Source of the DNA: Methylocystis hirsuta
GTDB taxonomy: Bacteria; Pseudomonadota; Alphaproteobacteria; Rhizobiales; Beijerinckiaceae
DNA: 64,000 bases
Direction: 5' to 3'
Assembly: GCF_003722355.1 (NCBI RefSeq)
Contig: NZ_QWDD01000001.1
Span: 3,401,001 to 3,465,000, forward strand
Below are positions 1 through 64,000 of the stretch, one piece after another. A program made the translations under genes and the position numbers. The notes under the pieces were generated by a model. The model did no database searches. It had not been told where the DNA came from and saw nothing but the letters and a program-made list of their open reading frames with translations. How positions within the stretch are numbered: the stretch's first letter is position 1; every line of letters starts with the position of its first letter.

Positions 1-213
1 GTCCTGCCCCGAGCGTTCGAGGAAACCCTTAACGCTCGCATTTTCAGCAAAGACCATGGGCTCCTGGGCGAGATTGAAGCGCTCGATGTGCACGCCGTTC
101 TGCTTTGCCCAATCAACGTCGGCGGCAAAGGTCACGAGCGCCTGATCGGTCTCGACGCCGCAGACGCCGGTGCTGCAACACAGGGCGGGATCAAAAACTT
201 GAATGGTTGTCAT
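1..213 (-). CDS. arsD: ArsD, arsenic metallochaperone/repressor (3' end cut by window edge)
   Basis: The 71 visible codons read as the start of ArsD. They contain the family hallmark FDPALCCSTGVCG, with the paired cysteines and third cysteine that bind As(III), followed by ERFNLAQEPMVF, typical of the ArsD thioredoxin-like fold. ArsD delivers arsenite to the ArsA pump ATPase and can act as a weak secondary repressor. It is the most distal visible gene of the minus-strand arsenic operon, 10 bases after arsC. The C-terminal part, and presumably the efflux genes, lie outside the window. Confidence 0.9.
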   Translation of the reverse strand, partial: MTTIQVFDPALCCSTGVCGVETDQALVTFAADVDWAKQNGVHIERFNLAQEPMVFAENASVKGFLERSGQD

Positions 214-223
214 TTTCGTCCTT

Positions 224-646
224 TCAGGATCGAGGTTGCGGCGGCCTGCCGATGACGACTTCGCCATCTTCCTTGGTGAACTCGCCAATGGCGGGATTGG
301 GCAGAATATCGAGCACGGTTTCCGAGGGACGGCACAGCCGTGCGCCCTTCGGCGTCACGACGATTGGACGGTTGATGAGAATCGGATGTTCGAGCATGAA
401 GCCGATCAATTCCTCCTCCGTCCACTTTGGATCGCCGAGGCCGAGCGCGTCATAGGGCGCGCCTTTCTGGCGCAGCAGCTCGCGCGCTGAAATGCCCATG
501 GCTTTGAGTAGCTCGACAAGTCGCTCGCGCGTCGGCGGGTCTTTCAGATATTCGATGACGACCGGCTCTTCGCCGCTTTGGCGGATCATCGCCAGCGTGT
601 TGCGCGACGTGCCGCAGGCGGGGTTGTGATAGATGGTGATGGTCAT
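224..646 (-). CDS. arsC: Arsenate reductase, glutaredoxin-dependent ArsC type
   Basis: This 140-residue protein matches the ArsC/Spx thioredoxin-fold family. The N-terminus ITIYHNPACGTSRNTL carries the catalytic cysteine (Cys12) and NPxCGTSR signature, and the central arginine region LINRPIVVTPKGARL is also present. It reduces arsenate to arsenite using glutathione and glutaredoxin. Length is normal. Its first codons lie 3 bases after a remnant of the other arsC type, the same spacing seen at 4029/4025, so this is half of a duplicated junction. Confidence 0.95.
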   Translation of the reverse strand: MTITIYHNPACGTSRNTLAMIRQSGEEPVVIEYLKDPPTRERLVELLKAMGISARELLRQKGAPYDALGLGDPKWTEEELIGFMLEHPILINRPIVVTPKGARLCRPSETVLDILPNPAIGEFTKEDGEVVIGRPPQPRS

Positions 647-721
647 CGCTCAGGTCTCCGCGTTGTGGCCGTGTCTTGCGCCTTCAAGTTCGCCGATTTC
701 ACGCAACGATCGATGAGCGCC
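611..721. repeat. Direct repeat copy 1 of the arsC2-arsC junction
   Basis: About 110 bases here match 3990-4101 with a constant offset of 3379 and scattered substitutions, plus a single-base indel near the right end. The block spans the first codons of the complete arsC at 224-646 and the last codons of a missing LMW-phosphatase arsC. The aioAB pair lies exactly between the two copies. Confidence 0.85.
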
Positions 722-722
722 T
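650..722 (-). pseudogene. 3' remnant of a low-molecular-weight phosphatase-type arsC
   Basis: On the minus strand this stretch ends in LREIGELEGARHGHNAET followed by TGA. That is nearly the C-terminus of the complete enzyme at 4029-4556 (LREIGELEGASHGHKTDA). No catalytic part remains; homology stops at about 722, and aioA ends a short distance further on. It marks the boundary of the aioAB insertion. Confidence 0.8.
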
Positions 723-782
723 TTCTTGCAAGGCGATGTCGTCGCTGCAGAGAAACAAGCAAAGCCCTCATCTTGCGCTACG

Positions 783-3245
783 TCAGGCCAAAGCATATTC
801 CATCGATTTAAATGTGAGATGCCGCACCCCTTCCGGCGCCTCGGCAATTTTTCGAATCGCGCCCCACGTCTGCTTGAAGTTCGGGATGAGGAGTTCATTC
901 ACGCCGGGCGCCACCACATTGCCCTGCACGCCACTGGGATAGCCGAACAGCATGAACGTGTGCTTGCGCTTGGCAGTGGGAGTCGGATAGGCGATTGCTT
1001 GGGTCGAACCGTTATCGTTATAGACTTCGACGAGATCGCCGGCTTCGAGCTTCAACTCCGCCATGTCCTGCGGATTCATTTCGATGAAGGGGTAAGGCCA
1101 ACGATCCATGACAAAGTCATTCTGCTGATCGAGATAGGCGCTCTGCCAGATGTGATTCGTGCGGCCGCTATTGATGAGGAACGGCCATCTCTTGCGCTCG
1201 GCCCTTTTATCTGCGAACTGCAAGCCGCGCCATTTGGTTGGCATAAAGGCGGCCTTGCCATCCTCGGTGTCGAATTTGCCGTCAGCGTAAAGGCGCTTTG
1301 ACCCGATGATCTTGCCGTCCTCGAAAGCGACAGCCGGCTCTTGGAAGCCATTCGTGCCCATCCCGCGCAGCCGCTCATATGTGACGAACCGCCCGCCCTT
1401 GTTTTGCTGATGGTAACCGTCCAAGAACGCGTCTTCCTCGTTCTTCCAGTCGAACCCCTTGAATCGGTCAGCGTATTTATTCTTGCCCTGTTCACGCAGC
1501 ACACGCTCCATATGCTTGGCGATGCGAGCGGCGATCAGGCAGTCTGGCAGGGCCTGGCCGGGCGGGTCCATGTAGCGCTCGGTGAGTCGCATACGCCGCT
1601 CGCCGTTCATCGAAGTGAGATTCATCTCGCCCGACGTCGCCGCAGGCAGACAGACGTGACAGGCCTGACTGATTTGGCTCGGCACGATGTCGACGTCGAC
1701 GGCGAAGAGGCCACCCTTCTTGATCGCCGCCATGATCGTCTTCACCATGCGCGCGCGATCGCCGTAAGGCGCGGACATCATCGCATCCTTCACGATGTCC
1801 GTGCGTTTCTTGTAAGCCTGCTTGAACTTGAAGGCATTTAGCGTCGTCTTATAGTGATCGCAGCCCCAGATGTGGTGCACGCCGCCTTTGCCTGCGATGA
1901 GAAGCTTGTCGACGTAGTGGGCTGGCCGCGGCCCAGGGTAATCGGGCCGCGCATAGCCCTCCTGATGGCCGCCCATGCGCACGCAGCCGCCGCCCGGCCG
2001 GCCAATGTTTCCCGTCGCGAGCGCAAGGTTCACGAGCGCGCCGTTGGTGCGGTAGTTGTCGTTGCTGAAGATCAGGCCTTTCTCATAGGCGAACATCGCA
2101 CGGCGTCGTGCGCCGCCGGCTTTAGGTTCGGCGATCCACGCCGCCGATCGGCGAATCTGGTCTACCGTCAGCCCTGTGATTTGCGCGGCTTCCTCGAGGC
2201 TCATCTTGTTGGCGGCGAGCGCCTCGTCGAAATTCTTGGTCGAGGCGGCGATGAACGCCCGATCAATCCAACCTTTCTCGGCGATGTAGGTGAACCAGGC
2301 GTTGAGCAGCGCGAGGTCCGTTCCTGAGTTGATCGCGAGATGCATCACGCGGTCCTTGCCCGCCTCAACCTCGCAGGCGTTCACCGTCACGGTTCGCCGT
2401 GGATCGACAACTATGATGCGCACAGGATCGTCTGGCGCTGATCCGAATTCGGCTTTCTTTTTTGCCACGGTCGCGCCGCGCAGGTTCGGCAGCCAATGAT
2501 TGAGAAAATAATTGGTCTGCGTCTCGAGCGCGTTCGTGCCGACGGCGACGATCGTGTCCGCAAGCTCCGCGTCCTCATAACAATTATTAAGCTCATCCAC
2601 GCCCATGTCGCGACTCGCATGGACTTCGGAATTGTAGGCGGGGCGATTGTGAATGCGGATATTCTTGACCTTCAGCGCGCCGAAATACAGCTTGCCGGTG
2701 CCCCAAGTGTTTTCGTAGCCGCCGCCAGCGCCGCCGTGATCGTAAGCCGAGACGAACAGGCTGTCCTCGCCCATTTCACTGATGACGCCCACGGTCACGC
2801 GGGCGACGAGATCGAGCGCATCGTCCCAGCTCGTCGGCTGCATCTGACCATAGCGCCAAACCATCGGATTCGTTAGACGCTGCAACTGAGTATTCCGCGC
2901 ACGCGAATAGCTCATCTCCGCCATACGCGCGCCGCGTATCGAGGCCAAACCGGAATTGACGACGCAATCCTCGTCGGGCTTGATGACGAGGTGCACGTCT
3001 TCGCCATTCTGGCGCACGATATTGTACATCGATGGCGCGTACCACGCCGCAGCCTCGGCCTGCTGCTGCTTGGAGAGATCTACGCCGAACTTGTTCTCGT
3101 CGGGCGCGGCGCCGCCTTGCTTGTTGATCGGCCATGTGTAGGCCTTGTAACCGCACCCGACGATGCAATAGTGGCAGACGACGTTAAACTCCCTTGCATC
3201 CCTTGGAACGATGGGGAGTCGATCGATCTGACGCTTGTAAGCCAT
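783..3245 (-). CDS. aioA: Arsenite oxidase large (molybdopterin) subunit AioA
   Basis: The 820-residue protein is a full-length DMSO-reductase-family subunit. Near the N-terminus CHYCIVGCGY gives the C-x2-C-x3-C set that binds the [3Fe-4S] cluster, followed by YTWPINKQGG and APSMYNIV, diagnostic of AioA. The enzyme oxidises arsenite to arsenate at a bis-MGD molybdenum centre in the periplasm. The start was placed at MAYKRQIDRLP, the usual AioA N-terminus; five further in-frame codons upstream are possible. It has no signal peptide of its own and would be exported with AioB by the Tat system. It follows aioB by 11 bases. No AioXSR regulators are visible. Confidence 0.96.
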   Translation of the reverse strand: MAYKRQIDRLPIVPRDAREFNVVCHYCIVGCGYKAYTWPINKQGGAAPDENKFGVDLSKQQQAEAAAWYAPSMYNIVRQNGEDVHLVIKPDEDCVVNSGLASIRGARMAEMSYSRARNTQLQRLTNPMVWRYGQMQPTSWDDALDLVARVTVGVISEMGEDSLFVSAYDHGGAGGGYENTWGTGKLYFGALKVKNIRIHNRPAYNSEVHASRDMGVDELNNCYEDAELADTIVAVGTNALETQTNYFLNHWLPNLRGATVAKKKAEFGSAPDDPVRIIVVDPRRTVTVNACEVEAGKDRVMHLAINSGTDLALLNAWFTYIAEKGWIDRAFIAASTKNFDEALAANKMSLEEAAQITGLTVDQIRRSAAWIAEPKAGGARRRAMFAYEKGLIFSNDNYRTNGALVNLALATGNIGRPGGGCVRMGGHQEGYARPDYPGPRPAHYVDKLLIAGKGGVHHIWGCDHYKTTLNAFKFKQAYKKRTDIVKDAMMSAPYGDRARMVKTIMAAIKKGGLFAVDVDIVPSQISQACHVCLPAATSGEMNLTSMNGERRMRLTERYMDPPGQALPDCLIAARIAKHMERVLREQGKNKYADRFKGFDWKNEEDAFLDGYHQQNKGGRFVTYERLRGMGTNGFQEPAVAFEDGKIIGSKRLYADGKFDTEDGKAAFMPTKWRGLQFADKRAERKRWPFLINSGRTNHIWQSAYLDQQNDFVMDRWPYPFIEMNPQDMAELKLEAGDLVEVYNDNGSTQAIAYPTPTAKRKHTFMLFGYPSGVQGNVVAPGVNELLIPNFKQTWGAIRKIAEAPEGVRHLTFKSMEYALA

Positions 3246-3256
3246 CGCCTTGCCCC

Positions 3257-3772
3257 TCAAAGCACGTTGGACAGCCGGCCATAGAGAAGCTCATCGACGC
3301 CTTCCGCGTAGATGTCGCCCTTGACGTCAATGCGCAGGAAGTATTGCGGCAGATTTTGAGCGCCGTGACCCCAGATTTGCAGACCGCCGGCCTCGCAGTC
3401 GAAACGCGAAAAATGCGCTGGGCAGTTGAATGTGCGATCGTCGCCGCTGTAACTTAGCGGAACCCCCCGGTGCGGGCAGATCGTAGAGAAACCCACGATA
3501 TCGGCGTCGGGACCGACGCCATTTGGCGCGGACCTGCCGAGCTTGACCAGAACGCCCGGCGCGTCGTCGTCAGGATATGCCACGCTCAACGGCTCGTTGA
3601 CCTTGAGATCGCGAATATTCGCAAGCCGATTGGACGGGTATTCGACCCGAGCCTGCGCCTGGGCTGCTCGGGCGGCGCCCGCGGAAGGCGTCGCCGCGGC
3701 GGCGCCGACCACAGCGATGCTTTCAAGAAACCTGCGGCGACCGACGCCGAATGATGTGTTGTGTCTCTTCAT
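3257..3772 (-). CDS. aioB: Arsenite oxidase small (Rieske) subunit AioB
   Basis: This 171-residue protein begins with a twin-arginine signal (GRRRFLESIAVVGAAAA), indicating Tat export of the folded heterodimer. The Rieske [2Fe-2S] ligands appear as CPHRGVPL and CPAHFSRFD. It passes electrons from AioA to a periplasmic cytochrome or azurin, which is not encoded nearby. It is the first gene of the aioBA pair. About 200 bases upstream separate it from an arsC remnant, so it may have its own promoter or be read through from arsR. Confidence 0.95.
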   Translation of the reverse strand: MKRHNTSFGVGRRRFLESIAVVGAAAATPSAGAARAAQAQARVEYPSNRLANIRDLKVNEPLSVAYPDDDAPGVLVKLGRSAPNGVGPDADIVGFSTICPHRGVPLSYSGDDRTFNCPAHFSRFDCEAGGLQIWGHGAQNLPQYFLRIDVKGDIYAEGVDELLYGRLSNVL

Positions 3773-3962
3773 GCGCTTTTCGTTTGTGTAGACTGCGACA
3801 GATCATCTGTACATGTCACGTCAGACAGCGGAGCGCTCATTGCAAGCCTATCAAGGTTCGCGAACGGCCTGCAATCAACTCATGCGGGATTTCGCTCGGA
3901 GCGTCGCGCCTGCCCGCGCGATCGAGGGATCGAAACTTCTGTGATCGCCATGTCGTGCCGTT

Positions 3963-4025
3963 TCATTTACAGGGCTGCCTGTGGGAAGCGCCGCAAGCCT
4001 GATTGTGATAGATGGTGATGGTCAT
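3963..4025 (-). pseudogene. 5' remnant of glutaredoxin-type arsC
   Basis: A 20-codon reading frame starts MTITIYHNQACGAS, matching the first 14 residues of the complete ArsC at 224-646 (MTITIYHNPACGTS). It then diverges and stops at 3963. It begins 3 bases after the stop of the complete arsC at 4029, the same spacing as at the other junction copy. It is a truncated duplicate left where aioBA was inserted. Confidence 0.8.
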
Positions 4026-4101
4026 CGCTCAGGCGTCCGTTTTGTGGCCATGGCTTGCGCCTTCGAGTTCGCCGATTTCACGCAAACGGTCCCTGAGCGC
4101 C
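3990..4101. repeat. Direct repeat copy 2 of the arsC2-arsC junction
   Basis: Second copy of the block at 611-721. It contains the start of the arsC remnant and the 3' end of the intact LMW-phosphatase arsC. The copies differ at roughly one base in eight by eye, so the duplication is not recent or came from a related strain. Confidence 0.85.
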
Positions 4102-4556
4102 AATTTATCGAGTCGCTTGATCGGCGTTGCGAGCAGGTAAGAAATCCGGAGCCTGAGATAGCGAAATGCGTCATTGAACGCCTTTACTTTTTCGATCTCT
4201 GTTCCCTCAACAGCCGCCGGGTCCTCGACGCCCCAATGGGCGGTCATCGGCTGACCGGGCCAGATCGGACAGGCTTCGCCCGCGGCGTTGTCACAGACGG
4301 TGAAAACGAAATCCATTTTCGGCGCGTCAGGTCCGGCGAATTCCTCCCAGTTCTTCGAGCGGAATCCTTCGGTCGGATAGCCATACTCTTCGAGCGTTTT
4401 GATCGCGTAAGGATTGACCAGGCCTTTGGGGTGGCTTCCTGCCGAGAACGCATTGAAACGGCCAGCCCCATCCCGGCGGAGGATGCTTTCCGCGATGATC
4501 GAGCGCGCCGTGTTGCCGGTGCAGAGAAAGAGGACGTTGTAGATGTGGTCAGTCAT
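4029..4556 (-). CDS. arsC: Arsenate reductase, low-molecular-weight phosphatase type
   Basis: The 175-residue protein has the LMW protein tyrosine phosphatase P-loop CTGNTARS (CX5R) right after VLFLC, plus the MDFVFTVCDNA region typical of arsenate reductases of this class. It reduces arsenate with thioredoxin or glutaredoxin as partner. The start MTDHIYNV was chosen because its ATG overlaps the stop of the upstream gene as ATGA; an upstream in-frame start would add nine unsupported residues. It is the second arsenate reductase of the operon, unrelated in fold to the one at 224-646. Confidence 0.93.
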   Translation of the reverse strand: MTDHIYNVLFLCTGNTARSIIAESILRRDGAGRFNAFSAGSHPKGLVNPYAIKTLEEYGYPTEGFRSKNWEEFAGPDAPKMDFVFTVCDNAAGEACPIWPGQPMTAHWGVEDPAAVEGTEIEKVKAFNDAFRYLRLRISYLLATPIKRLDKLALRDRLREIGELEGASHGHKTDA

Positions 4557-5044
4557 TGGCTGTCTCCCGCTCCAGAACAACAAGTGGTTTCTGGCGCTGG
4601 CTTCGCGCCGCAGCAGGGGCTGGACTCCCCCTTGCCGCCGCTCGCGCGGAATCTCGCAAGCGCTTCATCTTCGCCGTAAATCGTGCTTTCGCCGCTCGTC
4701 AGGAACGACTCCCACAAGAGCCCTTGCGGGTCGGACGTCCATGCTTTCTCCGACTTGGCGTAGCAGCAGGTTGTCGCGCCCTCTTCCAGCACAGGCCGTT
4801 CGGCCCGTTGCAGACGGCCATAGACGTCTTTCAACTCTTCGGCCGTCTCGACCTCGATCCCGAGATGATCGACGCCAGCCTGTCCGCCGCGCGACGATAT
4901 CGCGAAGTTGACGCGCGGATCATCCAGCATCCATTTCGCGTAATCGGGTTTAGCGACGGTCGGCTCCGACCCGAAAAGCGCGCTGTAAAAGCGGATGGAC
5001 CCCGCAAGGTCATCAACGGATACGTGCACGTGCAGGCGTTTCAT
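4553..5044 (-). CDS. arsI: ArsI/CadI-family VOC metalloenzyme, probable C-As lyase
   Basis: This 163-residue protein is a vicinal-oxygen-chelate fold protein starting MKRLHVHVSVDDL with GVDHLGIEV as second metal-ligand strand. The vicinal cysteine pair in EEGATTCCYAKSEKAW is the As(III)-binding site of ArsI dioxygenases, which cleave carbon-arsenic bonds of trivalent organoarsenicals. A Cys-rich tail (SSPCCGAKPAPETTCC) adds further thiols. It overlaps arsR upstream by 32 bases and arsC downstream by 4, so the three are translationally linked. CadI-like function cannot be excluded. Confidence 0.85.
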   Translation of the reverse strand: MKRLHVHVSVDDLAGSIRFYSALFGSEPTVAKPDYAKWMLDDPRVNFAISSRGGQAGVDHLGIEVETAEELKDVYGRLQRAERPVLEEGATTCCYAKSEKAWTSDPQGLLWESFLTSGESTIYGEDEALARFRASGGKGESSPCCGAKPAPETTCCSGAGDSQ

Positions 5045-5381
5045 GGCGTACCTTTGGCTGGCAAGTTGAAGGAGCGGCGGCGGCGCAAGCGTCTGTTGCG
5101 CCTTGGCAGCAATTCTCGGTCATGTAAGCGAGCAGCGCGTTCATGACCGGATAGGCCGCAGAGTAGATCAGCGACCGGCTTTCGCGCCGAAAGGTGACGA
5201 GGTCCGCGTGTTTGAGCTGGCTCAGGTGGAAAGACAGCGTCGCCGGCGCGAGCGCGAGCCGCTCGCCGATTTGCCCCGCGGCAAGCCCCTTAGGTCCGGC
5301 TTGCATGAGCAGCCGGAAAATATCGAGCCGAGTTTCGTGACCGAGCGCGACAAGGGCGGCGATGGCGTCATGCTTTTCCAT
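5013..5381 (-). CDS. arsR: ArsR-family arsenic-responsive repressor
   Basis: A 122-residue winged-helix protein with the ArsR/SmtB pattern: HETRLDIFRLLMQAGPKGL, then the recognition helix in LALAPATLSFHLSQLKHADL. The usual ELCVC site in helix 3 is absent. Instead cysteines lie near the C-terminus (ENCCQGATDAC), as in ArsR variants that bind As(III) at a differently placed thiol site. It is the first gene of the minus-strand arsenic operon and overlaps arsI. It probably binds the small palindrome at its own start codon. Confidence 0.92.
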   Translation of the reverse strand: MEKHDAIAALVALGHETRLDIFRLLMQAGPKGLAAGQIGERLALAPATLSFHLSQLKHADLVTFRRESRSLIYSAAYPVMNALLAYMTENCCQGATDACAAAAPSTCQPKVRHETPARARIR

Positions 5382-5393
5382 ATTTCCAATATG
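5379..5393. promoter_or_regulatory. Candidate ArsR operator
   Basis: CATATT-TCC-AATATG is a perfect 6-bp inverted repeat with a 3-base spacer in an AT-rich island. Its left half overlaps the arsR start codon, and the flanks extend it imperfectly (TTCCAT / ATGGAA). Position and composition fit autoregulation by the adjacent ArsR; binding is not shown. Confidence 0.5.
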
Positions 5394-5644
5394 ATGGAAC
5401 TATGCGCCGAGTCAAGCCCGTCCAAAACATGCAGATCAAGTGGAGCGTAGGAAAACGTGACGTTGTCCCTTTATTCACGACGTCAGACTTTGACGGCGGA
5501 AAGGATGACGGCGGCCAGCAGGAGCAAATCGCGCTCGGCGACGCCGAGCAGCCGCCTGACATGCCGCCAGGTCGAGCTGTTGCCCGCGATATCGGAATTC
5601 TTCAAAATCGCGCCATGTCAGCTTCCATTTGTTTGGAGTCAGAT

Positions 5645-6265
5645 ATGACCTTCTCGGTTTGGTTGGCCTTCGCCGCCGCGTCCGTCGTAATGGGGTTGAT
5701 CCCGGGACCGGGCGTCGCCGCGATCGTCGGTTACGCGCTCGGCTCGGGCCGCAAGACTGCATTGGCCTCCGTCGCAGGCATGACGGTGGGGAACGCGATT
5801 GCGATGACGTTATCGCTTGTCGGCGTTGGCGCGCTACTCGCCGCCTCGGCGCTAGCATTCTCGGCGCTTAAGTGGATTGGCGCGCTATATCTGATTGTTC
5901 TCGGCCTCTACACGTTCTTCAAAACCAGCCGGGCCACATCAGCAGAACTAAAGATCGACGCAATCTCTCCACGCACTGCATTTCTCGGGAACGTCGCCGT
6001 TGGAGTCTTTCACCCCAAGACCATCATCTTTTACGTAACCTTCGTGCCCCATTTCATCGACGCGAACGGTAGTTATCCGTTGCAGGCGGCGGTGCTCACG
6101 GTGACATTCTGCTTAATCGTGGCTGGCACGGACGCAGGCTACGCACTGGCGGCTTCCGCCGCACGATCCTTGCTCTCCCGCTCTGATGTTGCGGTTTGGA
6201 CGAAGCGCGCCAGTGGTGGCGTTCTTGTCGCCGCAGGAGTGGCGACGGCGGCGGCCAAGACGTGA
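5645..6265 (+). CDS. LysE/RhtB-family exporter
   Basis: A 206-residue polytopic membrane protein. The first helix is followed by GLIPGPGVAAIVGYALGSG, matching the PGP-containing signature of the LysE/RhtB amino-acid export superfamily. HPKTIIFYVTFVPHFI is the conserved second half. The ATG at 5645 was chosen because the conserved helix begins there; the in-frame sequence further upstream is not membrane-like. It is divergent from arsR. Substrate cannot be told; amino acid or metabolite export is typical. Confidence 0.85.
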   Translation: MTFSVWLAFAAASVVMGLIPGPGVAAIVGYALGSGRKTALASVAGMTVGNAIAMTLSLVGVGALLAASALAFSALKWIGALYLIVLGLYTFFKTSRATSAELKIDAISPRTAFLGNVAVGVFHPKTIIFYVTFVPHFIDANGSYPLQAAVLTVTFCLIVAGTDAGYALAASAARSLLSRSDVAVWTKRASGGVLVAAGVATAAAKT

Positions 6266-7198
6266 GAACATAAGCAGCAGCCACGGCTCGTCGCAATTCT
6301 TGAGTTTCGCGACAAACGTAGAAGCGGGCAGCGATGCAAACCGCGGATCGAGGCTGAGCGTAAAATGATCGACGTCTTCAAGGAGGACTTCAGAACGAGA
6401 ATGGAGTTCTTTTCCTTGCTCGGACTTCAACGCGGCGAGCGCGTTTCAAAGCTTTAGAAGTCGGGCGATGACGTCTGTGAGCCTCGGCGACTGCTCAAAG
6501 TCGACCGTAGCTCGCCTTCCATATTCATGTCTGGACGTCGCCCGCATGATGCGGTCCGGTGCTGGATCCGCTTCGTCGGCAGGTCCCGCCTATCATCGCG
6601 ACGACATACGCGCGACGGTGCTGATGCACGAGCCCTTCGGTATGTAAACGGAGCACGGAGAGTTTCCTTTGCGAAGCGGCGCGTTCATTGACGGCTGGCG
6701 CGGTCATGCCGCTTCCCCACGCTTCCATTTCGGAAACGGATCGGTTCCATGCGAATCGGTCCTCGCCGAGGCGTGGAGTCTTGGCGCGCGAAAAATGCAG
6801 AGCCTCCCTCTCCCGCCGGAGGAAAGATAAGGCCGCCGCAACGCTCGGTCGTCTGGTTCAGGAAAGGCGAATAGAAAGGTCCATCGTCCGGCTAAGCTGT
6901 TGTGGTTTTTTGAAGTCGGATTCTTGCATTAAATGCCGCGTGACAACGCGCCGCGGCCCCAACGATCCGCAAGCTTGACTAAGCGGCCGACGTTCATCTA
7001 AATGTCCAAAAATTTGCGGTTCAACTTGGCCTGGCCAGCGCATCGTACGGGCGAATCAGTTTGTTAGACACCGGGGCTGCTTTTGCGCCTCTTGACGCCC
7101 TTTGGCGCCTTAATCCGAAATCGATCGGCTTCCGGTTCGGCCCCCGGGCGGCTTGCAAAGCTGCAGCGAATTGAAGAGTGGGACATCAAGGAGGAATT
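6266..7198. other. Gene-poor stretch without a convincing gene
   Basis: About 930 bases. Short open frames exist on both strands, but none has a start with a good ribosome site or recognisable family motif. The final bases hold the strong ribosome site of the next gene. The stretch could contain decayed coding sequence; I cannot name a source. Confidence 0.6.
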
Positions 7199-7522
7199 AT
7201 GCGCGTCTTCGGAAATGCTACTGCGGCCCTAGGAATTCTGCTCGCTTCTCAAGGCGCTTTTGCGCAGGGTGCAAAGTCGGTTCAATTTGGATGCGATGCG
7301 CCCAAGGGGCACATTTGTCACTTCATGCTTTCTTTCGGATCGGGAACTGGCGCAAAAAGCTTCACCGTAGGAGGCGGGATGCGCACGGTGGTCGCCAACG
7401 TCGTGCCGAACATCGACAGCTACATGGTCGCGATTGATCGCGATCCACCGTCGAACCCTGAACACTGCGGCCTCCAATTTCCATGCAAGCGGGTTTTCGT
7501 CAACGGTGGATATAACAACTAG
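7199..7522 (+). CDS. Small secreted protein of unknown function
   Basis: A 107-residue product with a clear Sec signal peptide (MRVFGNATAALGILLASQ, probable cleavage after AFAQ). The start is fixed by AAGGAGGAATT immediately upstream. The mature part has paired cysteines (FGCDAPKGHICHFML, EHCGLQFPCKRVF) that could form disulphides, and a glycine-rich middle. No family is recognised. It sits alone upstream of the adhesin/DUF2827 locus, on the same strand as the first DUF2827 gene but 310 bases away. Confidence 0.75.
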   Translation: MRVFGNATAALGILLASQGAFAQGAKSVQFGCDAPKGHICHFMLSFGSGTGAKSFTVGGGMRTVVANVVPNIDSYMVAIDRDPPSNPEHCGLQFPCKRVFVNGGYNN

Positions 7523-7832
7523 TGGCCAGCTCGGCCGGCGAGTTCACCTTTGACGTTGTCACTTTACTTAGGCGTCGAGGGCGGAGTGTTTTTTCGATCC
7601 GCTTGTTCTTGCGACAAGTAGCGTGTGCTTCGGCCGAGGCCTGAACCCCTTCCGCGCGGCGCATTCGAGCGGGATTGCGCAATAGGATCGGTGGCGTGCG
7701 AAGTCGAATTTGATCGGGTTGCTGAGGTGCATTTCGCATCCCCTGGCGCCAACAGCGCGTGGGTCGTCACATACCCCATGTCTCTCCGAGCCCGGCGAAG
7801 CCACGGAGCGCGGAAATGAGAAAACAAGCGCT
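7523..7832. other. Intergenic region before first DUF2827 gene
   Basis: 310 bases with no supportable gene. An in-frame ATG at 7710 could extend the downstream gene by 41 codons, but that extension is not similar to the start of the other two family members. Confidence 0.5.
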
Positions 7833-8948
7833 ATGCTGCGACCACTCCGAATAGGCATAACGATCGGGTTGTCGTCTCCGAACGAAAGCCTATGGATCAA
7901 TGGCATCAAGCAGAATGCGCTGTTCCTCGCGAAACTCTTTCAAAGCTCGCCCTTAAATCACGACGTCGTGCTGCTGAACACGACCAATGTGCGTCCCGAT
8001 TCACGAACAGAATGGGACATGCGCGCGTTCCCTATTGTTCAGATTGACGAATGTTCCCACAATCTCGACGTGTTGATTGAGCTCGGCGGACAAATATCCT
8101 ATTCGCAAACGCAGCGGCACAAGGCGAAAGGCGGGAAGCTTGTCAGCTACTGCTGCGGTCCAGAATATGTTCAGAACATCGAGGCGATGATCTTCGAGCG
8201 ACGGATGTGGGACAGTATTTTTGTCAACGCCGATTACGACGAGCTTTGGGTCATCCCTCAAGTCGCGGAATCGTCCTTGCATTTCCTGCAAACGTTCCGG
8301 CGATGCCCGGCGCGCATTGTTCCCTTCGTATGGGATCCCATGGCGCTGACGTCCATTGCGTCCGGCTACGCTTTTGGCGGCGAGTATCGGCCAGCAGGCG
8401 CGCCGAAGCGGCTCACGGTGATCGAGCCGAACATTGATGTGATGAAATTCTGTCTCTACCCGATCTTGATCGCGGAGCAAGCGTTCAGGCTGGAACCTAA
8501 TCGAATCGGCTTCCTGCATGTCGCGAACGCCGACCATTTGGTGCATCGCAATACCGAGTTTGCGAGCTTGATGCGGCATCTCGACATCGTCAAGGCGAAC
8601 AAGGCGAGCTTCATCGGTCGGGTGAAGACTCCGGAATTCCTCGCGGAATACACCGATATTGTCATCTCTCATCAGTGGGGTCTGCCGCTCAACTATTTCT
8701 ACTTGGAATGCTGCTGGCAGGGCTATCCGCTGATTCACAACGCCGAGCTCGTGAAGGACCTCGGCTACTATTATCCCGGTAACGACGTGGCCGTCGCGAC
8801 TCAGGCGCTGATCCACGCGCTTCGCCATCACGACGAAGCATGGGAGGCGTATCGCGACGAACAGCGCGCTGGGATCCAAAGATTTCTTGCGGTGAACCCG
8901 GAATTGGCGGCGCGATACGACGATTTGCTGTTCGAGCTCTGCGGGTAA
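7833..8948 (+). CDS. DUF2827-family protein, copy 1 (putative glycosyltransferase-like)
   Basis: A 371-residue protein homologous to those at 9086-10252 and 21502-22620. Shared blocks are an N-terminal RIGITIGLSS strand then LWINGIKQNALFL, a central EPNIDVMKFC, and a C-terminal VISHQWGLPLNYFYLE followed by GYPLIHN and GYYYPGND. The alternation of strand/helix blocks with a late glutamate/aspartate region resembles two-domain (GT-B-like) glycosyltransferases; that is inference. The start at 7833 places the first strand at the N-terminus as in copy 3. No signal peptide, so likely cytoplasmic. Confidence 0.8.
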   Translation: MLRPLRIGITIGLSSPNESLWINGIKQNALFLAKLFQSSPLNHDVVLLNTTNVRPDSRTEWDMRAFPIVQIDECSHNLDVLIELGGQISYSQTQRHKAKGGKLVSYCCGPEYVQNIEAMIFERRMWDSIFVNADYDELWVIPQVAESSLHFLQTFRRCPARIVPFVWDPMALTSIASGYAFGGEYRPAGAPKRLTVIEPNIDVMKFCLYPILIAEQAFRLEPNRIGFLHVANADHLVHRNTEFASLMRHLDIVKANKASFIGRVKTPEFLAEYTDIVISHQWGLPLNYFYLECCWQGYPLIHNAELVKDLGYYYPGNDVAVATQALIHALRHHDEAWEAYRDEQRAGIQRFLAVNPELAARYDDLLFELCG

Positions 8949-9085
8949 GCCACTCGCGCGCGAAGCGAAAAAGACAGCTTCTTAACCGGCATGAGCGGCC
9001 GAAATTCTGTCAAGACGCGCTCCTTCTCGGGCTGGAACCAACCTGCATGTTCTTGTGCGTGCCCGGCAGGCGCCCGCGCAGCCTA

Positions 9086-10252
9086 TTATTGCTTACCATC
9101 TTCGACCAGCTCGAGCAGCGCCGCGCTGTATGCGGCGACATTGCGTTCGCTGCAAGGATCGAGTTTCGCCAGAAATTGGCGCGCCTTCGCCCGGTATGTC
9201 CCGAGTGATCGATCATGCTCTCGATGAGCTTGCAACAGCGCGAGCGCGCCATCCTCACAATTGTAATCGTCATATCTGTAGCCGCAGTCATCCAGGAACG
9301 TCGAATTGTGAATGAGCGCGTACCCCCCATATAGAGTTTCGTAATACAAGTAGTTTTGGCCGTTGTGCCAGTGGTGGGAGACGACAGCGTCTGCTTGGCC
9401 AGGAAGGACGTCGAATATCGGCAGCCGCGGCTCGAAGGTGGCGAGACCGTGGTTGACGAGATCGAGACTGCGAGCAAATCCTATGAAGCCATGATGCTCT
9501 TTGAGCTTCATGGCGTTATAGACGCGGAGGTATTCGACGAATTGCCGATCGCGTCGGTAAGCGGTATCGCACAGCAGCATCGGCAAATGACAGGTCTTCA
9601 CCGAACAGATATTCGGCTCCAATATCGCAAGGCGCCACCTGCGCTGGCCTGGGCTATAAAAAAAGGAGTTTGTCTTGCCATTTTTCTCGAGCGCATGCTC
9701 GAGGAAAAACGGACTCCACAAATGTCGCATCACGCTCACCCGGGCGCGGAAGCCGTATTCGTAATAGCTTGCGCAGGTCTTTTCGAAGGCGGGAAGAGTC
9801 CAAATGACGTCGTAGGCCGTTCCGGACATCAGCATGCCATGTGGGAGCCCATACATCATGCGCTCGACGTCGATTATGAAGTCGTTGGCGACGTGCATAC
9901 CGACGATTTTTCCGCCACGGCAACGAAATTCTCTGCCCCAATCCGGATTGAGTTGCGCGCTCAATTCGATGACGACGTCGAGAGCGTTCATCGCTTCGTC
10001 GAGAGCGATGATCGGCGCAGGAGACCACGCAACAAAATCCCCTTGCGTCTTGGGGTCTCCGGGTCCCCCATTCACGACAAAGCATTGCTCGACCAAAGGC
10101 GACCGTTTGAGCAGCAGCACCAGAAAGTAACAATTTTGGAAGATGCCGTTTTCCCAGATGGATTGTTGGTCGTCGCGAATGTAGAGCGTCACGCCGACGC
10201 GCAGCTTTCGCTTGGCGCGCTGCGGATCGAGAGTAATTTCGGGTAAGATCAT
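9086..10252 (-). CDS. DUF2827-family protein, copy 2 (putative glycosyltransferase-like)
   Basis: A 388-residue homologue convergent with copy 1 (137 bases between stops). It carries IWENGIFQNCYFL, EPNICSVKTC, and VVSHHWHNGQNYLYYE followed by GYALIHN, aligning with the blocks of the other two copies. The N-terminus before the first strand is about 15 residues longer than in copy 3. An ATG at 10294 would add 14 more residues; the ATG at 10252 is preferred but has no strong ribosome site. It is transcribed away from the giant adhesin gene. Confidence 0.78.
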   Translation of the reverse strand: MILPEITLDPQRAKRKLRVGVTLYIRDDQQSIWENGIFQNCYFLVLLLKRSPLVEQCFVVNGGPGDPKTQGDFVAWSPAPIIALDEAMNALDVVIELSAQLNPDWGREFRCRGGKIVGMHVANDFIIDVERMMYGLPHGMLMSGTAYDVIWTLPAFEKTCASYYEYGFRARVSVMRHLWSPFFLEHALEKNGKTNSFFYSPGQRRWRLAILEPNICSVKTCHLPMLLCDTAYRRDRQFVEYLRVYNAMKLKEHHGFIGFARSLDLVNHGLATFEPRLPIFDVLPGQADAVVSHHWHNGQNYLYYETLYGGYALIHNSTFLDDCGYRYDDYNCEDGALALLQAHREHDRSLGTYRAKARQFLAKLDPCSERNVAAYSAALLELVEDGKQ

Positions 10253-10282
10253 TGCAACGGACCCTTGGAGCGCTTCCCGATC

Positions 10283-10379
10283 GCATGGACTCATGTGATC
10301 GATAAGGAATCGCTCAACATCAAATGTTGGAGCAGGTTCTCATCGAAAACGTCTGTCAACTTTTTCAGAACCTGCTCCA
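10283..10379. repeat. Palindromic intergenic element
   Basis: Contains CGATAAGGAATCGCTC followed by a 13-bp perfect inverted repeat, TGGAGCAGGTTCT at 10328-10340 and its complement at 10367-10379, around a 26-base loop. The composition resembles mosaic intergenic repeats common in Hyphomicrobiales genomes (from memory). It could form a stem downstream of neither neighbour, since both adjacent genes are transcribed away from it. Confidence 0.5.
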
Positions 10380-10865
10380 GTGTGTCGTGACAGGGTAGCG
10401 AATTCGCGATTCGATCGGCAAGGGCGCGCAAAGCCGAATAGCGGCGCGCGCGTCGATGGAAAAGGCGATGGGGTAGCGCTCCTTGGCGACCTTGGATGGC
10501 GCTCGCCCAAATGAGAAATCCGTATTCCGCAGCGCAGAGGGCGTTTTTTGCGGTTGTCGGAGCAAGATCTGGACGCCACGGGCGGTGCGAAAGACAAGAA
10601 GCTCACAGCAGAGATTTCACCGCAACGATCAAAGCGACCATAGTCGCGTGGATAGGATTGATCCATTGACGATGTCCGGAGCGGCCGTCATGTCCGACCC
10701 GCGCCTTGCCCACGCCTTGCCCCAAGTATCGGTCGGAAGATGCGACGCACAAGCTTAAGCTTGATCGTAAAGGTTGTTTAACTTTTCAGTACATGCATCA
10801 GAGAGATGCGCTGCGCCCTAAGTTTATGAACCAATGCAATAATTAGTCTTTTATTACGACAAACC
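10380..10865. other. Intergenic stretch upstream of the adhesin
   Basis: Nearly 490 bases with only short frames lacking family motifs. It includes a 14-bp perfect palindrome, CAAGCTTAAGCTTG, at 10750-10763. Base composition turns AT-rich from about 10765, consistent with a promoter region for the adhesin gene. Confidence 0.5.
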
Positions 10866-10895
10866 TTGACTGTGGTACTTTCGTAACAGTATTCT
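10866..10895 (+). promoter_or_regulatory. Candidate sigma70-type promoter of the adhesin gene
   Basis: TTGACT at 10866-10871 and TATTCT at 10890-10895 are separated by 18 bases in an AT-rich stretch, ending 56 bases before the first in-frame ATG. This is the best -35/-10 match upstream of the gene; it is a pattern match only. Confidence 0.4.
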
Positions 10896-10951
10896 GAAAT
10901 TCGTTATTTGCGAGCATGTAGACAATTGCAGCGCAAGCTTTTCCTTTTGTA

Positions 10952-13900
10952 ATGCAACGCGCACCGGGGGAACTCCGATCCGGGGGTGGCGCTTGGCCAA
11001 TTAGCGGGAGAATTCCCACGCGCGACGCGACACGATACGAGAGCTTGACCGCCGAGCGCGCCATTCGCGTGGCGGTTACGGGCGATTCGGCGCCGGGCGC
11101 GCAGGTGCGGCGGCGGGTGCTCGCTATTCTGCGCAAAGCCTTCCGTGTTTTGGGCTTCAAGCGGCGGTCGATCGGCCGACTCGGCGGCGGCGGCGTGGCG
11201 ATAAGCGACGTGCTCGCGTTTTTTGGACATGGCGGGGAGCACGGCTCGCGCGCAACGCGTTCGAACGGCCGCGGTCCGCCGTCCGCACACCGCTGGACGC
11301 CGTCTTTATCCTGGCGTTCCACGGCCTTGTCGAAAGCTGTCCTCGGTTCGCTCGTCTTTTCGAGCTCGAGTCTTGTTCTGAATGTTCAGAATGCAAACGC
11401 CGCAGTCGCTCTTACCGGCGCATTCCTTTGTGCTAACGCCAATACTCAAGGGAGATATTTCCGGAACAATTTAGCCCTTACGGCCTACACCACTGGCCCT
11501 TGCACGTTTGGCAACTCTGGATTTGTTCCAGGCACCAATACCTATGCGTTGATAGGGTCTAGCGGCGTGACCGCCAACGGAACCGGTGGGGTCTTTAACA
11601 ACTCAACCGGCCAGATTCAGTTTTTTCCTGGTGGAACGTCGACTTCAGCCCTGACGCTTTCGGGGGGAACAGACGTTATTACGTCAGCGGCAGGGGTAAC
11701 GATTTCCGGCGTCGCCGCTCAGGCGCTGTCGCCGACAAGCACCTACGCCGTGAACGGCGGCCAGCTTTATTCGGTTTCCACGAGTCTATCGACCGGGCTC
11801 TCGACGACGAACAGCACTGTGACGACGCTGTCGACCTCCGCCTCGAGCGGCGTTGCTTCCTTGTCGACTGGGCTTTCAACCACGAACAGCAGTGTGGCGA
11901 CGCTGTCGACTTCCGCGTCGAGCGGCGTCGCTTCGCTGTCGACGGGCGTCAGCACGGCGCAGTCGGGCGTCGCCTCGCTGTCGACCGGGCTCTCGACGAC
12001 GAACAGCACTGTGGCGACGTTGTCGACCTCTACGTCGAGCGGGCTCTCGACCACGAACAGCACTCTGACGTCGCTGTCGACCTCTACGTCGAGCGGCGTC
12101 GCCTCGCTGTCGACGGGCGTCAGCACAGCGCAGTCGGGCGTCGCCTCGCTGTCCACCGGGCTCTCGACGACGAACAGCACTGTGGCGACGTTGTCGACAG
12201 GCGTCAGCACGGCGCAGTCGGGCGTCGCTTCGCTATCGACGGGTCTTTCGACGACAAACAGCAGCGTGGCGACGCTGTCGACTTCCACATCGACCGGCCT
12301 CAGCACGGCGCAGAGCGGCGTGGCTTCCTTGTCGACTGGGCTCTCGACGACAAACAGCAGCGTGACGTCGCTGTCGACCTCTTCGTCGAGCGGCGTCGCC
12401 TCGCTATCGACCGGCCTGTCGACGACGAACAGCAGTGTGGCGACGTTGTCGACCTCCACATCGAGCGGCGTGGCGTCGCTATCGACGGGCGTCAGCACGG
12501 CGCAATCAGGCGTCGCCTCGCTATCGACGGGTCTGTCGACGACGAACAGCACTGTGACGTCGCTGTCGACCTCTACGTCGAGCGGCGTCGCTTCGCTGTC
12601 GACGGGCGTCAGCACGGCGCAGTCAGGCGTCGCCTCGCTATCGACGGGTCTGTCGACAACAAACAGCGACCTGGCGACTCTGTCGACTTCCGCGTCGACG
12701 GGCCTTTCGACGACGAACAGCACTGTGGCGACACTGTCGACCTCTACGTCGAGCGGCGTCGCCTCACTCTCAACTGGGCTTTCGACGACAAACAGCAATG
12801 TGACGGCGCTGTCGACCTCTTCGTCGAGCGGCGTCGCCTCGCTATCGACCGGCCTGTCGACGACGAACAGCACTGTGACGTCACTGTCGACCTCCGCCTC
12901 GAGCGGCGTCGCCTCGCTGTCGACGGGCGTCAGCACGGCGCAGTCGGGCGTCGCCTCGCTATCGACGGGTCTGTCGTCGACGAACAGCAATGTGACGGCG
13001 TTGTCGACCTCCGCGTCAAGCGGCGTCGCTTCTCTGTCGACTGGGCTGTCGACTACGAACAGCGACCTGGCGACTCTGTCGACTTCCGCGTCGACGGGCC
13101 TTTCGACGACGAACAGCACTGTGGCGACACTGTCGACTTCCGCTTCGAGCGGCGTCGCCTCGCTTTCGACGGGCGTCAGCACGGCGCAGTCGGGCGTCGC
13201 CTCGCTGTCGACCGGGCTCTCGACGACGAACAGCACTGTGGCGACGTTGTCGACTTCCACATCGACCGGCCTCAGCACGGCGCAGAGCGGCGTGGCTTCC
13301 TTGTCGACTGGGCTCTCGACGACGAACAGCACTGTGACGTCGCTGTCGACCTCTACGTCGAGCGGCGTCGCTTCGCTGTCGACGGGCGTCAGCACGGCGC
13401 AGTCAGGCGTCGCCTCGCTATCGACGGGTCTGTCGACAACAAACAGCGACCTGGCGACTCTGTCGACTTCCGCGTCGACGGGCCTTTCGACGACGAACAG
13501 CACTGTGGCGACACTGTCGACCTCCGCTTCGAGCGGCGTCGCCTCGCTGTCGACGGGCGTCAGCACGGCGCAATCGGGCGTCGCCTCGCTGTCGACCGGG
13601 CTGTCGACGACAAACAGCAGCGTGGCGACACTGTCGACCTCCGCCTCGAGCGGAGTCGCCTCGCTTTCGACGGGCGTCAGCACGGCGCAGTCGGGCGTCG
13701 CTTCGCTATCGACGGGTCTTTCGACGACAAACAGCACTGTGGCGACACTGTCGACTTCCGCCTCGAGCGGCGTCGCCTCGCTGTCGACCGGGCTCTCGAC
13801 GACGAACAGCACTGTGGCGACGTTGTCGACGGGCGTCAGCACCGCGCAGTCGGGCGTCGCCTCGTTGTCGACGGGCCTCTCGACGACGAACAGCAGCGTG

Positions 13901-16900
13901 GCGACGCTGTCGACTTCCACATCGACCGGCCTCAGCACGGCGCAGAGCGGCGTTGCTTCCTTGTCGACTGGGCTTTCGACAACGAACAGCAGCGTGGCGA
14001 CACTGTCGACTTCCGCCTCGAGCGGCGTCGCCTCGCTATCGACCGGCCTGTCGACGACGAACAGCAATGTGACGTCACTGTCGACCTCCGCCTCGAGCGG
14101 CGTCGCCTCGCTGTCGACGGGCGTCAGCACGGCGCAGTCGGGCGTCGCCTCGCTGTCGACCGGGCTCTCGACGACGAACAGCACTGTGGCGACGCTGTCG
14201 ACCTCTATGTCGAGCGGAGTCGCCTCGCTGTCGACGGGCGTCAGCACCGCGCAGTCAGGCGTCGCCTCGCTGTCCACCGGGCTCTCGACGACGAACAGCA
14301 GCGTGACGGCGTTGTCGACTTCAGCGTCGAGCGGCGTGGCGTCGCTATCGACGGGCCTCTCGACGACAAACAGCACTGTGACGGCGTTGTCGACTTCCGC
14401 GTCGAGCGGCGTGGCTTCGCTATCGACGGGCGTCAGCACGGCGCAGTCGGGCGTCGCTTCGCTGTCCACCGGGCTCTCGACGACAAACAGCAGTGTGGCG
14501 ACGCTGTCGACTTCCACATCGAGCGGCGTCGCCTCGCTATCGACGGGTCTGTCGTCGACGAACAGCAGTGTGGCGACGCTGTCGACTTCCGCGTCGAGCG
14601 GCGTCGCTTCGCTGTCGACGGGCGTCAGCACGGCGCAGTCGGGCGTCGCCTCGCTGTCCACCGGGCTCTCGACGACGAACAGCACTGTGGCGACGTTGTC
14701 GACGGGCGTCAGCACGGCGCAGTCGGGCGTCGCTTCGCTATCGACGGGTCTTTCGACGACAAACAGCAGCGTGGCGACGCTGTCGACCTCTACGTCGAGC
14801 GGCGTCGCCTCGCTATCGACCGGCCTCTCGACCACGAACAGCACTGTGACGACGCTGTCGACCTCCGCGTCGAGCGGCGTGGCTTCCTTGTCCACTGGCC
14901 TCTCGACGACAAACAGCAGCGTGGCGACACTGTCGACTTCCGCCTCGAGCGGCGTCGCCTCGCTGTCGACGGGCGTCAGCGCGGCGCAGTCAGGCGTCGC
15001 CTCGCTATCGACGGGTCTGTCGACAACAAACAGCGACCTGGCGACTCTGTCGACTTCCGCGTCGACGGGCCTTTCGACGACGAACAGCACTGTGGCGACA
15101 CTGTCGACCTCCGCCTCGAGCGGCCTCAGCACGGCGCAGAGCGGCGTTGCTTCCTTGTCGACTGGGCTTTCGACGACAAACAGCAATATGACGACGCTGT
15201 CGACTTCCACATCGAGCGGCGTCGCTTCATTGTCGACCGGCCTCTCGACGACAAACAGCAATGTGACGTCACTGTCGACCTCCACATCGAGCGGCGTGGC
15301 GTCGCTATCGACGGGCGTCAGCACGGCGCAATCGGGCGTCGCCTCGCTATCGACGGGTCTGTCGTCGACGAACAGCAGCGTGACGACGTTGTCGACCTCC
15401 GCGTCAAGCGGCGTCGCCTCGCTGTCGACGGGTCTTTCGACGACAAACAGCAGCGTGGCGACGCTGTCGACCTCCGCTTCGAGCGGCGTGGCTTCTCTGT
15501 CGACGGGCGTCAGCACGGCGCAGTCGGGCGTCGCCTCGCTGTCCACCGGGCTCTCGACGACAAACAGCAGCGTGGCGACGCTGTCGACCTCCGCGTCGAG
15601 CGGCGTCGCTTCGCTGTCGACGGGCGTCAGCACCGCGCAGTCGGGCGTCGCCTCGTTGTCGACGGGCCTCTCGACGACGAACAGCAATGTGACGTCACTG
15701 TCGACCTCCGCTTCGAGCGGCGTGGCGTCGCTATCGACGGGCGTCAGCACGGCGCAATCGGGCGTCGCCTCGCTGTCGACGGGCCTGTCGACGACGAACA
15801 GCAGCGTGGCGACGCTGTCGACTTCCGCCTCGAGCGGCGTCGCCTCGCTGTCGACGGGCGTCAGCGCGGCGCAGTCAGGCGTCGCCTCGCTATCGACGGG
15901 TCTGTCGACAACAAACAGCGACCTGGCGACTCTGTCGACATCCGCGTCGACGGGCCTTTCGACGACGAACAGCACTGTGGCGACACTGTCGACCTCCGCT
16001 TCGAGCGGCCTCAGCACGGCGCAGAGCGGCGTTGCTTCCTTGTCGACTGGGCTTTCGACGACAAACAGCAATATGACGACGCTGTCGACTTCCGCCTCGA
16101 GCGGCGTCGCCTCGCTGTCGACCGGCCTCTCGACGACAAACAGCAATGTGACGTCACTGTCGACCTCCACATCGAGCGGCGTGGCGTCGCTATCGACGGG
16201 CGTCAGCACGGCGCAATCGGGCGTCGCCTCGCTATCGACGGGTCTGTCGTCGACGAACAGCAGCGTGACGACGTTGTCGACCTCCGCGTCAAGCGGCGTC
16301 GCTTCTCTGTCGACTGGGCTGTCGACGACGAACAGCGACCTGGCGACTCTGTCGACTTCCACATCGAGCGGCGTCGCTTCATTGTCGACGGGCCTCTCGA
16401 CGACAAACAGCAATATAACGTCGCTGTCGACCTCCGCGTCCACCGGGCTGTCGACGACGAACAGCACTGTGGCGACGCTGTCGACCTCTACGTCGAGCGG
16501 CGTCGCCTCGCTGTCGACGGGCGTCAGCGCGGCGCAGTCGGGCGTCGCCTCGCTATCGACGGGTCTGTCGTCGACGAACAGCAATGTGACGGCGTTGTCG
16601 ACCTCTACGTCGAGCGGAGTCGCTTCGCTATCGACGGGCGTCAGCACGGCGCAGTCAGGCGTCGCGTCCCTGTCCACCGGGCTCTCGACGACGAACAGCA
16701 GCGTGACGGCGTTGTCGACCTCCACGTCCACCGGGCTGTCGACGACGAACAGCACTGTGACGTCGTTGTCGACCTCCGCCTCGAGCGGCGTGGCTTCTCT
16801 GTCGACTGGGCTCTCGACGACGAACAGCACTGTGGCGACGCTGTCGACTTCCGCGTCGAGCGGCGTCGCTTCGCTGTCGACGGGCGTCAGCGCGGCGCAG

Positions 16901-19900
16901 TCAGGCGTCGCCTCGCTATCGACGGGTCTGTCGACAACAAACAGCGACCTGGCGACTCTGTCGACTTCCGCGTCGACGGGCCTTTCGACGACGAACAGCA
17001 CTGTGGCGACACTGTCGACCTCCGCGTCGAGCGGCGTGGCTTCCTTGTCGACTGGGCTTTCGACGACAAACAGCAATGTGACGGCGTTGTCGACCTCTAC
17101 GTCGAGCGGGCTCTCGACGACGAACAGCAATGTGACGTCACTGTCGACCTCCACATCGAGCGGCGTGGCGTCGCTATCGACGGGCGTCAGCACGGCGCAG
17201 TCGGGCGTCGCCTCGCTATCGACCGGGCTCTCGACGACGAACAGCAATGTGACGTCACTGTCGACCTCCACATCGAGCGGCGTGGCGTCGCTATCGACGG
17301 GCGTCAGCACGGCGCAGTCGGGCGTCGCCTCGCTATCGACCGGGCTCTCGACGACGAACAGCACTGTGGCGACGTTGTCGACCTCTACGTCGAGCGGCGT
17401 CGCCTCGCTGTCGACGGGCGTCAGCGCGGCGCAGTCAGGCGTCGCCTCGCTATCGACGGGTCTGTCGACAACAAACAGCGACCTGGCGACTCTGTCGACT
17501 TCCGCGTCGACGGGCCTTTCGACGACGAACAGCACTGTGGCGACACTGTCGACCTCCGCTTCGAGCGGCGTTGCTTCCTTGTCGACTGGGCTTTCGTCGA
17601 CGAACAGCAATGTGACGGCGTTGTCGACCTCCGCGTCAAGCGGCGTCGCTTCTCTGTCGACTGGGCTGTCGACTACGAACAGCGACCTGGCGACTCTGTC
17701 GACTTCCGCGTCGACGGGCCTTTCGACGACGAACAGCACTGTGGCGACGCTGTCGACTTCCGCCTCGAGCGGCGTCGCCTCGCTGTCGACGGGCGTCAGC
17801 ACGGCGCAATCGGGCGTCGCCTCGCTGTCGACCGGGCTGTCGACGACAAACAGCAGCGTGGCGACACTGTCGACCTCCGCCTCGAGCGGCGTCGCCTCGC
17901 TGTCGACGGGCGTCAGCGCGGCGCAGTCAGGCGTCGCCTCGCTATCGACGGGTCTGTCGACAACAAACAGCGACCTGGCGACTCTGTCGACTTCCGCGTC
18001 GACGGGCCTTTCGACGACGAACAGCACTGTGGCGACACTGTCGACCTCCGCTTCGAGCGGCGTTGCTTCCTTGTCGACTGGGCTTTCGACGACAAACAGC
18101 AATGTGACGGCGCTGTCGACTTCCACATCGACCGGCCTCAGCACGGCGCAGTCGGGCGTCGCTTCGCTATCGACGGGTCTTTCAACGACAAACAGCAGCG
18201 TGACGACGTTGTCGACTTCCACATCGACCGGCCTCAGCACGGCGCAGAGCGGCGTTGCTTCCTTGTCGACTGGGCTTTCGACGACGAACAGCAGCGTGGC
18301 GACACTGTCGACCTCCGCGTCGAGCGGCGTGGCTTCGCTGTCGACGGGCGTCAGCACGGCGCAGTCGGGCGTCGCCTCGCTGTCCACCGGGCTGTCGACG
18401 ACGAACAGCACTGTGACGTCGTTGTCGACTTCCGCGTCAAGCGGCGTGGCTTCGCTGTCGACGGGCGTCAGCACGGCGCAATCGGGCGTCGCCTCGCTGT
18501 CGACTGGGCTTTCGACGACGAACAGCAGCGTGGCGACACTGTCGACCTCCGCGTCGAGCGGCGTGGCTTCGCTGTCGACGGGCGTCAGCACGGCGCAGTC
18601 GGGCGTCGCCTCGCTGTCCACCGGGCTCTCGACGACGAACAGCAATGTTGCGTCGCTGTCGTCCTCTACGTCGAGCGGCGTCGCCTCGCTATCGACCGGC
18701 CTCTCGACGACAAACAGCACTGTGACGGCGTTGTCGACTTCCGCGTCGAGCGGCGTGGCTTCGCTATCGACGGGCCTCAGCACGGCGCATAGCGGCGTTG
18801 CTTCCTTGTCGACTGGGCTTTCGACGACAAACAGCACTGTGACGGCGCTGTCGACCTCCGCCTCGAGCGGCGTCGCCTCGCTGTCGACGGGCGTCAGCGC
18901 GGCGCAGTCAGGCGTCGCCTCGCTATCGACGGGTCTGTCGACAACAAACAGCGACCTGGCGACTCTGTCGACTTCCGCGTCGACGGGCCTTTCGACGACG
19001 AACAGCACTGTGGCGACACTGTCGACCTCCGCTTCGAGCGGCGTTGCTTCCTTGTCGACTGGGCTTTCGACGACAAACAGCAATGTGACGGCGCTGTCGA
19101 CCTCTACGTCGAGCGGGCTCTCGACGACGAACAGCAATGTGACGTCACTGTCGACCTCCACATCGAGCGGCGTGGCGTCGCTATCGACGGGCGTCAGCAC
19201 GGCGCAGTCGGGCGTCGCCTCGCTATCGACCGGCCTCTCGGCGACGAACAGCGACCTGGCGACTCTGTCGACTTCCACATCGAGCGGCGTCGCTTCATTG
19301 TCGACGGGCCTCTCGACGACAAACAGCAATGTAACGTCGCTGTCGACTTCCGCCTCGAGCGGCGTCGCCTCGCTGTCGACTGGGCTCTCGACGACGAACA
19401 GCACTGTGACGGCGTTGTCGACATCCGCCTCGAGCGGCGTGGCTTCGCTATCGACGGGCGTCAGCACGGCGCAGTCGGGCGTCGCCTCGCTGTCGACCGG
19501 GCTCTCGACGACGAACAGCACTGTGGCGACGCTGTCGACCTCTACGTCGAGCGGAGTCGCTTCGCTATCGACGGGCGTCAGCACGGCGCAGTCAGGCGTC
19601 GCGTCCCTGTCCACCGGGCTCTCGACGACGAACAGCAGCGTGACGGCGTTGTCGACCTCCACGTCCACCGGGCTGTCGACGACGAACAGCACTGTGACGT
19701 CGTTGTCGACTTCCGCGTCAAGCGGCGTGGCTTCGCTGTCGACGGGCGTCAGCACGGCGCAATCGGGCGTCGCCTCGCTATCGACGGGTCTGTCGACAAC
19801 AAACAGCGACCTGGCGTCTCTGTCGACTTCCGCGTCGACGGGCCTTTCGACGACGAACAGCACTGTGGCGACACTGTCGACTTCCACATCGACCGGCCTC

Positions 19901-21247
19901 AGCACGGCGCAGAGCGGCGTTGCTTCCTTGTCGACTGGGCTTTCGACCACGAACAGCGATGTGGCGACGCTGTCGACTTCCGCCTCGAGCGGCGTCGCCT
20001 CGCTGTCGACCGGGCTCTCGACGACGAACAGCACTGTGGCGACGTTGTCGACGGGCGTCAGCACCGCGCAGTCGGGCGTCGCCTCGTTGTCGACGGGCCT
20101 CTCGACGACGAACAGCAGCGTGGCGACACTGTCGACTTCCACATCGACCGGCCTCAGCACGGCGCAGAGCGGCGTTGCTTCCTTGTCGACTGGGCTCTCG
20201 ACGACGAACAGCAGCGTCTCCTCGCTAAGCACCACGGTGTCGTCGCTGGCGAGCGGAACAATCGGGCCGGTGGTCGTGGGTAATTCCGGGACGCATGTGC
20301 AATCGACGGCGACAGGCACGGGTGCGGTCGGCGGCGGCGACGGGTCGAGCGCGAACGGCGCGGGCGCGGTGGCGATCGGACTGAACCAGGTATCCAACGG
20401 CAACGGTGCTGTAGCGATTGGGGATCCGAACTCGGCGACGGGCACTGGCGCGGTGGCGATCGGCGCGAACAACATCGCTAGCGGCGATGGCGCGCTGGCG
20501 ACCGGCAACGGCAACTTCGCAAGCGGACAGGGCGCGATCGCGGCCGGCAACAATAGCGTGGCGAAGGGCGCCAGCGCCATCGCCATGGGCGACACGGCCA
20601 ACGCCTCGGCGGACAATGCTATTGCGTTCGGCGCCGGCGCGAGCGCAACCGGTGCGAATTCGGTCGCGATCGGTTCGGGCAGTATAGCGTCGCAGGCGGA
20701 CACGGTATCGGTTGGCGCGGTCGGCGCCGAGCGGACGATCGTGAACGTCGCGGCGGGCTGGCTCGGGGCGGGCTCGACCAACGCGGTCAACGGCGGCCAG
20801 ATGAACGCATTGGGGACGAGCGTGGCGGCGGGGCTCGGCGGGGGCGCGGCGTTCAATACGCAGACCGGGTCGCTCACGGCTCCGAGCTACACAATCCAGG
20901 GCACGAGCTACAATAACGCCGGCTCGGCCTTCGCCGCCGTGGATGCGGCGCTGTCGGGCCTCTATTCCGCCACCTTGCAAATCGGGCAGGACTTGAACAA
21001 GGTTCGACGCGAGGAGCGTGGCGGCATCGCAGCGGTCGCCGCGATGCCTGCGGCGCCGATGCCTTCGGCGGCCGGCCGGACAAGCTGGGTTGGCAACGTG
21101 GCCTGGTTCAAGGATCAGACCGGCATAGGCTTTAGCTTCGCGCATCGTCTGGACGTGAATAGGCCGATCGCGATCACCGGCGCCATCAGCGTGGCGCCTG
21201 GGACGTCGAACTTCGTCGGCCGCGGCGGTCTAATGGGAGAGTTCTGA
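10952..21247 (+). CDS. Giant trimeric autotransporter adhesin (YadA-type) with Ser/Thr repeat stalk
   Basis: The 3431-codon gene encodes, in order: a 125-residue N-terminal extension; a signal peptide (about 126-150, ending QNANA); a unique head (151-260) with two Cys and a neck-like VAAQALSPTSTYAVNG; a repeat stalk (about 275-3095); YadA-type head repeats with AVAIG motifs (about 3115-3250); a neck with NVAAGW and TNAVNGGQ; and a C-terminal YadA anchor (about 3340-3431) ending in Phe. Such proteins trimerise, and the anchor forms a 12-strand outer-membrane barrel (type Vc secretion). The first ATG lacks a ribosome site; an in-frame TTG at 11327 would give a conventional 25-residue signal peptide, so the start is uncertain. 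No accessory TpgA/SadB gene is adjacent. Three DUF2827 genes surround it. Confidence 0.9.
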   Translation: MQRAPGELRSGGGAWPISGRIPTRDATRYESLTAERAIRVAVTGDSAPGAQVRRRVLAILRKAFRVLGFKRRSIGRLGGGGVAISDVLAFFGHGGEHGSRATRSNGRGPPSAHRWTPSLSWRSTALSKAVLGSLVFSSSSLVLNVQNANAAVALTGAFLCANANTQGRYFRNNLALTAYTTGPCTFGNSGFVPGTNTYALIGSSGVTANGTGGVFNNSTGQIQFFPGGTSTSALTLSGGTDVITSAAGVTISGVAAQALSPTSTYAVNGGQLYSVSTSLSTGLSTTNSTVTTLSTSASSGVASLSTGLSTTNSSVATLSTSASSGVASLSTGVSTAQSGVASLSTGLSTTNSTVATLSTSTSSGLSTTNSTLTSLSTSTSSGVASLSTGVSTAQSGVASLSTGLSTTNSTVATLSTGVSTAQSGVASLSTGLSTTNSSVATLSTSTSTGLSTAQSGVASLSTGLSTTNSSVTSLSTSSSSGVASLSTGLSTTNSSVATLSTSTSSGVASLSTGVSTAQSGVASLSTGLSTTNSTVTSLSTSTSSGVASLSTGVSTAQSGVASLSTGLSTTNSDLATLSTSASTGLSTTNSTVATLSTSTSSGVASLSTGLSTTNSNVTALSTSSSSGVASLSTGLSTTNSTVTSLSTSASSGVASLSTGVSTAQSGVASLSTGLSSTNSNVTALSTSASSGVASLSTGLSTTNSDLATLSTSASTGLSTTNSTVATLSTSASSGVASLSTGVSTAQSGVASLSTGLSTTNSTVATLSTSTSTGLSTAQSGVASLSTGLSTTNSTVTSLSTSTSSGVASLSTGVSTAQSGVASLSTGLSTTNSDLATLSTSASTGLSTTNSTVATLSTSASSGVASLSTGVSTAQSGVASLSTGLSTTNSSVATLSTSASSGVASLSTGVSTAQSGVASLSTGLSTTNSTVATLSTSASSGVASLSTGLSTTNSTVATLSTGVSTAQSGVASLSTGLSTTNSSVATLSTSTSTGLSTAQSGVASLSTGLSTTNSSVATLSTSASSGVASLSTGLSTTNSNVTSLSTSASSGVASLSTGVSTAQSGVASLSTGLSTTNSTVATLSTSMSSGVASLSTGVSTAQSGVASLSTGLSTTNSSVTALSTSASSGVASLSTGLSTTNSTVTALSTSASSGVASLSTGVSTAQSGVASLSTGLSTTNSSVATLSTSTSSGVASLSTGLSSTNSSVATLSTSASSGVASLSTGVSTAQSGVASLSTGLSTTNSTVATLSTGVSTAQSGVASLSTGLSTTNSSVATLSTSTSSGVASLSTGLSTTNSTVTTLSTSASSGVASLSTGLSTTNSSVATLSTSASSGVASLSTGVSAAQSGVASLSTGLSTTNSDLATLSTSASTGLSTTNSTVATLSTSASSGLSTAQSGVASLSTGLSTTNSNMTTLSTSTSSGVASLSTGLSTTNSNVTSLSTSTSSGVASLSTGVSTAQSGVASLSTGLSSTNSSVTTLSTSASSGVASLSTGLSTTNSSVATLSTSASSGVASLSTGVSTAQSGVASLSTGLSTTNSSVATLSTSASSGVASLSTGVSTAQSGVASLSTGLSTTNSNVTSLSTSASSGVASLSTGVSTAQSGVASLSTGLSTTNSSVATLSTSASSGVASLSTGVSAAQSGVASLSTGLSTTNSDLATLSTSASTGLSTTNSTVATLSTSASSGLSTAQSGVASLSTGLSTTNSNMTTLSTSASSGVASLSTGLSTTNSNVTSLSTSTSSGVASLSTGVSTAQSGVASLSTGLSSTNSSVTTLSTSASSGVASLSTGLSTTNSDLATLSTSTSSGVASLSTGLSTTNSNITSLSTSASTGLSTTNSTVATLSTSTSSGVASLSTGVSAAQSGVASLSTGLSSTNSNVTALSTSTSSGVASLSTGVSTAQSGVASLSTGLSTTNSSVTALSTSTSTGLSTTNSTVTSLSTSASSGVASLSTGLSTTNSTVATLSTSASSGVASLSTGVSAAQSGVASLSTGLSTTNSDLATLSTSASTGLSTTNSTVATLSTSASSGVASLSTGLSTTNSNVTALSTSTSSGLSTTNSNVTSLSTSTSSGVASLSTGVSTAQSGVASLSTGLSTTNSNVTSLSTSTSSGVASLSTGVSTAQSGVASLSTGLSTTNSTVATLSTSTSSGVASLSTGVSAAQSGVASLSTGLSTTNSDLATLSTSASTGLSTTNSTVATLSTSASSGVASLSTGLSSTNSNVTALSTSASSGVASLSTGLSTTNSDLATLSTSASTGLSTTNSTVATLSTSASSGVASLSTGVSTAQSGVASLSTGLSTTNSSVATLSTSASSGVASLSTGVSAAQSGVASLSTGLSTTNSDLATLSTSASTGLSTTNSTVATLSTSASSGVASLSTGLSTTNSNVTALSTSTSTGLSTAQSGVASLSTGLSTTNSSVTTLSTSTSTGLSTAQSGVASLSTGLSTTNSSVATLSTSASSGVASLSTGVSTAQSGVASLSTGLSTTNSTVTSLSTSASSGVASLSTGVSTAQSGVASLSTGLSTTNSSVATLSTSASSGVASLSTGVSTAQSGVASLSTGLSTTNSNVASLSSSTSSGVASLSTGLSTTNSTVTALSTSASSGVASLSTGLSTAHSGVASLSTGLSTTNSTVTALSTSASSGVASLSTGVSAAQSGVASLSTGLSTTNSDLATLSTSASTGLSTTNSTVATLSTSASSGVASLSTGLSTTNSNVTALSTSTSSGLSTTNSNVTSLSTSTSSGVASLSTGVSTAQSGVASLSTGLSATNSDLATLSTSTSSGVASLSTGLSTTNSNVTSLSTSASSGVASLSTGLSTTNSTVTALSTSASSGVASLSTGVSTAQSGVASLSTGLSTTNSTVATLSTSTSSGVASLSTGVSTAQSGVASLSTGLSTTNSSVTALSTSTSTGLSTTNSTVTSLSTSASSGVASLSTGVSTAQSGVASLSTGLSTTNSDLASLSTSASTGLSTTNSTVATLSTSTSTGLSTAQSGVASLSTGLSTTNSDVATLSTSASSGVASLSTGLSTTNSTVATLSTGVSTAQSGVASLSTGLSTTNSSVATLSTSTSTGLSTAQSGVASLSTGLSTTNSSVSSLSTTVSSLASGTIGPVVVGNSGTHVQSTATGTGAVGGGDGSSANGAGAVAIGLNQVSNGNGAVAIGDPNSATGTGAVAIGANNIASGDGALATGNGNFASGQGAIAAGNNSVAKGASAIAMGDTANASADNAIAFGAGASATGANSVAIGSGSIASQADTVSVGAVGAERTIVNVAAGWLGAGSTNAVNGGQMNALGTSVAAGLGGGAAFNTQTGSLTAPSYTIQGTSYNNAGSAFAAVDAALSGLYSATLQIGQDLNKVRREERGGIAAVAAMPAAPMPSAAGRTSWVGNVAWFKDQTGIGFSFAHRLDVNRPIAITGAISVAPGTSNFVGRGGLMGEF
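11779..20235 (+). repeat. Ser/Thr-rich coding repeat stalk of the adhesin
   Basis: About 8.4 kb of uninterrupted in-frame repeats. The protein unit is a 14-residue block (LSTGLSTTNSTVAT) followed by an 11-residue block (LSTSASSGVAS), often with an extra 14-residue block (LSTGVSTAQSGVAS). Over half the residues are Ser or Thr and charged residues are almost absent, apart from Asp in NSDLA variants. Leu/Val spacing fits heptads (0,4,7,11) and hendecads (0,4,8,11), as in trimeric coiled coils. The DNA is dense in GTCGAC and contains long identical blocks at large spacing. Confidence 0.93.
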
Positions 21248-21278
21248 TCTCCGCATTCCACGTGCTGCGCGCGGCGTG

Positions 21279-21315
21279 CTCCGCATGAAAAGGCTTTCGG
21301 TCTTTCTAAGCGGAG
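21279..21315 (+). terminator. Weak stem-loop after the adhesin gene
   Basis: CTCCGC at 21279-21284 pairs with GCGGAG at 21310-21315, with an inner AAAG/CTTT pairing. There is no T tract after it, so it is at best a weak or Rho-assisted terminator. Confidence 0.3.
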
Positions 21316-21501
21316 GCGCCAATTCCTGTTTCGCGAGCGTATTGAGAAAAACATGCGGAGAATGGCGCGGGGCGATTATCCGACGGACGTGCGCGCATGG
21401 CCTTCATGAAGTTCTTCAAGAATTCGCGTGATGACTCCAAGGTTGATGTTCCCCGGGGGCGTCTCCAACGTGCTTGATTGAAGCGTTTAAGGGGGAATGG
21501 A

Positions 21502-22620
21502 ATGCGGATTGGCCTTTCGGTCTTGACGCGCGCAGGTCAGAGCCTGTGGGAGAACGGCATCGGCCAAAATGTGGCATTTTTGGCCACTCTCTTGAAAAAC
21601 GCTCCCCTCGTCGAGGGGGTGTATCTACTCGATTGCGGAGACCAGGGCGCGCTCCCAGGAGACGCGCCTGCTGAATTTCGTTCTCTGCCGCTCATTCCGC
21701 TCGCCAGCGCTGGAGATGTCGTCGACGTCGCGATCGAAATCGCGGGCGGGCTCGATATCGAGTGGGTGAGACGATTCCGCGCGCGCGGCGGAAAGATTGT
21801 GTGCCATATCTGCGGTCAGCCCTATGCGGCGCTCATTGAATTTTCGGTCTTCAATCGTTCGGGATACTGGGGCGATCCGACCCGAGCGGATGAGATTTGG
21901 ATTCTGCCTAAGGACCGCGCCTTTGCCCCGATGTTGCGGAGCATGCACCGCTGCCCAGTTGAGATCATGCCTTACCTCTGGGCGCCAAACGTACTTGAGC
22001 ATTCGATCACGGAGGCGCGCTTAGAGGGACTGGAGTTCGGTTATCGTCCCGGCCCTGGTGGCGTGAAAAGCGCCGCGCGCATCGGAATTTTTGAGCCGAA
22101 CTTGTCGCCGATCAAGACATGCGTCATCAGTGCGATGATTTGCGATGCGCTCAATCGTGAGGCGAGCCCTGTCGTGGAGAGCGTGAGCCTATATAACGGC
22201 GCACACATGCAGGGGCAAACCACCTTTGATTTTTTTCGTAATTCCTTATCGTTGCACGATGAGAACAAGATTGCTGTCTATGGGCGGGAATATTTCGTAA
22301 GGGCGATGTCTAAATCGTGTAACGTTGTCATCAGTCATCAATTGCAATGCGAACAAAATTATCTGTACCTTGATGCGCTATACGGTGATTATCCACTCGT
22401 TCATAATTCTCCACTCTTTGCGCATGTCGGATATTATTTTGAAGATAGCGATATCGCAGAGGGAGTAAATCAACTGCGGCGCGCTTGCCTAACTCACGAT
22501 GAGAATCTCGAGCGCTATAGGGCGCGCTCACGAGCGGAGATGGATCGTTTGAGCCCTAGTAACCCTAGTAACGCCGCAGCGTACGTTCGTAGACTGATCG
22601 CGCTGAAAAGCGAATCTTGA
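21502..22620 (+). CDS. DUF2827-family protein, copy 3 (putative glycosyltransferase-like)
   Basis: A 372-residue protein starting MRIGLSVLTRAGQSLWENGI, with a good ribosome site (AAGGGGGAAT) that fixes the start at 21502. It shares EPNLSPIKTC and VISHQLQCEQNYLYLD then GYPLVHN-like YPLVHN with the other two copies. It lies 254 bases downstream of the adhesin on the same strand and may be co-transcribed. The family has no established function as far as I know. A nucleotide-sugar transferase role for stalk decoration is inferred from fold-like features and context only. Confidence 0.82.
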   Translation: MRIGLSVLTRAGQSLWENGIGQNVAFLATLLKNAPLVEGVYLLDCGDQGALPGDAPAEFRSLPLIPLASAGDVVDVAIEIAGGLDIEWVRRFRARGGKIVCHICGQPYAALIEFSVFNRSGYWGDPTRADEIWILPKDRAFAPMLRSMHRCPVEIMPYLWAPNVLEHSITEARLEGLEFGYRPGPGGVKSAARIGIFEPNLSPIKTCVISAMICDALNREASPVVESVSLYNGAHMQGQTTFDFFRNSLSLHDENKIAVYGREYFVRAMSKSCNVVISHQLQCEQNYLYLDALYGDYPLVHNSPLFAHVGYYFEDSDIAEGVNQLRRACLTHDENLERYRARSRAEMDRLSPSNPSNAAAYVRRLIALKSES

Positions 22621-22760
22621 GCGGGGCCCGCGCCGACGACGGCGAGCGCGTCAGCTCCTTCGACAGAATGAACAGCCGCCGATCGCCGAAGCGCTTGCGC
22701 TCGTTGGCCAACACCATGCCCGCTTCATAGGCCCGTCCTTCGAATGGCCGGACTCGTATC
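22621..22760 (-). pseudogene. Transposase scrap resembling IS3-family OrfB
   Basis: On the minus strand a frame contains VLANERKRFGDRRLFIL, which resembles the ERxRFGYRRLxxLL segment of IS3-family OrfB integrases. Only about 40 residues remain, without the DDE residues. It lies immediately behind DUF2827 copy 3, at the end of the adhesin locus. The match is short, so the family call is tentative. Confidence 0.4.
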
Positions 22761-22926
22761 CCCCGTGGAGGAACATTGCAGCGGCAGGTCACAGCAACAA
22801 CACGTCCGAATCAGCGCATTCTTACAATTAACTGCAACTTGACAGCGCGCGCCTGGAAGGCGAGGCGGCGATCGAGTAAAACGACGTCCTGTCGATTTTA
22901 ACAAACTTGGAAGCAGGATACGGCCA

Positions 22927-24204
22927 ATGGCCATCGAGAGTCCTCGCAGCGCGTGGAAAGGCTTTATCGCGGTCGCTATCGCCGCCGCGATCGGTTTCTC
23001 CGCGACGATGTTCCATTTCAGAGCGGAAAGCGCGCCGATCAAGGTCGGAATCCTGCATTCGCGCACTGGGCCGATGGCGATCAGCGAAAATTCAATGGTC
23101 GACGCGGAGCTGCTCGCGATTGAGGAGATCAATGCGAAGGGCGGCTTACTAGGACGCAAGATTCAACCGATCATCGCCGACGGCAAATCCGATTGGCCGA
23201 CCTTCGCGAAAGAGGCCGAGCGCCTGATCACACAGGAAAACGTCTCCGTGATCTTCGGATGCTGGACCTCCGCAAGCCGTAAGACGGTCGCGCCCATCAT
23301 CGAAAAATATGGTCAGCTCTTGGTCTATCCTATGGCCTATGAGGGACTCGAACAGTCTCCCAACATTATCTACACGGGCGCGGCGCCCAATCAGCAGGTC
23401 ATTCCGGCGATCAAATGGAGCCTCGATCACATCGGCAAAAGATTCTACTTGATCGGCTCAGATTATGTTTGGCCGCACAGCATCAACGAAATTATGAAGG
23501 ACACGATCCGCGCGCTTGGCGCGGAGCTTGTGGGCGAAGACTATATTTTCTTTGGAAGCTCCAACGTCTCTCGGGCGGTCCAAAAAATCAAGCTGGCGCA
23601 GCCGGACGTTATTATCAGTTCGGTCGTGGGCGATTCCAACAAGGCGTTCTATCAGGCGCTGACCGACGCTGGGCTTTCCGCTGACAAATTGCCGGTTGTC
23701 TCCGTCAGCATTGGCGAAGAGGAGCTTCGCAGCCTACCGATTGCGAGCCTCCAAGGCCATTACAGCGCCTGGAGCTATTTCGAGGCGATCAAGAAGCCGG
23801 AAAACGAGCGGTTCATTCGCGCCTTTCGGGAAAGATATGGCGCCAATCGTGTGACGAGCGACGTTATTGCGACCTCTTACTTCAGCGTCATCTTATGGGC
23901 GAAGGCGGTCGAGGAGGCGCAGTCCTTCGACGTTCAGAGGGTCAAACGCACCATGCTGACCGAGACCCTCGATGCGCCCGAAGGTCTGGTGTCTGTTGAT
24001 CCTTACACGCAGCATACGTGGCGGTCTTTCTCTGTCGGCAAAATTCAAACTGATGGCCGGATCGAGCTTGTCTGGACGATCGATCGTCCGATCCGTCCTG
24101 TGCCCTATCCGCCGACTCGCACGAAAGCCGAGTGGGAGGAATTTCTGACCGCCTTGTACGACAGATGGGGCGGCAGATGGGCGAATCCGACAGAGGCGGA
24201 CTGA
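22927..24204 (+). CDS. UrtA/AmiC-type periplasmic ligand-binding protein
   Basis: A 425-residue type I periplasmic binding protein. After an N-terminal hydrophobic segment (about 12-30) come IKVGILHSRTGPMAISE and EEINAKGGLLGRKI, typical of the urea/short-chain amide binding branch. VIFGCWTSASRKTVAPI and YEGLEQSPNIIYTG are also typical. No ABC permease follows. The gene is instead 3 bases ahead of a sensor kinase, so it probably serves as a receptor presenting urea, amide or a related ligand to the kinase. The N-terminal segment could be a membrane anchor rather than a cleaved signal. Confidence 0.88.
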   Translation: MAIESPRSAWKGFIAVAIAAAIGFSATMFHFRAESAPIKVGILHSRTGPMAISENSMVDAELLAIEEINAKGGLLGRKIQPIIADGKSDWPTFAKEAERLITQENVSVIFGCWTSASRKTVAPIIEKYGQLLVYPMAYEGLEQSPNIIYTGAAPNQQVIPAIKWSLDHIGKRFYLIGSDYVWPHSINEIMKDTIRALGAELVGEDYIFFGSSNVSRAVQKIKLAQPDVIISSVVGDSNKAFYQALTDAGLSADKLPVVSVSIGEEELRSLPIASLQGHYSAWSYFEAIKKPENERFIRAFRERYGANRVTSDVIATSYFSVILWAKAVEEAQSFDVQRVKRTMLTETLDAPEGLVSVDPYTQHTWRSFSVGKIQTDGRIELVWTIDRPIRPVPYPPTRTKAEWEEFLTALYDRWGGRWANPTEAD

Positions 24205-24207
24205 TCC

Positions 24208-26979
24208 ATGAAGCTTCCCCGGCTCGATTTCCTCCGGCGCTCCATCGGCGCCAAGATCATCTTCTGGTTCCTTGCGATCAATATCGTCTCTTGCGGCCTC
24301 CTCGCCTGGCGAACCTATGACATTTCGCGAGAGTCTCTCGAGCAGGCGATTCAGACGTCGTTGCAGGTTGTCGCCAAGAAGAAAGTGGAGCAGCTGGAGA
24401 CTCTGACGCTTGAAAAAATCAGAAGCGTCGAATCTCTGATGCACAGCGTCTCAATTGGCGAGGCCACCCAGGAATTTTCCGAAGCCATAAGGACGAGCGG
24501 CAGAGACTCGGAATCCTATCGCCAAGCGGTCGCGAAACACGGCCCGACTCTCAAGCGTTTTTCCGACACGTTCAACTATGTCAACTGCGCGATTGTCTCG
24601 CCCGAAGGCTTCACGCTTTTCGAGCAATCGGACACTGCCCTTTTCAACCCAAATTCGCTCGGCGGACCGCTCAAGGGAACGGAGCTTTCGGACACGATTA
24701 ATCGGGCGCGCACATTGCTGCAGGCCGAAATTTCGGCGTTTCAGATCTACCCGGGGCTGAAAGAGCCTGCCGCCTTTATTGCGGGGCCTGTTCTGGAAAA
24801 CGGCGTCGTGATCGGCGTCGTCGTCTTCCAGCTCGATAACCAGGAGCTTTACAGCCTCATCAATGACTATACCGGTCTTGGCGAGACGGGAGAGGTGCTG
24901 GTCGCCGCCCGCTTGGATCAGGACCAAATGGTCGTGGTCAACCCGCTGCGGCACGACGCTTCCAAGGCTTTCAGCATTAAAACGCCGCTCGACGGCGGCG
25001 CTTTTCCTGCGCTCGCTCGGGCGCTCGCCGGCGTCCACGGCTCGGGCCTTTTCGATGACCTCGAGAACAGGCCCGTTGTCGCCTCGTGGACCTACGTTCC
25101 CTCATTTCGCTGGGGCATGGTCGTACAGCAGAGCACTAGTGAGGCCTTCGCGCTCACCAGCGCGCAAAAAGCGGCGACGCTCTGGCTGCTGTTCTTCATG
25201 ATTCCGCCGATTATCGCTCTGGCCATGGGCGTCGCGCGCACGATCACCAAGCCCATCAAGACCGCTGTCGGCGTCGCCGAGAAGGTCGCCGCGGGGGACC
25301 TCGACGCAAATTTCGAGATTGGCAGCCGCGATGAAACGGGGCTCCTGCTGACGGCGATCCGCTCCATGACCGTGGAACTGCGCGGACTTTACGATTCCAT
25401 GGAGGACAAGATCCGGGCGCGCACGCGCGAACTTCAGCTCGCGAACGAGGAATTGTCAGTCGCACGCGTGGCGGCCGAGGAAGCCAGCAAGACAAAAAGC
25501 GCCTTTCTTGCAAACATGAGCCATGAGCTGCGCACTCCGCTCAACGCCATCATCGGCTATAGCGAAATGCTTCAGGAGAACGCGCTCGACAACGGCGACC
25601 CAGAGCCGATCGAGGACCTGAAGCGGATCGAGAGCGCGGGCCGGCACCTGCTTGGCCTGATCAACGATATTCTCGATCTTTCCAAAATCGAAGCCGGAAA
25701 GATGGAGGTCTTCATCGAGAGGGTGGAGATCAGGCCTCTCGTGAATGAGGTCCTTTCGATCGTTCAGCCCCTGGCCGACAAGAACGGCAATACGCTTGAG
25801 CTTTGCTGCCCGGACGACGTGCGCGGCTTTCTGTCGGACGAAACGAAGGTCAAGCAGTGCCTGCTCAATCTCATGAGCAACGCGAACAAGTTCACGAGCC
25901 AGGGAAAAGTCACTCTGATCGTCGAGCGGGACGCCGACGCTTCCGTGGTTTTCCGCGTGTCGGACACAGGGCTCGGCATGACGCAGGAGCAGCTTGCCCG
26001 CCTCTTCCAGGCCTTCACCCAGGCGGACGCCTCGACCACGAAGCGCTTCGGAGGGACAGGACTGGGGCTCGCGATCACCAGGCATTTTTGCGCGGCGCTC
26101 GGCGGCGATATCTCCGTTGAGAGCACGCTAGGCGCAGGCTCGACCTTCACGATCAGGCTTCCGGACCGTCAGGAGCCGCTCGCGGCGAAAAAACCGGCCG
26201 AGCCGACGTCGTCCCGGTCTCTCCCGACGATACTGGTCGTCGACGACGACGCGACGGCGCGCGACCTGCTCACACGAACTTTGGAGAACAAGGGCTATCA
26301 CGTCGTCGCCGCCCGTCACGGGCTGGAGGCGCTGGCCCTGGCGAGACAGCACAGGCCGCATGCGATCACGCTCGATGTGATGATGCCCCAGCTCGACGGC
26401 TGGAGCGTGCTCAGGCAGCTCAAGGAGGATGACGAGCTGCGGAACATCCCCGTCATCATGGTGACGATTCTCAACGAGCGCGCTCTGGCGATTCCGCTGG
26501 GGGCGGCGGAGCTTTTGACAAAGCCCATTGATCGTCAGCGCCTGACGTCCCTGATGATGCAATATTGCGGGGCCTCGAGCGAAACGACGGTGCTCATCAT
26601 CGAGGACGACTCCGCGACGCGCGAGCTTCTCTGCCGCTGCGTTTCGGGTGCCGGCTACAAGGCTGAAGCCGCGATCAACGGGCGGGATGGGCTCGACTGG
26701 ATCGCGGAAAATCCGGCGCCGGACCTTATCCTTCTCGACCTGATGATGCCAAATCTCGATGGCTTCGGTTTCTTGAGAGAATTGCGTAAGCGCCGCGCCT
26801 ATGACCATTTGCCGGTCATCATCGTCACGGCGAAAGATCTCAGCGAAGAGGATATTTTCAAGCTGAAAGAATTTAGGGCTGACATCATCACAAAGGACCA
26901 TGACTATCTTGAGGAGCTGGTGACGATTATGCGTCAGTGCCTCAATCCCAGCGCGGCGGACGCCGTCCAAGCGCATTGA
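24208..26979 (+). CDS. Hybrid sensor histidine kinase with extracytoplasmic sensor, HAMP and two receiver domains
   Basis: The 923-residue protein has a first membrane segment (about 13-33), a large periplasmic Cache-like region, a second membrane segment (about 323-345), HAMP, a coiled linker, then HisKA with the phospho-acceptor in [13 protein letters not shown] (His439). The HATPase carries DTGLGM and GGTGLGLAI boxes. Two receiver domains follow, with probable phospho-Asp at 723 ([12 protein letters not shown]) and 844 ([13 protein letters not shown]). It is translated right after the binding protein and precedes a DivK-like regulator, so a multistep relay is likely. The signal sensed is unknown. 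Confidence 0.92.
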
Positions 26980-26996
26980 CATCGGAGACGGGGTCG

Positions 26997-27368
26997 GTGG
27001 TGAAGATTTTGCTTGTCGAAGATAATGAGATGAACCGGGATATGCTGTCGCGGCGCCTCAGGCGCAATGGCTATGAAGTCGTGATCGCCATAGATGGCCA
27101 GCAAGGCGTCGAGATGGCCGCCGCCGAATCGCCCGATCTCATCCTGATGGACATGAGCCTGCCGGTCATCGATGGCTGGGAGGCGGCCCGCCGGGTCAGA
27201 GAAAACGAAGCGACGCGCAGGATTCCAGTCATCGCCCTCACAGCCCACGCGATGGCAGGGGACCGGGAGAAGGCGATCGAAGCGGGCTGCGACGACTATG
27301 ACACGAAACCTGTCGAGATCACGCGTCTTCTGGGCAAGATCACCGCCCTGATTGAATCGGGCGCTTAG
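26997..27368 (+). CDS. Single-domain (DivK-like) response regulator
   Basis: A 123-residue receiver-only protein with acidic pair VEDNEMN, phospho-Asp in LILMDMSLPVIDG, Thr in IALTAHAM and Lys in DTKPVE. The GTG at 26997 is chosen because it gives MVKILLVEDN and lies 9 bases after GGAG. It starts 17 bases after the hybrid kinase stop and probably shuttles phosphate from it to an unknown partner or to the REC-cyclase downstream. Confidence 0.9.
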   Translation: MVKILLVEDNEMNRDMLSRRLRRNGYEVVIAIDGQQGVEMAAAESPDLILMDMSLPVIDGWEAARRVRENEATRRIPVIALTAHAMAGDREKAIEAGCDDYDTKPVEITRLLGKITALIESGA

Positions 27369-27542
27369 TATCGTCTGATCAATTGTCGTCTCGACGCCGC
27401 CGTCTCCGGCGCGGCCGCTTTCTTATAGCCGTCGCCGCAACGCGAACCCCGGCGACCCCGCGGTTGAACCGTTTATGAGAAACATGACTGACGCATCTTG
27501 GACGGCGGGCGCTGGCGCATTCCGGCTTTCTAGGAAAATAAG

Positions 27543-29186
27543 ATGATATCGCCTGGCTTTCAGCCGTCCGCCGACAGGAGCGATCGCGCGCTGCTTGCTT
27601 ATGCACAGCAGGAGCTGAGCGCGCCTGCCGAGGCGATTGCCGGCTATGCCGAAATTTTGCTGGACGAGGCCGAAAGGAACGGTCACGGGGAATTTCGTGA
27701 CGACCTCGAGAAAATCCACGCCGCCAGCCGTTCGCTGATTGATTTCATCACGTCGCTCGTGAGTCGGTCCCGCGCGCCGACGCGAGGCCCAAGCGAGGAT
27801 TCCGAGGACTATCGTCGCCTCTTGCGGCACAATCTGCGCACGCCCATCAACGCCATCAAGGGATATGGCGAGATGCTGCGCGAAGACGCAGCGGGCGTCG
27901 ATGGCGCGAAGGCGCTGGTCTCGGACCTCAATCGGCTTCTAGAGGAGGCGTCCCGTCTCCTTGAGCGTATCGATGGCCTGGTGAGTTTTTCCCTCCCCGA
28001 AACCGAGGCGTCGGCGAAGACCGCCGAAGTCGGCGCGGGACCCGTCTCCGCCATGGTCGCGCATCGATTCGTCGCTTCTGTCCAGCCGATCTCAGAAGGC
28101 GAAGCCGACAGTGTCGCCGTATTGCCGAGTCGCATCCTCGTGGTCGACGACAACGCGTCCAATCGCGAGCTTCTGAAGCGCCGTCTGGAACGACAGGGCC
28201 ACTCCGTCGCGCTGGCGGAAAATGGGTATTGCTCGCTGGAAATGTTGCGGCAGGCGCCCTTTGATCTCATCTTGCTCGATCTGCTGATGCCGGATATCAG
28301 CGGGTTCGACGTTCTTTCGATCCTCAAGTCTGATCCTGCCTTGAGAGACATTCCAGTCATCGTGATATCGGCCTTGAACGAGATCGACTCCATCGTCAGA
28401 TGCATCGAAGCGGGCGCCGACGATTATCTCGCGAAGCCTTTCGATCCGGTGCTTCTTCGCGCGCGCATCGGATCGTCACTGGAGAAAAAGCATCTCCGGG
28501 ACCGAGAGCGCGAGGCGCTCGAAGCGTTGTGCATCGAAAAAGAGCGCTCCGAGCAGCTTCTCCTCAATATTCTTCCGGCGCCGATTGTCGCGCGCCTGAA
28601 GAGCGGCGAAACGGTCATCGCGGATCATGTCAACGACGTCACGATTCTGTTTGCGGATTTCGTCGGCTTCACCGAACTCTCCTCCAGGCTGCCGGCTCCC
28701 GAACTTGTTGGCGTATTGGGACGCGTTTTCTCGGCGTTTGACGGGCTCGCGCTCAAATTTGGCGTCGAGAAGATCAAGACGATTGGCGACGCGTACATGG
28801 TCGCCTGTGGGCTCTTCGACAATCGGGACGATCACGCGCACGCCATCGCGGACATGGCGTTGGCGATGGCCGAAACCCTGGAAACTCTCAACGGTGCATT
28901 GCCTGCGCCGCTCGAGATCAGGATGGGCATGAACTCCGGCGACGTCGTCGCGGGCGTGATCGGCGCGCACAAGTTCATTTACGATATCTGGGGCGACGCG
29001 GTGAACGTCGCGAGCCGGCTGGAGTCGAACAGCCTGCCAGGCCGCATCCAGGTTTCACGATCGACCTATGAGCATCTGTGCAGGGACTTCATTTTGACCC
29101 CGCGTGACGGCCTCGAAATCAAGGGCAAGGGCGCCATGGAAGCCTTTTTTCTGACCGGGAGACGGCAAGGCGCAGCTTCCCGGTAA
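27543..29186 (+). CDS. Response regulator with class III adenylate/guanylate cyclase output
   Basis: A 547-residue soluble protein. Residues 15-75 and 90-150 are two DHp-like helical hairpins: the second has the histidine box RHNLRTPINAI (His96), while the first has Gln23 in that place (QELSAPAEAI). No HATPase domain follows. A receiver domain (about 197-315, Asp246 in LILLDLLMPDISG) leads through a coiled linker to a class III cyclase domain. Metal aspartates are in FADFVGFT (Asp372) and IGDAYMVA (Asp416), with YDIWGDAVNVASR as the transition-state region. It likely makes cAMP in response to the upstream kinase. Ribosome site AGGAAA precedes the ATG. Confidence 0.9.
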   Translation: MISPGFQPSADRSDRALLAYAQQELSAPAEAIAGYAEILLDEAERNGHGEFRDDLEKIHAASRSLIDFITSLVSRSRAPTRGPSEDSEDYRRLLRHNLRTPINAIKGYGEMLREDAAGVDGAKALVSDLNRLLEEASRLLERIDGLVSFSLPETEASAKTAEVGAGPVSAMVAHRFVASVQPISEGEADSVAVLPSRILVVDDNASNRELLKRRLERQGHSVALAENGYCSLEMLRQAPFDLILLDLLMPDISGFDVLSILKSDPALRDIPVIVISALNEIDSIVRCIEAGADDYLAKPFDPVLLRARIGSSLEKKHLRDREREALEALCIEKERSEQLLLNILPAPIVARLKSGETVIADHVNDVTILFADFVGFTELSSRLPAPELVGVLGRVFSAFDGLALKFGVEKIKTIGDAYMVACGLFDNRDDHAHAIADMALAMAETLETLNGALPAPLEIRMGMNSGDVVAGVIGAHKFIYDIWGDAVNVASRLESNSLPGRIQVSRSTYEHLCRDFILTPRDGLEIKGKGAMEAFFLTGRRQGAASR

Positions 29187-29270
29187 ATAGGTTCCGCGCC
29201 AAATCGCGACTATCACTTTGACGTAGTCACGTCGCGATGTTGTATTGCTCCCGCATAAGGAGCAGTCGAC

Positions 29271-29734
29271 ATGGCCGCCGATCTTTCCAACCCGATCTTT
29301 CATGACGAAACCGCCGCTCGCGAGTGGGTGGAGGCGCGGGTTTGGCCGAACGGCCCGGTTTGTCCGCATTGCAAGGAACAGAACCGCGCCACGTTGATGC
29401 AAGGCAAGACGACCCGCGCCGGCCTCTATCAGTGCAACGCTTGCCGCCAGCCGTTCACAGTCACAGTCGGGACGCTCTATGAGCGCTCGAAAGTGCCGCT
29501 GCATACATGGCTCGCCGTCACGTTCCTTATGATGTCTTCAAAGAACGGCATGTCCGCCCTTCAAATCAGCCACATGATCGGCCGCCCGTACAAGACGGTC
29601 TGGTTTCTCTGCCATCGCATTCGCGAGAGCATCCGCGATAACGCCGCGACGCCGTTGCGGCCCGAACTCGCCAGTTGAAGCGGACGAAACCTTCATCGGC
29701 GGGAAGGCGAAGAACCGCGCCTTCAAAGAGCTTG
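29271..29734 (+). pseudogene. IS1595/ISXO2-like transposase, frameshifted and truncated
   Basis: The frame from 29271 encodes the zinc-ribbon (CPHCKEQN...CNACRQPF) and helix-turn-helix part (SALQISHMIGRPYKTVWF) of an IS1595-family transposase, then stops at 29678. The next catalytic piece, VEADETFIGGKAKN, continues in the +1 frame from 29674, so there is a frameshift. The reading frame is then cut at 29734 by the left end of the IS21-type element. It is inactive. Confidence 0.85.
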
Positions 29735-29853
29735 TGTACGCGGCGGCGCAATAATCGGCCAGTGAGCGGCGCATATTGCGGCCGCGTGGCGGCGTAAAAC
29801 CCGGCCAGATTTAGGCTGACTTCCCGAACATTGATTCGGGAGGGCGGCCGGGG

Positions 29854-31353
29854 ATGTTTGCGGTGGAGATTTACGCGGCGGTTCGACGCTTTGTTTTCAT
29901 TGAGGGCAATAGCCGGCGTGAAGCGGCGCGGGTGTTTGGACTGAGCCGGGACACGGTGGCGAAGATGTGCCGCTATTCGGCGCCGCCGGGTTACGTGCGC
30001 ACCAAGGCTCCGGAGCGGCCAAAGCTGGGGCCGTTGCTTCCGGTGATCGACGCCATCCTGGACACCGACAAGATGGCGCCGCCGAAGCAGCGGCATACGG
30101 CGAAGCGGATTTTCGAACGGCTGCGGGATGAGCACGGCTTTGCCGGCGGCTACACGGTGGTGAAGGATTATGTGCGGCTGGCGCGCTCGCGCTCGCGCGA
30201 GGTGTTCGTGCCGCTCGCGCATCCGCCGGGTCATGCGCAGGTCGATTTTGGCGAATGCGTCGGCGTCATCGGCGGCGTGCGGATGAAGCTGCATGTGTTC
30301 TGCTTCGACCTGCCGCAGTCGGACGCCTGCTTCATCAAGGCCTATGCGGCGGAGACGACGGAGGCCTTTCTTGATGGCCATGTCTCGGCCTTCGCGTTCT
30401 TTGGCGGCGTTCCGCTGTCGATCCTCTACGACAATCTCAAGATCGCCGTGGCGAAGATACTGGGCGGCGGCGAACGGCGGCGCACGCAAGCCTTTACCGA
30501 ACTCGTCAGCCACTTTTTGTTCGACGATCGCTTTGGTCGTCCGGGCAAGGGCAACGACAAGGGGAAAGTAGAAGGACTGGTAAAATATTCGCGGGCCAAT
30601 TTTTTGACGCCCGTTCCGCATGCGCCGTCCCTCGAAGCGCTCAACGCCAGGCTCGCGGAGCGCTGCCGTGCTCGCCAGAACGAGCGCGCCGGCCGGCATG
30701 AGCAGACGATCGGCGAGAGGCTAGTCGCTGACATGGCCGCCTTTCGAGAACTTCCCGCCACGCCGTTCGAGGCTTGCCACAAGGTCGCGACAAAGGTCTC
30801 GTCCCTGTCGCTCGTCCGCTATCGCACGAACGATTATTCGGTTCCCACAAAGTATGGCTTTCGCGACGTGCTGGCGAAAGGCTTCGTCGACGAGGTCGCC
30901 ATTTTCTGCGACGGCGCCCTGATCGCCCGTCATGCGCGCAGCTACGCCCGCGACGATTTTATTTTTGAGCCGCGTCATTATCTGGCGCTGCTCGAACAAA
31001 AGCCCGGCGCGCTCGATCAGGCGGCGCCCTTGCAGGGCTGGACGCTGCCGGAGACGCTCGCGCATCTGCGCCGACTTCTGGAAACGCGCATGGGCAAGCG
31101 CGGCAAACGCGAGTTCATTCAGGTGCTGCGGCTGACGGAAGTGTTTCCCGAAGCCGTCGTCATCGGCGCGGCGCTCGACGCCATAAGGCTGGGCGCCATC
31201 GGTTTCGACGCAGTCAAACAACTCGTCATCGCAAGAACTGAGAACAGGCCCGCGCATCTCGATCTTTCCGCCTATCCCTACCTGCCGTCACTGAACGTCA
31301 AGACGACATCGCCCGCCGATTATCTCGCGCTCGTTTCCAGGGAGGCGGCATGA
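29854..31353 (+). CDS. istA: IS21-family transposase IstA
   Basis: A 499-residue DDE transposase. The N-terminal helix-turn-helix is in EGNSRREAARVFGLSRDTV. The catalytic triad is visible as Asp131 (AQVDFGE), Asp193 (LYDNLK) and Glu240 (KGKVEGLVKY). It overlaps istB by 4 bases (ATGA). Length is typical and no disruption is seen. Confidence 0.95.
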   Translation: MFAVEIYAAVRRFVFIEGNSRREAARVFGLSRDTVAKMCRYSAPPGYVRTKAPERPKLGPLLPVIDAILDTDKMAPPKQRHTAKRIFERLRDEHGFAGGYTVVKDYVRLARSRSREVFVPLAHPPGHAQVDFGECVGVIGGVRMKLHVFCFDLPQSDACFIKAYAAETTEAFLDGHVSAFAFFGGVPLSILYDNLKIAVAKILGGGERRRTQAFTELVSHFLFDDRFGRPGKGNDKGKVEGLVKYSRANFLTPVPHAPSLEALNARLAERCRARQNERAGRHEQTIGERLVADMAAFRELPATPFEACHKVATKVSSLSLVRYRTNDYSVPTKYGFRDVLAKGFVDEVAIFCDGALIARHARSYARDDFIFEPRHYLALLEQKPGALDQAAPLQGWTLPETLAHLRRLLETRMGKRGKREFIQVLRLTEVFPEAVVIGAALDAIRLGAIGFDAVKQLVIARTENRPAHLDLSAYPYLPSLNVKTTSPADYLALVSREAA

Positions 31354-32189
31354 CCACGTCCGCCTCTGCCGATATCCCTGCGCCGCCGCGGGTTTTGCTC
31401 GGCCATCATCTGCGGCAGCTCAAATTGCCGACGATCCTGCGGGAATACGAGAAGGTCGCCGCCGAGGCGGCGCGCGAAGGTCAGGATCACGTCCGATACC
31501 TTCTACGCCTCGTCGAACTCGAACTCATCGACCGCGAACGACGCATGGTCGAGCGGCGTATCCGCGCCGCGCGCTTCCCGGCGGTGAAAAGCTTCGACAC
31601 ATTCGACTTCGCCGCGATCCCATCGCTCAACAAACCGCTCGTTCTCGAACTCGCCCGTTGCGAATATGTCGTCGCCCGCGACAACATCATCGCTCTCGGC
31701 AACAGCGGCACGGGCAAGACGCACGTCTGTCTGGCGCTCGGTCTCGCCGCCTGCCAGCGCGGGCTTTCCGTCGCCTTCACAACGGCGGCGGGGCTCGTTC
31801 ATCAGCTGATGGAGGCGCGCGACGAAAAGCGCCTGCTCAGGCTTCAGGCGCAGCTTTCCGCCGTCAAGCTGCTCATCGTCGACGAACTCGGCTATGTGCC
31901 GCTGTCACAGACTGGCGCGGAACTCCTCTTTGAGGTGTTCAGTCAGCGTCATGAACGTGGCTCGACGATCGTCACATCCAATCTGCCGTTCGACGAATGG
32001 ACGGGCGTCTTTGGCAATCAGCGTCTCACTGGCGCACTGCTCGATCGCCTCACCCATCACGTCCACATTCTAGAAATGAACGGTGAAAGCTACCGGCTCA
32101 AGCAATCCAGGGCGCGGCGTCGCAAAGAACTTCAGCCAGCCCCTCAGCCGCTTATCGATCCAGAAACCGGCGAAATGGTCCCGTCGTAG
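31350..32189 (+). CDS. istB: IS21-family ATPase helper IstB
   Basis: A 279-residue AAA+ protein that assembles on target DNA and recruits the transposase. Walker A is GNSGTGKTH and Walker B is LLIVDELGY; TIVTSNLPFDEW is the sensor region. Translationally coupled to istA. The slightly extended C-terminus (PLIDPETGEMVPS) is ordinary. Confidence 0.95.
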   Translation: MTTSASADIPAPPRVLLGHHLRQLKLPTILREYEKVAAEAAREGQDHVRYLLRLVELELIDRERRMVERRIRAARFPAVKSFDTFDFAAIPSLNKPLVLELARCEYVVARDNIIALGNSGTGKTHVCLALGLAACQRGLSVAFTTAAGLVHQLMEARDEKRLLRLQAQLSAVKLLIVDELGYVPLSQTGAELLFEVFSQRHERGSTIVTSNLPFDEWTGVFGNQRLTGALLDRLTHHVHILEMNGESYRLKQSRARRRKELQPAPQPLIDPETGEMVPS

Positions 32190-32206
32190 CCCAAAACTTT
32201 TTCCGC

Positions 32207-32252
32207 CGCCGACATGCAAAGGGCCCCGATCGGGGCCCTTTGCATGTCGGCG
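32207..32252. repeat. 46-bp perfect palindrome after istB
   Basis: A perfect inverted repeat centred on GATC at 32229/32230, starting CGCCGACATG and ending CATGTCGGCG, with no loop beyond the centre. It lies inside the IS21 element between istB and the right terminal repeat. It has no T tract. It could stop transcription leaving the element in either direction or be a protein-binding site. Confidence 0.85.
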
Positions 32253-32315
32253 TTCCCTCCCAACTGGCCTGGTTTTACGCCGCCCCGGTGGCAGGGATTC
32301 TCTCCGCCGTTGACA

Positions 32316-32574
32316 CTTGGCGCCTTGGTCGGACCGGTCCAAACCTTGTTCAAAGAACATGCGCCAGCCCAATTCAGAGCGAGCCTCGAAAGGGAGCTCA
32401 TCCTGCTTGTGACGGCGTATCTCCAAGCACATCTGTTGAAGCCCGAGCGCCCCAGCACGCCGGCGGCGATCACCAGACGCCATCAGAAATCGAAGAACGT
32501 TGCGTCGTAGACCGGTCGAACAGAACTGCGACTAACACCGAGCTTCCTTCCGAATGACTCGCGGTCCCCAATAT
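32316..32574. other. Right flank of the IS21 element
   Basis: If the element and one CTTG copy are removed, the transposase fragment frame on the left runs on through this flank to a stop at about 32510 (GALVGPVQTLFKEHAPAQF and beyond). That extension is not recognisable as IS1595 sequence. The flank may be another decayed gene joined earlier to the transposase fragment. Confidence 0.4.
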
Positions 32575-33381
32575 TCAGAAACGGATGACGAGCTTGCCGA
32601 AGTGACGGCCGCTCGCGAGTTCGTCGTAGGCGGCTTCCGCCTCGTCGAACGCGAAGCTTCTGTCGATGACCGGCTTGATTCGATGCGCGACGAGGAAGGC
32701 GTTCATCGCCTCGAACTGCTCGGCCGAACCGACATTGACGCCGTCGATGGTTCCGTTGATCTGCTGAAGGCGGATGAGGTTCGAGCGCGGACCGAAGCCA
32801 GTGAAGACGCCGATCTGGGCGATGCGCCCGCCGGCGGCAAGCGCGCGCAGCGAACGGTCGAACGTGTCCGGCCCGCCGAGTTCGAGGATGTGCGAGACGC
32901 CGAGCCCGTCGGTCAGCTTGCGCACCGCGACATCCCAGTCCGGCGTGGCGCGGTAGTTCACCGTCGCGAAGGCGCCGAGCGCCTCAGCGCGCTCGCGCTT
33001 CTCGTCGGAGGACGACAGCACGATGGTCCTCGCCCCCAAGGCGCTCGCAATCTGCAGTCCAAAGAGCGCAACGCCGCCAGTTCCCTGGACCAGAAGCGTG
33101 TCGCCGGCAGCGACGCGGCCGCGGACCACGAGCGCCTGCCAAGCGGTCAGGGCGGCGCACGGCAGGGTGGCGGCCTCTTCGACGCTTAGCTCGTCGGGAA
33201 TGCGCACCAGCGAGGCTTCGGGAACGGTAATCAGATCCGCAAGCACGCCATCGGCGTCGCCGCCGCCGAGAGCCGCGGGGCCATAGGCTTCGCGGTAGGG
33301 GCCGGCGATCCAATTCTGGTAGAAGATCGGCGCGACACGATCTCCGACGCGCCAGCGCGTCACGTTCTTGCCCATCGCCAC
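32575..33381 (-). CDS. Zinc-type alcohol dehydrogenase/quinone oxidoreductase, N-terminally truncated
   Basis: A 268-residue frame covering the Rossmann half of an MDR-superfamily oxidoreductase. It starts abruptly at GKNVTRWRVGDRVAP, a motif normally about 75-85 residues into the protein. The nucleotide-binding region is LVQGTGGVALFGLQIA. Upstream in frame there is a stop after unrelated codons, so the usual N-terminal part is missing. GTG at 33381 or ATG at 33375 are the only nearby starts. Probably a broken gene in the IS-disturbed zone. Confidence 0.75.
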   Translation of the reverse strand: MAMGKNVTRWRVGDRVAPIFYQNWIAGPYREAYGPAALGGGDADGVLADLITVPEASLVRIPDELSVEEAATLPCAALTAWQALVVRGRVAAGDTLLVQGTGGVALFGLQIASALGARTIVLSSSDEKRERAEALGAFATVNYRATPDWDVAVRKLTDGLGVSHILELGGPDTFDRSLRALAAGGRIAQIGVFTGFGPRSNLIRLQQINGTIDGVNVGSAEQFEAMNAFLVAHRIKPVIDRSFAFDEAEAAYDELASGRHFGKLVIRF

Positions 33382-33506
33382 GAGCCTCGAGCGCGATACG
33401 CGACCGCAAAGAACCCTCTCGGAACATAGAGCCCTTCAAATCAGTTTTCATCCTGGCGGGCGGCTTTGGCCGAACCCAGGAATTGAGATTTTGGAGCATG
33501 GAATCA

Positions 33507-33893
33507 ATGGATGCGTTAACCGAAAATGGCGGGGACCCCATTATCTGCGCCGACGAAGAATGCAGTGTCGGCGATGCTTCGAATCCACCGGCGCGGCCAG
33601 ATGGAAATTCCGTCGATCTAGAGCCGCCAACACGGGCGCGCTCCACGGTCGCCCAAGTAAAGGATTCGATGAGGGAGGCGATCGACAATATCGTGCAGTC
33701 GGGAACGACCGATCAAATGCGCGGCTATGCCAACGAGGCCATGGGCAAGACCAAGTTGAGCCTCGGGCTCGCCACGCAGTCGACCCATCTCACGCTCACC
33801 GGACTGGCGCAAATCGTCGTTGGCGAATTTCAAAAATCGATTGGCGAAGCGAAACTTGCCGAAGACGGGAAGGACATCTTTCCGGAACTGTGA
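33507..33893 (+). CDS. CsbD-like small stress-type protein
   Basis: A 128-residue hydrophilic protein with an unordered first half and a helical second half containing DQMRGYANEAMGKTKLSLGL. This resembles the DxxxGxxxEAxGK motif of CsbD-family proteins. The start at 33507 is preferred since GGAG lies about 10 bases upstream; 33498 is an alternative. Molecular function is unknown in the family. It opens a run of plus-strand membrane/stress genes. Confidence 0.55.
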   Translation: MDALTENGGDPIICADEECSVGDASNPPARPDGNSVDLEPPTRARSTVAQVKDSMREAIDNIVQSGTTDQMRGYANEAMGKTKLSLGLATQSTHLTLTGLAQIVVGEFQKSIGEAKLAEDGKDIFPEL

Positions 33894-34087
33894 AGACAGT
33901 TGCTCCCGGCAACAGGCGGATCGGCGCGTTCCAATGGAACATTGGCTCGCGCCGTTGAGTTACGTCTCCGCCAAATTGTCGCGCTTTCCCGGGGCTCAAC
34001 TTGCCGACGTAGACGGTCCAAGACCAGCCGCTGGAACCCTCGCTCGATCTCCAGAGAATCTCATCGTGGGCGCTCATTGGCATATTT

Positions 34088-35056
34088 GTGCTGATGCTCG
34101 CCGTCGCGATGAGCCTGGCTCAAACCCTGTTGGCGCCGCTCGTTTCGGCAGTCGTGCTCGCTTTCATGCTCGGCCCTTGGGTGACCGCCCTGCGAAAATG
34201 GGGCGTGCCGCCCGTCATCTTTGCAGCTGCGGTCGTGGTTGGCGCCTTACTGATTATTCATGCAGCGATTGTTCAGGGCTCGACGATTGCCGTCGACTGG
34301 GTTGGCCGCGCGCCCGAACTGTTGGCCTCATTCAGCGAAAAGCTGCGATCCGCGTTCGGCCCGGCGTTTTCGCTGGAGCGGCTGCAAAGCACATTCGCAC
34401 GAAGCGGGGGCGGCCCCTTCGACGCAGGGGCGGTCCTGCAGTCAACGATGAATTTTCTTACTCCGACCATCGGCGAGTTGATTGTATTTCTCGCGGCCTT
34501 GTTCTTCTCCTTGTCCGGACGAGATGAGCTGCGCCGCTACCTCGTCTTCGTCTTCGACGACAAGGAAACGCGCTTGCGCACGCTGCGGCTCCTGAACAAC
34601 ATCGAACGAGATCTCAAGAGCTATATGGCGGTGGTGGCCGCCATCAATCTCGTTCTGGCGCTGATCGTCACCGTGACCGCTTTTGCTGTCGGCCTTCCAA
34701 ATCCGCTGCTATGGGGCATCGTCGCCTTCGCTCTCGAATTCATCCCTTATGTCGGCCCGATAGCGATCTACGTCGCGTTGTTTCTGGTCGGCTTCGCCAC
34801 GTTCGGATCAATTTCGCACGCGCTTGTCGTCCCGCTGATTCTCCTCGTCGCAGATACGTTGGAGGCCAATGTCGTGACGCCGAGCGTCATCGGCAGCCGA
34901 CTGACTCTCAATCCCGGACTTGTCTTCCTGGGTCTCGTGTTCTGGACATGGCTCTGGGGGCCGGTCGGCGCGATTCTCGCGACGCCTCTGCTCATCGCCG
35001 GCGCAGTGACCTTCAGCCACGTGTTCCCTCAGCACGAAATTAATCTTCCAGAGTAG
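34088..35056 (+). CDS. AI-2E-type (PerM/TqsA superfamily) permease
   Basis: A 322-residue polytopic membrane protein. The C-terminal signature EFIPYVGPI followed by LEANVVTPSVIGSRLTLNP and GPVGAILATPLL is diagnostic of the AI-2E transporter superfamily, whose members export diverse substrates. In-frame sequence upstream of the first ATG (SSWALIGIFV) still looks like membrane helix, so the true start may be a non-ATG codon between 34005 and 34088. Confidence 0.85.
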   Translation: MLMLAVAMSLAQTLLAPLVSAVVLAFMLGPWVTALRKWGVPPVIFAAAVVVGALLIIHAAIVQGSTIAVDWVGRAPELLASFSEKLRSAFGPAFSLERLQSTFARSGGGPFDAGAVLQSTMNFLTPTIGELIVFLAALFFSLSGRDELRRYLVFVFDDKETRLRTLRLLNNIERDLKSYMAVVAAINLVLALIVTVTAFAVGLPNPLLWGIVAFALEFIPYVGPIAIYVALFLVGFATFGSISHALVVPLILLVADTLEANVVTPSVIGSRLTLNPGLVFLGLVFWTWLWGPVGAILATPLLIAGAVTFSHVFPQHEINLPE

Positions 35057-35146
35057 CGCGCGCCGCTTGGGACGCGGCGAGGAACAATCAACCGATCTGG
35101 AAGTTCAGTATTCGCCCAGCGGGCCAGCAACAGCGGAGAAGAGGGC

Positions 35147-35458
35147 ATGAGCATAACATCTCAAGTCACGAACAAGGTCCAGGAGGCGCAAGAAGCCGTC
35201 GCCAAAGCGTCGGCGAACGCCGCCGCGAAGGCGGCCTCGATGGCTGACGACGTCAGCGCAAAGGTCGATGAAACCATGGAGAGGGCTGAAGCGACAGTGG
35301 GCGAGCAGTCTCGGCAAATCGCAGAGAAGGCTAAGTCGACAGGCGAAGGGCTCAAGACAACGATCGAGGGCGTGGTGCGCGAACAGCCGGTGACGGCGTT
35401 GTTGCTTGCCGTTGCCGGAGGATTCCTCGTCGGGGCCATGTGGAAGGGCCGCAGCTAA
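35147..35458 (+). CDS. DUF883/ElaB-YqjD-like membrane-anchored protein
   Basis: A 103-residue protein with a long Ala/Glu-rich amphipathic helix (about 8-75) and one C-terminal membrane segment (VTALLLAVAGGFLVGAMW). This layout matches the ElaB/YqjD family, which tethers to the inner membrane and in E. coli can bind ribosomes in stationary phase. It precedes a holin-like membrane gene by 18 bases, the usual yqjD-yqjE type pairing. Confidence 0.8.
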   Translation: MSITSQVTNKVQEAQEAVAKASANAAAKAASMADDVSAKVDETMERAEATVGEQSRQIAEKAKSTGEGLKTTIEGVVREQPVTALLLAVAGGFLVGAMWKGRS

Positions 35459-35476
35459 TCTCGGGCGGGCAAGATC

Positions 35477-35974
35477 ATGATGCTGGATCCGATATTCCAA
35501 CGGGTTGACGAGAGTATCGCGAACGCGACGCGAGGCGCGTCGCGTCTCGCCGTCGTCGCGACCCTCGCGCTGCTCGCGCTCGGCTTCGCAACGGCCGCCG
35601 CCCACGCCTACGCCATGCGGACGTGGGGAGAGATCGCCGGCAACCTCGTCCTCGCCGGAGCTTTTCTCTTCGCGGCTCTCATCGTTTATCTCGCGACAAA
35701 GGACTCCGTCGCGCCGGAAACTCAAGCTCCAGCAGCCGAACTCGAACAGAACAGCTTTTCGCAGCTCCCCTTCGTTGATCAGCTGTTCAAACCGGACGGA
35801 AACCTGATGCGCTCGATCGGCTCCTCGATCGGCTCCATGGCGCCGGTCGCGGCGAAAGCAGTGGCCGAGCGCGTGGCGCCCAACCTCCATCTGATCATCG
35901 GCGCCGCCGTCGGACTGATGATTGCGTCAAAAATCTCAGAAAAGCTTGACAGTACGAAGTCTCCGGAAGCGTAA
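35477..35974 (+). CDS. Small membrane protein (YqjE/holin-superfamily-like)
   Basis: A 165-residue protein with two membrane segments near the N-terminus (LAVVATLALLALGFATAAA and LVLAGAFLFAALIVYLA) and a third weak one near the C-terminus (LHLIIGAAVGLMIA). It forms a likely operon with the DUF883-like gene upstream. The family call rests on topology and context; the sequence itself has no decisive motif. Confidence 0.6.
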   Translation: MMLDPIFQRVDESIANATRGASRLAVVATLALLALGFATAAAHAYAMRTWGEIAGNLVLAGAFLFAALIVYLATKDSVAPETQAPAAELEQNSFSQLPFVDQLFKPDGNLMRSIGSSIGSMAPVAAKAVAERVAPNLHLIIGAAVGLMIASKISEKLDSTKSPEA

Positions 35975-36018
35975 TCAGCGGGCGAGCGTTCAGCCGCCCG
36001 CGAGCGTACGAGGTTTGC

Positions 36019-36879
36019 GTGTCCCCGAGAGCGAACTGGAAGGGCTCTCTGAAGATTGCGGAGCTCACCTGTCCGGTGGCGCTCTACTCCGCGACTTCGA
36101 CGTCTGACAGGATCGCGTTCCACACGATCAACCGATCGACCGGTCACCGCGTGCGGCGGACCTTTGTCGATAGCGACACGGGCGAACCTGTCGAGTCCGG
36201 CGATCAAGTCAAAGGCTATGAGGTCGGCAAGAACGAATATGTCGTTCTCGAACCGGAGGAAGTCGCTCAGGCGACGCCAAAAAGCGACAAAACTCTCGCC
36301 ATCGAAACATTCGTGGATTGTAGCGAAATCGACGCCGTCTATTTCGACAAGCCCTACTATCTATCCCCCTCGCAAAGAGACGCGAACGAACTTTTCGTTC
36401 TGATACGCGAGGGCATGCGCAAGAACAAGGTCGCAGCCCTCGCGAAGACAGTGCTCTTCAGGCGCGCGCGCACCGTTCTGATCAGCGCTTATGGCGACGG
36501 GCTTCTCGCGACCACGCTGAACTTCGATTATGAAGTGCGCTCGGCGCAGCAAGCGTTCGACGACGTGCCTGAGGTTAAAGTTCAGGGCGAAATGCTTCAG
36601 CTCGCCAAGCACATTATTGACACCAAGCGGGGCGCCTTCGATCCATCTACGTTCGAAGACCGCTATGAGGCCGCGCTCGCCGAATTCGTGAAAGCGAAGC
36701 TGGAAGGCAAGCCGATCGCCCCGGCGCGCAAGGCGCGCGAAGCCAAGGTCGTCAATCTGCTCGAGGCGCTGCGCGAGAGCGCGGCTCTTTCCGAGCGGAA
36801 CGACAAAGCTGCGGCCAAGAAGCGAGCGGCCCAGCCTCGCAAGACCAGGACAACCGCGACACGCCGGAAAGCGAGCTGA
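36019..36879 (+). CDS. ku: Ku DNA end-binding protein (copy 1)
   Basis: A 286-residue bacterial Ku. It opens ANWKGSLKIAELTCPVALYSAT and has the core HTINRSTGHRV, FVDCSEIDAVYFDKPYYL and FDPSTFEDRYE segments. The Lys/Arg-rich tail (KKRAAQPRKTRTT) is the DNA-binding extension. It binds double-strand ends and recruits LigD for non-homologous end joining. The start is GTG at 36019. ligD follows after 6 bases. Confidence 0.95.
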   Translation: MSPRANWKGSLKIAELTCPVALYSATSTSDRIAFHTINRSTGHRVRRTFVDSDTGEPVESGDQVKGYEVGKNEYVVLEPEEVAQATPKSDKTLAIETFVDCSEIDAVYFDKPYYLSPSQRDANELFVLIREGMRKNKVAALAKTVLFRRARTVLISAYGDGLLATTLNFDYEVRSAQQAFDDVPEVKVQGEMLQLAKHIIDTKRGAFDPSTFEDRYEAALAEFVKAKLEGKPIAPARKAREAKVVNLLEALRESAALSERNDKAAAKKRAAQPRKTRTTATRRKAS

Positions 36880-36885
36880 CCTCGC

Positions 36886-39444
36886 ATGTCGCTCGCCGAC
36901 TACCGTAAGAAGCGCGACTTTGGAGCGACGCGCGAGCCGAAGGGGCGAGGCGCTCGAAAGACCGGCAGCAGCTTCGTCATACAGCAACATGCCGCAAGAC
37001 GGCTGCACTACGATCTTCGCCTGGAGATGGACGGCGTTTTGAAAAGCTGGGCTGTGACCAGAGGCCCAAGTCTCGTGCCGGGCGAAAAGCGGCTTGCCGT
37101 TCACGTCGAGGACCACCCTCTCGACTATCGCAATTTCGAAGGCGTCATTCCGGAAGGCCAATATGGCGCCGGCGAAGTGATCGTGTGGGACAAGGGCGTG
37201 TGGATTCCTGAAGGCGATCCGCACAAGGGCTACGCCAAGGGCCACCTCGATTTCGAGTTGCGCGGCGAGAAGCTCGGCGGACGTTGGCATCTCGTGCGCA
37301 TGGCGCGAAAGCCGCGCGAGAAGCACGACAACTGGCTTCTCATCAAAAGCGAAGACGAATTTGCGCGAACGCCTAAGGATGAAGACATACTCGACGAGAT
37401 GCCGCGCTCGGTAGACACCGGGCGCACGATCGGCGATGTCGCGGAGGGCAAGCCCTCGCGGCGCTCCAAGAAAAGCGCCATGCCGAAGCAGAGCACCGCG
37501 TCGCGCTTGGATAAAACGAGTTCCCTTGCGACGCCGCAAGCGCCTGCGGTCGACATCGACCCATCACGTCTCAGGGGCGCGAAGAAGGCGCCGTTGCCGA
37601 GTTTCGTTGCGCCGATGCAGGCCAGTTCCGGCGCCGCGCCATCGCGCAAGGAATGGATTCACGAAATCAAATTCGACGGCTATCGCGTGCAGGCGCGCAT
37701 TGAGGCGGGACGCGTACGGCTGCTCTCACGCAGTGGCCTCGACTGGACGAAGAAATTTGGCGATGAGATCGCGTCGGCGCTGCGCGCCCTGCCCCTCGGC
37801 GGCGCGCTCATCGACGGCGAAATCGTCGTCGAGACCAGTTCCGGCGCGTCGGATTTCTCCGCGCTTCAGGCGGATCTGAGCGCAGGGCGGACTGATCGCT
37901 TCGTCTATTGGGTCTTCGATCTTCCTTACCTCGAGGGCTACGATCTGCGCGGCGCGACCTTGCTGGAACGCAAACGGTTGCTGGAAAGACTCTTGGGCGC
38001 TGAGACTGGCGACAAGGTTCGCTTAAGTCTTCACTTTGAAGACAGCGGCGCGGTCGTGCTGGCGCACGCCTGTCGGCTCGGCCTCGAAGGCGTGGTGTCG
38101 AAGCTGCGGGATTCGCCCTATCGCTCCGGCCGCGTGAAGAGCTGGATAAAGGCCAAATGCTTCGCGCGGCAGGAATTCGTCGTCGCAGGCTATACGCCAT
38201 CGACGGTGTCGCGCCGGGCGATCGGCGCCCTCGTGCTTGGCGTATACCAGAATGGCGTCCTTTGCCACGTCGGCCGCGTCGGGACGGGATTTACGGCGGA
38301 TATGGCGAAGGAGCTTTTCACGAAGCTCGATCCCATGCGCATCGCCTCGAATCCCTTTGGCGCGCGACTCAGCGCGGACGCGGCGCGCCATGTGCGCTAC
38401 GTGCGGCCCGAGCTGGTGGCTGAGGTCGAATTTCGCGGCTGGACGGGCGATCAAAATCTTCGGCACGCGTCCTTTCGCGGTCTGCGCGAAGATAAGGACG
38501 CGCGCGACGTCGTTCGCGAAAGTGCGCCGTACGTTGAGCGGGCGACAGCGGCGAGAGCGGAGCAAAGCGTGGTGAGGCTCACCCATCCCGATCGGCTCTA
38601 TTGGCCGGATCAAGGCGTAACCAAACAGGGCCTGGCGGATTACTACTCCGACATCTGGCGCTATATCGCGCCCTTCATCGTCAATCGCCCGCTGGCGCTG
38701 CTGCGCTGCCCAAACGGCGTCGAGGGAGAGAAGTTCTTCCAGAAACACGCCTGGAAAGGCATCGATCCGAACATCGTGCTCATCGACGATCCGAAAGGAG
38801 AGGAAGAGCCCTTGCTCAGCATCAAGGACCTCAACGGCCTGATCGCGCTCGTTCAATCCGGCGCCTTGGAGATTCATCCTTGGGGCTCGACGGCGGAGGA
38901 CTGGGAGCGCCCCGACATCATCATCATGGATCTCGATCCGGGCGAACAGGTCGCGTGGGAGGCCGTCATTGCGGCCGCGGAAGAAACGCGGGAGCGCCTC
39001 CAAGACCTTGGGCTCGCCGCCTTCGTGAAAACATCAGGCGGAAAGGGGCTTCATGTGGTGGCGCCCGTGACGCCCAAAGCAAAATGGCCAGAGGTAAAGG
39101 CGTTCACCAAAGGCATCGCCGATGCGATGACACATGACAGCCCGAGCAAATATGTTGCAACGATCACGAAATCGAAGCGCCGCGGAAAGATACTCGTCGA
39201 CTATCTGCGCAATCAGCGCGGCGCCACGGCCGTCGCGCCCTACTCCACGCGCGCCCGTCCCGGCGCCGCCGTGTCGATGCCGCTCGCCTGGGACGAACTG
39301 AGTCCGGCGATCGGACCTGACTATTTCACGATCGTGAAAACCCTCGCGCGCCTCGAGTCGCTGCAGAGCGATCCGTGGGGAGACTTTCGTCAAGCGGCGG
39401 CGCCGATCGAAACGCCGAACGCGCGGAGAAAGAGAAAAGCCTAG
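36886..39444 (+). CDS. ligD: ATP-dependent DNA ligase LigD with phosphoesterase and polymerase domains
   Basis: An 852-residue three-domain NHEJ enzyme in the order phosphoesterase (about 1-170, QQHAARRLHYDLRLEMDG), ligase (about 235-530, nucleotidyl lysine Lys262 in HEIKFDGYRV), polymerase/primase (about 560-850, TKQGLADYYSDIWRYIAP; metal site IIMDLDPG). It trims, fills and seals broken ends with Ku. Its TAG stop shares CTAG with the stop of the convergent second ku gene. Confidence 0.96.
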   Translation: MSLADYRKKRDFGATREPKGRGARKTGSSFVIQQHAARRLHYDLRLEMDGVLKSWAVTRGPSLVPGEKRLAVHVEDHPLDYRNFEGVIPEGQYGAGEVIVWDKGVWIPEGDPHKGYAKGHLDFELRGEKLGGRWHLVRMARKPREKHDNWLLIKSEDEFARTPKDEDILDEMPRSVDTGRTIGDVAEGKPSRRSKKSAMPKQSTASRLDKTSSLATPQAPAVDIDPSRLRGAKKAPLPSFVAPMQASSGAAPSRKEWIHEIKFDGYRVQARIEAGRVRLLSRSGLDWTKKFGDEIASALRALPLGGALIDGEIVVETSSGASDFSALQADLSAGRTDRFVYWVFDLPYLEGYDLRGATLLERKRLLERLLGAETGDKVRLSLHFEDSGAVVLAHACRLGLEGVVSKLRDSPYRSGRVKSWIKAKCFARQEFVVAGYTPSTVSRRAIGALVLGVYQNGVLCHVGRVGTGFTADMAKELFTKLDPMRIASNPFGARLSADAARHVRYVRPELVAEVEFRGWTGDQNLRHASFRGLREDKDARDVVRESAPYVERATAARAEQSVVRLTHPDRLYWPDQGVTKQGLADYYSDIWRYIAPFIVNRPLALLRCPNGVEGEKFFQKHAWKGIDPNIVLIDDPKGEEEPLLSIKDLNGLIALVQSGALEIHPWGSTAEDWERPDIIIMDLDPGEQVAWEAVIAAAEETRERLQDLGLAAFVKTSGGKGLHVVAPVTPKAKWPEVKAFTKGIADAMTHDSPSKYVATITKSKRRGKILVDYLRNQRGATAVAPYSTRARPGAAVSMPLAWDELSPAIGPDYFTIVKTLARLESLQSDPWGDFRQAAAPIETPNARRKRKA

Positions 39445-40247
39445 CGACGTTTGGCGCCGCGCTTTTCCGCATCGATGCTCTTGCGGAGCGCATCCATGAT
39501 ATTGACGACATTGCTCGGAGCCGCCGACGCCTGTTTTTTGCCGCGAGCGGGCGTGTGCTCCTTCTTCTTTCCAGAAATGATGTCCAGTAACTGCGCTTGC
39601 ACGGGATCACGGGTCATCGCCGGATCCCAGTGACTCTTGCGCTCCTCGATCAATTTGGAAATCAGGTTGAGAGCTTTCGCGTTCGGCGTCTCAGCGCCGA
39701 TCTTGTCGAGGTAGTCCTTCGGATCGCGCACCTCGTCGGCGAAGCGCAATGTCCATAAGACGAGCCCCCTGTCGCGCGGCTCGACCATCACGGCGCGCTC
39801 GCGTCGATACATCACGAGCCGCGACAGGCCGACTGTGCCCGTCGCCTTCATCGCGTCGCGAATGACGGAAAAGGCCTCAACGCCGATCGGATCGTCCGGC
39901 ACAAGATAGTGGGGCTTATCGAACCAAATCCAGTCCACGCTCGCGGCCGGCGCAAAGGTCTCGATATCGATCGTTCGCGTGCTTTCGAGGCTTAGGGCGT
40001 CAAGCTCTTCATCTTCAAGCAGCACGTAATCGTCTTCGCCGCGCGGATAGCCCTTCGCCGCGTCGTCTTCGCCGATCGGCGCGCCGGAGACCGCGTCGAC
40101 ATATTGGCTGACGACGCGATTGCCGGTGTTTCGATTAAGGATGTGGAAGCGAACTTTTTCGCCTTCAGTCGTGGCCGGCGTCATCGCGACCGGACAGGTC
40201 ACAAGCGAAAGCTTCAAATAGCCTTTCCAGAATGACCGCGGCGCCAT
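39441..40247 (-). CDS. ku: Ku DNA end-binding protein (copy 2)
   Basis: A 268-residue Ku paralogue starting MAPRSFWKGYLKLSLVTCPV behind a strong GGAGGGG ribosome site, which fixes the start at 40247. It contains FHILNRNTGNRV, ASVDWIWFDKPHYLVP and ends in a basic tail. It is convergent with ligD and differs clearly from copy 1, so the two are old paralogues. Species with several Ku proteins can form alternative homo- or heterodimers. Confidence 0.95.
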   Translation of the reverse strand: MAPRSFWKGYLKLSLVTCPVAMTPATTEGEKVRFHILNRNTGNRVVSQYVDAVSGAPIGEDDAAKGYPRGEDDYVLLEDEELDALSLESTRTIDIETFAPAASVDWIWFDKPHYLVPDDPIGVEAFSVIRDAMKATGTVGLSRLVMYRRERAVMVEPRDRGLVLWTLRFADEVRDPKDYLDKIGAETPNAKALNLISKLIEERKSHWDPAMTRDPVQAQLLDIISGKKKEHTPARGKKQASAAPSNVVNIMDALRKSIDAEKRGAKRR

Positions 40248-40370
40248 TCTAAACCCCTCCGAGGGCAGCGAACTCTCCAATAACGTTCCGTCGAACGCAT
40301 CGTTCCGCTTTCGCCCTATTCCGCCGCGCGTCTTGGAACATTTGGCTCTCGAATATTGTTGAATTCAAGC

Positions 40371-40685
40371 ATGACTCTTCATCTGCCCGTTGTCATTGGA
40401 GTCGACGGCTCCCACATGGCGAGCGCCGCCCAAGGGCTCTTCGAAATGGATAAGAAGGCTGAAATGCAAACGACGCAGGGCCGCCGGGGCGCGCCAGGGC
40501 GCAGCGGGGCGCCCCACCAACTCCCTTTCCTTAGAATCGATGGGGAACTGACCTCCGGGCTGCGCGATATGTACGCGACGAGCCTCATAGAACCAATGCC
40601 GGACAAGTTTCTCGACTTACTCGTACGACTTTCGACGTCGGTCGCCAAACAGGCTGTGAGGGGTTTTGCTCCCGCGCGCTCCTGA
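40371..40685 (+). CDS. NepR-like anti-sigma factor candidate
   Basis: A 104-residue protein whose C-terminal half (LRIDGELTSGLRDMYATSL, EPMPDKFLDLLVRL) fits the two-helix pattern of NepR, the alphaproteobacterial anti-sigma factor of the general stress response. The start is uncertain: no candidate (40371, 40446) has a clear ribosome site. The first residues (LPVVIGVDGS) resemble a universal-stress-protein strand, possibly by chance. No EcfG sigma or PhyR partner is adjacent. Confidence 0.5.
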   Translation: MTLHLPVVIGVDGSHMASAAQGLFEMDKKAEMQTTQGRRGAPGRSGAPHQLPFLRIDGELTSGLRDMYATSLIEPMPDKFLDLLVRLSTSVAKQAVRGFAPARS

Positions 40686-40742
40686 ATACGCGCGACTGGC
40701 CTCTGAGTTGAGTGGCGCTGAAGTGACTAGAAATCAATGGAC

Positions 40743-40778
40743 AAAAAAATGATTGCCTGTCGCTTAACAGGCAATCAT
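40743..40778 (-). terminator. Rho-independent terminator
   Basis: Read on the minus strand, a 12-bp perfect stem (ATGATTGCCTGT and its complement) with a 6-base loop is followed by seven T. It ends the small gene at 40801-40962. Confidence 0.9.
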
Positions 40779-40800
40779 CGCGGATCAATCGTCGAGGGAG

Positions 40801-40962
40801 TCATTTTCGGTTGCGCAGCCAATGCTCGATCTCCGCTTGTCGCGGTTCGCGAACATGAATGAGACGCTCCTCCGGCGCTTCGAGTTGCGACAAAAGCAGC
40901 GTCTTGGCCACGGCTTCCACAATGCGCCGCCAGTCCAATCCAAGTTTCGGCTTCGAACTCAT
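40801..40962 (-). CDS. Small basic protein of unknown function
   Basis: A 53-residue product starting MSSKPKLGLDWRRIVEA with an AGGAGAG ribosome site. The sequence is amphipathic and rich in Glu/Arg, with no recognised family. A strong terminator 23 bases after its stop supports it as a real monocistronic gene. An in-frame start at 41025 would add 21 residues but has no better site. Confidence 0.6.
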   Translation of the reverse strand: MSSKPKLGLDWRRIVEAVAKTLLLSQLEAPEERLIHVREPRQAEIEHWLRNRK

Positions 40963-41084
40963 TTCGGCTCTCCTTTCATCGGAGAAGGATAAGAAAACAA
41001 CTCTCCCTTTTTGAGAATGTTCCAAGATGCCGGGACAGCTCTGCGCTCCCCTCCTGCCCGAAGGAATGGTGAGGGCGCGCCGAT

Positions 41085-41111
41085 TAAAAAGCCCGAACCT
41101 AAGGTTCGGGC
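41085..41111 (-). terminator. Rho-independent terminator after the CsbD gene
   Basis: On the minus strand GCCCGAACC pairs perfectly with GGTTCGGGC around a 3-base loop and is followed by five T. It lies downstream of the csbD-like gene at 41167. Confidence 0.85.
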
Positions 41112-41166
41112 AGATCGAGAAGCGCCAGCAGAGGACGTCGCGCCAAGCTTGCGGCGCGCTAAAGAT

Positions 41167-41370
41167 TCACGACTTCAGAGTCTTCAGCCAGGTGTCCACC
41201 TCTTCGCGAATGCGGTCCCGGCCTTCGCCGTAGCGTTCTTGGAGAACGCCCTCAAACTGCTCGCGCTTGCCGTCCATGCGCGCAAGATCGTCGTCGGTCA
41301 GTTCCGCCCACTTCTCTTTCACCTTGCCCTTGAACTGTTTCCAGTTGCCTTCGACACGATTCCAATCCAT
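41167..41370 (-). CDS. CsbD-family protein
   Basis: A 67-residue protein beginning MDWNRVEGNWKQFKGKVKEK, the typical CsbD opening, with charged four-helix-like sequence throughout. CsbD proteins are abundant under general stress but have no known biochemical activity. It ends at a clear terminator. Confidence 0.9.
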   Translation of the reverse strand: MDWNRVEGNWKQFKGKVKEKWAELTDDDLARMDGKREQFEGVLQERYGEGRDRIREEVDTWLKTLKS

Positions 41371-41481
41371 CGGCGTTCTCCCAAGGTTAAGGAGTGTTCC
41401 ACGCCGACGGAACGCGGGCGCAACCGCTTTGTTCCAGGATTCTGCCGGCAGGTGAATCGAATCGTCGCGCTCAATCGCCGT

Positions 41482-41997
41482 TCACGCGGCGACGCCGCAA
41501 CACTTCTTGAACTTCTTGCCTGAGCCGCACGGACAAGGATCGTTGCGGCCCGCCTGCTTGCCCTTCACGACGGGCGCGCTCTTGCGATTGGCCTCTTCGA
41601 GGAAATACCAGCGGCCATCCTGCGCGTCATGCCGAAACAGCGATCGCTCCCGATGCGCATAGCGTTCGCCTTCGCTGGTGAAATGCGCGACGAACTCGAC
41701 ATAGCCGGTTTCATCGCCCTGCAGCCCCTGCTCTGTCGACAGGATCTCGAGCCCAAGCCACTGCGAGCTGCGCGACCAATGCGTGATCGCCTTGCGATCA
41801 AAATCGTAACGCGACTCCGGCGCCAAGGAGTCGACAAGGTAGTCGATGTCGCCCAATGCGAAGGCGGTGTAACGCGAGCGCATGAGCGCTTCAGCGCTTG
41901 GCGCCGGCAGTTTCTCTTCGATGTAACGAGCGCAGCAGGCCGAATAGGAATGCTTTTGCGCGTCCATCGCGCGGCAGGGACATGTCTGGTCGGTCAT
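41482..41997 (-). CDS. YchJ-like protein with SEC-C metal-binding motif
   Basis: A 171-residue protein with an N-terminal cysteine set, the NTF2-like core ([21 protein letters not shown]) and a C-terminal SEC-C motif [19 protein letters not shown] that binds zinc. This is the UPF0225/YchJ layout. Function is not established; the SEC-C motif in SecA contacts SecB and ribosomes. Confidence 0.92.
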
Positions 41998-42106
41998 CGC
42001 TCTGTCGGCGTAAGAATGATCGCGCGGCTGCGCCTGGGTCTCAGACCTAGGCGACGAACGCGCCGACGTCCAATATTTTCGCGAATCGGCGGCTTGCGAG
42101 GATTCC

Positions 42107-42379
42107 TCAGCCGTCGGCGCCGCCTTCGCCGGGACGCAGTTGGGAAGCAGCGGCGCCCGCTGCGTGTTTGAGGCGCTTCACCGCCTCCATCGCGATCGGA
42201 TCGAGTCCGGCGCCGCCGTGATCGACATGCGCGAGGATGGTGTTCCGCATACGCGGGTCCCAGAACTTCCTCAAGTGATCCGCCATGCTCGCGACGCCTT
42301 CGGGATGCTTCTGAGCCATGAAGAACGTGCCGATCTGGTTAGCCATTCTGACGAGCTTATCGACCGAATCATGCGACAT
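42107..42379 (-). CDS. fdsD: Formate dehydrogenase delta subunit FdsD
   Basis: A 90-residue protein starting [20 protein letters not shown], matching the small FdsD subunit (conserved MANQIGxFF and KFWDPRMR). It is needed for assembly or stability of the soluble NAD-dependent enzyme. It overlaps the end of fdhD by 11 bases and is the last gene of the operon. Confidence 0.92.
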
Positions 42380-43196
42380 GTGCGGAAACCTGTTCGAGGA
42401 TGCGTCCTGGATGGGTGAAGATTTCGAAGTCGCGGCCGCGCATGACCGCAACGAGCGTCATGCCGCAGTGCTGCGCGTTGCGCACCGCGAGCGCGGTCGG
42501 CGCGGAGACGGCGGCGATGATCGGCGCGCCCATGCGTGCAGCCTTTTGCACAAGCTCGACCGATACGCGGCTCGTCATCAGCACGACGCCTTGCTTGGCG
42601 GCGATGGCTTGGCGCGTCATCGCGCCGGCGAGCTTGTCGAGGGCGTTGTGGCGGCCGACGTCCTCGCGCGCGATCAGCGCGCCGGAGACGGGATTCCAGA
42701 AGGCCGCGGCGTGGATGGCGCGGGTCTCCTGATTGTATTTCTGAGCCGCGGGCAGACGCTCCATCGCCTCGATCAAGGCGTCGGCGCGCACGGATAGAGC
42801 ATTGTCGAGCGTCGGCAGAACGCGCGTCGCCGCCTCCAGGCTCTCAATGCCGCAAAGACCGCAGCCCGTCGGCCCCGCCATCGAACGACGCCGCTCGACA
42901 TAGGCTTCCTGCCGTCCGCCCTTGAGCCAGGCGCGCAATTCAATGCCGGCGTCGGAGACGACGATCTCGACGTCGCCCGCCTGCTCCGGCGAATCGATCA
43001 GCCCCTCCGTCAGCGCGAAGCCGATCGCGAAATCCTCGAGATCCGCCGGCGTCGCCATCATCACCGCATGGGTGGAGCCGCCAAAGGTGAAGGCGACCGG
43101 CGTCTCTTCGGGGATCACGCGAGAAGAACGCGCCGTCACATCGTGACGGCGCGCCAGGCATTCCACCCGTAGTGTCGGCGACGGCGTCTCCGTCAT
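42369..43196 (-). CDS. fdhD: FdhD/FdsC sulfurtransferase for formate dehydrogenase
   Basis: A 275-residue FdhD-family protein. The persulfide-carrying cysteines are in TGCGLCGIESLE; EDVGRHNALDKL is the other family signature. It transfers sulfur from a cysteine desulfurase to the bis-MGD cofactor before insertion into FdsA. Its ATG overlaps the fdsA stop by 4 bases. Confidence 0.95.
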   Translation of the reverse strand: MTETPSPTLRVECLARRHDVTARSSRVIPEETPVAFTFGGSTHAVMMATPADLEDFAIGFALTEGLIDSPEQAGDVEIVVSDAGIELRAWLKGGRQEAYVERRRSMAGPTGCGLCGIESLEAATRVLPTLDNALSVRADALIEAMERLPAAQKYNQETRAIHAAAFWNPVSGALIAREDVGRHNALDKLAGAMTRQAIAAKQGVVLMTSRVSVELVQKAARMGAPIIAAVSAPTALAVRNAQHCGMTLVAVMRGRDFEIFTHPGRILEQVSAHVA

Positions 43197-46072
43197 TCCG
43201 CCGCGTCGATCGTGCTCGCGATGCGACGGCTCTGCTCCGTCAGCTCGCGATATTGATGCTGCCAGTCGGTCGGGCCGTTGGTGGTCGAGACCTGAACCGC
43301 CGTGACCTTGTATTCAGGACAATTGGTGGCCCAGTCCGAATTGTCGGTCGTGACCACATTGGCCTGAGTGGTCGGATGATGGAACGTCGTATAGACGACG
43401 CCCGGCGCGACACGATCCGTGATCTTGGCGCGTAGCGTCGTCTCGCCGGCGCGGCTCGCCACCTTCACCCAGTCGCCCTCGCGCACGCCGCGATCCTCGG
43501 CGTCATGCGGGTGGATCTCAAGGACGTCCTCGGGATGCCACTGGCTGTTCTCGGTGCGCCGCGTCTGCGCGCCGACATTGTATTGCGACAGGATGCGGCC
43601 GGTCGTGAGCAGCAACGGGAACCGCGGTCCCACCTTCTCCTCGGTCGGAACATATTCGGTGATGACGAATTTGCCCTTGCCGCGCGCGAAGCTTTCGATG
43701 TGCATGATCGGCATGCCGTCGGGCGAGGCGTCGTTGACCGGCCATTGCAGCGAACCGGCTTCCGCGAGTCGCTTGAACGACACGCCCGCGAAGGACGGCG
43801 TCAGCCGCGCGATCTCGTCCATGATCTCGCTGGCGTTGGCGTAATTCCAATTGAGTCCCAGCTTGTTGGCGAGCAACTGGGTGACTTCCCAGTCGGCGTA
43901 GCCATTCTTCGGCGACATCACCTTGGTGACGCGCTGGATGCGGCGCTCGGCGTTGGTGAAGGTGCCGTCCTTCTCGAGGAAGGTCGCGCCCGGCAGGAAG
44001 ACATGCGCGTAGTTCGCGGTCTCGACCAGGAAGAGATCCTGCACGATGACGATGTCCATATTCGCCAGCGCGCGCGACACATGGCGCGTGTCTGGGTCGG
44101 ACTGCAGAATGTCCTCGCCCTGAACGTAAAGCCCTTTGAAGGTGCCTTCGATCGCCGCGTCGAACATGTTGGGGATGCGCAGGCCCGGCTCCGGGTCGAG
44201 GGAAACGCCCCAATCCTTCTCGAACGCCTGGCGCGCCGCATCGTTGGAGATGTGGCGATAGCCCGGCAACTCGTGCGGGAACGAGCCCATGTCGCAGGAG
44301 CCCTGCACATTGTTCTGACCGCGCAGCGGATTCACGCCGACGCCGCGGCGGCCGAGATTGCCGGTCGCCATGGCGAGATTGGCGATGCCCATGACGGTGG
44401 TGGAGCCTTGGCTATGCTCCGTCACGCCGAGGCCGTAGTAGATCGCTCCATTGCCGCCGGAGGCGTAAAGACGCGCGGCGCCGCGAATGTCGGCGGCCGG
44501 CACGCCCAGCACGCTTTCGAGCGCCTCGGGGCTGTAGCGGTCGTCGGCGACGAAGGCGGCCCAGTCCTGATATTCGTCCCAGTCGCAGCGCGCCTTCACG
44601 AAATCCAGATCGGCAAGATTTTCTGTCACGATCACATGCGCCAGCGCCGTGACCATCGCGACATTGGTGCCGGGCTTGAGCGGCAGATGATAATCCGCCT
44701 CGATATGGGGCGACTTCACGAGGTCGATGCGGCGCGGATCGATGACGATCAGCTTCGCGCCCTCGCGCAGGCGCTTCTTCATGCGCGAGCCGAACACCGG
44801 ATGCGCGTCGGTTGGATTGGCGCCCATGACGAGAATGACGTCGGCGTCGTCGACCGAGTCGAAATCCTGCGTGCCGGCGGAGGTGCCGAAGGCCTGCGCC
44901 AGGCCGTAGCCCGTCGGCGAATGGCAGACGCGCGCGCAAGTGTCGGTATTATTGTTGCGGAAGCCTTGACGCGCGAGCTTCTGAACGAGGTAGCTCTCCT
45001 CATTCGTGCAGCGCGACGAGGTGATCACGCCGACGGCGTTCTTGCCATATTTCTCCTGCGCCGCCTTTAGCCGGTCGGCGGCGAAGCCGACCGCTTCGTC
45101 CCACGAGACCACGCGCCAGGGCTGGTCGATCGATTCGCGGATCATCGGATTGAGAATGCGGTCGCCATGTTGGGCGTAGCCGTAAGCGAAACGGCCCTTG
45201 ATGCAGCTATGGCCGTGGTTGGCCTTGCCGTCCTTCCAGGGCACCATGCGGACGACTTCTTCGCCGCGCATCTCCGCCTTAAAGGTGCAGCCGACGCCGC
45301 AATAGGCGCAGGTCGTGATCTCGGAATGCTCCGGCTGACCGACGGCCACGACCGACTTCTCGATCAGCGTCGCGGTCGGACAGGCCTGAACGCAGGCGCC
45401 GCAGGACACGCATTCCGATTCCATGAAGGCTTCGTCCATGCCGGGCGAAACCCGCGAGTCGAAACCACGGCCTGATATCGTCAGCGCGAAGGTGCCCTGC
45501 ACTTCCTCGCAGGCGCGCACGCAGCGGTTACAGACGATGCACTTGGACGGATCATAGCTGAAATAGGGATTCGACTCGTCCTTCGGCTTCCAGTCGAAAT
45601 TCACTTCGCCATTGTTGCGGGCGAAGACGTGATTGGCGCCGTCATAACCGTAGCGCACGTCGCGCAGGCCCACAGCGCCCGCCATGTCCTGCAGCTCGCA
45701 ATCGCCATTGGCCGCGCAGGTCAGGCAATCCAGCGGATGGTCGGAAATATAAAGCTCCATCACGCCGCGGCGGATGGCGGCGAGGCGCGGGGTCTGCGTC
45801 TTGACCGAGATGCCGGGCGCAACCGGCGTCGTGCAGGAGGCCGGCGTGCCGTTGCGGCCCTCGACCTCGATGACGCAGAGCCGGCAGGAGCCGAACGCCT
45901 TGATGCTGTCGGTGGCGCAGAGCTTCGGGATCTCAGTGCCAACCTCCATCGCCGCGCGCATGATCGACGTGCCCTCGGGCACGGTGACGCTCTTACCGTC
46001 AATGGTCAGCGTGACCGATTTTACGGATGGGGATTCGGGCGTGCCGTAATCGATTTCCTTGATAAGCGTCAT
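43193..46072 (-). CDS. fdsA: NAD-dependent formate dehydrogenase alpha subunit FdsA
   Basis: A 959-residue molybdo-iron-sulfur subunit. The N-terminus is NuoG-like with [2Fe-2S] ligands (FGSCRLCVIEV), then two ferredoxin clusters (CIVCNRCVRACEEVQG and CVSCGACVQACPTATL), a further [4Fe-4S] site (CAYCGVGCTF) and the bis-MGD domain with active-site cysteine in ARVCHSPTGY. It oxidises formate to CO2, the last step of C1 dissimilation. The start MTLIKEIDYG was chosen over an unsupported 39-residue upstream extension. Confidence 0.97.
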   Translation of the reverse strand: MTLIKEIDYGTPESPSVKSVTLTIDGKSVTVPEGTSIMRAAMEVGTEIPKLCATDSIKAFGSCRLCVIEVEGRNGTPASCTTPVAPGISVKTQTPRLAAIRRGVMELYISDHPLDCLTCAANGDCELQDMAGAVGLRDVRYGYDGANHVFARNNGEVNFDWKPKDESNPYFSYDPSKCIVCNRCVRACEEVQGTFALTISGRGFDSRVSPGMDEAFMESECVSCGACVQACPTATLIEKSVVAVGQPEHSEITTCAYCGVGCTFKAEMRGEEVVRMVPWKDGKANHGHSCIKGRFAYGYAQHGDRILNPMIRESIDQPWRVVSWDEAVGFAADRLKAAQEKYGKNAVGVITSSRCTNEESYLVQKLARQGFRNNNTDTCARVCHSPTGYGLAQAFGTSAGTQDFDSVDDADVILVMGANPTDAHPVFGSRMKKRLREGAKLIVIDPRRIDLVKSPHIEADYHLPLKPGTNVAMVTALAHVIVTENLADLDFVKARCDWDEYQDWAAFVADDRYSPEALESVLGVPAADIRGAARLYASGGNGAIYYGLGVTEHSQGSTTVMGIANLAMATGNLGRRGVGVNPLRGQNNVQGSCDMGSFPHELPGYRHISNDAARQAFEKDWGVSLDPEPGLRIPNMFDAAIEGTFKGLYVQGEDILQSDPDTRHVSRALANMDIVIVQDLFLVETANYAHVFLPGATFLEKDGTFTNAERRIQRVTKVMSPKNGYADWEVTQLLANKLGLNWNYANASEIMDEIARLTPSFAGVSFKRLAEAGSLQWPVNDASPDGMPIMHIESFARGKGKFVITEYVPTEEKVGPRFPLLLTTGRILSQYNVGAQTRRTENSQWHPEDVLEIHPHDAEDRGVREGDWVKVASRAGETTLRAKITDRVAPGVVYTTFHHPTTQANVVTTDNSDWATNCPEYKVTAVQVSTTNGPTDWQHQYRELTEQSRRIASTIDAAE

Positions 46073-46082
46073 GGCGGCTACC

Positions 46083-47633
46083 TCACTCAGCGGCTTCAAG
46101 GGCCGGCTTGCGGAAGTCCTCGGGAAAATGTCGAAGCGCGCTCTCGACCGGATAGGGCGCAAAGCCGCCCAATGCACAGAGCGAGCCAAACTTCATCGTG
46201 TGGCAGAGATCCTTGAGGAGCGCGATATTGGCGTCGACGTCCATGCCATTGCGTATCTTGTCGATGGTCTCGACGCCGCGCGTCGATCCGAGCCGGCAGG
46301 GCGTGCACTTGCCGCAGCTCTCGATGGCGCAGAACTCCATGCCAAAGCGCGCCATCCAGGACATGTCGACGGTGTCATCGAAGACGACGAGGCCGCCATG
46401 GCCGATGAGACTGTCCTTGGCCGCGAAGGCTTCATAGTCGATCGGAAGGTCGAAAAGCGACACGGGCACATAGGCGCCGAGCGGGCCGCCGACCTGAACC
46501 GCCCGGACGGGACGACCCGAGCGGCTGCCGCCGCCGATCTCGTTGACGACCACGCCGAGCGGAATCCCGAAGTCCGTCTCAAAGAGGCCGCCATATTTGA
46601 CGTTGCCGGCGATCTGCAGCGGCATGGTGCCGCGCGAGCGGCCGACGCCGAGATCGGCGTAATGCTTCGCGCCCTTCTCCATGATCATCGGTATGGTGGC
46701 CATGGACAGCACATTGTTGATGACCGTCGGCTTGCCGAAGAGACCGACATGGGCCGGCAGCGGCGGCTTGGCGCGCACGATGCCGCGCTTGCCCTCGAGA
46801 GATTCGAGCAGCGAGGTCTCCTCGCCGCAAACATAGGCGCCGGCGCCGATGCGCAGTTCGACGTCGAAGTCGAAACCCGAGCCCTTGATGTTCTTGCCGA
46901 GCCAGCCCGCCTCAAGCGCCTTCTCGATCGCCGCCTGAAAGACCTTGGCGACGATCGGATATTCGGAACGCAGATAGACATAGCCCTTGGAGGCGCCGAC
47001 GGCGTATCCACAAATGAGCATGCCTTCGATCAGCGAGAGCGGATCGCCCTCCATGATCATGCGGTCGGCGAAAGTGCCGGAATCGCCCTCGTCGGCGTTG
47101 ACGACCACATATTTTTGGCCCGGCGGACAGTCCGCCACGGTCTTCCATTTGATGCCCGTCGGAAAGCCCGCGCCGCCGCGGCCGCGCAGGCCCGACTTGG
47201 TGACCTCTTCGACGACGGCAGCGGGCCCGATCTCGAAGGCGCGCGTGAGGCCCTTGAATCCCTCATGCGCCTCATATTCGGCGACCGACAGCGGATCGAT
47301 GACGCCGCAACGAACGAAGGTGACGCGGTTCTGCTTTTTCATCCAGGGATGCTCGTCGACGATCCCGATGTTCAGCAGATGCGCGCCGCCGGTCAGGAAC
47401 CCGGCGTCAAACAGCGACGCCACGTCCTTGACCTTGGCCGGTCCGTAACCGACACGGCCCGCGGGAGTCTCCACCTCGATCAGGGGCTCGAGCCAGAGCA
47501 TTCCACGCGAGCCGTTTCTCACGATCTCGACTGTTTCGCCGCGGGCTGCGGCCTCTTGCGCGACGGCGGCGGCCAGTCTGTCGGCGCCCATCGCGACCGC
47601 CGCCATGTCCAGCGGGATGTAAACCTTCACCAT
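46083..47633 (-). CDS. fdsB: Formate dehydrogenase beta subunit FdsB (NADH-binding)
   Basis: A 516-residue NuoF-type diaphorase subunit. FMN binding is shown by GLRGRGGAGFPTG, NADH binding by NADEGDSGTFADR, and the [4Fe-4S] cluster by ESCGKCTPCR. An N-terminal thioredoxin-like stretch of about 110 residues precedes them, as usual in FdsB. Its start codon shares one base with the fdsG stop. Confidence 0.96.
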   Translation of the reverse strand: MVKVYIPLDMAAVAMGADRLAAAVAQEAAARGETVEIVRNGSRGMLWLEPLIEVETPAGRVGYGPAKVKDVASLFDAGFLTGGAHLLNIGIVDEHPWMKKQNRVTFVRCGVIDPLSVAEYEAHEGFKGLTRAFEIGPAAVVEEVTKSGLRGRGGAGFPTGIKWKTVADCPPGQKYVVVNADEGDSGTFADRMIMEGDPLSLIEGMLICGYAVGASKGYVYLRSEYPIVAKVFQAAIEKALEAGWLGKNIKGSGFDFDVELRIGAGAYVCGEETSLLESLEGKRGIVRAKPPLPAHVGLFGKPTVINNVLSMATIPMIMEKGAKHYADLGVGRSRGTMPLQIAGNVKYGGLFETDFGIPLGVVVNEIGGGSRSGRPVRAVQVGGPLGAYVPVSLFDLPIDYEAFAAKDSLIGHGGLVVFDDTVDMSWMARFGMEFCAIESCGKCTPCRLGSTRGVETIDKIRNGMDVDANIALLKDLCHTMKFGSLCALGGFAPYPVESALRHFPEDFRKPALEAAE

Positions 47634-48106
47634 CAGTCGCGCGCCTCCGCGGCGATTTCGTCAAGCATTTCAGCGTCGACGCGGCCGATCGGCTCTCCGT
47701 CATAAAGCGCTGAAGGGCTGTGGGCGCACAGCCCCAGACAATAGACCGGCTCAACCGAAAGGGCGCCGTCCGGCGTGGTTCCGCCCCAGTCAAGCTTCAA
47801 CTTGTCGAGAAACGCCCGCGCCTGTCGCTCCGCTCCCATAGATTGGCAGGACTCGGCCCGGCAGATCTTCAGCGTATGGCGTCCGTGCGGAGCGCGGTGA
47901 AAGTCGTGATAAAAGGTGACGACGCCATGCATTTCGGCGCGCGAAATATTGAGCGCCTCGGCCATCTCCTTGACGGCGGCGTCGGGCACATAGCCGAATT
48001 CTTTTTGGAGCGCGTGCAGAATGGGCATCGCGGGTCCTTCAAGACCCATATGGGCGGCGATGATCTCCCGCGCGCGCTCGTCGCTATACTGAGCAGCGCC
48101 AGACAT
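47633..48106 (-). CDS. fdsG: Formate dehydrogenase gamma subunit FdsG
   Basis: A 157-residue NuoE-like thioredoxin-fold subunit holding a [2Fe-2S] cluster through CRAESCQSMG and CLGLCAHSPSAL. The start MSGAAQ follows an AGGGAAG ribosome site. First gene of fdsG-fdsB-fdsA-fdhD-fdsD; spacing throughout is overlapping or nearly so. Confidence 0.96.
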   Translation of the reverse strand: MSGAAQYSDERAREIIAAHMGLEGPAMPILHALQKEFGYVPDAAVKEMAEALNISRAEMHGVVTFYHDFHRAPHGRHTLKICRAESCQSMGAERQARAFLDKLKLDWGGTTPDGALSVEPVYCLGLCAHSPSALYDGEPIGRVDAEMLDEIAAEARD

Positions 48107-48216
48107 TTCTTCCCTTTCAGTCCGGACGTTGCGCATATGCGGTCGTCCTATTTAGACTAATTCCGAGAACAGTGCCGGAAATCCAAGGCCCGATCAATAG
48201 CGACCATCCGTTGTGC

Positions 48217-48233
48217 GATAGGGCGATCCTATC
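48217..48233. promoter_or_regulatory. Candidate LysR-regulator binding dyad upstream of fds
   Basis: GATAGG-N5-CCTATC is a perfect dyad about 110 bases before the fdsG start, touching the stop codon of the LysR-type gene. LysR-type proteins bind such interrupted dyads upstream of targets. Site assignment is by pattern and position only. Confidence 0.4.
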
Positions 48234-49131
48234 AACCATCCAGCGTGTGGCTGTCTGCAAGCTTCTTGGCCTCCGAGACCAAGGCGGCGACCAGCGGAAT
48301 CACCGGTTCGCGCTGCGGCGCCACAAGGCCGATTTCATGCACTGCCTCCGGCTCAACGATGGGGATGGAGCGCAACGGCGCCGCCACGTTTAGGGTCTTC
48401 GCGAGCTTCTCCGGCAGCACCGTGGCCCAGCGGCCGGATCTCACATGATCGAAGAGCAAGATGACATCGTTCGACTCGAGGATCGGCACGGGCTCGGATC
48501 CGCCCTTGCGAATGAGCTGCTCGACGATGCGACGGTTCTGCATGTCCGGCGTGAGAAGACAGAGATCGATGCGACCGACCTCGCCCCATGTCACCCGGTC
48601 GCGGTTCCCGAGCGGATTGTCGGCGAAGGTCAGCAGCCGGTAGCGTTCGGAGCAGAGCGGCACCGTACGCACGCGGCCAAGCGGCTCATTGTCGAGATAA
48701 GTAATGCCGGCGTCGATCTCAAGGTTATCGAGCATGGTCAGCACCTCGCTCGACGACGCGGAGATCACGGAAAAGCGCACCCCCGGGTGCTTCTCGCGAT
48801 AGGGCGCCGTCAGCGCCGAGACGATGCCAAGCGCGGTCGGGATGACGGCGATCTTCAGTTGGCCGGTAAGGCCTTCCTTGAGCGTGCGAACTTCCTGGCG
48901 CATCGCGCGCGCGTCGCCGACGATGCGCTTCGCCCATTCGAGCACCCGCTCGCCCTCGGCGGTCAGGCCGTGGAAGCGCGAGGAACGGTTGACGAGCAAC
49001 ACGCCGAGCGAATCCTCGAGCTGCTTGACGCCGGCCGAGAGCGTGGGCTGGGTGACGCCGCAAATCTCCGCCGCGCGCGAAAAGCTCTTCTCCTTTGCTA
49101 CGGCGATGAGGAATTCAAGCTTGTCGATCAC
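48232..49131 (-). CDS. LysR-type regulator of the formate dehydrogenase operon (FdsR-like)
   Basis: A LysR-family protein of about 300 residues, with helix-turn-helix SFSRAAEICGVTQPTLSAGVKQLE at the N-terminus and a type 2 effector-binding domain. GTG at 49131 gives the usual MIDKLEFLIA start; a TTG at 49194 would add 21 residues. It lies directly upstream of and in the same direction as fds, the arrangement seen for FdsR. The effector is probably formate or a related C1 compound (inference). Confidence 0.88.
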   Translation of the reverse strand: MIDKLEFLIAVAKEKSFSRAAEICGVTQPTLSAGVKQLEDSLGVLLVNRSSRFHGLTAEGERVLEWAKRIVGDARAMRQEVRTLKEGLTGQLKIAVIPTALGIVSALTAPYREKHPGVRFSVISASSSEVLTMLDNLEIDAGITYLDNEPLGRVRTVPLCSERYRLLTFADNPLGNRDRVTWGEVGRIDLCLLTPDMQNRRIVEQLIRKGGSEPVPILESNDVILLFDHVRSGRWATVLPEKLAKTLNVAAPLRSIPIVEPEAVHEIGLVAPQREPVIPLVAALVSEAKKLADSHTLDG

Positions 49132-49375
49132 GACCGGGTCCACAATCGGGTCGCCAGGACGCAGCGGCCAGGGCGTCACTGGCGCTTTCGTCAACCCGCA
49201 TGGGCGTCACATTAGCATATCCGCCCAGGCCGCGCCGAAATTTTCAAACGAATCCAAATCGCTCGCGCGCCGCTAGGCAATTTGCCCGATCAGGGCCTAA
49301 GCGCATGATGCGCGTTGGACCTCCCTTCGATTCCTGCTCTACTGAGCGACGGGTTTTTTGTCGGGGAATGCGCCA

Positions 49376-50776
49376 ATGCGGTTGATCGTTGGGCTCGTCT
49401 TGCAGCTTGTCGGCATCACCCTCATCTGCCTTACGCTGACCGCGGGCTGGGTGATGGTCGACGCGCATCGCGCAATCGAAACGGAAGCCGCGACGTCCGC
49501 CGAGCGCGTTGCACACCAGCTCGAAAATCTCTACTGGCAGGCCATCCTCTGGCGGGGCAGCATGCGGCGCGACAACATTTTGCCCGTCCCCGACTGGGAG
49601 TCGCTTTCGACCTTGAAGCTCGTTTCGCCGGGCGTCTGCGTCAGCTATGCGCCGGGGGACGACGAGCCGCAAACCCTTTGCAGCCAGCTTGAAGGCGTCG
49701 GCTCCGCCGCGCCGGCATGGTTTGCTTCGGCCTATGAGCGCGTCTTCGGCGCACATGCGCCGATCATTCGGCCCTTGACCGTACGGCAACCGGAAACCGG
49801 CGCAATTCTCGTCAGGGCGGACGCCGGCGCGGCCATCCGACAAGCCTGGCGGCAAATCTCGATCATCGTCGGCGTTGCGGCCTCGATGGCGGTCTGCATT
49901 TGCCTCTTGGCCGCGGTCGCCATCGTCCATGCTCTGGCGCCGACCCAGGCCATCGTCTGCGGGCTGCGCCAGTTGGAGCAAGGCAATTACGCCAGCCGGC
50001 TAAACGCCATCACGAAAAGCGAGTTCGGCCTGATCGCGCGCGCCGTCAACGACCTTGCCGAGCGGCTGGCGCGGACGACGGCGGAGCGCGCCGCGCTCAC
50101 CAAGCGGCTGTTCGAAGTCCAGGAGGAGGAACGCCGCGCGCTCGCCCGCGACCTGCACGATGAATTCGGCCAGTGCCTGACGGCGACCCTCGCCTTTGCC
50201 GGCTCGATCGAGACGGCGGCGGCTAAGAGTGATCCAGGCGTCGCCGAGGACGCCCGCTCGATCGGGCGCGTCGCCAAGCGCATGATGACGACCCTGCGCG
50301 ACGCGCTTGCCAGGCTGCGCTCGCAAGACCTCGACGAACTTGGGCTCGAAGCCTGTCTCGTCCAGCTCGCGGCGAGCTGGAACGCCAAAGCGGGACGAAA
50401 GGCGGTCATCCATCTGAGGCTCACGGGCGACCTCGCCGACCTTCCTCAGACGATTTCGACGAGCCTCTATCGCATCGCGCAGGAATGTCTGACCAACGCC
50501 ATGCGGCACGGCGACTCGAAAAACGTCTATCTGCGCGTCGAGCGCGCGGCGGCGGCCGACGGGCTCGTCGCGCTGACGGTCGAGGATGACGGCGGCGGCG
50601 ACGCCTCCCGCCTCGCCGCCGCCTCCGGCCACGGCATTCTCGGGATTCGCGAGCGCATCGCGGCTTTTGGCGGAAGCCTGTCGATCAGCGACGCCACCAA
50701 AGGCGTGCGCGTCGTCGCGCGCATTCCGCTCATCGCCGTCGCGCCCGCGCCGATGAAAGGTCTCGCGCTCGCATGA
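49376..50776 (+). CDS. MoxY-like sensor histidine kinase
   Basis: A 466-residue NarL/HisKA_3-type kinase. Two membrane segments (about 5-27 and 162-190) frame a periplasmic domain resembling the LapD/MoxY N-terminal domain. HAMP is followed by the phospho-His in ALARDLHDEFGQ (His261) and an HATPase with HGILGIRERI. In methylotrophs MoxY/MxaY with its regulator controls methanol dehydrogenase genes. The ATG at 49376 is preferred over a TTG six codons upstream. The downstream regulator overlaps by 4 bases. Confidence 0.85.
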   Translation: MRLIVGLVLQLVGITLICLTLTAGWVMVDAHRAIETEAATSAERVAHQLENLYWQAILWRGSMRRDNILPVPDWESLSTLKLVSPGVCVSYAPGDDEPQTLCSQLEGVGSAAPAWFASAYERVFGAHAPIIRPLTVRQPETGAILVRADAGAAIRQAWRQISIIVGVAASMAVCICLLAAVAIVHALAPTQAIVCGLRQLEQGNYASRLNAITKSEFGLIARAVNDLAERLARTTAERAALTKRLFEVQEEERRALARDLHDEFGQCLTATLAFAGSIETAAAKSDPGVAEDARSIGRVAKRMMTTLRDALARLRSQDLDELGLEACLVQLAASWNAKAGRKAVIHLRLTGDLADLPQTISTSLYRIAQECLTNAMRHGDSKNVYLRVERAAAADGLVALTVEDDGGGDASRLAAASGHGILGIRERIAAFGGSLSISDATKGVRVVARIPLIAVAPAPMKGLALA

Positions 50777-51417
50777 CCACAATTCTTCTCGTCGACGACC
50801 ACCCGATCGTTCGGGAGGGATATCGGCGGCTCTTGGAGCGCCAGCCGGATTACAGAATCGTCGCCGAAGCCGCCAACGCCACGGAGGCCTATCAGGCCTA
50901 TCGGAAGGTCTCGCCCGACATCGTCATCATGGATCTTTCGCTCCCGGGCGCGAGCGGCGTCGAAGCGGTCCGCCACATCAGGCAGTGGGATAAGAGCGCG
51001 CGCATTCTGATTTTCACCATGCACAGCGGCGCGGCCTTCGCGCTGAAAGCGTTTGAGGCCGGCGCATCCGGCTATGTCACCAAAAGCAGCGACGCCGCCG
51101 AGCTGCTCCGCGCGGTTGCGATCGTCGCCAGGGGCGGCCGGGCGCTCAGCGACGACGTCGCGCGCGAGATCGCCGCGGAGCGTTTGGGCGAAGGCCGCGC
51201 GCTCGTCGATGAGCTTGGCCCCAGAGAGACGGAGATCTTGCGGCTCGTCGCATCGGGTCGAACGACCGAGGACATCGCCAGCATCTTAAATCTCAGTCCG
51301 AAAACCGTTCAGAACTACCACTATCAGATCAAATCCAAGATCGGCGCGCGCACCGACGCCCATCTGGTCTGGCTCGCGATTGGCGCTGGACTTGTCGGCG
51401 ACGCCTCGGCGACCTGA
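50773..51417 (+). CDS. MoxX-like NarL/LuxR response regulator
   Basis: A 214-residue regulator. The receiver has VDDHPIVREG and the phospho-Asp in IVIMDLSLPGASG (Asp54). The C-terminal LuxR helix-turn-helix is RETEILRLVASGRTTEDIA followed by LSPKTVQNYHYQIKSKI. Paired with the kinase by ATGA overlap. Context next to fds suggests control of C1 oxidation genes; targets are not visible here. Confidence 0.88.
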   Translation: MTTILLVDDHPIVREGYRRLLERQPDYRIVAEAANATEAYQAYRKVSPDIVIMDLSLPGASGVEAVRHIRQWDKSARILIFTMHSGAAFALKAFEAGASGYVTKSSDAAELLRAVAIVARGGRALSDDVAREIAAERLGEGRALVDELGPRETEILRLVASGRTTEDIASILNLSPKTVQNYHYQIKSKIGARTDAHLVWLAIGAGLVGDASAT

Positions 51418-51520
51418 TCGGCGCCCAAAGGAAATATGCCCAGACCGCCGCAGGCGAAAGGCCGAAGCTTCTAACGCTTCGCGCAGCTACGCCTTCAACT
51501 GGAACAGCGGAGGCCTGGCG

Positions 51521-52081
51521 ATGGTTAAGAAGACGCTCACACACATCTTGGTTTCGGCGCTCATCACAATCGCGGCCGGAGCCGTCGCGACCGGCGCTCA
51601 CGCGCAATCATCCCCGCCATTCAAACTCGCGGTCTTCGACATCGAGCTCGACGACTTCACCGCCGGGGGGCCGATCGCCGGGGAAAGCCCCGAAGAAACC
51701 GCGCGCCTCCAGCGGATGACCGCGCTGGCGCGCGAACTCCTGACTCAATCGGGGCTGTTCGAAATCATCGACGGAAGCGCGGCGACGGATCAGAGGGTCA
51801 AGGACCATTGGCTGCGCAAGTGCAACGGCTGCGACGCCGACATTGCGCGCAGCCTTGGCGCAGACTTGTCCTTTGTCTGCTTCTTTCGAAAAGTCAGCGT
51901 GATGGAGCAATATCTCGAAATGCGCATTCGCGACGCGCGCACAGGAGAACTGGCGCATATCTCGCAAACGGATCTGCGCGGGGAAACCGATCAGTCATGG
52001 ACCCGTGCGCTGAAGTTCCTGATGAGATATCATCTTGTCGGGCCAGAACTCGCGCGTCGAAATCACCCGCTTCAGCCATGA
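51521..52081 (+). CDS. Secreted DUF3280-like protein
   Basis: A 186-residue protein with a Sec signal peptide (cleavage after GAHA) and a core starting FKLAVFDIELDDFT, matching DUF3280/DUF2380-type proteins that often accompany MoxYX pairs. Two cysteines lie in RKCNGCDADIA. The start follows GGAGG at 51509. It may be a periplasmic accessory of the sensor kinase; function unknown. Confidence 0.7.
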   Translation: MVKKTLTHILVSALITIAAGAVATGAHAQSSPPFKLAVFDIELDDFTAGGPIAGESPEETARLQRMTALARELLTQSGLFEIIDGSAATDQRVKDHWLRKCNGCDADIARSLGADLSFVCFFRKVSVMEQYLEMRIRDARTGELAHISQTDLRGETDQSWTRALKFLMRYHLVGPELARRNHPLQP

Positions 52082-52249
52082 CGGCGGCCCGCGCTTTCCC
52101 TGAGGTCATGGTTAACAGGTTATCAACAACCGCCCCCGAATCGCCCAATTCCAAGCCTATTCCGGCTGTGCGCCTGAGGCGCTATTATATATAGGCGGCG
52201 TTTTCATGCGATCCCGCGCGTTTCAGCGCCGGGTAACGGGGCTAGGCGG

Positions 52250-53686
52250 ATGATCTTCTCGAAATCCACAATGGTTGCGGCGACGAGCGTATTGCTGATC
52301 GTGTTTGGCGCCGCCGCGCCTGCCCGCGCGACCCCGTCGATCGTCGTCGATGTGGCGTCGGGGGCCGTGCTCTCGCATGATCAGGCGACCGCCTCCTGGT
52401 ATCCTGCCTCGGTGACGAAGCTGATGACGGCCTATGTCGCGCTCGAGGCGGTGCGCCAAGGGCGCATCTCGCTCGAGACGCCGGTGATGATGTCGCCGCG
52501 CGCATGCAGCATGGCGCCTTCCAAGATGGGCTTCAGACCCGGCTCGGAAGTCACCCTGCACAATGCGCTCGTCATGCTGATGGTGAAATCCGCCAACGAC
52601 ATCGCCGTCGCCATCGCCGAAGGCGTGTCCGGCTCGGTCGAGGCCTTCGCCGACGAGATGAACCGCCACTCCGCCGCCCTCGGCATGACGCAGTCGATAT
52701 GGGTTAACCCCAACGGCCTGCCCGATGCGCGGCAGGTCACTTCGGCCCGCGACCTCGCCATTCTCGGCCGCGCGCTCTACCTGCAGTTTCCCGAACACGC
52801 CAATCTGTTCAACATCGGCGCGATGCAGCTCGGCAAGCAGATCATCCCCACGCATAACCATCTTCTCGGCCGCTATGCGGGCGCCGACGGCATGAAGACC
52901 GGTTTCACATGTTCGGCAGGATTTAATCTTGTCGCCTCCGCCACGCGCGGCGGCCGACGTTTGATCGCCGTCGTCCTCGGCGCGCCCAATCCGATTCTGC
53001 GCACGGCGAAGACGGCGGCGCTGCTCGATCGCGGCTTCCAGAGCGGCGCGGCTGTCGCCTCTTTGGCGTCTATGCCCAGCTCCGGCCCAACGGCGGCGCC
53101 TGACTTGCGCGAGTCCGTGTGCCACCACCGCGGCCCGGCGGCGGCGGAATTCATGGCGGAGATCGAGGACGCCTCGGTCCCGGTCGGCTCCGGCGTTCCG
53201 CTGCTCGACACGCTCGGCGGCGCTCCACAGCAGCAGATGAACGCCAAGGAAATCGCGCACCTGCCACGCCCGCGTTTTGAGCCTGTATCCGTCTATGTGG
53301 GACGCGCGCCGGGCTATGCCGGGCCGGTGGCGCGAGCCCGCGCGCCGGGCGCGCCGGTCGGCGAGCAGCCAGATCTTGCCGCCTATGCGTCGCAGCCGGA
53401 GGCCGGCGACGCCAGCGCCTCCCCGATCAGTAAGCCGGCGCCCGACGCCATATCGCTGCGACGCGCCAAACACGCCAAGGCCGCGAAAGCGGCGCGCGCC
53501 GCCAAAGCGGCAAAGGCGGCAAAGGCGGAGACTGCAAAGGTCGACGACGTCGTCGCCGACGAACCAGCCCCGAAGCCCAAGGCGGCGAGAAGCGCGACGA
53601 AGCCCAAAGTGGCCGCGCCGCACGCCGCAGCGCAAAAACCGGCGGCCTCTAAGGCGCACTCCACCGCCGAACAGGGCAAGAGCTGA
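52250..53686 (+). CDS. dacA: D-alanyl-D-alanine carboxypeptidase (PBP5/DacA family)
   Basis: A 478-residue periplasmic serine peptidase. After a signal peptide (cleavage near PARA) come the SxxK motif ASVTKLMTA (Ser54, Lys57), the SxN motif KSANDIA (Ser114) and KTG in GMKTGFTCSAG (Lys216). It removes the terminal D-Ala of peptidoglycan stems. The last 150 residues form a long Ala/Lys/Pro-rich tail (KAAKAARAAKAAKAA) instead of the usual amphipathic anchor, possibly binding acidic wall polymer or DNA. Confidence 0.93.
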   Translation: MIFSKSTMVAATSVLLIVFGAAAPARATPSIVVDVASGAVLSHDQATASWYPASVTKLMTAYVALEAVRQGRISLETPVMMSPRACSMAPSKMGFRPGSEVTLHNALVMLMVKSANDIAVAIAEGVSGSVEAFADEMNRHSAALGMTQSIWVNPNGLPDARQVTSARDLAILGRALYLQFPEHANLFNIGAMQLGKQIIPTHNHLLGRYAGADGMKTGFTCSAGFNLVASATRGGRRLIAVVLGAPNPILRTAKTAALLDRGFQSGAAVASLASMPSSGPTAAPDLRESVCHHRGPAAAEFMAEIEDASVPVGSGVPLLDTLGGAPQQQMNAKEIAHLPRPRFEPVSVYVGRAPGYAGPVARARAPGAPVGEQPDLAAYASQPEAGDASASPISKPAPDAISLRRAKHAKAAKAARAAKAAKAAKAETAKVDDVVADEPAPKPKAARSATKPKVAAPHAAAQKPAASKAHSTAEQGKS

Positions 53687-53792
53687 GTATCGGCAAAGAA
53701 TCGTTCGTTCTGGAAACGCGCGGCGTTTTCGGCGAAGATGCGAGCCTTCCGAGAGCAGGAAATTTCTCCTGCTCGGGCGCGAGTTCCGCTGA

Positions 53793-54989
53793 ATGAACGA
53801 TCTGACCAAGGCCGCCGCGAGTCGCGCGACGCGCTCGGCGCCGCCGCCAATTCCGCTGACCGTCATCACCGGCTTCCTTGGCGCCGGCAAGACCACGCTA
53901 CTTAACCGACTGCTCGCCTCGCCGGCGCTCGCCGAGACGCTCGTCCTGATCAATGAGTTCGGCGAAATCGGCCTCGACCATCTCTTCATCGAGAAGATCG
54001 ACGGCGACATGGTGATGATGAGTTCGGGCTGCGTGTGCTGCTCGATCCGCGGCGATCTGGTGAACACGCTCGAAGATCTGTTGAAGCGTCTCGACAACGG
54101 TCGGATCAAACCGTTCAAGCGCGTCGTGCTGGAAACGACTGGCCTCGCCGATCCCGCGCCGATCCTGCACACGATCATGTCCCACGCCTATCTGATGATG
54201 CGCTATCGGCTCGACGGCGTCGTTACGCTCATTGATGCAGTTAATGGCGAAGCGACGCTCGACGCGCATGAGGAAGCTGTCAAACAGGCCGCCGTCGCGG
54301 ATCGGCTCGTCATCGCCAAGACCGATCTGCCGCAAGGCGCCGAGCGTGTGGATGCGCTGAAGGCGCGGCTGGCGCGGCTCAACCCGGGCGCCCTACAGCT
54401 CGACGCCGCCAAGGGCGAAGCGACGCCCGAGGCGCTGATCAACTGCGGCCTCTACGATCCTGCGACCAAGACCCCGCGCGTGAAGGAGTGGCTCAACGCC
54501 GAAGCGGTGGAAACAGCGCAGGCGCATGATCACGCGGACCATGACCATGAGCATCACCATGATCATGAGCACGAAACGCATGGCCATCGCCACGACGTGA
54601 ACCGGCATGACGCGCATATCCGCGCCTTTTGCTTTTCCGCCGAAACGCCACTGACGCCAGCCTCCTTCGACATTTTCATCGACCTTCTGCGCCACACGCA
54701 TGGGCCGCGCATGTTGCGCGTCAAGGGAATCGTGGCGCTGGCCGACGATCCGTCGCGCCCCGTGGCGATCCATGGCGTGCAGCATGTCTTTCACCCGCCG
54801 CACCGCCTCGACGCTTGGCCCGACGCGGACAGACGCACGCGCATCGTCTTTATCGTCAAGGATCTCGACGAGGGCTTCGTCCACGGACTCTACGGCGCGC
54901 TCGTCAATCACCCTGCGCCCGACCGTCCGGACGCGCAGGCGCTCACCGACAATCCGCTTGCGCCGAGGCCAGGCGGCCTGTTCGGCTAG
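53793..54989 (+). CDS. CobW/COG0523-family G3E GTPase metallochaperone
   Basis: A 398-residue P-loop GTPase with Walker A GFLGAGKTTLLN, the metal-binding CxCC motif in SGCVCCSIRGDL, and a His/Asp-rich linker at about 240-270 (HDHADHDHEHHHDHEHETHG). The C-terminal CobW domain follows (RMLRVKGIVAL). Such proteins insert or traffic zinc, cobalt or another metal. No corrin genes or Zur site are visible, so the metal is not assigned. Confidence 0.9.
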   Translation: MNDLTKAAASRATRSAPPPIPLTVITGFLGAGKTTLLNRLLASPALAETLVLINEFGEIGLDHLFIEKIDGDMVMMSSGCVCCSIRGDLVNTLEDLLKRLDNGRIKPFKRVVLETTGLADPAPILHTIMSHAYLMMRYRLDGVVTLIDAVNGEATLDAHEEAVKQAAVADRLVIAKTDLPQGAERVDALKARLARLNPGALQLDAAKGEATPEALINCGLYDPATKTPRVKEWLNAEAVETAQAHDHADHDHEHHHDHEHETHGHRHDVNRHDAHIRAFCFSAETPLTPASFDIFIDLLRHTHGPRMLRVKGIVALADDPSRPVAIHGVQHVFHPPHRLDAWPDADRRTRIVFIVKDLDEGFVHGLYGALVNHPAPDRPDAQALTDNPLAPRPGGLFG

Positions 54990-55021
54990 AGCCGGTTCCG
55001 AAAAAGTGATCGGAAGGTTCT

Positions 55022-56338
55022 CTAAGGGCGGTTGAACAGATCGGAGACGCGACGCTCGGCGTCCTGGAGCGTCTCGATCCATCGAGGCGGCAGTTTGGCG
55101 AATGCGCCGGCCGCTTGCGACGAGAACCAATCGGCGACGGCGTGAGCGATCGACGAAATGCTGCTCTCAAGGCGCGACGGCTGACGCGTTCCACGAAGCC
55201 AGAAGGCCAGCGTCGGGAACGCCGTGACGGTCACCATCGCGGCGCCCACGAGCGCGGACGCCGTCTCTGGCGCCAGCTGTCCCCTCCCGACGCCGAGATA
55301 GGTGAGTGCGACGACAAGCGGCAGGGTGGTCGACGACAACAGCGCCAGCGCCGGCATGTCCCGCTCGGGCACCGTCCCGCGAAAAAGATTCAGCGGCGCG
55401 AGACGAATGAGCAGGAAGGCGACGCAAAAAAACGCGAAGAGCGCGACGGTCGCGGGGCTCCTGACGAGCGCCACAAAGTCGAATGACGCGCCGCTTTCGA
55501 TAAAAAAGAGCGGAATCAAAAAGCCGGAGCCGATGGCGGTCAAACGATCGTTGAGGATTTCGGCTTTGGTGCCCCGCACCAGGACCGCGACGGCCATGCC
55601 CGCCATATAGGAGCCGACCACAAGCTCCATGCCCAGCCTGTCGGCGAATGAGACGAAGCCAAGCAAAACGACGAGCGCGATTCGAATGGGCAGAAGCTCG
55701 CCGTCGCCGAGCCAATACACAATGTTTTCGGCGAGTCGGTCCGAACGCACGGTCTTGAGAAAAAAGATCGCGGCAAGCCCGAGCGCGATGAAAAGCGCGC
55801 TTAAGAGCGTCTGGTGGAGATGATGATTGTGTTGCGCCAGAACGATCGAGGCGAGAATGAGCGGTCCAAGTTCGCTGACAGCCGCGACGCCAAGGACATA
55901 GCGTCCGAATTCATTATCGAGATCCCCAGCCTGCCGCAAAACGGGGATCAATATGCCGAACGCTGTGGTCGGCAAGATCAGCGCGACGAGAAGCGGCGCC
56001 TCCACGAGTCCAACAAGATAAAGCAGTCCGGAAATAACAACCGAGAGGCTCAATGAAACGAGCCATGCGAAAAATCCCAGGCGAAGCGGCTTTCCGGTTA
56101 TTTCCTTCTGATTGAACTCGAAGCCCGCCTGAAAAAACAAATAGACCAGGCCAAACTCCATTAAAAAATTGACGGCGCCGTCCGCCGCCACCAGCCCCGC
56201 CCCGCTTGGGCCGACAAGCATGCCCAGCAACACTTCGATGGCGACGATCGGCGCGCGCGCGAAAGCCGGAATTCTGTTGAGCAGCGGCGCGAGCACGGCG
56301 ATGCAGGAGATGACGAAGATCGTGTGGAATTCGCTCAT
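55022..56338 (-). CDS. CPA2-family monovalent cation:proton antiporter
   Basis: A 438-residue membrane protein with about 12 hydrophobic segments, of Kef/NapA type (LLNRIPAFARAPIVAIEVLLGMLVGPSG and a FGLVYLFFQAGFEF core are recognisable in pieces). There is no TrkA-N domain at the C-terminus. It exchanges K+ or Na+ for protons; ion choice cannot be read from the sequence. Confidence 0.85.
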   Translation of the reverse strand: MSEFHTIFVISCIAVLAPLLNRIPAFARAPIVAIEVLLGMLVGPSGAGLVAADGAVNFLMEFGLVYLFFQAGFEFNQKEITGKPLRLGFFAWLVSLSLSVVISGLLYLVGLVEAPLLVALILPTTAFGILIPVLRQAGDLDNEFGRYVLGVAAVSELGPLILASIVLAQHNHHLHQTLLSALFIALGLAAIFFLKTVRSDRLAENIVYWLGDGELLPIRIALVVLLGFVSFADRLGMELVVGSYMAGMAVAVLVRGTKAEILNDRLTAIGSGFLIPLFFIESGASFDFVALVRSPATVALFAFFCVAFLLIRLAPLNLFRGTVPERDMPALALLSSTTLPLVVALTYLGVGRGQLAPETASALVGAAMVTVTAFPTLAFWLRGTRQPSRLESSISSIAHAVADWFSSQAAGAFAKLPPRWIETLQDAERRVSDLFNRP

Positions 56339-56513
56339 GGGGCGTCAATCTCCTAAGGGGCTCCGCTTCGCGATGTAACGGCGGCGCGCCGGCGGTCCGA
56401 CTCCGACGGATGATTCTTTTCCTCGGCCTTACGATGCGATAGGATTCCGCCTGCGCTCAAGCCCTGAATTTTAGCGAAGCGCGCACACAGATTCATTTGA
56501 GCGGATTTCGGCC

Positions 56514-57281
56514 ATGACGCGGCTCGTGAAGGAGGGTCTGCTTCGAGCCCTTGCGCGGGCGGGAAATGCGCTTCTCGACCTCATCTATCCGCCGTCCTGC
56601 CTCGTCTGCCGAAGGGCGGTCGCCGCCCATGGCGCGATCTGCGCCGAGTGCTGGCGCGACATCGCCTTCATCGAGCGTCCCTATTGCGAACGGCTCGGCA
56701 CGCCGTTCGAACGCGACTTGGCGCAGCCGGGGTTGATCTCGCTGGAAGCGGCCGCCAATCCGCCGGCGTTCGGCCGCGCCAGGGCCGTGGCGCGCTACGA
56801 CAGCGACAAGGCCCGCGCTTTGGCGCACCGGCTGAAATATTACGACCGGCTGGAGCTCGCCGAACCGATGGGCCGCTGGATGGCCCGGGCCGGCGCCGAA
56901 CTCCTCGCCGACGCCGACGTGATCGTGCCCATCCCCTTGCACCGGCTGCGGATTCTGGCGCGGCGGTTCAACCAGTCGGCGGCCCTCGCGCAGGCGATCG
57001 CGCGCGAGAGCGCCGTGCCGGTGGAGACCTTGGCGCTGCAGCGCGTCAAGCCGACGGCGCCGCAGGTGGGGCTGACGCGGGCGCAGCGCGCCGCCAATCT
57101 CTCCGGCGCCTTTCGCGTCGACCCGGAGCGGGCGGACGGCATCCACGGGCGCAATGTCGTGCTCGTCGACGACGTGTTGACCACCGGGGCGACCGCCAAC
57201 GCCGCGACTCGCGCTTTGCTCAAGGCGGGCGCGGCGCGCGTCGATCTCCTCGTCTTCGCGCGGGCCGTGACAAGCGCATGA
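56514..57281 (+). CDS. comF: ComF-family phosphoribosyltransferase-like protein
   Basis: A 255-residue ComF protein: an N-terminal double zinc ribbon (PPSCLVCRR, CAECWRDI) and a C-terminal phosphoribosyltransferase fold with PRPP loop VVLVDDVLTTGATANA. Family members are linked to DNA uptake or metabolism, with unclear catalysis. A glutaredoxin gene follows after 20 bases, a common alphaproteobacterial arrangement. Confidence 0.92.
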   Translation: MTRLVKEGLLRALARAGNALLDLIYPPSCLVCRRAVAAHGAICAECWRDIAFIERPYCERLGTPFERDLAQPGLISLEAAANPPAFGRARAVARYDSDKARALAHRLKYYDRLELAEPMGRWMARAGAELLADADVIVPIPLHRLRILARRFNQSAALAQAIARESAVPVETLALQRVKPTAPQVGLTRAQRAANLSGAFRVDPERADGIHGRNVVLVDDVLTTGATANAATRALLKAGAARVDLLVFARAVTSA

Positions 57282-57301
57282 AGGCCGGCGTATAAGCGCG
57301 A

Positions 57302-57574
57302 ATGGCCCCCCGCATCGAAATCTACACCACGCCGACCTGCCCCTATTGCCTTGCCGCGAAGCGGCTGCTGACGCAAAAGGGCACCGAGTTCGAGGAAATC
57401 TCGGTGGCGTGGGACCCGCTCGGACGCCGGCGCATGAGCCAGCGCGCCAACGGCCGCTCGACGGTGCCGCAGATCTTCATCGACGACAAGCACATCGGCG
57501 GCTGCGACGAGCTTCACGCGCTCGAAGGCGAGGGAAAGCTCGACGCGCTCCTCGCCGGCGGAGCGACGCCATGA
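57302..57574 (+). CDS. grxC: Glutaredoxin 3 (GrxC)
   Basis: A 90-residue glutaredoxin with CPYC active site near residue 14 (TTPTCPYCLAAKRLL), the TVPQIFI cis-proline loop and GGCDEL glutathione motif. A general disulfide reductase, and a possible electron donor for the glutaredoxin-type ArsC elsewhere in the window. Stop overlaps the next gene as ATGA. Confidence 0.94.
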   Translation: MAPRIEIYTTPTCPYCLAAKRLLTQKGTEFEEISVAWDPLGRRRMSQRANGRSTVPQIFIDDKHIGGCDELHALEGEGKLDALLAGGATP

Positions 57575-57969
57575 TCCGCTACTCCCTCATCTGCGACGCC
57601 GGGCACAGCTTCGACAGCTGGTTTCGCGACAGCGCAGGCTTCGAAAAGCAGGCGGCCGAAGGGCAGATCGCCTGCCCCTTCTGCGACTCGACGAAGATTG
57701 CGCGCGACGTCATGGCGCCCAATATCGCCAAGCCGCGCGACGACGCGGCGCAGGATCTGCGCATGAAGCTGCGCGAGCTGCACGACACGGTGGTCGCGCA
57801 TACCGAGGACGTCGGCGACCGCTTCCCCGAGGAGGCGCGCGCCATGGAGGACGGCGAGACCGAGCGACGCGCCATCCGCGGCCGCGCCACCTTCGAAGAA
57901 GCGAAGGCGCTGCTCGAAGAGGGAATCGAGATTCTGCCGATCCCGGGTCTGCCCAGCGACAGCAACTGA
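57571..57969 (+). CDS. DUF1178 family protein
   Basis: A 132-residue protein with the DUF1178 opening MIRYSLICDAGHSFDSWFR and a zinc-ribbon-like cysteine set (CPFCDSTK). Conserved in Alphaproteobacteria next to grxC/comF; function unknown. Translationally coupled to grxC. Confidence 0.9.
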   Translation: MIRYSLICDAGHSFDSWFRDSAGFEKQAAEGQIACPFCDSTKIARDVMAPNIAKPRDDAAQDLRMKLRELHDTVVAHTEDVGDRFPEEARAMEDGETERRAIRGRATFEEAKALLEEGIEILPIPGLPSDSN

Positions 57970-57971
57970 AC

Positions 57972-59060
57972 TTGCCCGCTCCCGTCGTCATTGTCGGCGC
58001 CAGTTTTTCTGGACTGGCCTGCGCGCAGGCGCTCGCTGAACGCGGCGTCGCCACAACCATCATTGAACGCAAAACCGAACCCGGCGAAAAGCCGCACACG
58101 ACAGGCATTCTCGTGCGCGAGGCGGTGGACGAGGTCGATTGGCTCGGGCCGCTGCCGAAGCACATCGCGCGACGCGTCGACGGGGTGCGGCTCTATGCGC
58201 CCAATATGCGCTCCATCGATCTTTCCGCGCCGGGCTATTATTTTCTCGCATCCGACACCCCGGAGCTGATGCGCTTGCTGGCGAATCGTTGCGAAGCGAA
58301 TGGCGTGCGTATTCGATATGGCGCGCCCTTCACCAAAGCGACGCCGCAGGCGAATGGCTATGCGCTGCCGGATGGCGCGGAAGCCTGCTATCTCGTCGGC
58401 GCCGACGGCCCGAAGTCGCATGTCGCGAAAACGCTCTCGCTCGGCGAGAATCGTCAATTCATCTTCGGCGTCGAACACGAATATGAAGGCGTCGATTTCG
58501 ACGCGAGCGATCGTCTGCACTGCTTCATCGATAGACGCCTGGCGCCGGGCTACATCGGCTGGATCGTCGCCGGCGTTGGCGTGACGCAGGTGGGACTCGC
58601 GCGCAGGTTTGACATCGGCTCCGCTGCAGAAGCGAAGAGCGCCATGGCTGCTTTTCTAAAAAAGATCGCGCCCATCGCCGATTTTCGCGATCGCGCGCCG
58701 GCGAATGTGCGCGCGGGGCTTATACCATGCGGCGGCCTCGTTTCGCCGCTCGCGGCGCCGCGCGCGCTGCTTGTCGGCGACGCCGCCGGCATGGTCTCGC
58801 CCGTCACGGCCGGCGGCATTCACACGGCGTTACGTCATGGACGCGCCGCCGGCGTCGCCATCGCCGACTTTCTCGACGGACGCGCACCGGACCCAGCGCA
58901 ATGGCTGCCAAGGTCTTATCCGCGGTTTCGGCTGAAGCGGACTCTACGCTGGAGCTATGACAACTTCCAAAGCGACGCGGCGTTCAATCTGCTACTGCGC
59001 TCTTCCGCCATGCGCGCCGCCGCAAGCGTCGTGTTCTTCCACAGAATGCGCGCGCGGTGA
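57972..59060 (+). CDS. FAD-dependent oxidoreductase (geranylgeranyl-reductase-like)
   Basis: A 362-residue flavoprotein. The FAD dinucleotide fold is VVIVGASFSGLACAQALAE; the second FAD contact is LLVGDAAGMVSPVTAGG, typical of the GGR/PHBH superfamily. The apparent start is TTG at 57972, just after the DUF1178 stop; translational coupling would explain it. Substrate unknown; a prenyl or aromatic reductase/monooxygenase is possible. Confidence 0.8.
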   Translation: MPAPVVIVGASFSGLACAQALAERGVATTIIERKTEPGEKPHTTGILVREAVDEVDWLGPLPKHIARRVDGVRLYAPNMRSIDLSAPGYYFLASDTPELMRLLANRCEANGVRIRYGAPFTKATPQANGYALPDGAEACYLVGADGPKSHVAKTLSLGENRQFIFGVEHEYEGVDFDASDRLHCFIDRRLAPGYIGWIVAGVGVTQVGLARRFDIGSAAEAKSAMAAFLKKIAPIADFRDRAPANVRAGLIPCGGLVSPLAAPRALLVGDAAGMVSPVTAGGIHTALRHGRAAGVAIADFLDGRAPDPAQWLPRSYPRFRLKRTLRWSYDNFQSDAAFNLLLRSSAMRAAASVVFFHRMRAR

Positions 59061-59081
59061 GGCGCACGTGCTGCGCCGTCA

Positions 59082-60059
59082 TCACAATTGTCCTTCATTC
59101 AGTTCGCCAATTTCGAACGTGTCCAAAAGCCGCTCTAGCTTCGACTTGATCTGCGGCCACATCGGCATGAATATTCGTGGGAACCTGGCCTCGATCAGAG
59201 CGTCCAGGCGCGCATAGCGGAAAAACATCTGGCATTCGGGGCGACGATTCCATCCCGAATCTTCCGTGTGATCCTTGATTTCTTCCGCCTGACACTCGAA
59301 CCAGAGATCGATCGGCTTTCTGTCGACATAGTAATAATCGACGGCCTCCCCCCCACCCAGCTCGGTCTTGTAGCGGCTCATATCTCCGATGACGCCGATG
59401 CGCTTCAAATTGAATTTGTCGGGCTTTGAGCCAACCGTCAGGTGACTGGATTTCAAAGACACACTATCGGGATCGAGTGAAACCCGTTGTGTGTCATAGA
59501 AATCCTTTTGAATCACTTGAACCTTTTCAGCCTCCCCACCCTGAACCTTTGCTTGGGAACTCAGCCTCACAACCATTTTTGTCGTGTCGAGACCTCGATT
59601 CCAGATGTGTCGATCGCTCGGATGCAGGACCGCGAAATCCGGCAGATCGACTCCGATGCTGAACCCATGCGCATAGACGTCCCGATAGTTCGGATCTGGA
59701 TAGCCGGGCATTGTCGCGGACTCGCATCCGACATCGGCCCATGTCACATATTCGGCCGGCGCGCGCAGGCGGACGCGCCAGCCGGGCGGGTCCATCAGCC
59801 AGCGCAGTTCGAGAAAACGACGCCCATCCGGATCATTGACGAAGCGCTCGTTAGGGACGCAGTCGGTCTTCTCGGTTTTCACCGCGAAGACATTGCCGCC
59901 GATATGGTTCGCCACCCAAAAAAGCGCGGCGACGATTGCGAGAGGGCCAACAAGCCACGCCGCAAACCGATGAATGGAAACGCCGGAAAGCAGGGATGTG
60001 AACGCAGCAGAGCGGACGCGAGTCCCTGCGAAAAAGCTGGCCAAAGCGGATAAGCTCAT
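59082..60059 (-). CDS. Hypothetical membrane-anchored protein
   Basis: A 325-residue protein with one membrane segment (about 35-55, AAWLVGPLAIVAALFWVA) and a large soluble domain rich in Asp, Arg and Trp, with three to four cysteines (DCVPNERF, GCESATMPG). No family recognised. Start MSLSALASFF is chosen, with 60110 possible. Convergent with the flavoprotein gene. Confidence 0.65.
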   Translation of the reverse strand: MSLSALASFFAGTRVRSAAFTSLLSGVSIHRFAAWLVGPLAIVAALFWVANHIGGNVFAVKTEKTDCVPNERFVNDPDGRRFLELRWLMDPPGWRVRLRAPAEYVTWADVGCESATMPGYPDPNYRDVYAHGFSIGVDLPDFAVLHPSDRHIWNRGLDTTKMVVRLSSQAKVQGGEAEKVQVIQKDFYDTQRVSLDPDSVSLKSSHLTVGSKPDKFNLKRIGVIGDMSRYKTELGGGEAVDYYYVDRKPIDLWFECQAEEIKDHTEDSGWNRRPECQMFFRYARLDALIEARFPRIFMPMWPQIKSKLERLLDTFEIGELNEGQL

Positions 60060-60125
60060 GTGAAGCCCGCGCGGGCGACTATCGTCGGTCGTGGCTTGCT
60101 CGCGGCGCAATGACGGCAGCGTCGC

Positions 60126-60728
60126 TTACCCCTGCGGCAGATCGAAACGCTGGCAGCTGATCGCGCTCAGACGGCCGCGCGCGCGCTCCTGGTCGGAGGC
60201 GCGCTTCGCCAACGAGCGGATCAGAATGAAACCGCGCTTCGCCGGCGCCGTGAGCCGCACTTCCTGCGGCGGCGGGGCGTCGCCCTCATCGGCGCTCGTC
60301 AGCGCGTCGATCTGGCGCGCGTCGCCGACGACGATGTCGATCTTGCCTTTGATCGCCGAGCGATCGGTCATCGAATGATAGATGCGGCCGGCGTTGGCGT
60401 GAAATGAGAGCCCGAGAAAATCCTCGCCGTCGACGCTGGTCTTGACGCGCAGCGGACCCTTGGCGAGATCATAGACGCAGACAGCCTCGGCGAAGGCCGG
60501 ATCCTCGAAGGGCAGCGTCTCGGCGCCGGGCGACATCTGCGGCAGCATCACCAGGCCTTCCGCCGGCGCGGCGCTCTTCACATAGGTTGCAAGTCGCGCC
60601 AGCGCGTCGTTGGGCGCCACGGTCGGCATCAGCAGCACCGAAACGACATGCACGATCCCCGCGACGAGCAGCGTCGCGAACAGCCACGGCAGAAGGTCGA
60701 GATAGCGATCGGGAATATTCAGGCGCAT
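60126..60728 (-). CDS. DUF1254-like membrane-anchored protein
   Basis: A 200-residue protein with an N-terminal membrane segment (LLPWLFATLLVAGIVHVVSVLL) and a periplasmic domain resembling DUF1254 (YDLAKGPLRVKT, LSFHANAGRIYHSMTDR). It overlaps the DUF1214 gene upstream by 10 bases. DUF1254/DUF1214 proteins commonly occur paired or fused; activity is unknown. Confidence 0.8.
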   Translation of the reverse strand: MRLNIPDRYLDLLPWLFATLLVAGIVHVVSVLLMPTVAPNDALARLATYVKSAAPAEGLVMLPQMSPGAETLPFEDPAFAEAVCVYDLAKGPLRVKTSVDGEDFLGLSFHANAGRIYHSMTDRSAIKGKIDIVVGDARQIDALTSADEGDAPPPQEVRLTAPAKRGFILIRSLAKRASDQERARGRLSAISCQRFDLPQG

Positions 60729-61309
60729 CCGAGTTTCACGATTTTTGGAAAGGAATTTGGATCTGGAGCCGACTCAATGTCGAGCGGCGTATCATAGAGC
60801 CGCAGCATGACGACGAAGTCTTTCGCCCCGCCCGGCGACAGCCAATTGCCGGGCCGCGCCTCGCGCGCGACGTCGATCTCAAAGGCGCCGCCCTCACTGC
60901 GCAGAATGTCGACCGAGGAATAGCCGTAGCGCTCGGTGGGATTGGCGAGCAGCCGGCCGTCGGGGCTCGCCAGCGCGATCGTCCAGAAGCGCGCGGCCGG
61001 CAAGGGATCGATAATCCGATATTCGCATTCGGCGCTGAGCGGCGCGCCATCGGAGTCGGCGCGCGCGATGAAGGCCAGTCCCTGATCGCGGCCAAGCGGC
61101 GCTTCTCCAGAACGCGAGATGACCGCCCGCGCATAAGGGTCGATGTCGGCGCCGCCGATATGCGGCCAGGCGGTCCACGCCCCGGCGCGCAAAGAATTGA
61201 AGCCATAGCCGGCGTTGAGCGACAGGACCGTCGCAAACAGGCCGATGCCGACCCCGGCGATCATCGCCGAGGCGGCGCGCAGATAATTTGCGTAAGGCTT
61301 GAGGTCCAA
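60719..61309 (-). CDS. DUF1214-like membrane-anchored protein
   Basis: A 196-residue protein with one membrane segment (about 12-33) and a DUF1214 domain (GGADIDPYARAVISRSGE, CEYRIIDPLPAARFWTIAL, RYGYSSVDILR). Forms a two-gene unit with the DUF1254-like gene. It follows the PBP1A gene by 17 bases in the same direction. Confidence 0.85.
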   Translation of the reverse strand: MDLKPYANYLRAASAMIAGVGIGLFATVLSLNAGYGFNSLRAGAWTAWPHIGGADIDPYARAVISRSGEAPLGRDQGLAFIARADSDGAPLSAECEYRIIDPLPAARFWTIALASPDGRLLANPTERYGYSSVDILRSEGGAFEIDVAREARPGNWLSPGGAKDFVVMLRLYDTPLDIESAPDPNSFPKIVKLGCA

Positions 61310-61326
61310 AGGTGCGCTCCCGCCGC

Positions 61327-63564
61327 TTAACGGATGACGCCGTCGGCGGCGCCGCTCGCGCGCTGCGCCTCGCGCCGATCGACGTCGGATGCGGCGGGTT
61401 CAGGCGCTTCGAGCCCGCTCTGCTTGTCGCCGCCGACAGCCTTGATCTTCATTTGAAGCGATTCGAGCGCCTGCATCGCGCCCTTGGACAGGGTCGCGGG
61501 ACGCTGCGGCGCGCCAAGTTCGAGCGGCTTGACGACATTGGCGTTCACGGCGGCCGTCGCGCCCTTGGGATCCGGCCTCAAGCCGACAATGGGCTTCAGG
61601 GTCGCGCCTTGATGCGCATAGGCCATGATGTCGTGCCAGGTGCCTGCCGGCAACGTGCCGCCGGTCATGTTGTTCATCGGCGCGTTGTCGTCATTGCCGT
61701 ACCAGACGCAGCCGCCCATCGTTCCGGAATAGCCGCAGAACCAAGCGTCCTTATAGCCATTTGTGGTGCCGGTCTTGCCGATCACGTCGATGCCCTCGCC
61801 GAGCTGCGCGCGCCTGCCGGTGCCTTCCTCGACGACCTTCTTCATCATGCCGGCGAGTTCGACGACCTTGTCGAACGGCACCGCCTGCGCTTGCGGCGGC
61901 GCGTCGCGATCGTGGCGATAGAGCAGATCGCCCTGGCGGTTGCGGATTTCGACGGCGGCGTAAGGCGTGACCTTTTTGCCGCCGTTGACGAAGGCGCCAT
62001 AGGCGGCGGAATGTTCGAGGGGAATGACGTCGCTCTGTCCGACCGGAAGCGAAGGCGTATCTTCGAGCGGCGTGGTGATGCCGAGCCGTCGGCAGGTTTC
62101 AATGATCTTGGCGCGGCCGATGCGCGAATCGCCCTTGCCGATCGCCTGCGACAGTTGAATGGCGACCGTGTTCAAGGATTTCGCCAGGGCCATGGCGAGC
62201 GGCATGGAGCCGGCATAGCCGCCGCTGTAATTGTGGACGCAGTAATTGCCGATGCAGGTCGGCCGGTCGGTGACGATGGTCGTCGGCTTGAAACGGCCGG
62301 TCATCAGCGCGGTGAGATAGACGTAGGGCTTGAAAGAGGAGCCCGGCTGGCGCGCGGCGTCGGTCGCGCGGTTGAACTGGCTTGCGCCGTAATCCCGGCC
62401 GCCGACGATGGCGCGCACGGCGCCGTCCGGCTCCATGACGACCGCCGCGCTCTGCTTGACATGGAAGCTGCGGCCCTGCTCGCGCAGATTGGTTTCGATG
62501 ACGTCTTCGGCGCGCTTCTGGACGTTGGAATCGAGCGTGGTGCGCACGCTGAGCACGCGATTGTCGCCGAGCTTGCCGTCCTGCGCGAATTTGCGGATTT
62601 CGCCATAGGCGTAATCGAGATACCAGTCGGGGCTCGTCTCGCGGGCGCGATCGATCGGCGTCGCCGGACTGCGCTGCGCCGCGATGATCTGGCTATCGGT
62701 CATGAAGCCCGCGTCGACGAGATTGTTCAAGACGTCATTGGCCCGCGCGCGCGCCGCCGGCAGATTGACGTGCGGCGCATATTTCGTCGGCGCCTTGAAG
62801 AGGCCCGCGAGCATCGCCGCCTCGGAGAGCGTGACGTCTTTGACGGACTTGCCGAAATAGAATTCGGCCGCCGCCTGGATGCCGAAAGCGCCGCCGCCCA
62901 TGTAGACGCGATCGAGATAGAGCTTGAGGATTTCCCGTTTCGTCAAATGATGCTCGAGCCACAGCGCCAGAAAGGCCTCATTGATCTTACGGGTGATGGT
63001 GCGCTCATTCGAAAGGAAAAGATTCTTGGCGAGCTGCTGGCTGATGGAGGAGCCGCCCTGCACCACGCCCGATGACCGCGCATTGACGGTCAGCGCCCGC
63101 AGCGTGCCGATCACGTCGATGCCGAAATGTTCGTAGAAGCGGCGGTCTTCCGTCGCCAGCACCGCCTTGATAAGATGATCGGGATATTGCTCGAGCGGCA
63201 CGGCGTCGTCATGCTTGATGCCGCGCTGGCCGACTTCCGCGCCGTAGCGATCGAGGAAGGTGACGGCGAGATCGGTCTGCTTGAGCCAATTCTCGTCGCT
63301 GGTCATCTGGAACGCCGAGGAGGCGAGCGCCATGGCGACGATGCCGGCGCCGAGGCCGAGCGTCAGCGCTTCGCAGGAGAGCTCCACGCCGACCCGGGCA
63401 AGGCCGGAGACATGGAACCGCTCCATGAAGGTCGAAAAATCCTCATAGAGCTCGCGGGCGCGCCGCCCGCTCTGGAACATGGCGGAATCGACCAGCGCAT
63501 CGATCGCGAGCAGGATGCGCCTGACACGCTTGGCGAAAGCAGAAGCCTGGAAACGCTCCAACAC
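61327..63564 (-). CDS. PBP1A-family bifunctional peptidoglycan synthase
   Basis: A 745-residue class A penicillin-binding protein. One membrane segment (about 70-90) is followed by the GT51 glycosyltransferase with catalytic Glu in LATEDRRFYEHFGID and GGSSISQQLAKNLFL. The transpeptidase has SxxK RQPGSSFKP, SxN SLNTVA and KTG in IGKTGTTNGYKDAW. It polymerises and cross-links peptidoglycan. Confidence 0.95.
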   Translation of the reverse strand: MLERFQASAFAKRVRRILLAIDALVDSAMFQSGRRARELYEDFSTFMERFHVSGLARVGVELSCEALTLGLGAGIVAMALASSAFQMTSDENWLKQTDLAVTFLDRYGAEVGQRGIKHDDAVPLEQYPDHLIKAVLATEDRRFYEHFGIDVIGTLRALTVNARSSGVVQGGSSISQQLAKNLFLSNERTITRKINEAFLALWLEHHLTKREILKLYLDRVYMGGGAFGIQAAAEFYFGKSVKDVTLSEAAMLAGLFKAPTKYAPHVNLPAARARANDVLNNLVDAGFMTDSQIIAAQRSPATPIDRARETSPDWYLDYAYGEIRKFAQDGKLGDNRVLSVRTTLDSNVQKRAEDVIETNLREQGRSFHVKQSAAVVMEPDGAVRAIVGGRDYGASQFNRATDAARQPGSSFKPYVYLTALMTGRFKPTTIVTDRPTCIGNYCVHNYSGGYAGSMPLAMALAKSLNTVAIQLSQAIGKGDSRIGRAKIIETCRRLGITTPLEDTPSLPVGQSDVIPLEHSAAYGAFVNGGKKVTPYAAVEIRNRQGDLLYRHDRDAPPQAQAVPFDKVVELAGMMKKVVEEGTGRRAQLGEGIDVIGKTGTTNGYKDAWFCGYSGTMGGCVWYGNDDNAPMNNMTGGTLPAGTWHDIMAYAHQGATLKPIVGLRPDPKGATAAVNANVVKPLELGAPQRPATLSKGAMQALESLQMKIKAVGGDKQSGLEAPEPAASDVDRREAQRASGAADGVIR

Positions 63565-63704
63565 AGCTCAAATGCTCCCCGCGCTGATAAGACTTATCGG
63601 CGCTTTGTGGACATTAACACTTTTTTAACCATCTTGACGACAGTCCGCGCGACCCACACTGCGTTATGGTTTCTGTCGCGCAAAGCGCAAGTCGAAAGAG
63701 AAGG

Positions 63705-64000
63705 ATGGCGTTAAAAAAAGGCAAAAATGCCCCAGATCACGCTGTAGGCGGGAGGAACCGCCCGAATCCGAATCATGTGACCGTCGAGCGCGCCGAAAAA
63801 CCGGGTTCGAGTTTTCCGCGGCGCGCCCTCCCGGTCGAGGCCGCGCCGACCGAGACGCCATTCTGGGAAAAGCCGCTGTCTGACCTCACCCGCGCCGAGT
63901 GGGAACAGCTGTGCGACGGCTGTGGCCGCTGCTGTCTGGTGAAGCTCGAAGACGAGGACACGGGCGCGATCTATCACACGAGCGTCGCCTGCAAATTGCT
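63705..64000 (+). CDS. YcgN/UPF0260-family protein (3' end cut by window edge)
   Basis: 98 codons are visible, starting at an ATG after GAGAAGG. After a roughly 50-residue polar leader comes [20 protein letters not shown], then [18 protein letters not shown], the cysteine-rich signature of the YcgN (UPF0260) family. It is divergent from the PBP1A gene. Function unknown, possibly metal-binding. Confidence 0.9.

Follow-up and report, generated by a model that had tools for sequence, protein, structure and literature searches.

Three proteins of the DUF2827 family (PF10933), encoded around the gene of a very long adhesin in Methylocystis hirsuta, are probably cytosolic GT-B glycosyltransferases that sugar Ser and Thr residues of the SLST-repeat coiled-coil stalk of this adhesin before its export. 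The predicted sugar-transferase fold of the family, taken together with its frequent co-occurrence, in related bacteria, with adhesins made of repeated SLST (Ser-Leu-Ser-Thr) motifs, suggests that DUF2827 proteins likely sugar-coat those adhesins. The initial annotation of the locus had proposed that the trio adds or extends sugars on the stalk; this hypothesis is supported by the present analysis, with glycosyl transfer being putative. Judged from the open-licence literature, in which no mention of PF10933 was found and in which DUF2827 turned up in a single paper, a database article with a table placing it under 'Uronic acid pathway', the family is uncharacterised.

Three DUF2827 genes around a Ser/Thr-rich adhesin

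The window, a 64,000-nucleotide stretch of the M. hirsuta genome, contains paralogue A (7833..8948, + strand; class c1, 371 aa), which is predicted to be a cytosolic GT-B glycosyltransferase, paralogue B (9086..10252, - strand; class c4, 388 aa) and paralogue C (21502..22620, + strand; class c2, 372 aa). All three frames are intact at these coordinates, and the longest open frame of paralogue B starts at 10294 on the - strand. The proteins match PF10933 over its full length (profile positions 1-362 of 362) with E-values of 3.9e-133, 1.3e-126 and 8.9e-99 and scores of 444, 423 and 331 bits for A, B and C, respectively, the curated Pfam cut-off being 25 bits; a scan of NCBIfam returned nothing above cut-off for them. 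They are the only PF10933 matches in the whole 4.2-Mb genome and share 30% (A-B), 32% (A-C) and 33% (B-C) identity. The first description of the locus, three diverged homologues around a Ser/Thr-rich surface protein, is thus borne out by the open frames, the PF10933 matches and the 30-33% identity.

The adhesin, the likely substrate, is encoded by a single open frame (10952..21247, + strand; 3,431 aa), and paralogue C starts 255 bp past the end of this gene on the same strand. The stalk of the adhesin, 2,860 aa long, contains 1,543 Ser/Thr and only 15 charged residues, carries tandem repeats and has hydrophobic residues spaced by 3, 4 and 7, a coiled-coil-like arrangement. YadA head repeats were detected in four stretches (PF05658, E 9.8e-16), and a sub-threshold Pfam match to the YadA stalk lies close to the C-terminus. 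YadA_anchor (PF03895) gave no match at E-values up to 1 with the C-terminal 348 or 248 aa; by eye, this end looks like a divergent anchor, and we therefore call the adhesin trimeric-autotransporter-type.

Conserved residues and predicted fold of DUF2827

In an alignment of 89 DUF2827 members, G24, Q27, E198-P199-N200, K205, H302-N303 and G311 (numbering of paralogue A) are invariant, and W21, N23, S279, H280, N287 and Y288 are kept in 85-88 members, so that the motifs named at the outset for the three window proteins turn out to be family-wide. The proteins lack signal or membrane segments and are accordingly predicted to be cytosolic. When paralogues A and C were modelled, Foldseek matched both over their full length to solved GT-B glycosyltransferases with two Rossmann-like domains; the transferase relation suspected earlier was hence found for the two of the three paralogues that were modelled. 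Among the nearest folds are the lipid and polysaccharide enzymes WaaG, PimA and TarM, and the matches include the GtfA structures 5e9t and 4pqg. HMW1C-type enzymes were absent among the 50 matches listed in each of the two VIA-align lists, an absence that does not itself point to a different fold.

At the sequence level the relation is faint. Searches of PDB sequences with a single DUF2827 protein and with a profile gave no match, Pfam glycosyltransferase models appeared at E 0.09-0.11 in 3 of the 89 members (PF13439 in two, PF13692 in one), and hhalign of DUF2827 against 17 GT4-type proteins of the same genome yielded a local alignment with P 0.03. GT4 enzymes, the BshA/MshA-like retaining transferases, carry the donor-site motifs R-x4-K and E-x7-E. 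By sequence, N200-x4-K205 and E/D292-x4-(G297)-x-(P299) match the spacing of these motifs, with Asn replacing Arg, and the first Glu of E-x7-E has no clear counterpart in DUF2827.

The matches of paralogue C also include the pseudo-glycosyltransferase VldE (in one row) and a UDP-GlcNAc 2-epimerase, so the GT-B fold alone is no proof of transfer, and one of the three paralogues could be a pseudo-enzyme. For the family as a whole, it is conceivable that the fold was kept and transfer lost, the DUF2827 proteins serving as chaperones or lectin-like factors of the stalk and SLST being a structural repeat whose secretion depends on them. GtfB, the partner of GtfA, is a precedent for such a role, and the co-occurrence and co-inheritance described below would suit a dedicated assembly factor equally well. 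We nevertheless consider this very unlikely, given that E198-P199-N200, K205 and H302-N303, present in 89/89 members of all classes, look like a catalytic or donor site.

Genomic linkage of DUF2827 and adhesin genes

An adhesin anchor lies within 5 kb of 20 of the 29 DUF2827 clusters, compared with 0.42 expected, an excess on which chance proximity was discarded as an explanation; the remaining 9 clusters have no anchor inside this distance. The survey thus agrees with the proposed association, DUF2827 genes occurring mostly with adhesins. The underlying set comprised 89 anchors in 20 DUF2827-positive genomes, 21 of these anchors being linked, and was reduced to 20 linked and 60 unlinked adhesins after one linked frame of 143 aa, four unlinked frames shorter than 500 aa and four unlinked ones that were not fetched had been dropped. 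The pieces examined for the own family were fragments of ~4 kb, one of which (L236) yielded no usable frame. In other Proteobacteria, the same three or four paralogues travel together downstream of such adhesins. The divergent lone copy of genome G644 adjoins an adhesin without SLST (L093).

Alternatively, the DUF2827 proteins could be genuine glycosyltransferases for the synthesis of a surface polysaccharide or glycolipid, their genes being close to those of adhesins simply because both are surface genes. WaaG, PimA and TarM being among the nearest folds is consistent with this, as are the sugar- or methyltransferase-type neighbours at some loci: TPR and GT9-like proteins and a GlcNAc-2-epimerase-type protein at L013, and GT34-like and methyltransferase-like proteins at L086. 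However, such a role would predict neither the position of DUF2827 directly downstream of the adhesin, observed in 19 of the 20 linked clusters, nor the match with one motif of the adhesin stalk, and no polysaccharide gene set is conspicuous among the 45 largest neighbour groups listed from the 66 clustered loci, most of these groups being without identity. We regard a polysaccharide or glycolipid function as unlikely.

Stalk composition and the SLST motif

Among the sampled adhesins, Ser/Thr-rich stalks were found in 16/19 DUF2827-positive and 0/29 DUF2827-negative genomes, and SLST occurs at least three times in 19/20 linked adhesins compared with 0/40 from negative genomes. The negative set was drawn from 93 anchors in 60 genomes. 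Removal of 28 frames shorter than 650 aa left 65, of which the 40 longest, from 29 genomes, were read; this selection missed the stalk-bearing frame of G738, which only the stalk query found. With that query, which is of low complexity and for which 16 candidates per genome were scored, 55 of 200 genomes matched, DUF2827 was present in 55, and both were present in 47 (phi 0.80). The stalk was absent from 8 of the 55 DUF2827 genomes, 4 of which have weak DUF2827 matches only, and 8 stalk genomes were without DUF2827, with strong matches in three (G738, G826 and G852). A within-genus test gave p 1.7e-6, or 5.6e-5 when the stalk-positive negatives G782, G826, G852 and G853, and no stalk-negative genomes, were added, both values being too small since the genomes are related.

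The median Ser plus Thr fraction is 0.48 in linked and 0.23 in unlinked adhesins, and the median charged fraction 0.027 and 0.067, respectively (20 vs 60 adhesins). The suggestion that sugar replaces charge on the stalk therefore fits the charge-poor linked adhesins and is not general: the linked adhesin of G827 bears 20 SLST motifs although its stalk is charged (DEKR 0.16). For the same reason bulk Ser/Thr content was set aside as the sole predictor, SLST tracking DUF2827 better than bulk composition does. This apparent coupling of DUF2827 to the stalk sequence, as read from the genomes compared, is new here.

The enzymes might instead be HMW1C-type protein N-glycosyltransferases acting on N-x-S/T sites, 79 of which occur in the window stalk; as cytosolic GT-B enzymes that serve adhesins, the HMW1C-type proteins offer a precedent. 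The density of N-x-S/T, an indirect measure, is nonetheless not raised in linked relative to unlinked adhesins (p 0.10), whereas Ser/Thr content and SLST differ, and DUF2827 has no Pfam similarity to any of the GT41 models scanned. N-linkage appears highly improbable to us.

Proposed mechanism and implications

Under the favoured reading of DUF2827 as protein O-glycosyltransferases, the donor would be a nucleotide-sugar, the most probable choice being a UDP-sugar by analogy with the closest folds, and the sugar would be O-linked to Ser/Thr rather than N-linked, with SLST or its immediate neighbourhood as the candidate acceptor motif. The three paralogues may divide the work, one initiating and the others elongating the glycan or modifying further positions. 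A coiled coil could still arise through the Leu/Val core of the stalk, outward Ser/Thr positions bearing the glycans, and the already glycosylated chain would pass through Sec and then the outer membrane. Where one genome encodes multiple SLST adhesins, a single set of enzymes would serve them in trans. A broader proposal, to which we give even chances, is that the DUF2827 proteins form a new family of protein O-glycosyltransferases in the cytosol, working as a three-paralogue set, with SLST as the sequon of trimeric coiled-coil stalks, a sugar coat replacing surface charge in many of these, and one set acting in trans on several adhesins, in Alpha- as well as Betaproteobacteria and with the Burkholderia SLST adhesins among the targets.

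For a family of uncharacterised function, this gives a prediction of the enzyme class and names a candidate substrate. If the proposal is true, trimeric autotransporter stalks would have a glycosylation system of their own, with a predicted acceptor motif; such adhesins produced without their DUF2827 partners would not be in native form, and the enzymes would offer a new tool for sugar-coating coiled-coil proteins.

Comparison with known systems

Among the closest known systems is GtfA/GtfB, the O-GlcNAc transferase that modifies serine-rich-repeat adhesins of Gram-positive bacteria and in which, as here, dedicated GT-B enzymes are encoded beside a very long Ser-rich adhesin. GtfA/GtfB belong to another sequence family and act on cell-wall adhesins of Gram-positive bacteria that use the accessory Sec system, whereas DUF2827 has the trimeric coiled-coil stalk of a Gram-negative adhesin as its proposed substrate and the enzymes usually come as three or more paralogues. 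The staphylococcal SdgA/SdgB, which act on Ser-Asp repeat adhesins, show ~11% identity to DUF2827 over the structural alignment; they are larger, and their adhesins have SD repeats where those of DUF2827 have SLST. In the Gram-negative HMW1C/NGT and AIDA-I/TibA heptosyltransferase systems, the enzyme gene lies beside the adhesin gene and modification precedes Sec export. These systems differ in attaching N-linked hexose or O-heptose to two-partner or classical autotransporters and in employing other enzyme families, and we know of no link between them and trimeric autotransporter stalks.

The same SLST signature as in the window adhesin has been described in the Burkholderia trimeric autotransporters BCAM2418, BoaA, BoaB and BMA1027 (PMC7142374, PMC2955633, PMC4021183), and possible O-glycosylation of BCAM2418 has been suggested (PMC7142374). 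In the accessible parts of these three articles no enzyme is named for the SLST adhesins, and the serine-rich SLST repeats, described since 2010, are there given no biosynthetic explanation. The DUF2827 reading offers one, and the link between DUF2827 and the Burkholderia SLST adhesins is made here.

The DUF2827 genes and the adhesin of the window

The three DUF2827 (PF10933) paralogues, A (7833-8948, + strand), B (9086-10252, - strand) and C (21502-22620, + strand), are open frames that match the family profile, share 30-33% identity in pairwise comparisons and, according to a whole-genome profile search, are the sole copies in the genome. A 10.3 kb frame between B and C (10952-21247, + strand) encodes the 3,431-aa adhesin, in agreement with the initial annotation, which described three diverged homologues around one Ser/Thr-rich surface protein. 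A Pfam search places YadA head repeats close to the adhesin C-terminus, and the stalk contains 1,543 Ser/Thr and 15 charged residues in the 2,860 aa examined. Because its hydrophobic residues are spaced 3, 4, 7 and 8 apart and its autocorrelation peaks include 7, 11, 14, 25 and 39, the stalk can be read as a putative coiled-coil-like core with hydroxyl residues facing outward. On the strand opposite the stalk, an open frame of 3,036 aa (11767-20877, - strand) is most likely a by-product of the repetitive codon use of the adhesin. Among the surrounding genes, a small Rieske protein adjoins a molybdopterin oxidoreductase that carries a Rieske_3 domain (783-3772, - strand), and the two look like an arsenite-oxidase-type pair; directly past the trio (22927-29186, + strand), a periplasmic amide/urea-type binding protein, a hybrid histidine kinase and a response-regulator guanylate cyclase are encoded consecutively.

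Classes and distribution of DUF2827

A scan of public genomes for DUF2827 yielded 57 loci. Clustering of 217 domains produced classes with ~30-38% identity between and 53-94% within them, one singleton excepted, and A, B and C belong to three separate classes (1, 4 and 2, respectively). Across 56 loci and the window, the combination of classes 1,3,4,4 occurs in 26 loci, 1,2,4 in 17 and 1,4,4 in 7, with one or two copies in another 7; the classes of A, B and C are repeatedly found together. For the 18 loci in which classes 1, 2 and 4 are each present once, correlations between the distance matrices are 0.87-0.92, a level matched by 0 of 2000 permutations. The domain is rare in the window's own family (3/298 genomes, three copies in each) and across the phylum (6/398), and is present in 55/200 genomes of the family of genome G610, which includes Burkholderia-like genomes, as judged from contigs in common with named loci.

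Physical linkage to adhesins

Twenty DUF2827-positive genomes of the G610 family contain 29 DUF2827 clusters and 89 YadA anchors; 20 clusters have an anchor no more than 5 kb away (0.42 expected), and in 19 of these linked clusters the adhesin is immediately 5' on the same strand. The nine clusters with no anchor within 5 kb belong to G719 and G754 (two each), G730, G833, G834, G864 (one of its two clusters) and G828 (a broken fragment, 5.6 kb from an anchor); G730, G719 and G833 encode Ser/Thr-rich adhesins at other genome positions. Upstream sequence of 3 kb or more is available for 31 of the 56 public loci examined, and a Ser/Thr-rich ORF was found at 28 of these 31 (27 upstream, 1 downstream), the three with none found near DUF2827 being L013, L014 and L059. 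The genomes of L013, L014, L028 and L060, loci where DUF2827 has no adhesin neighbour, each encode an SLST-bearing adhesin at another position, which suggests that DUF2827 proteins may act on adhesins in trans.

Loci L088, L089 and L091 (genomes G754, G833 and G864) carry a DUF2827 pair in conserved surroundings with no adhesin, perhaps a branch with another substrate. Some DUF2827 trios have sugar- or methyltransferase-type neighbours, which are possible additional glycan-building genes: L013 (11291-15725) encodes TPR plus GT9-like proteins along with a GlcNAc-2-epimerase-type protein, and L086 (4893-11195) encodes a GT34-like protein along with methyltransferase-like ones.

Association of DUF2827 with Ser/Thr-rich stalks

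A 200-aa stalk query (window 12152-12751) matched 55 of 200 genomes of the G610 family, as did DUF2827, with 47 genomes common to both and 137 having neither (phi 0.80). DUF2827 occurs without the stalk in G698, G699, G717, G724 (weak matches in these four), G789, G790, G834 and G870, and the stalk without DUF2827 in G738, G744, G764, G768, G782, G826, G852 and G853; strict thresholds leave 3 stalk-only and 6 DUF2827-only genomes (phi 0.88). Within seven genera, the stalk is present in 25/30 positive vs 4/32 negative genomes (CMH p 1.7e-6), or 8/36 negatives (p 5.6e-5) in a conservative version that adds all stalk-positive negatives of these genera.

In the 20 DUF2827-positive genomes with mapped anchors, 20 linked adhesins have a median S+T of 0.48 vs 0.23 in 60 unlinked ones (p 4e-6) and a median charged fraction of 0.027 vs 0.067 (p 3e-5), both p values ignoring kinship. 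A Ser/Thr-rich stalk, defined by a 300-aa window with S+T of at least 0.5, is found in 17/20 linked adhesins, in 14/60 unlinked ones from positive genomes and in 0/40 from negative genomes of the G610 family (the longest of 65 frames; top value 0.34). Counted per genome, this amounts to 16/19 positive vs 0/29 negative, and to 6/9 vs 0/15 within the six genera holding both kinds. In the window's own family, such an adhesin is present in the window and in both remaining positive genomes, and 0/36 adhesin pieces of negative genomes qualify (top value 0.31). Together with the linkage of 20/29 clusters, the per-genome counts bear out the co-occurrence of DUF2827 with Ser/Thr-rich adhesins for which a neighbourhood survey had been proposed.

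SLST as a candidate acceptor motif

The tetramer SLST, present in the window stalk repeats, occurs at least three times in 19/20 linked adhesins (at least twice in 20/20), in 30/60 unlinked ones from positive genomes and in 0/40 negative-genome adhesins, 6 of which have at least one; it is found in 0/36 own-family adhesin pieces from negative genomes. When all 4-mers are ranked for linked vs negative adhesins, LSTS and SLST come out on top, and SLST is also top-ranked in low-S/T adhesins of positive genomes (17/48 vs 0/40). The linked adhesin of G827 is charged and has low overall Ser/Thr, yet contains 20 SLST. Based on these counts, the ranking and the G827 adhesin, we propose SLST, or a helix position marked by it, as the candidate acceptor motif, although part of the SLST-DUF2827 association may reasonably be explained instead by shared ancestry of the stalk repeats. 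The earlier suggestion that sugars replace charge would not apply throughout: linked adhesins are charge-poor overall, but the G827 stalk is charged. At L093 of genome G644, a lone divergent DUF2827 gene (8829-9980) lies directly 3' of a 1,788-aa adhesin without SLST, which perhaps has a different acceptor motif.

Proposed mechanism and relation to known systems

We read the DUF2827 set as a dedicated O-glycosylation system for adhesin stalks, with a predicted glycosyltransferase fold and a predicted cytosolic location. Using a nucleotide sugar as donor, the enzymes would modify Ser/Thr residues within SLST-type repeats of the stalk; the paralogues would share the work of start, extension or different positions, and the stalk would be exported after glycosylation. 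The genes, their linkage to adhesins, the co-occurrence and the motif are observed, and catalysis, donor, type of linkage, order of steps and action in trans are inferred from them. O- rather than N-linkage appears probable, since Ser/Thr and SLST are raised in linked adhesins and N-x-S/T is not raised in linked vs unlinked ones.

In the open-licence literature searched, DUF2827 appears in one paper, as a table entry. SLST repeats have been described in the Burkholderia adhesins BoaA, BoaB, BMA1027 and BCAM2418 (PMC7142374, PMC2955633, PMC4021183), and O-glycosylation of BCAM2418 has been suggested as possible (PMC7142374); the consulted parts of these accounts do not name an enzyme. The enzyme family and the substrate class would be new, and SLST is put forward as a candidate motif. 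Dedicated glycosylation of adhesins is already known from GtfA/B, SdgA/B, HMW1C and AIDA-I/TibA, and the proposed DUF2827 system would be of the same kind but with another enzyme family and another substrate class.
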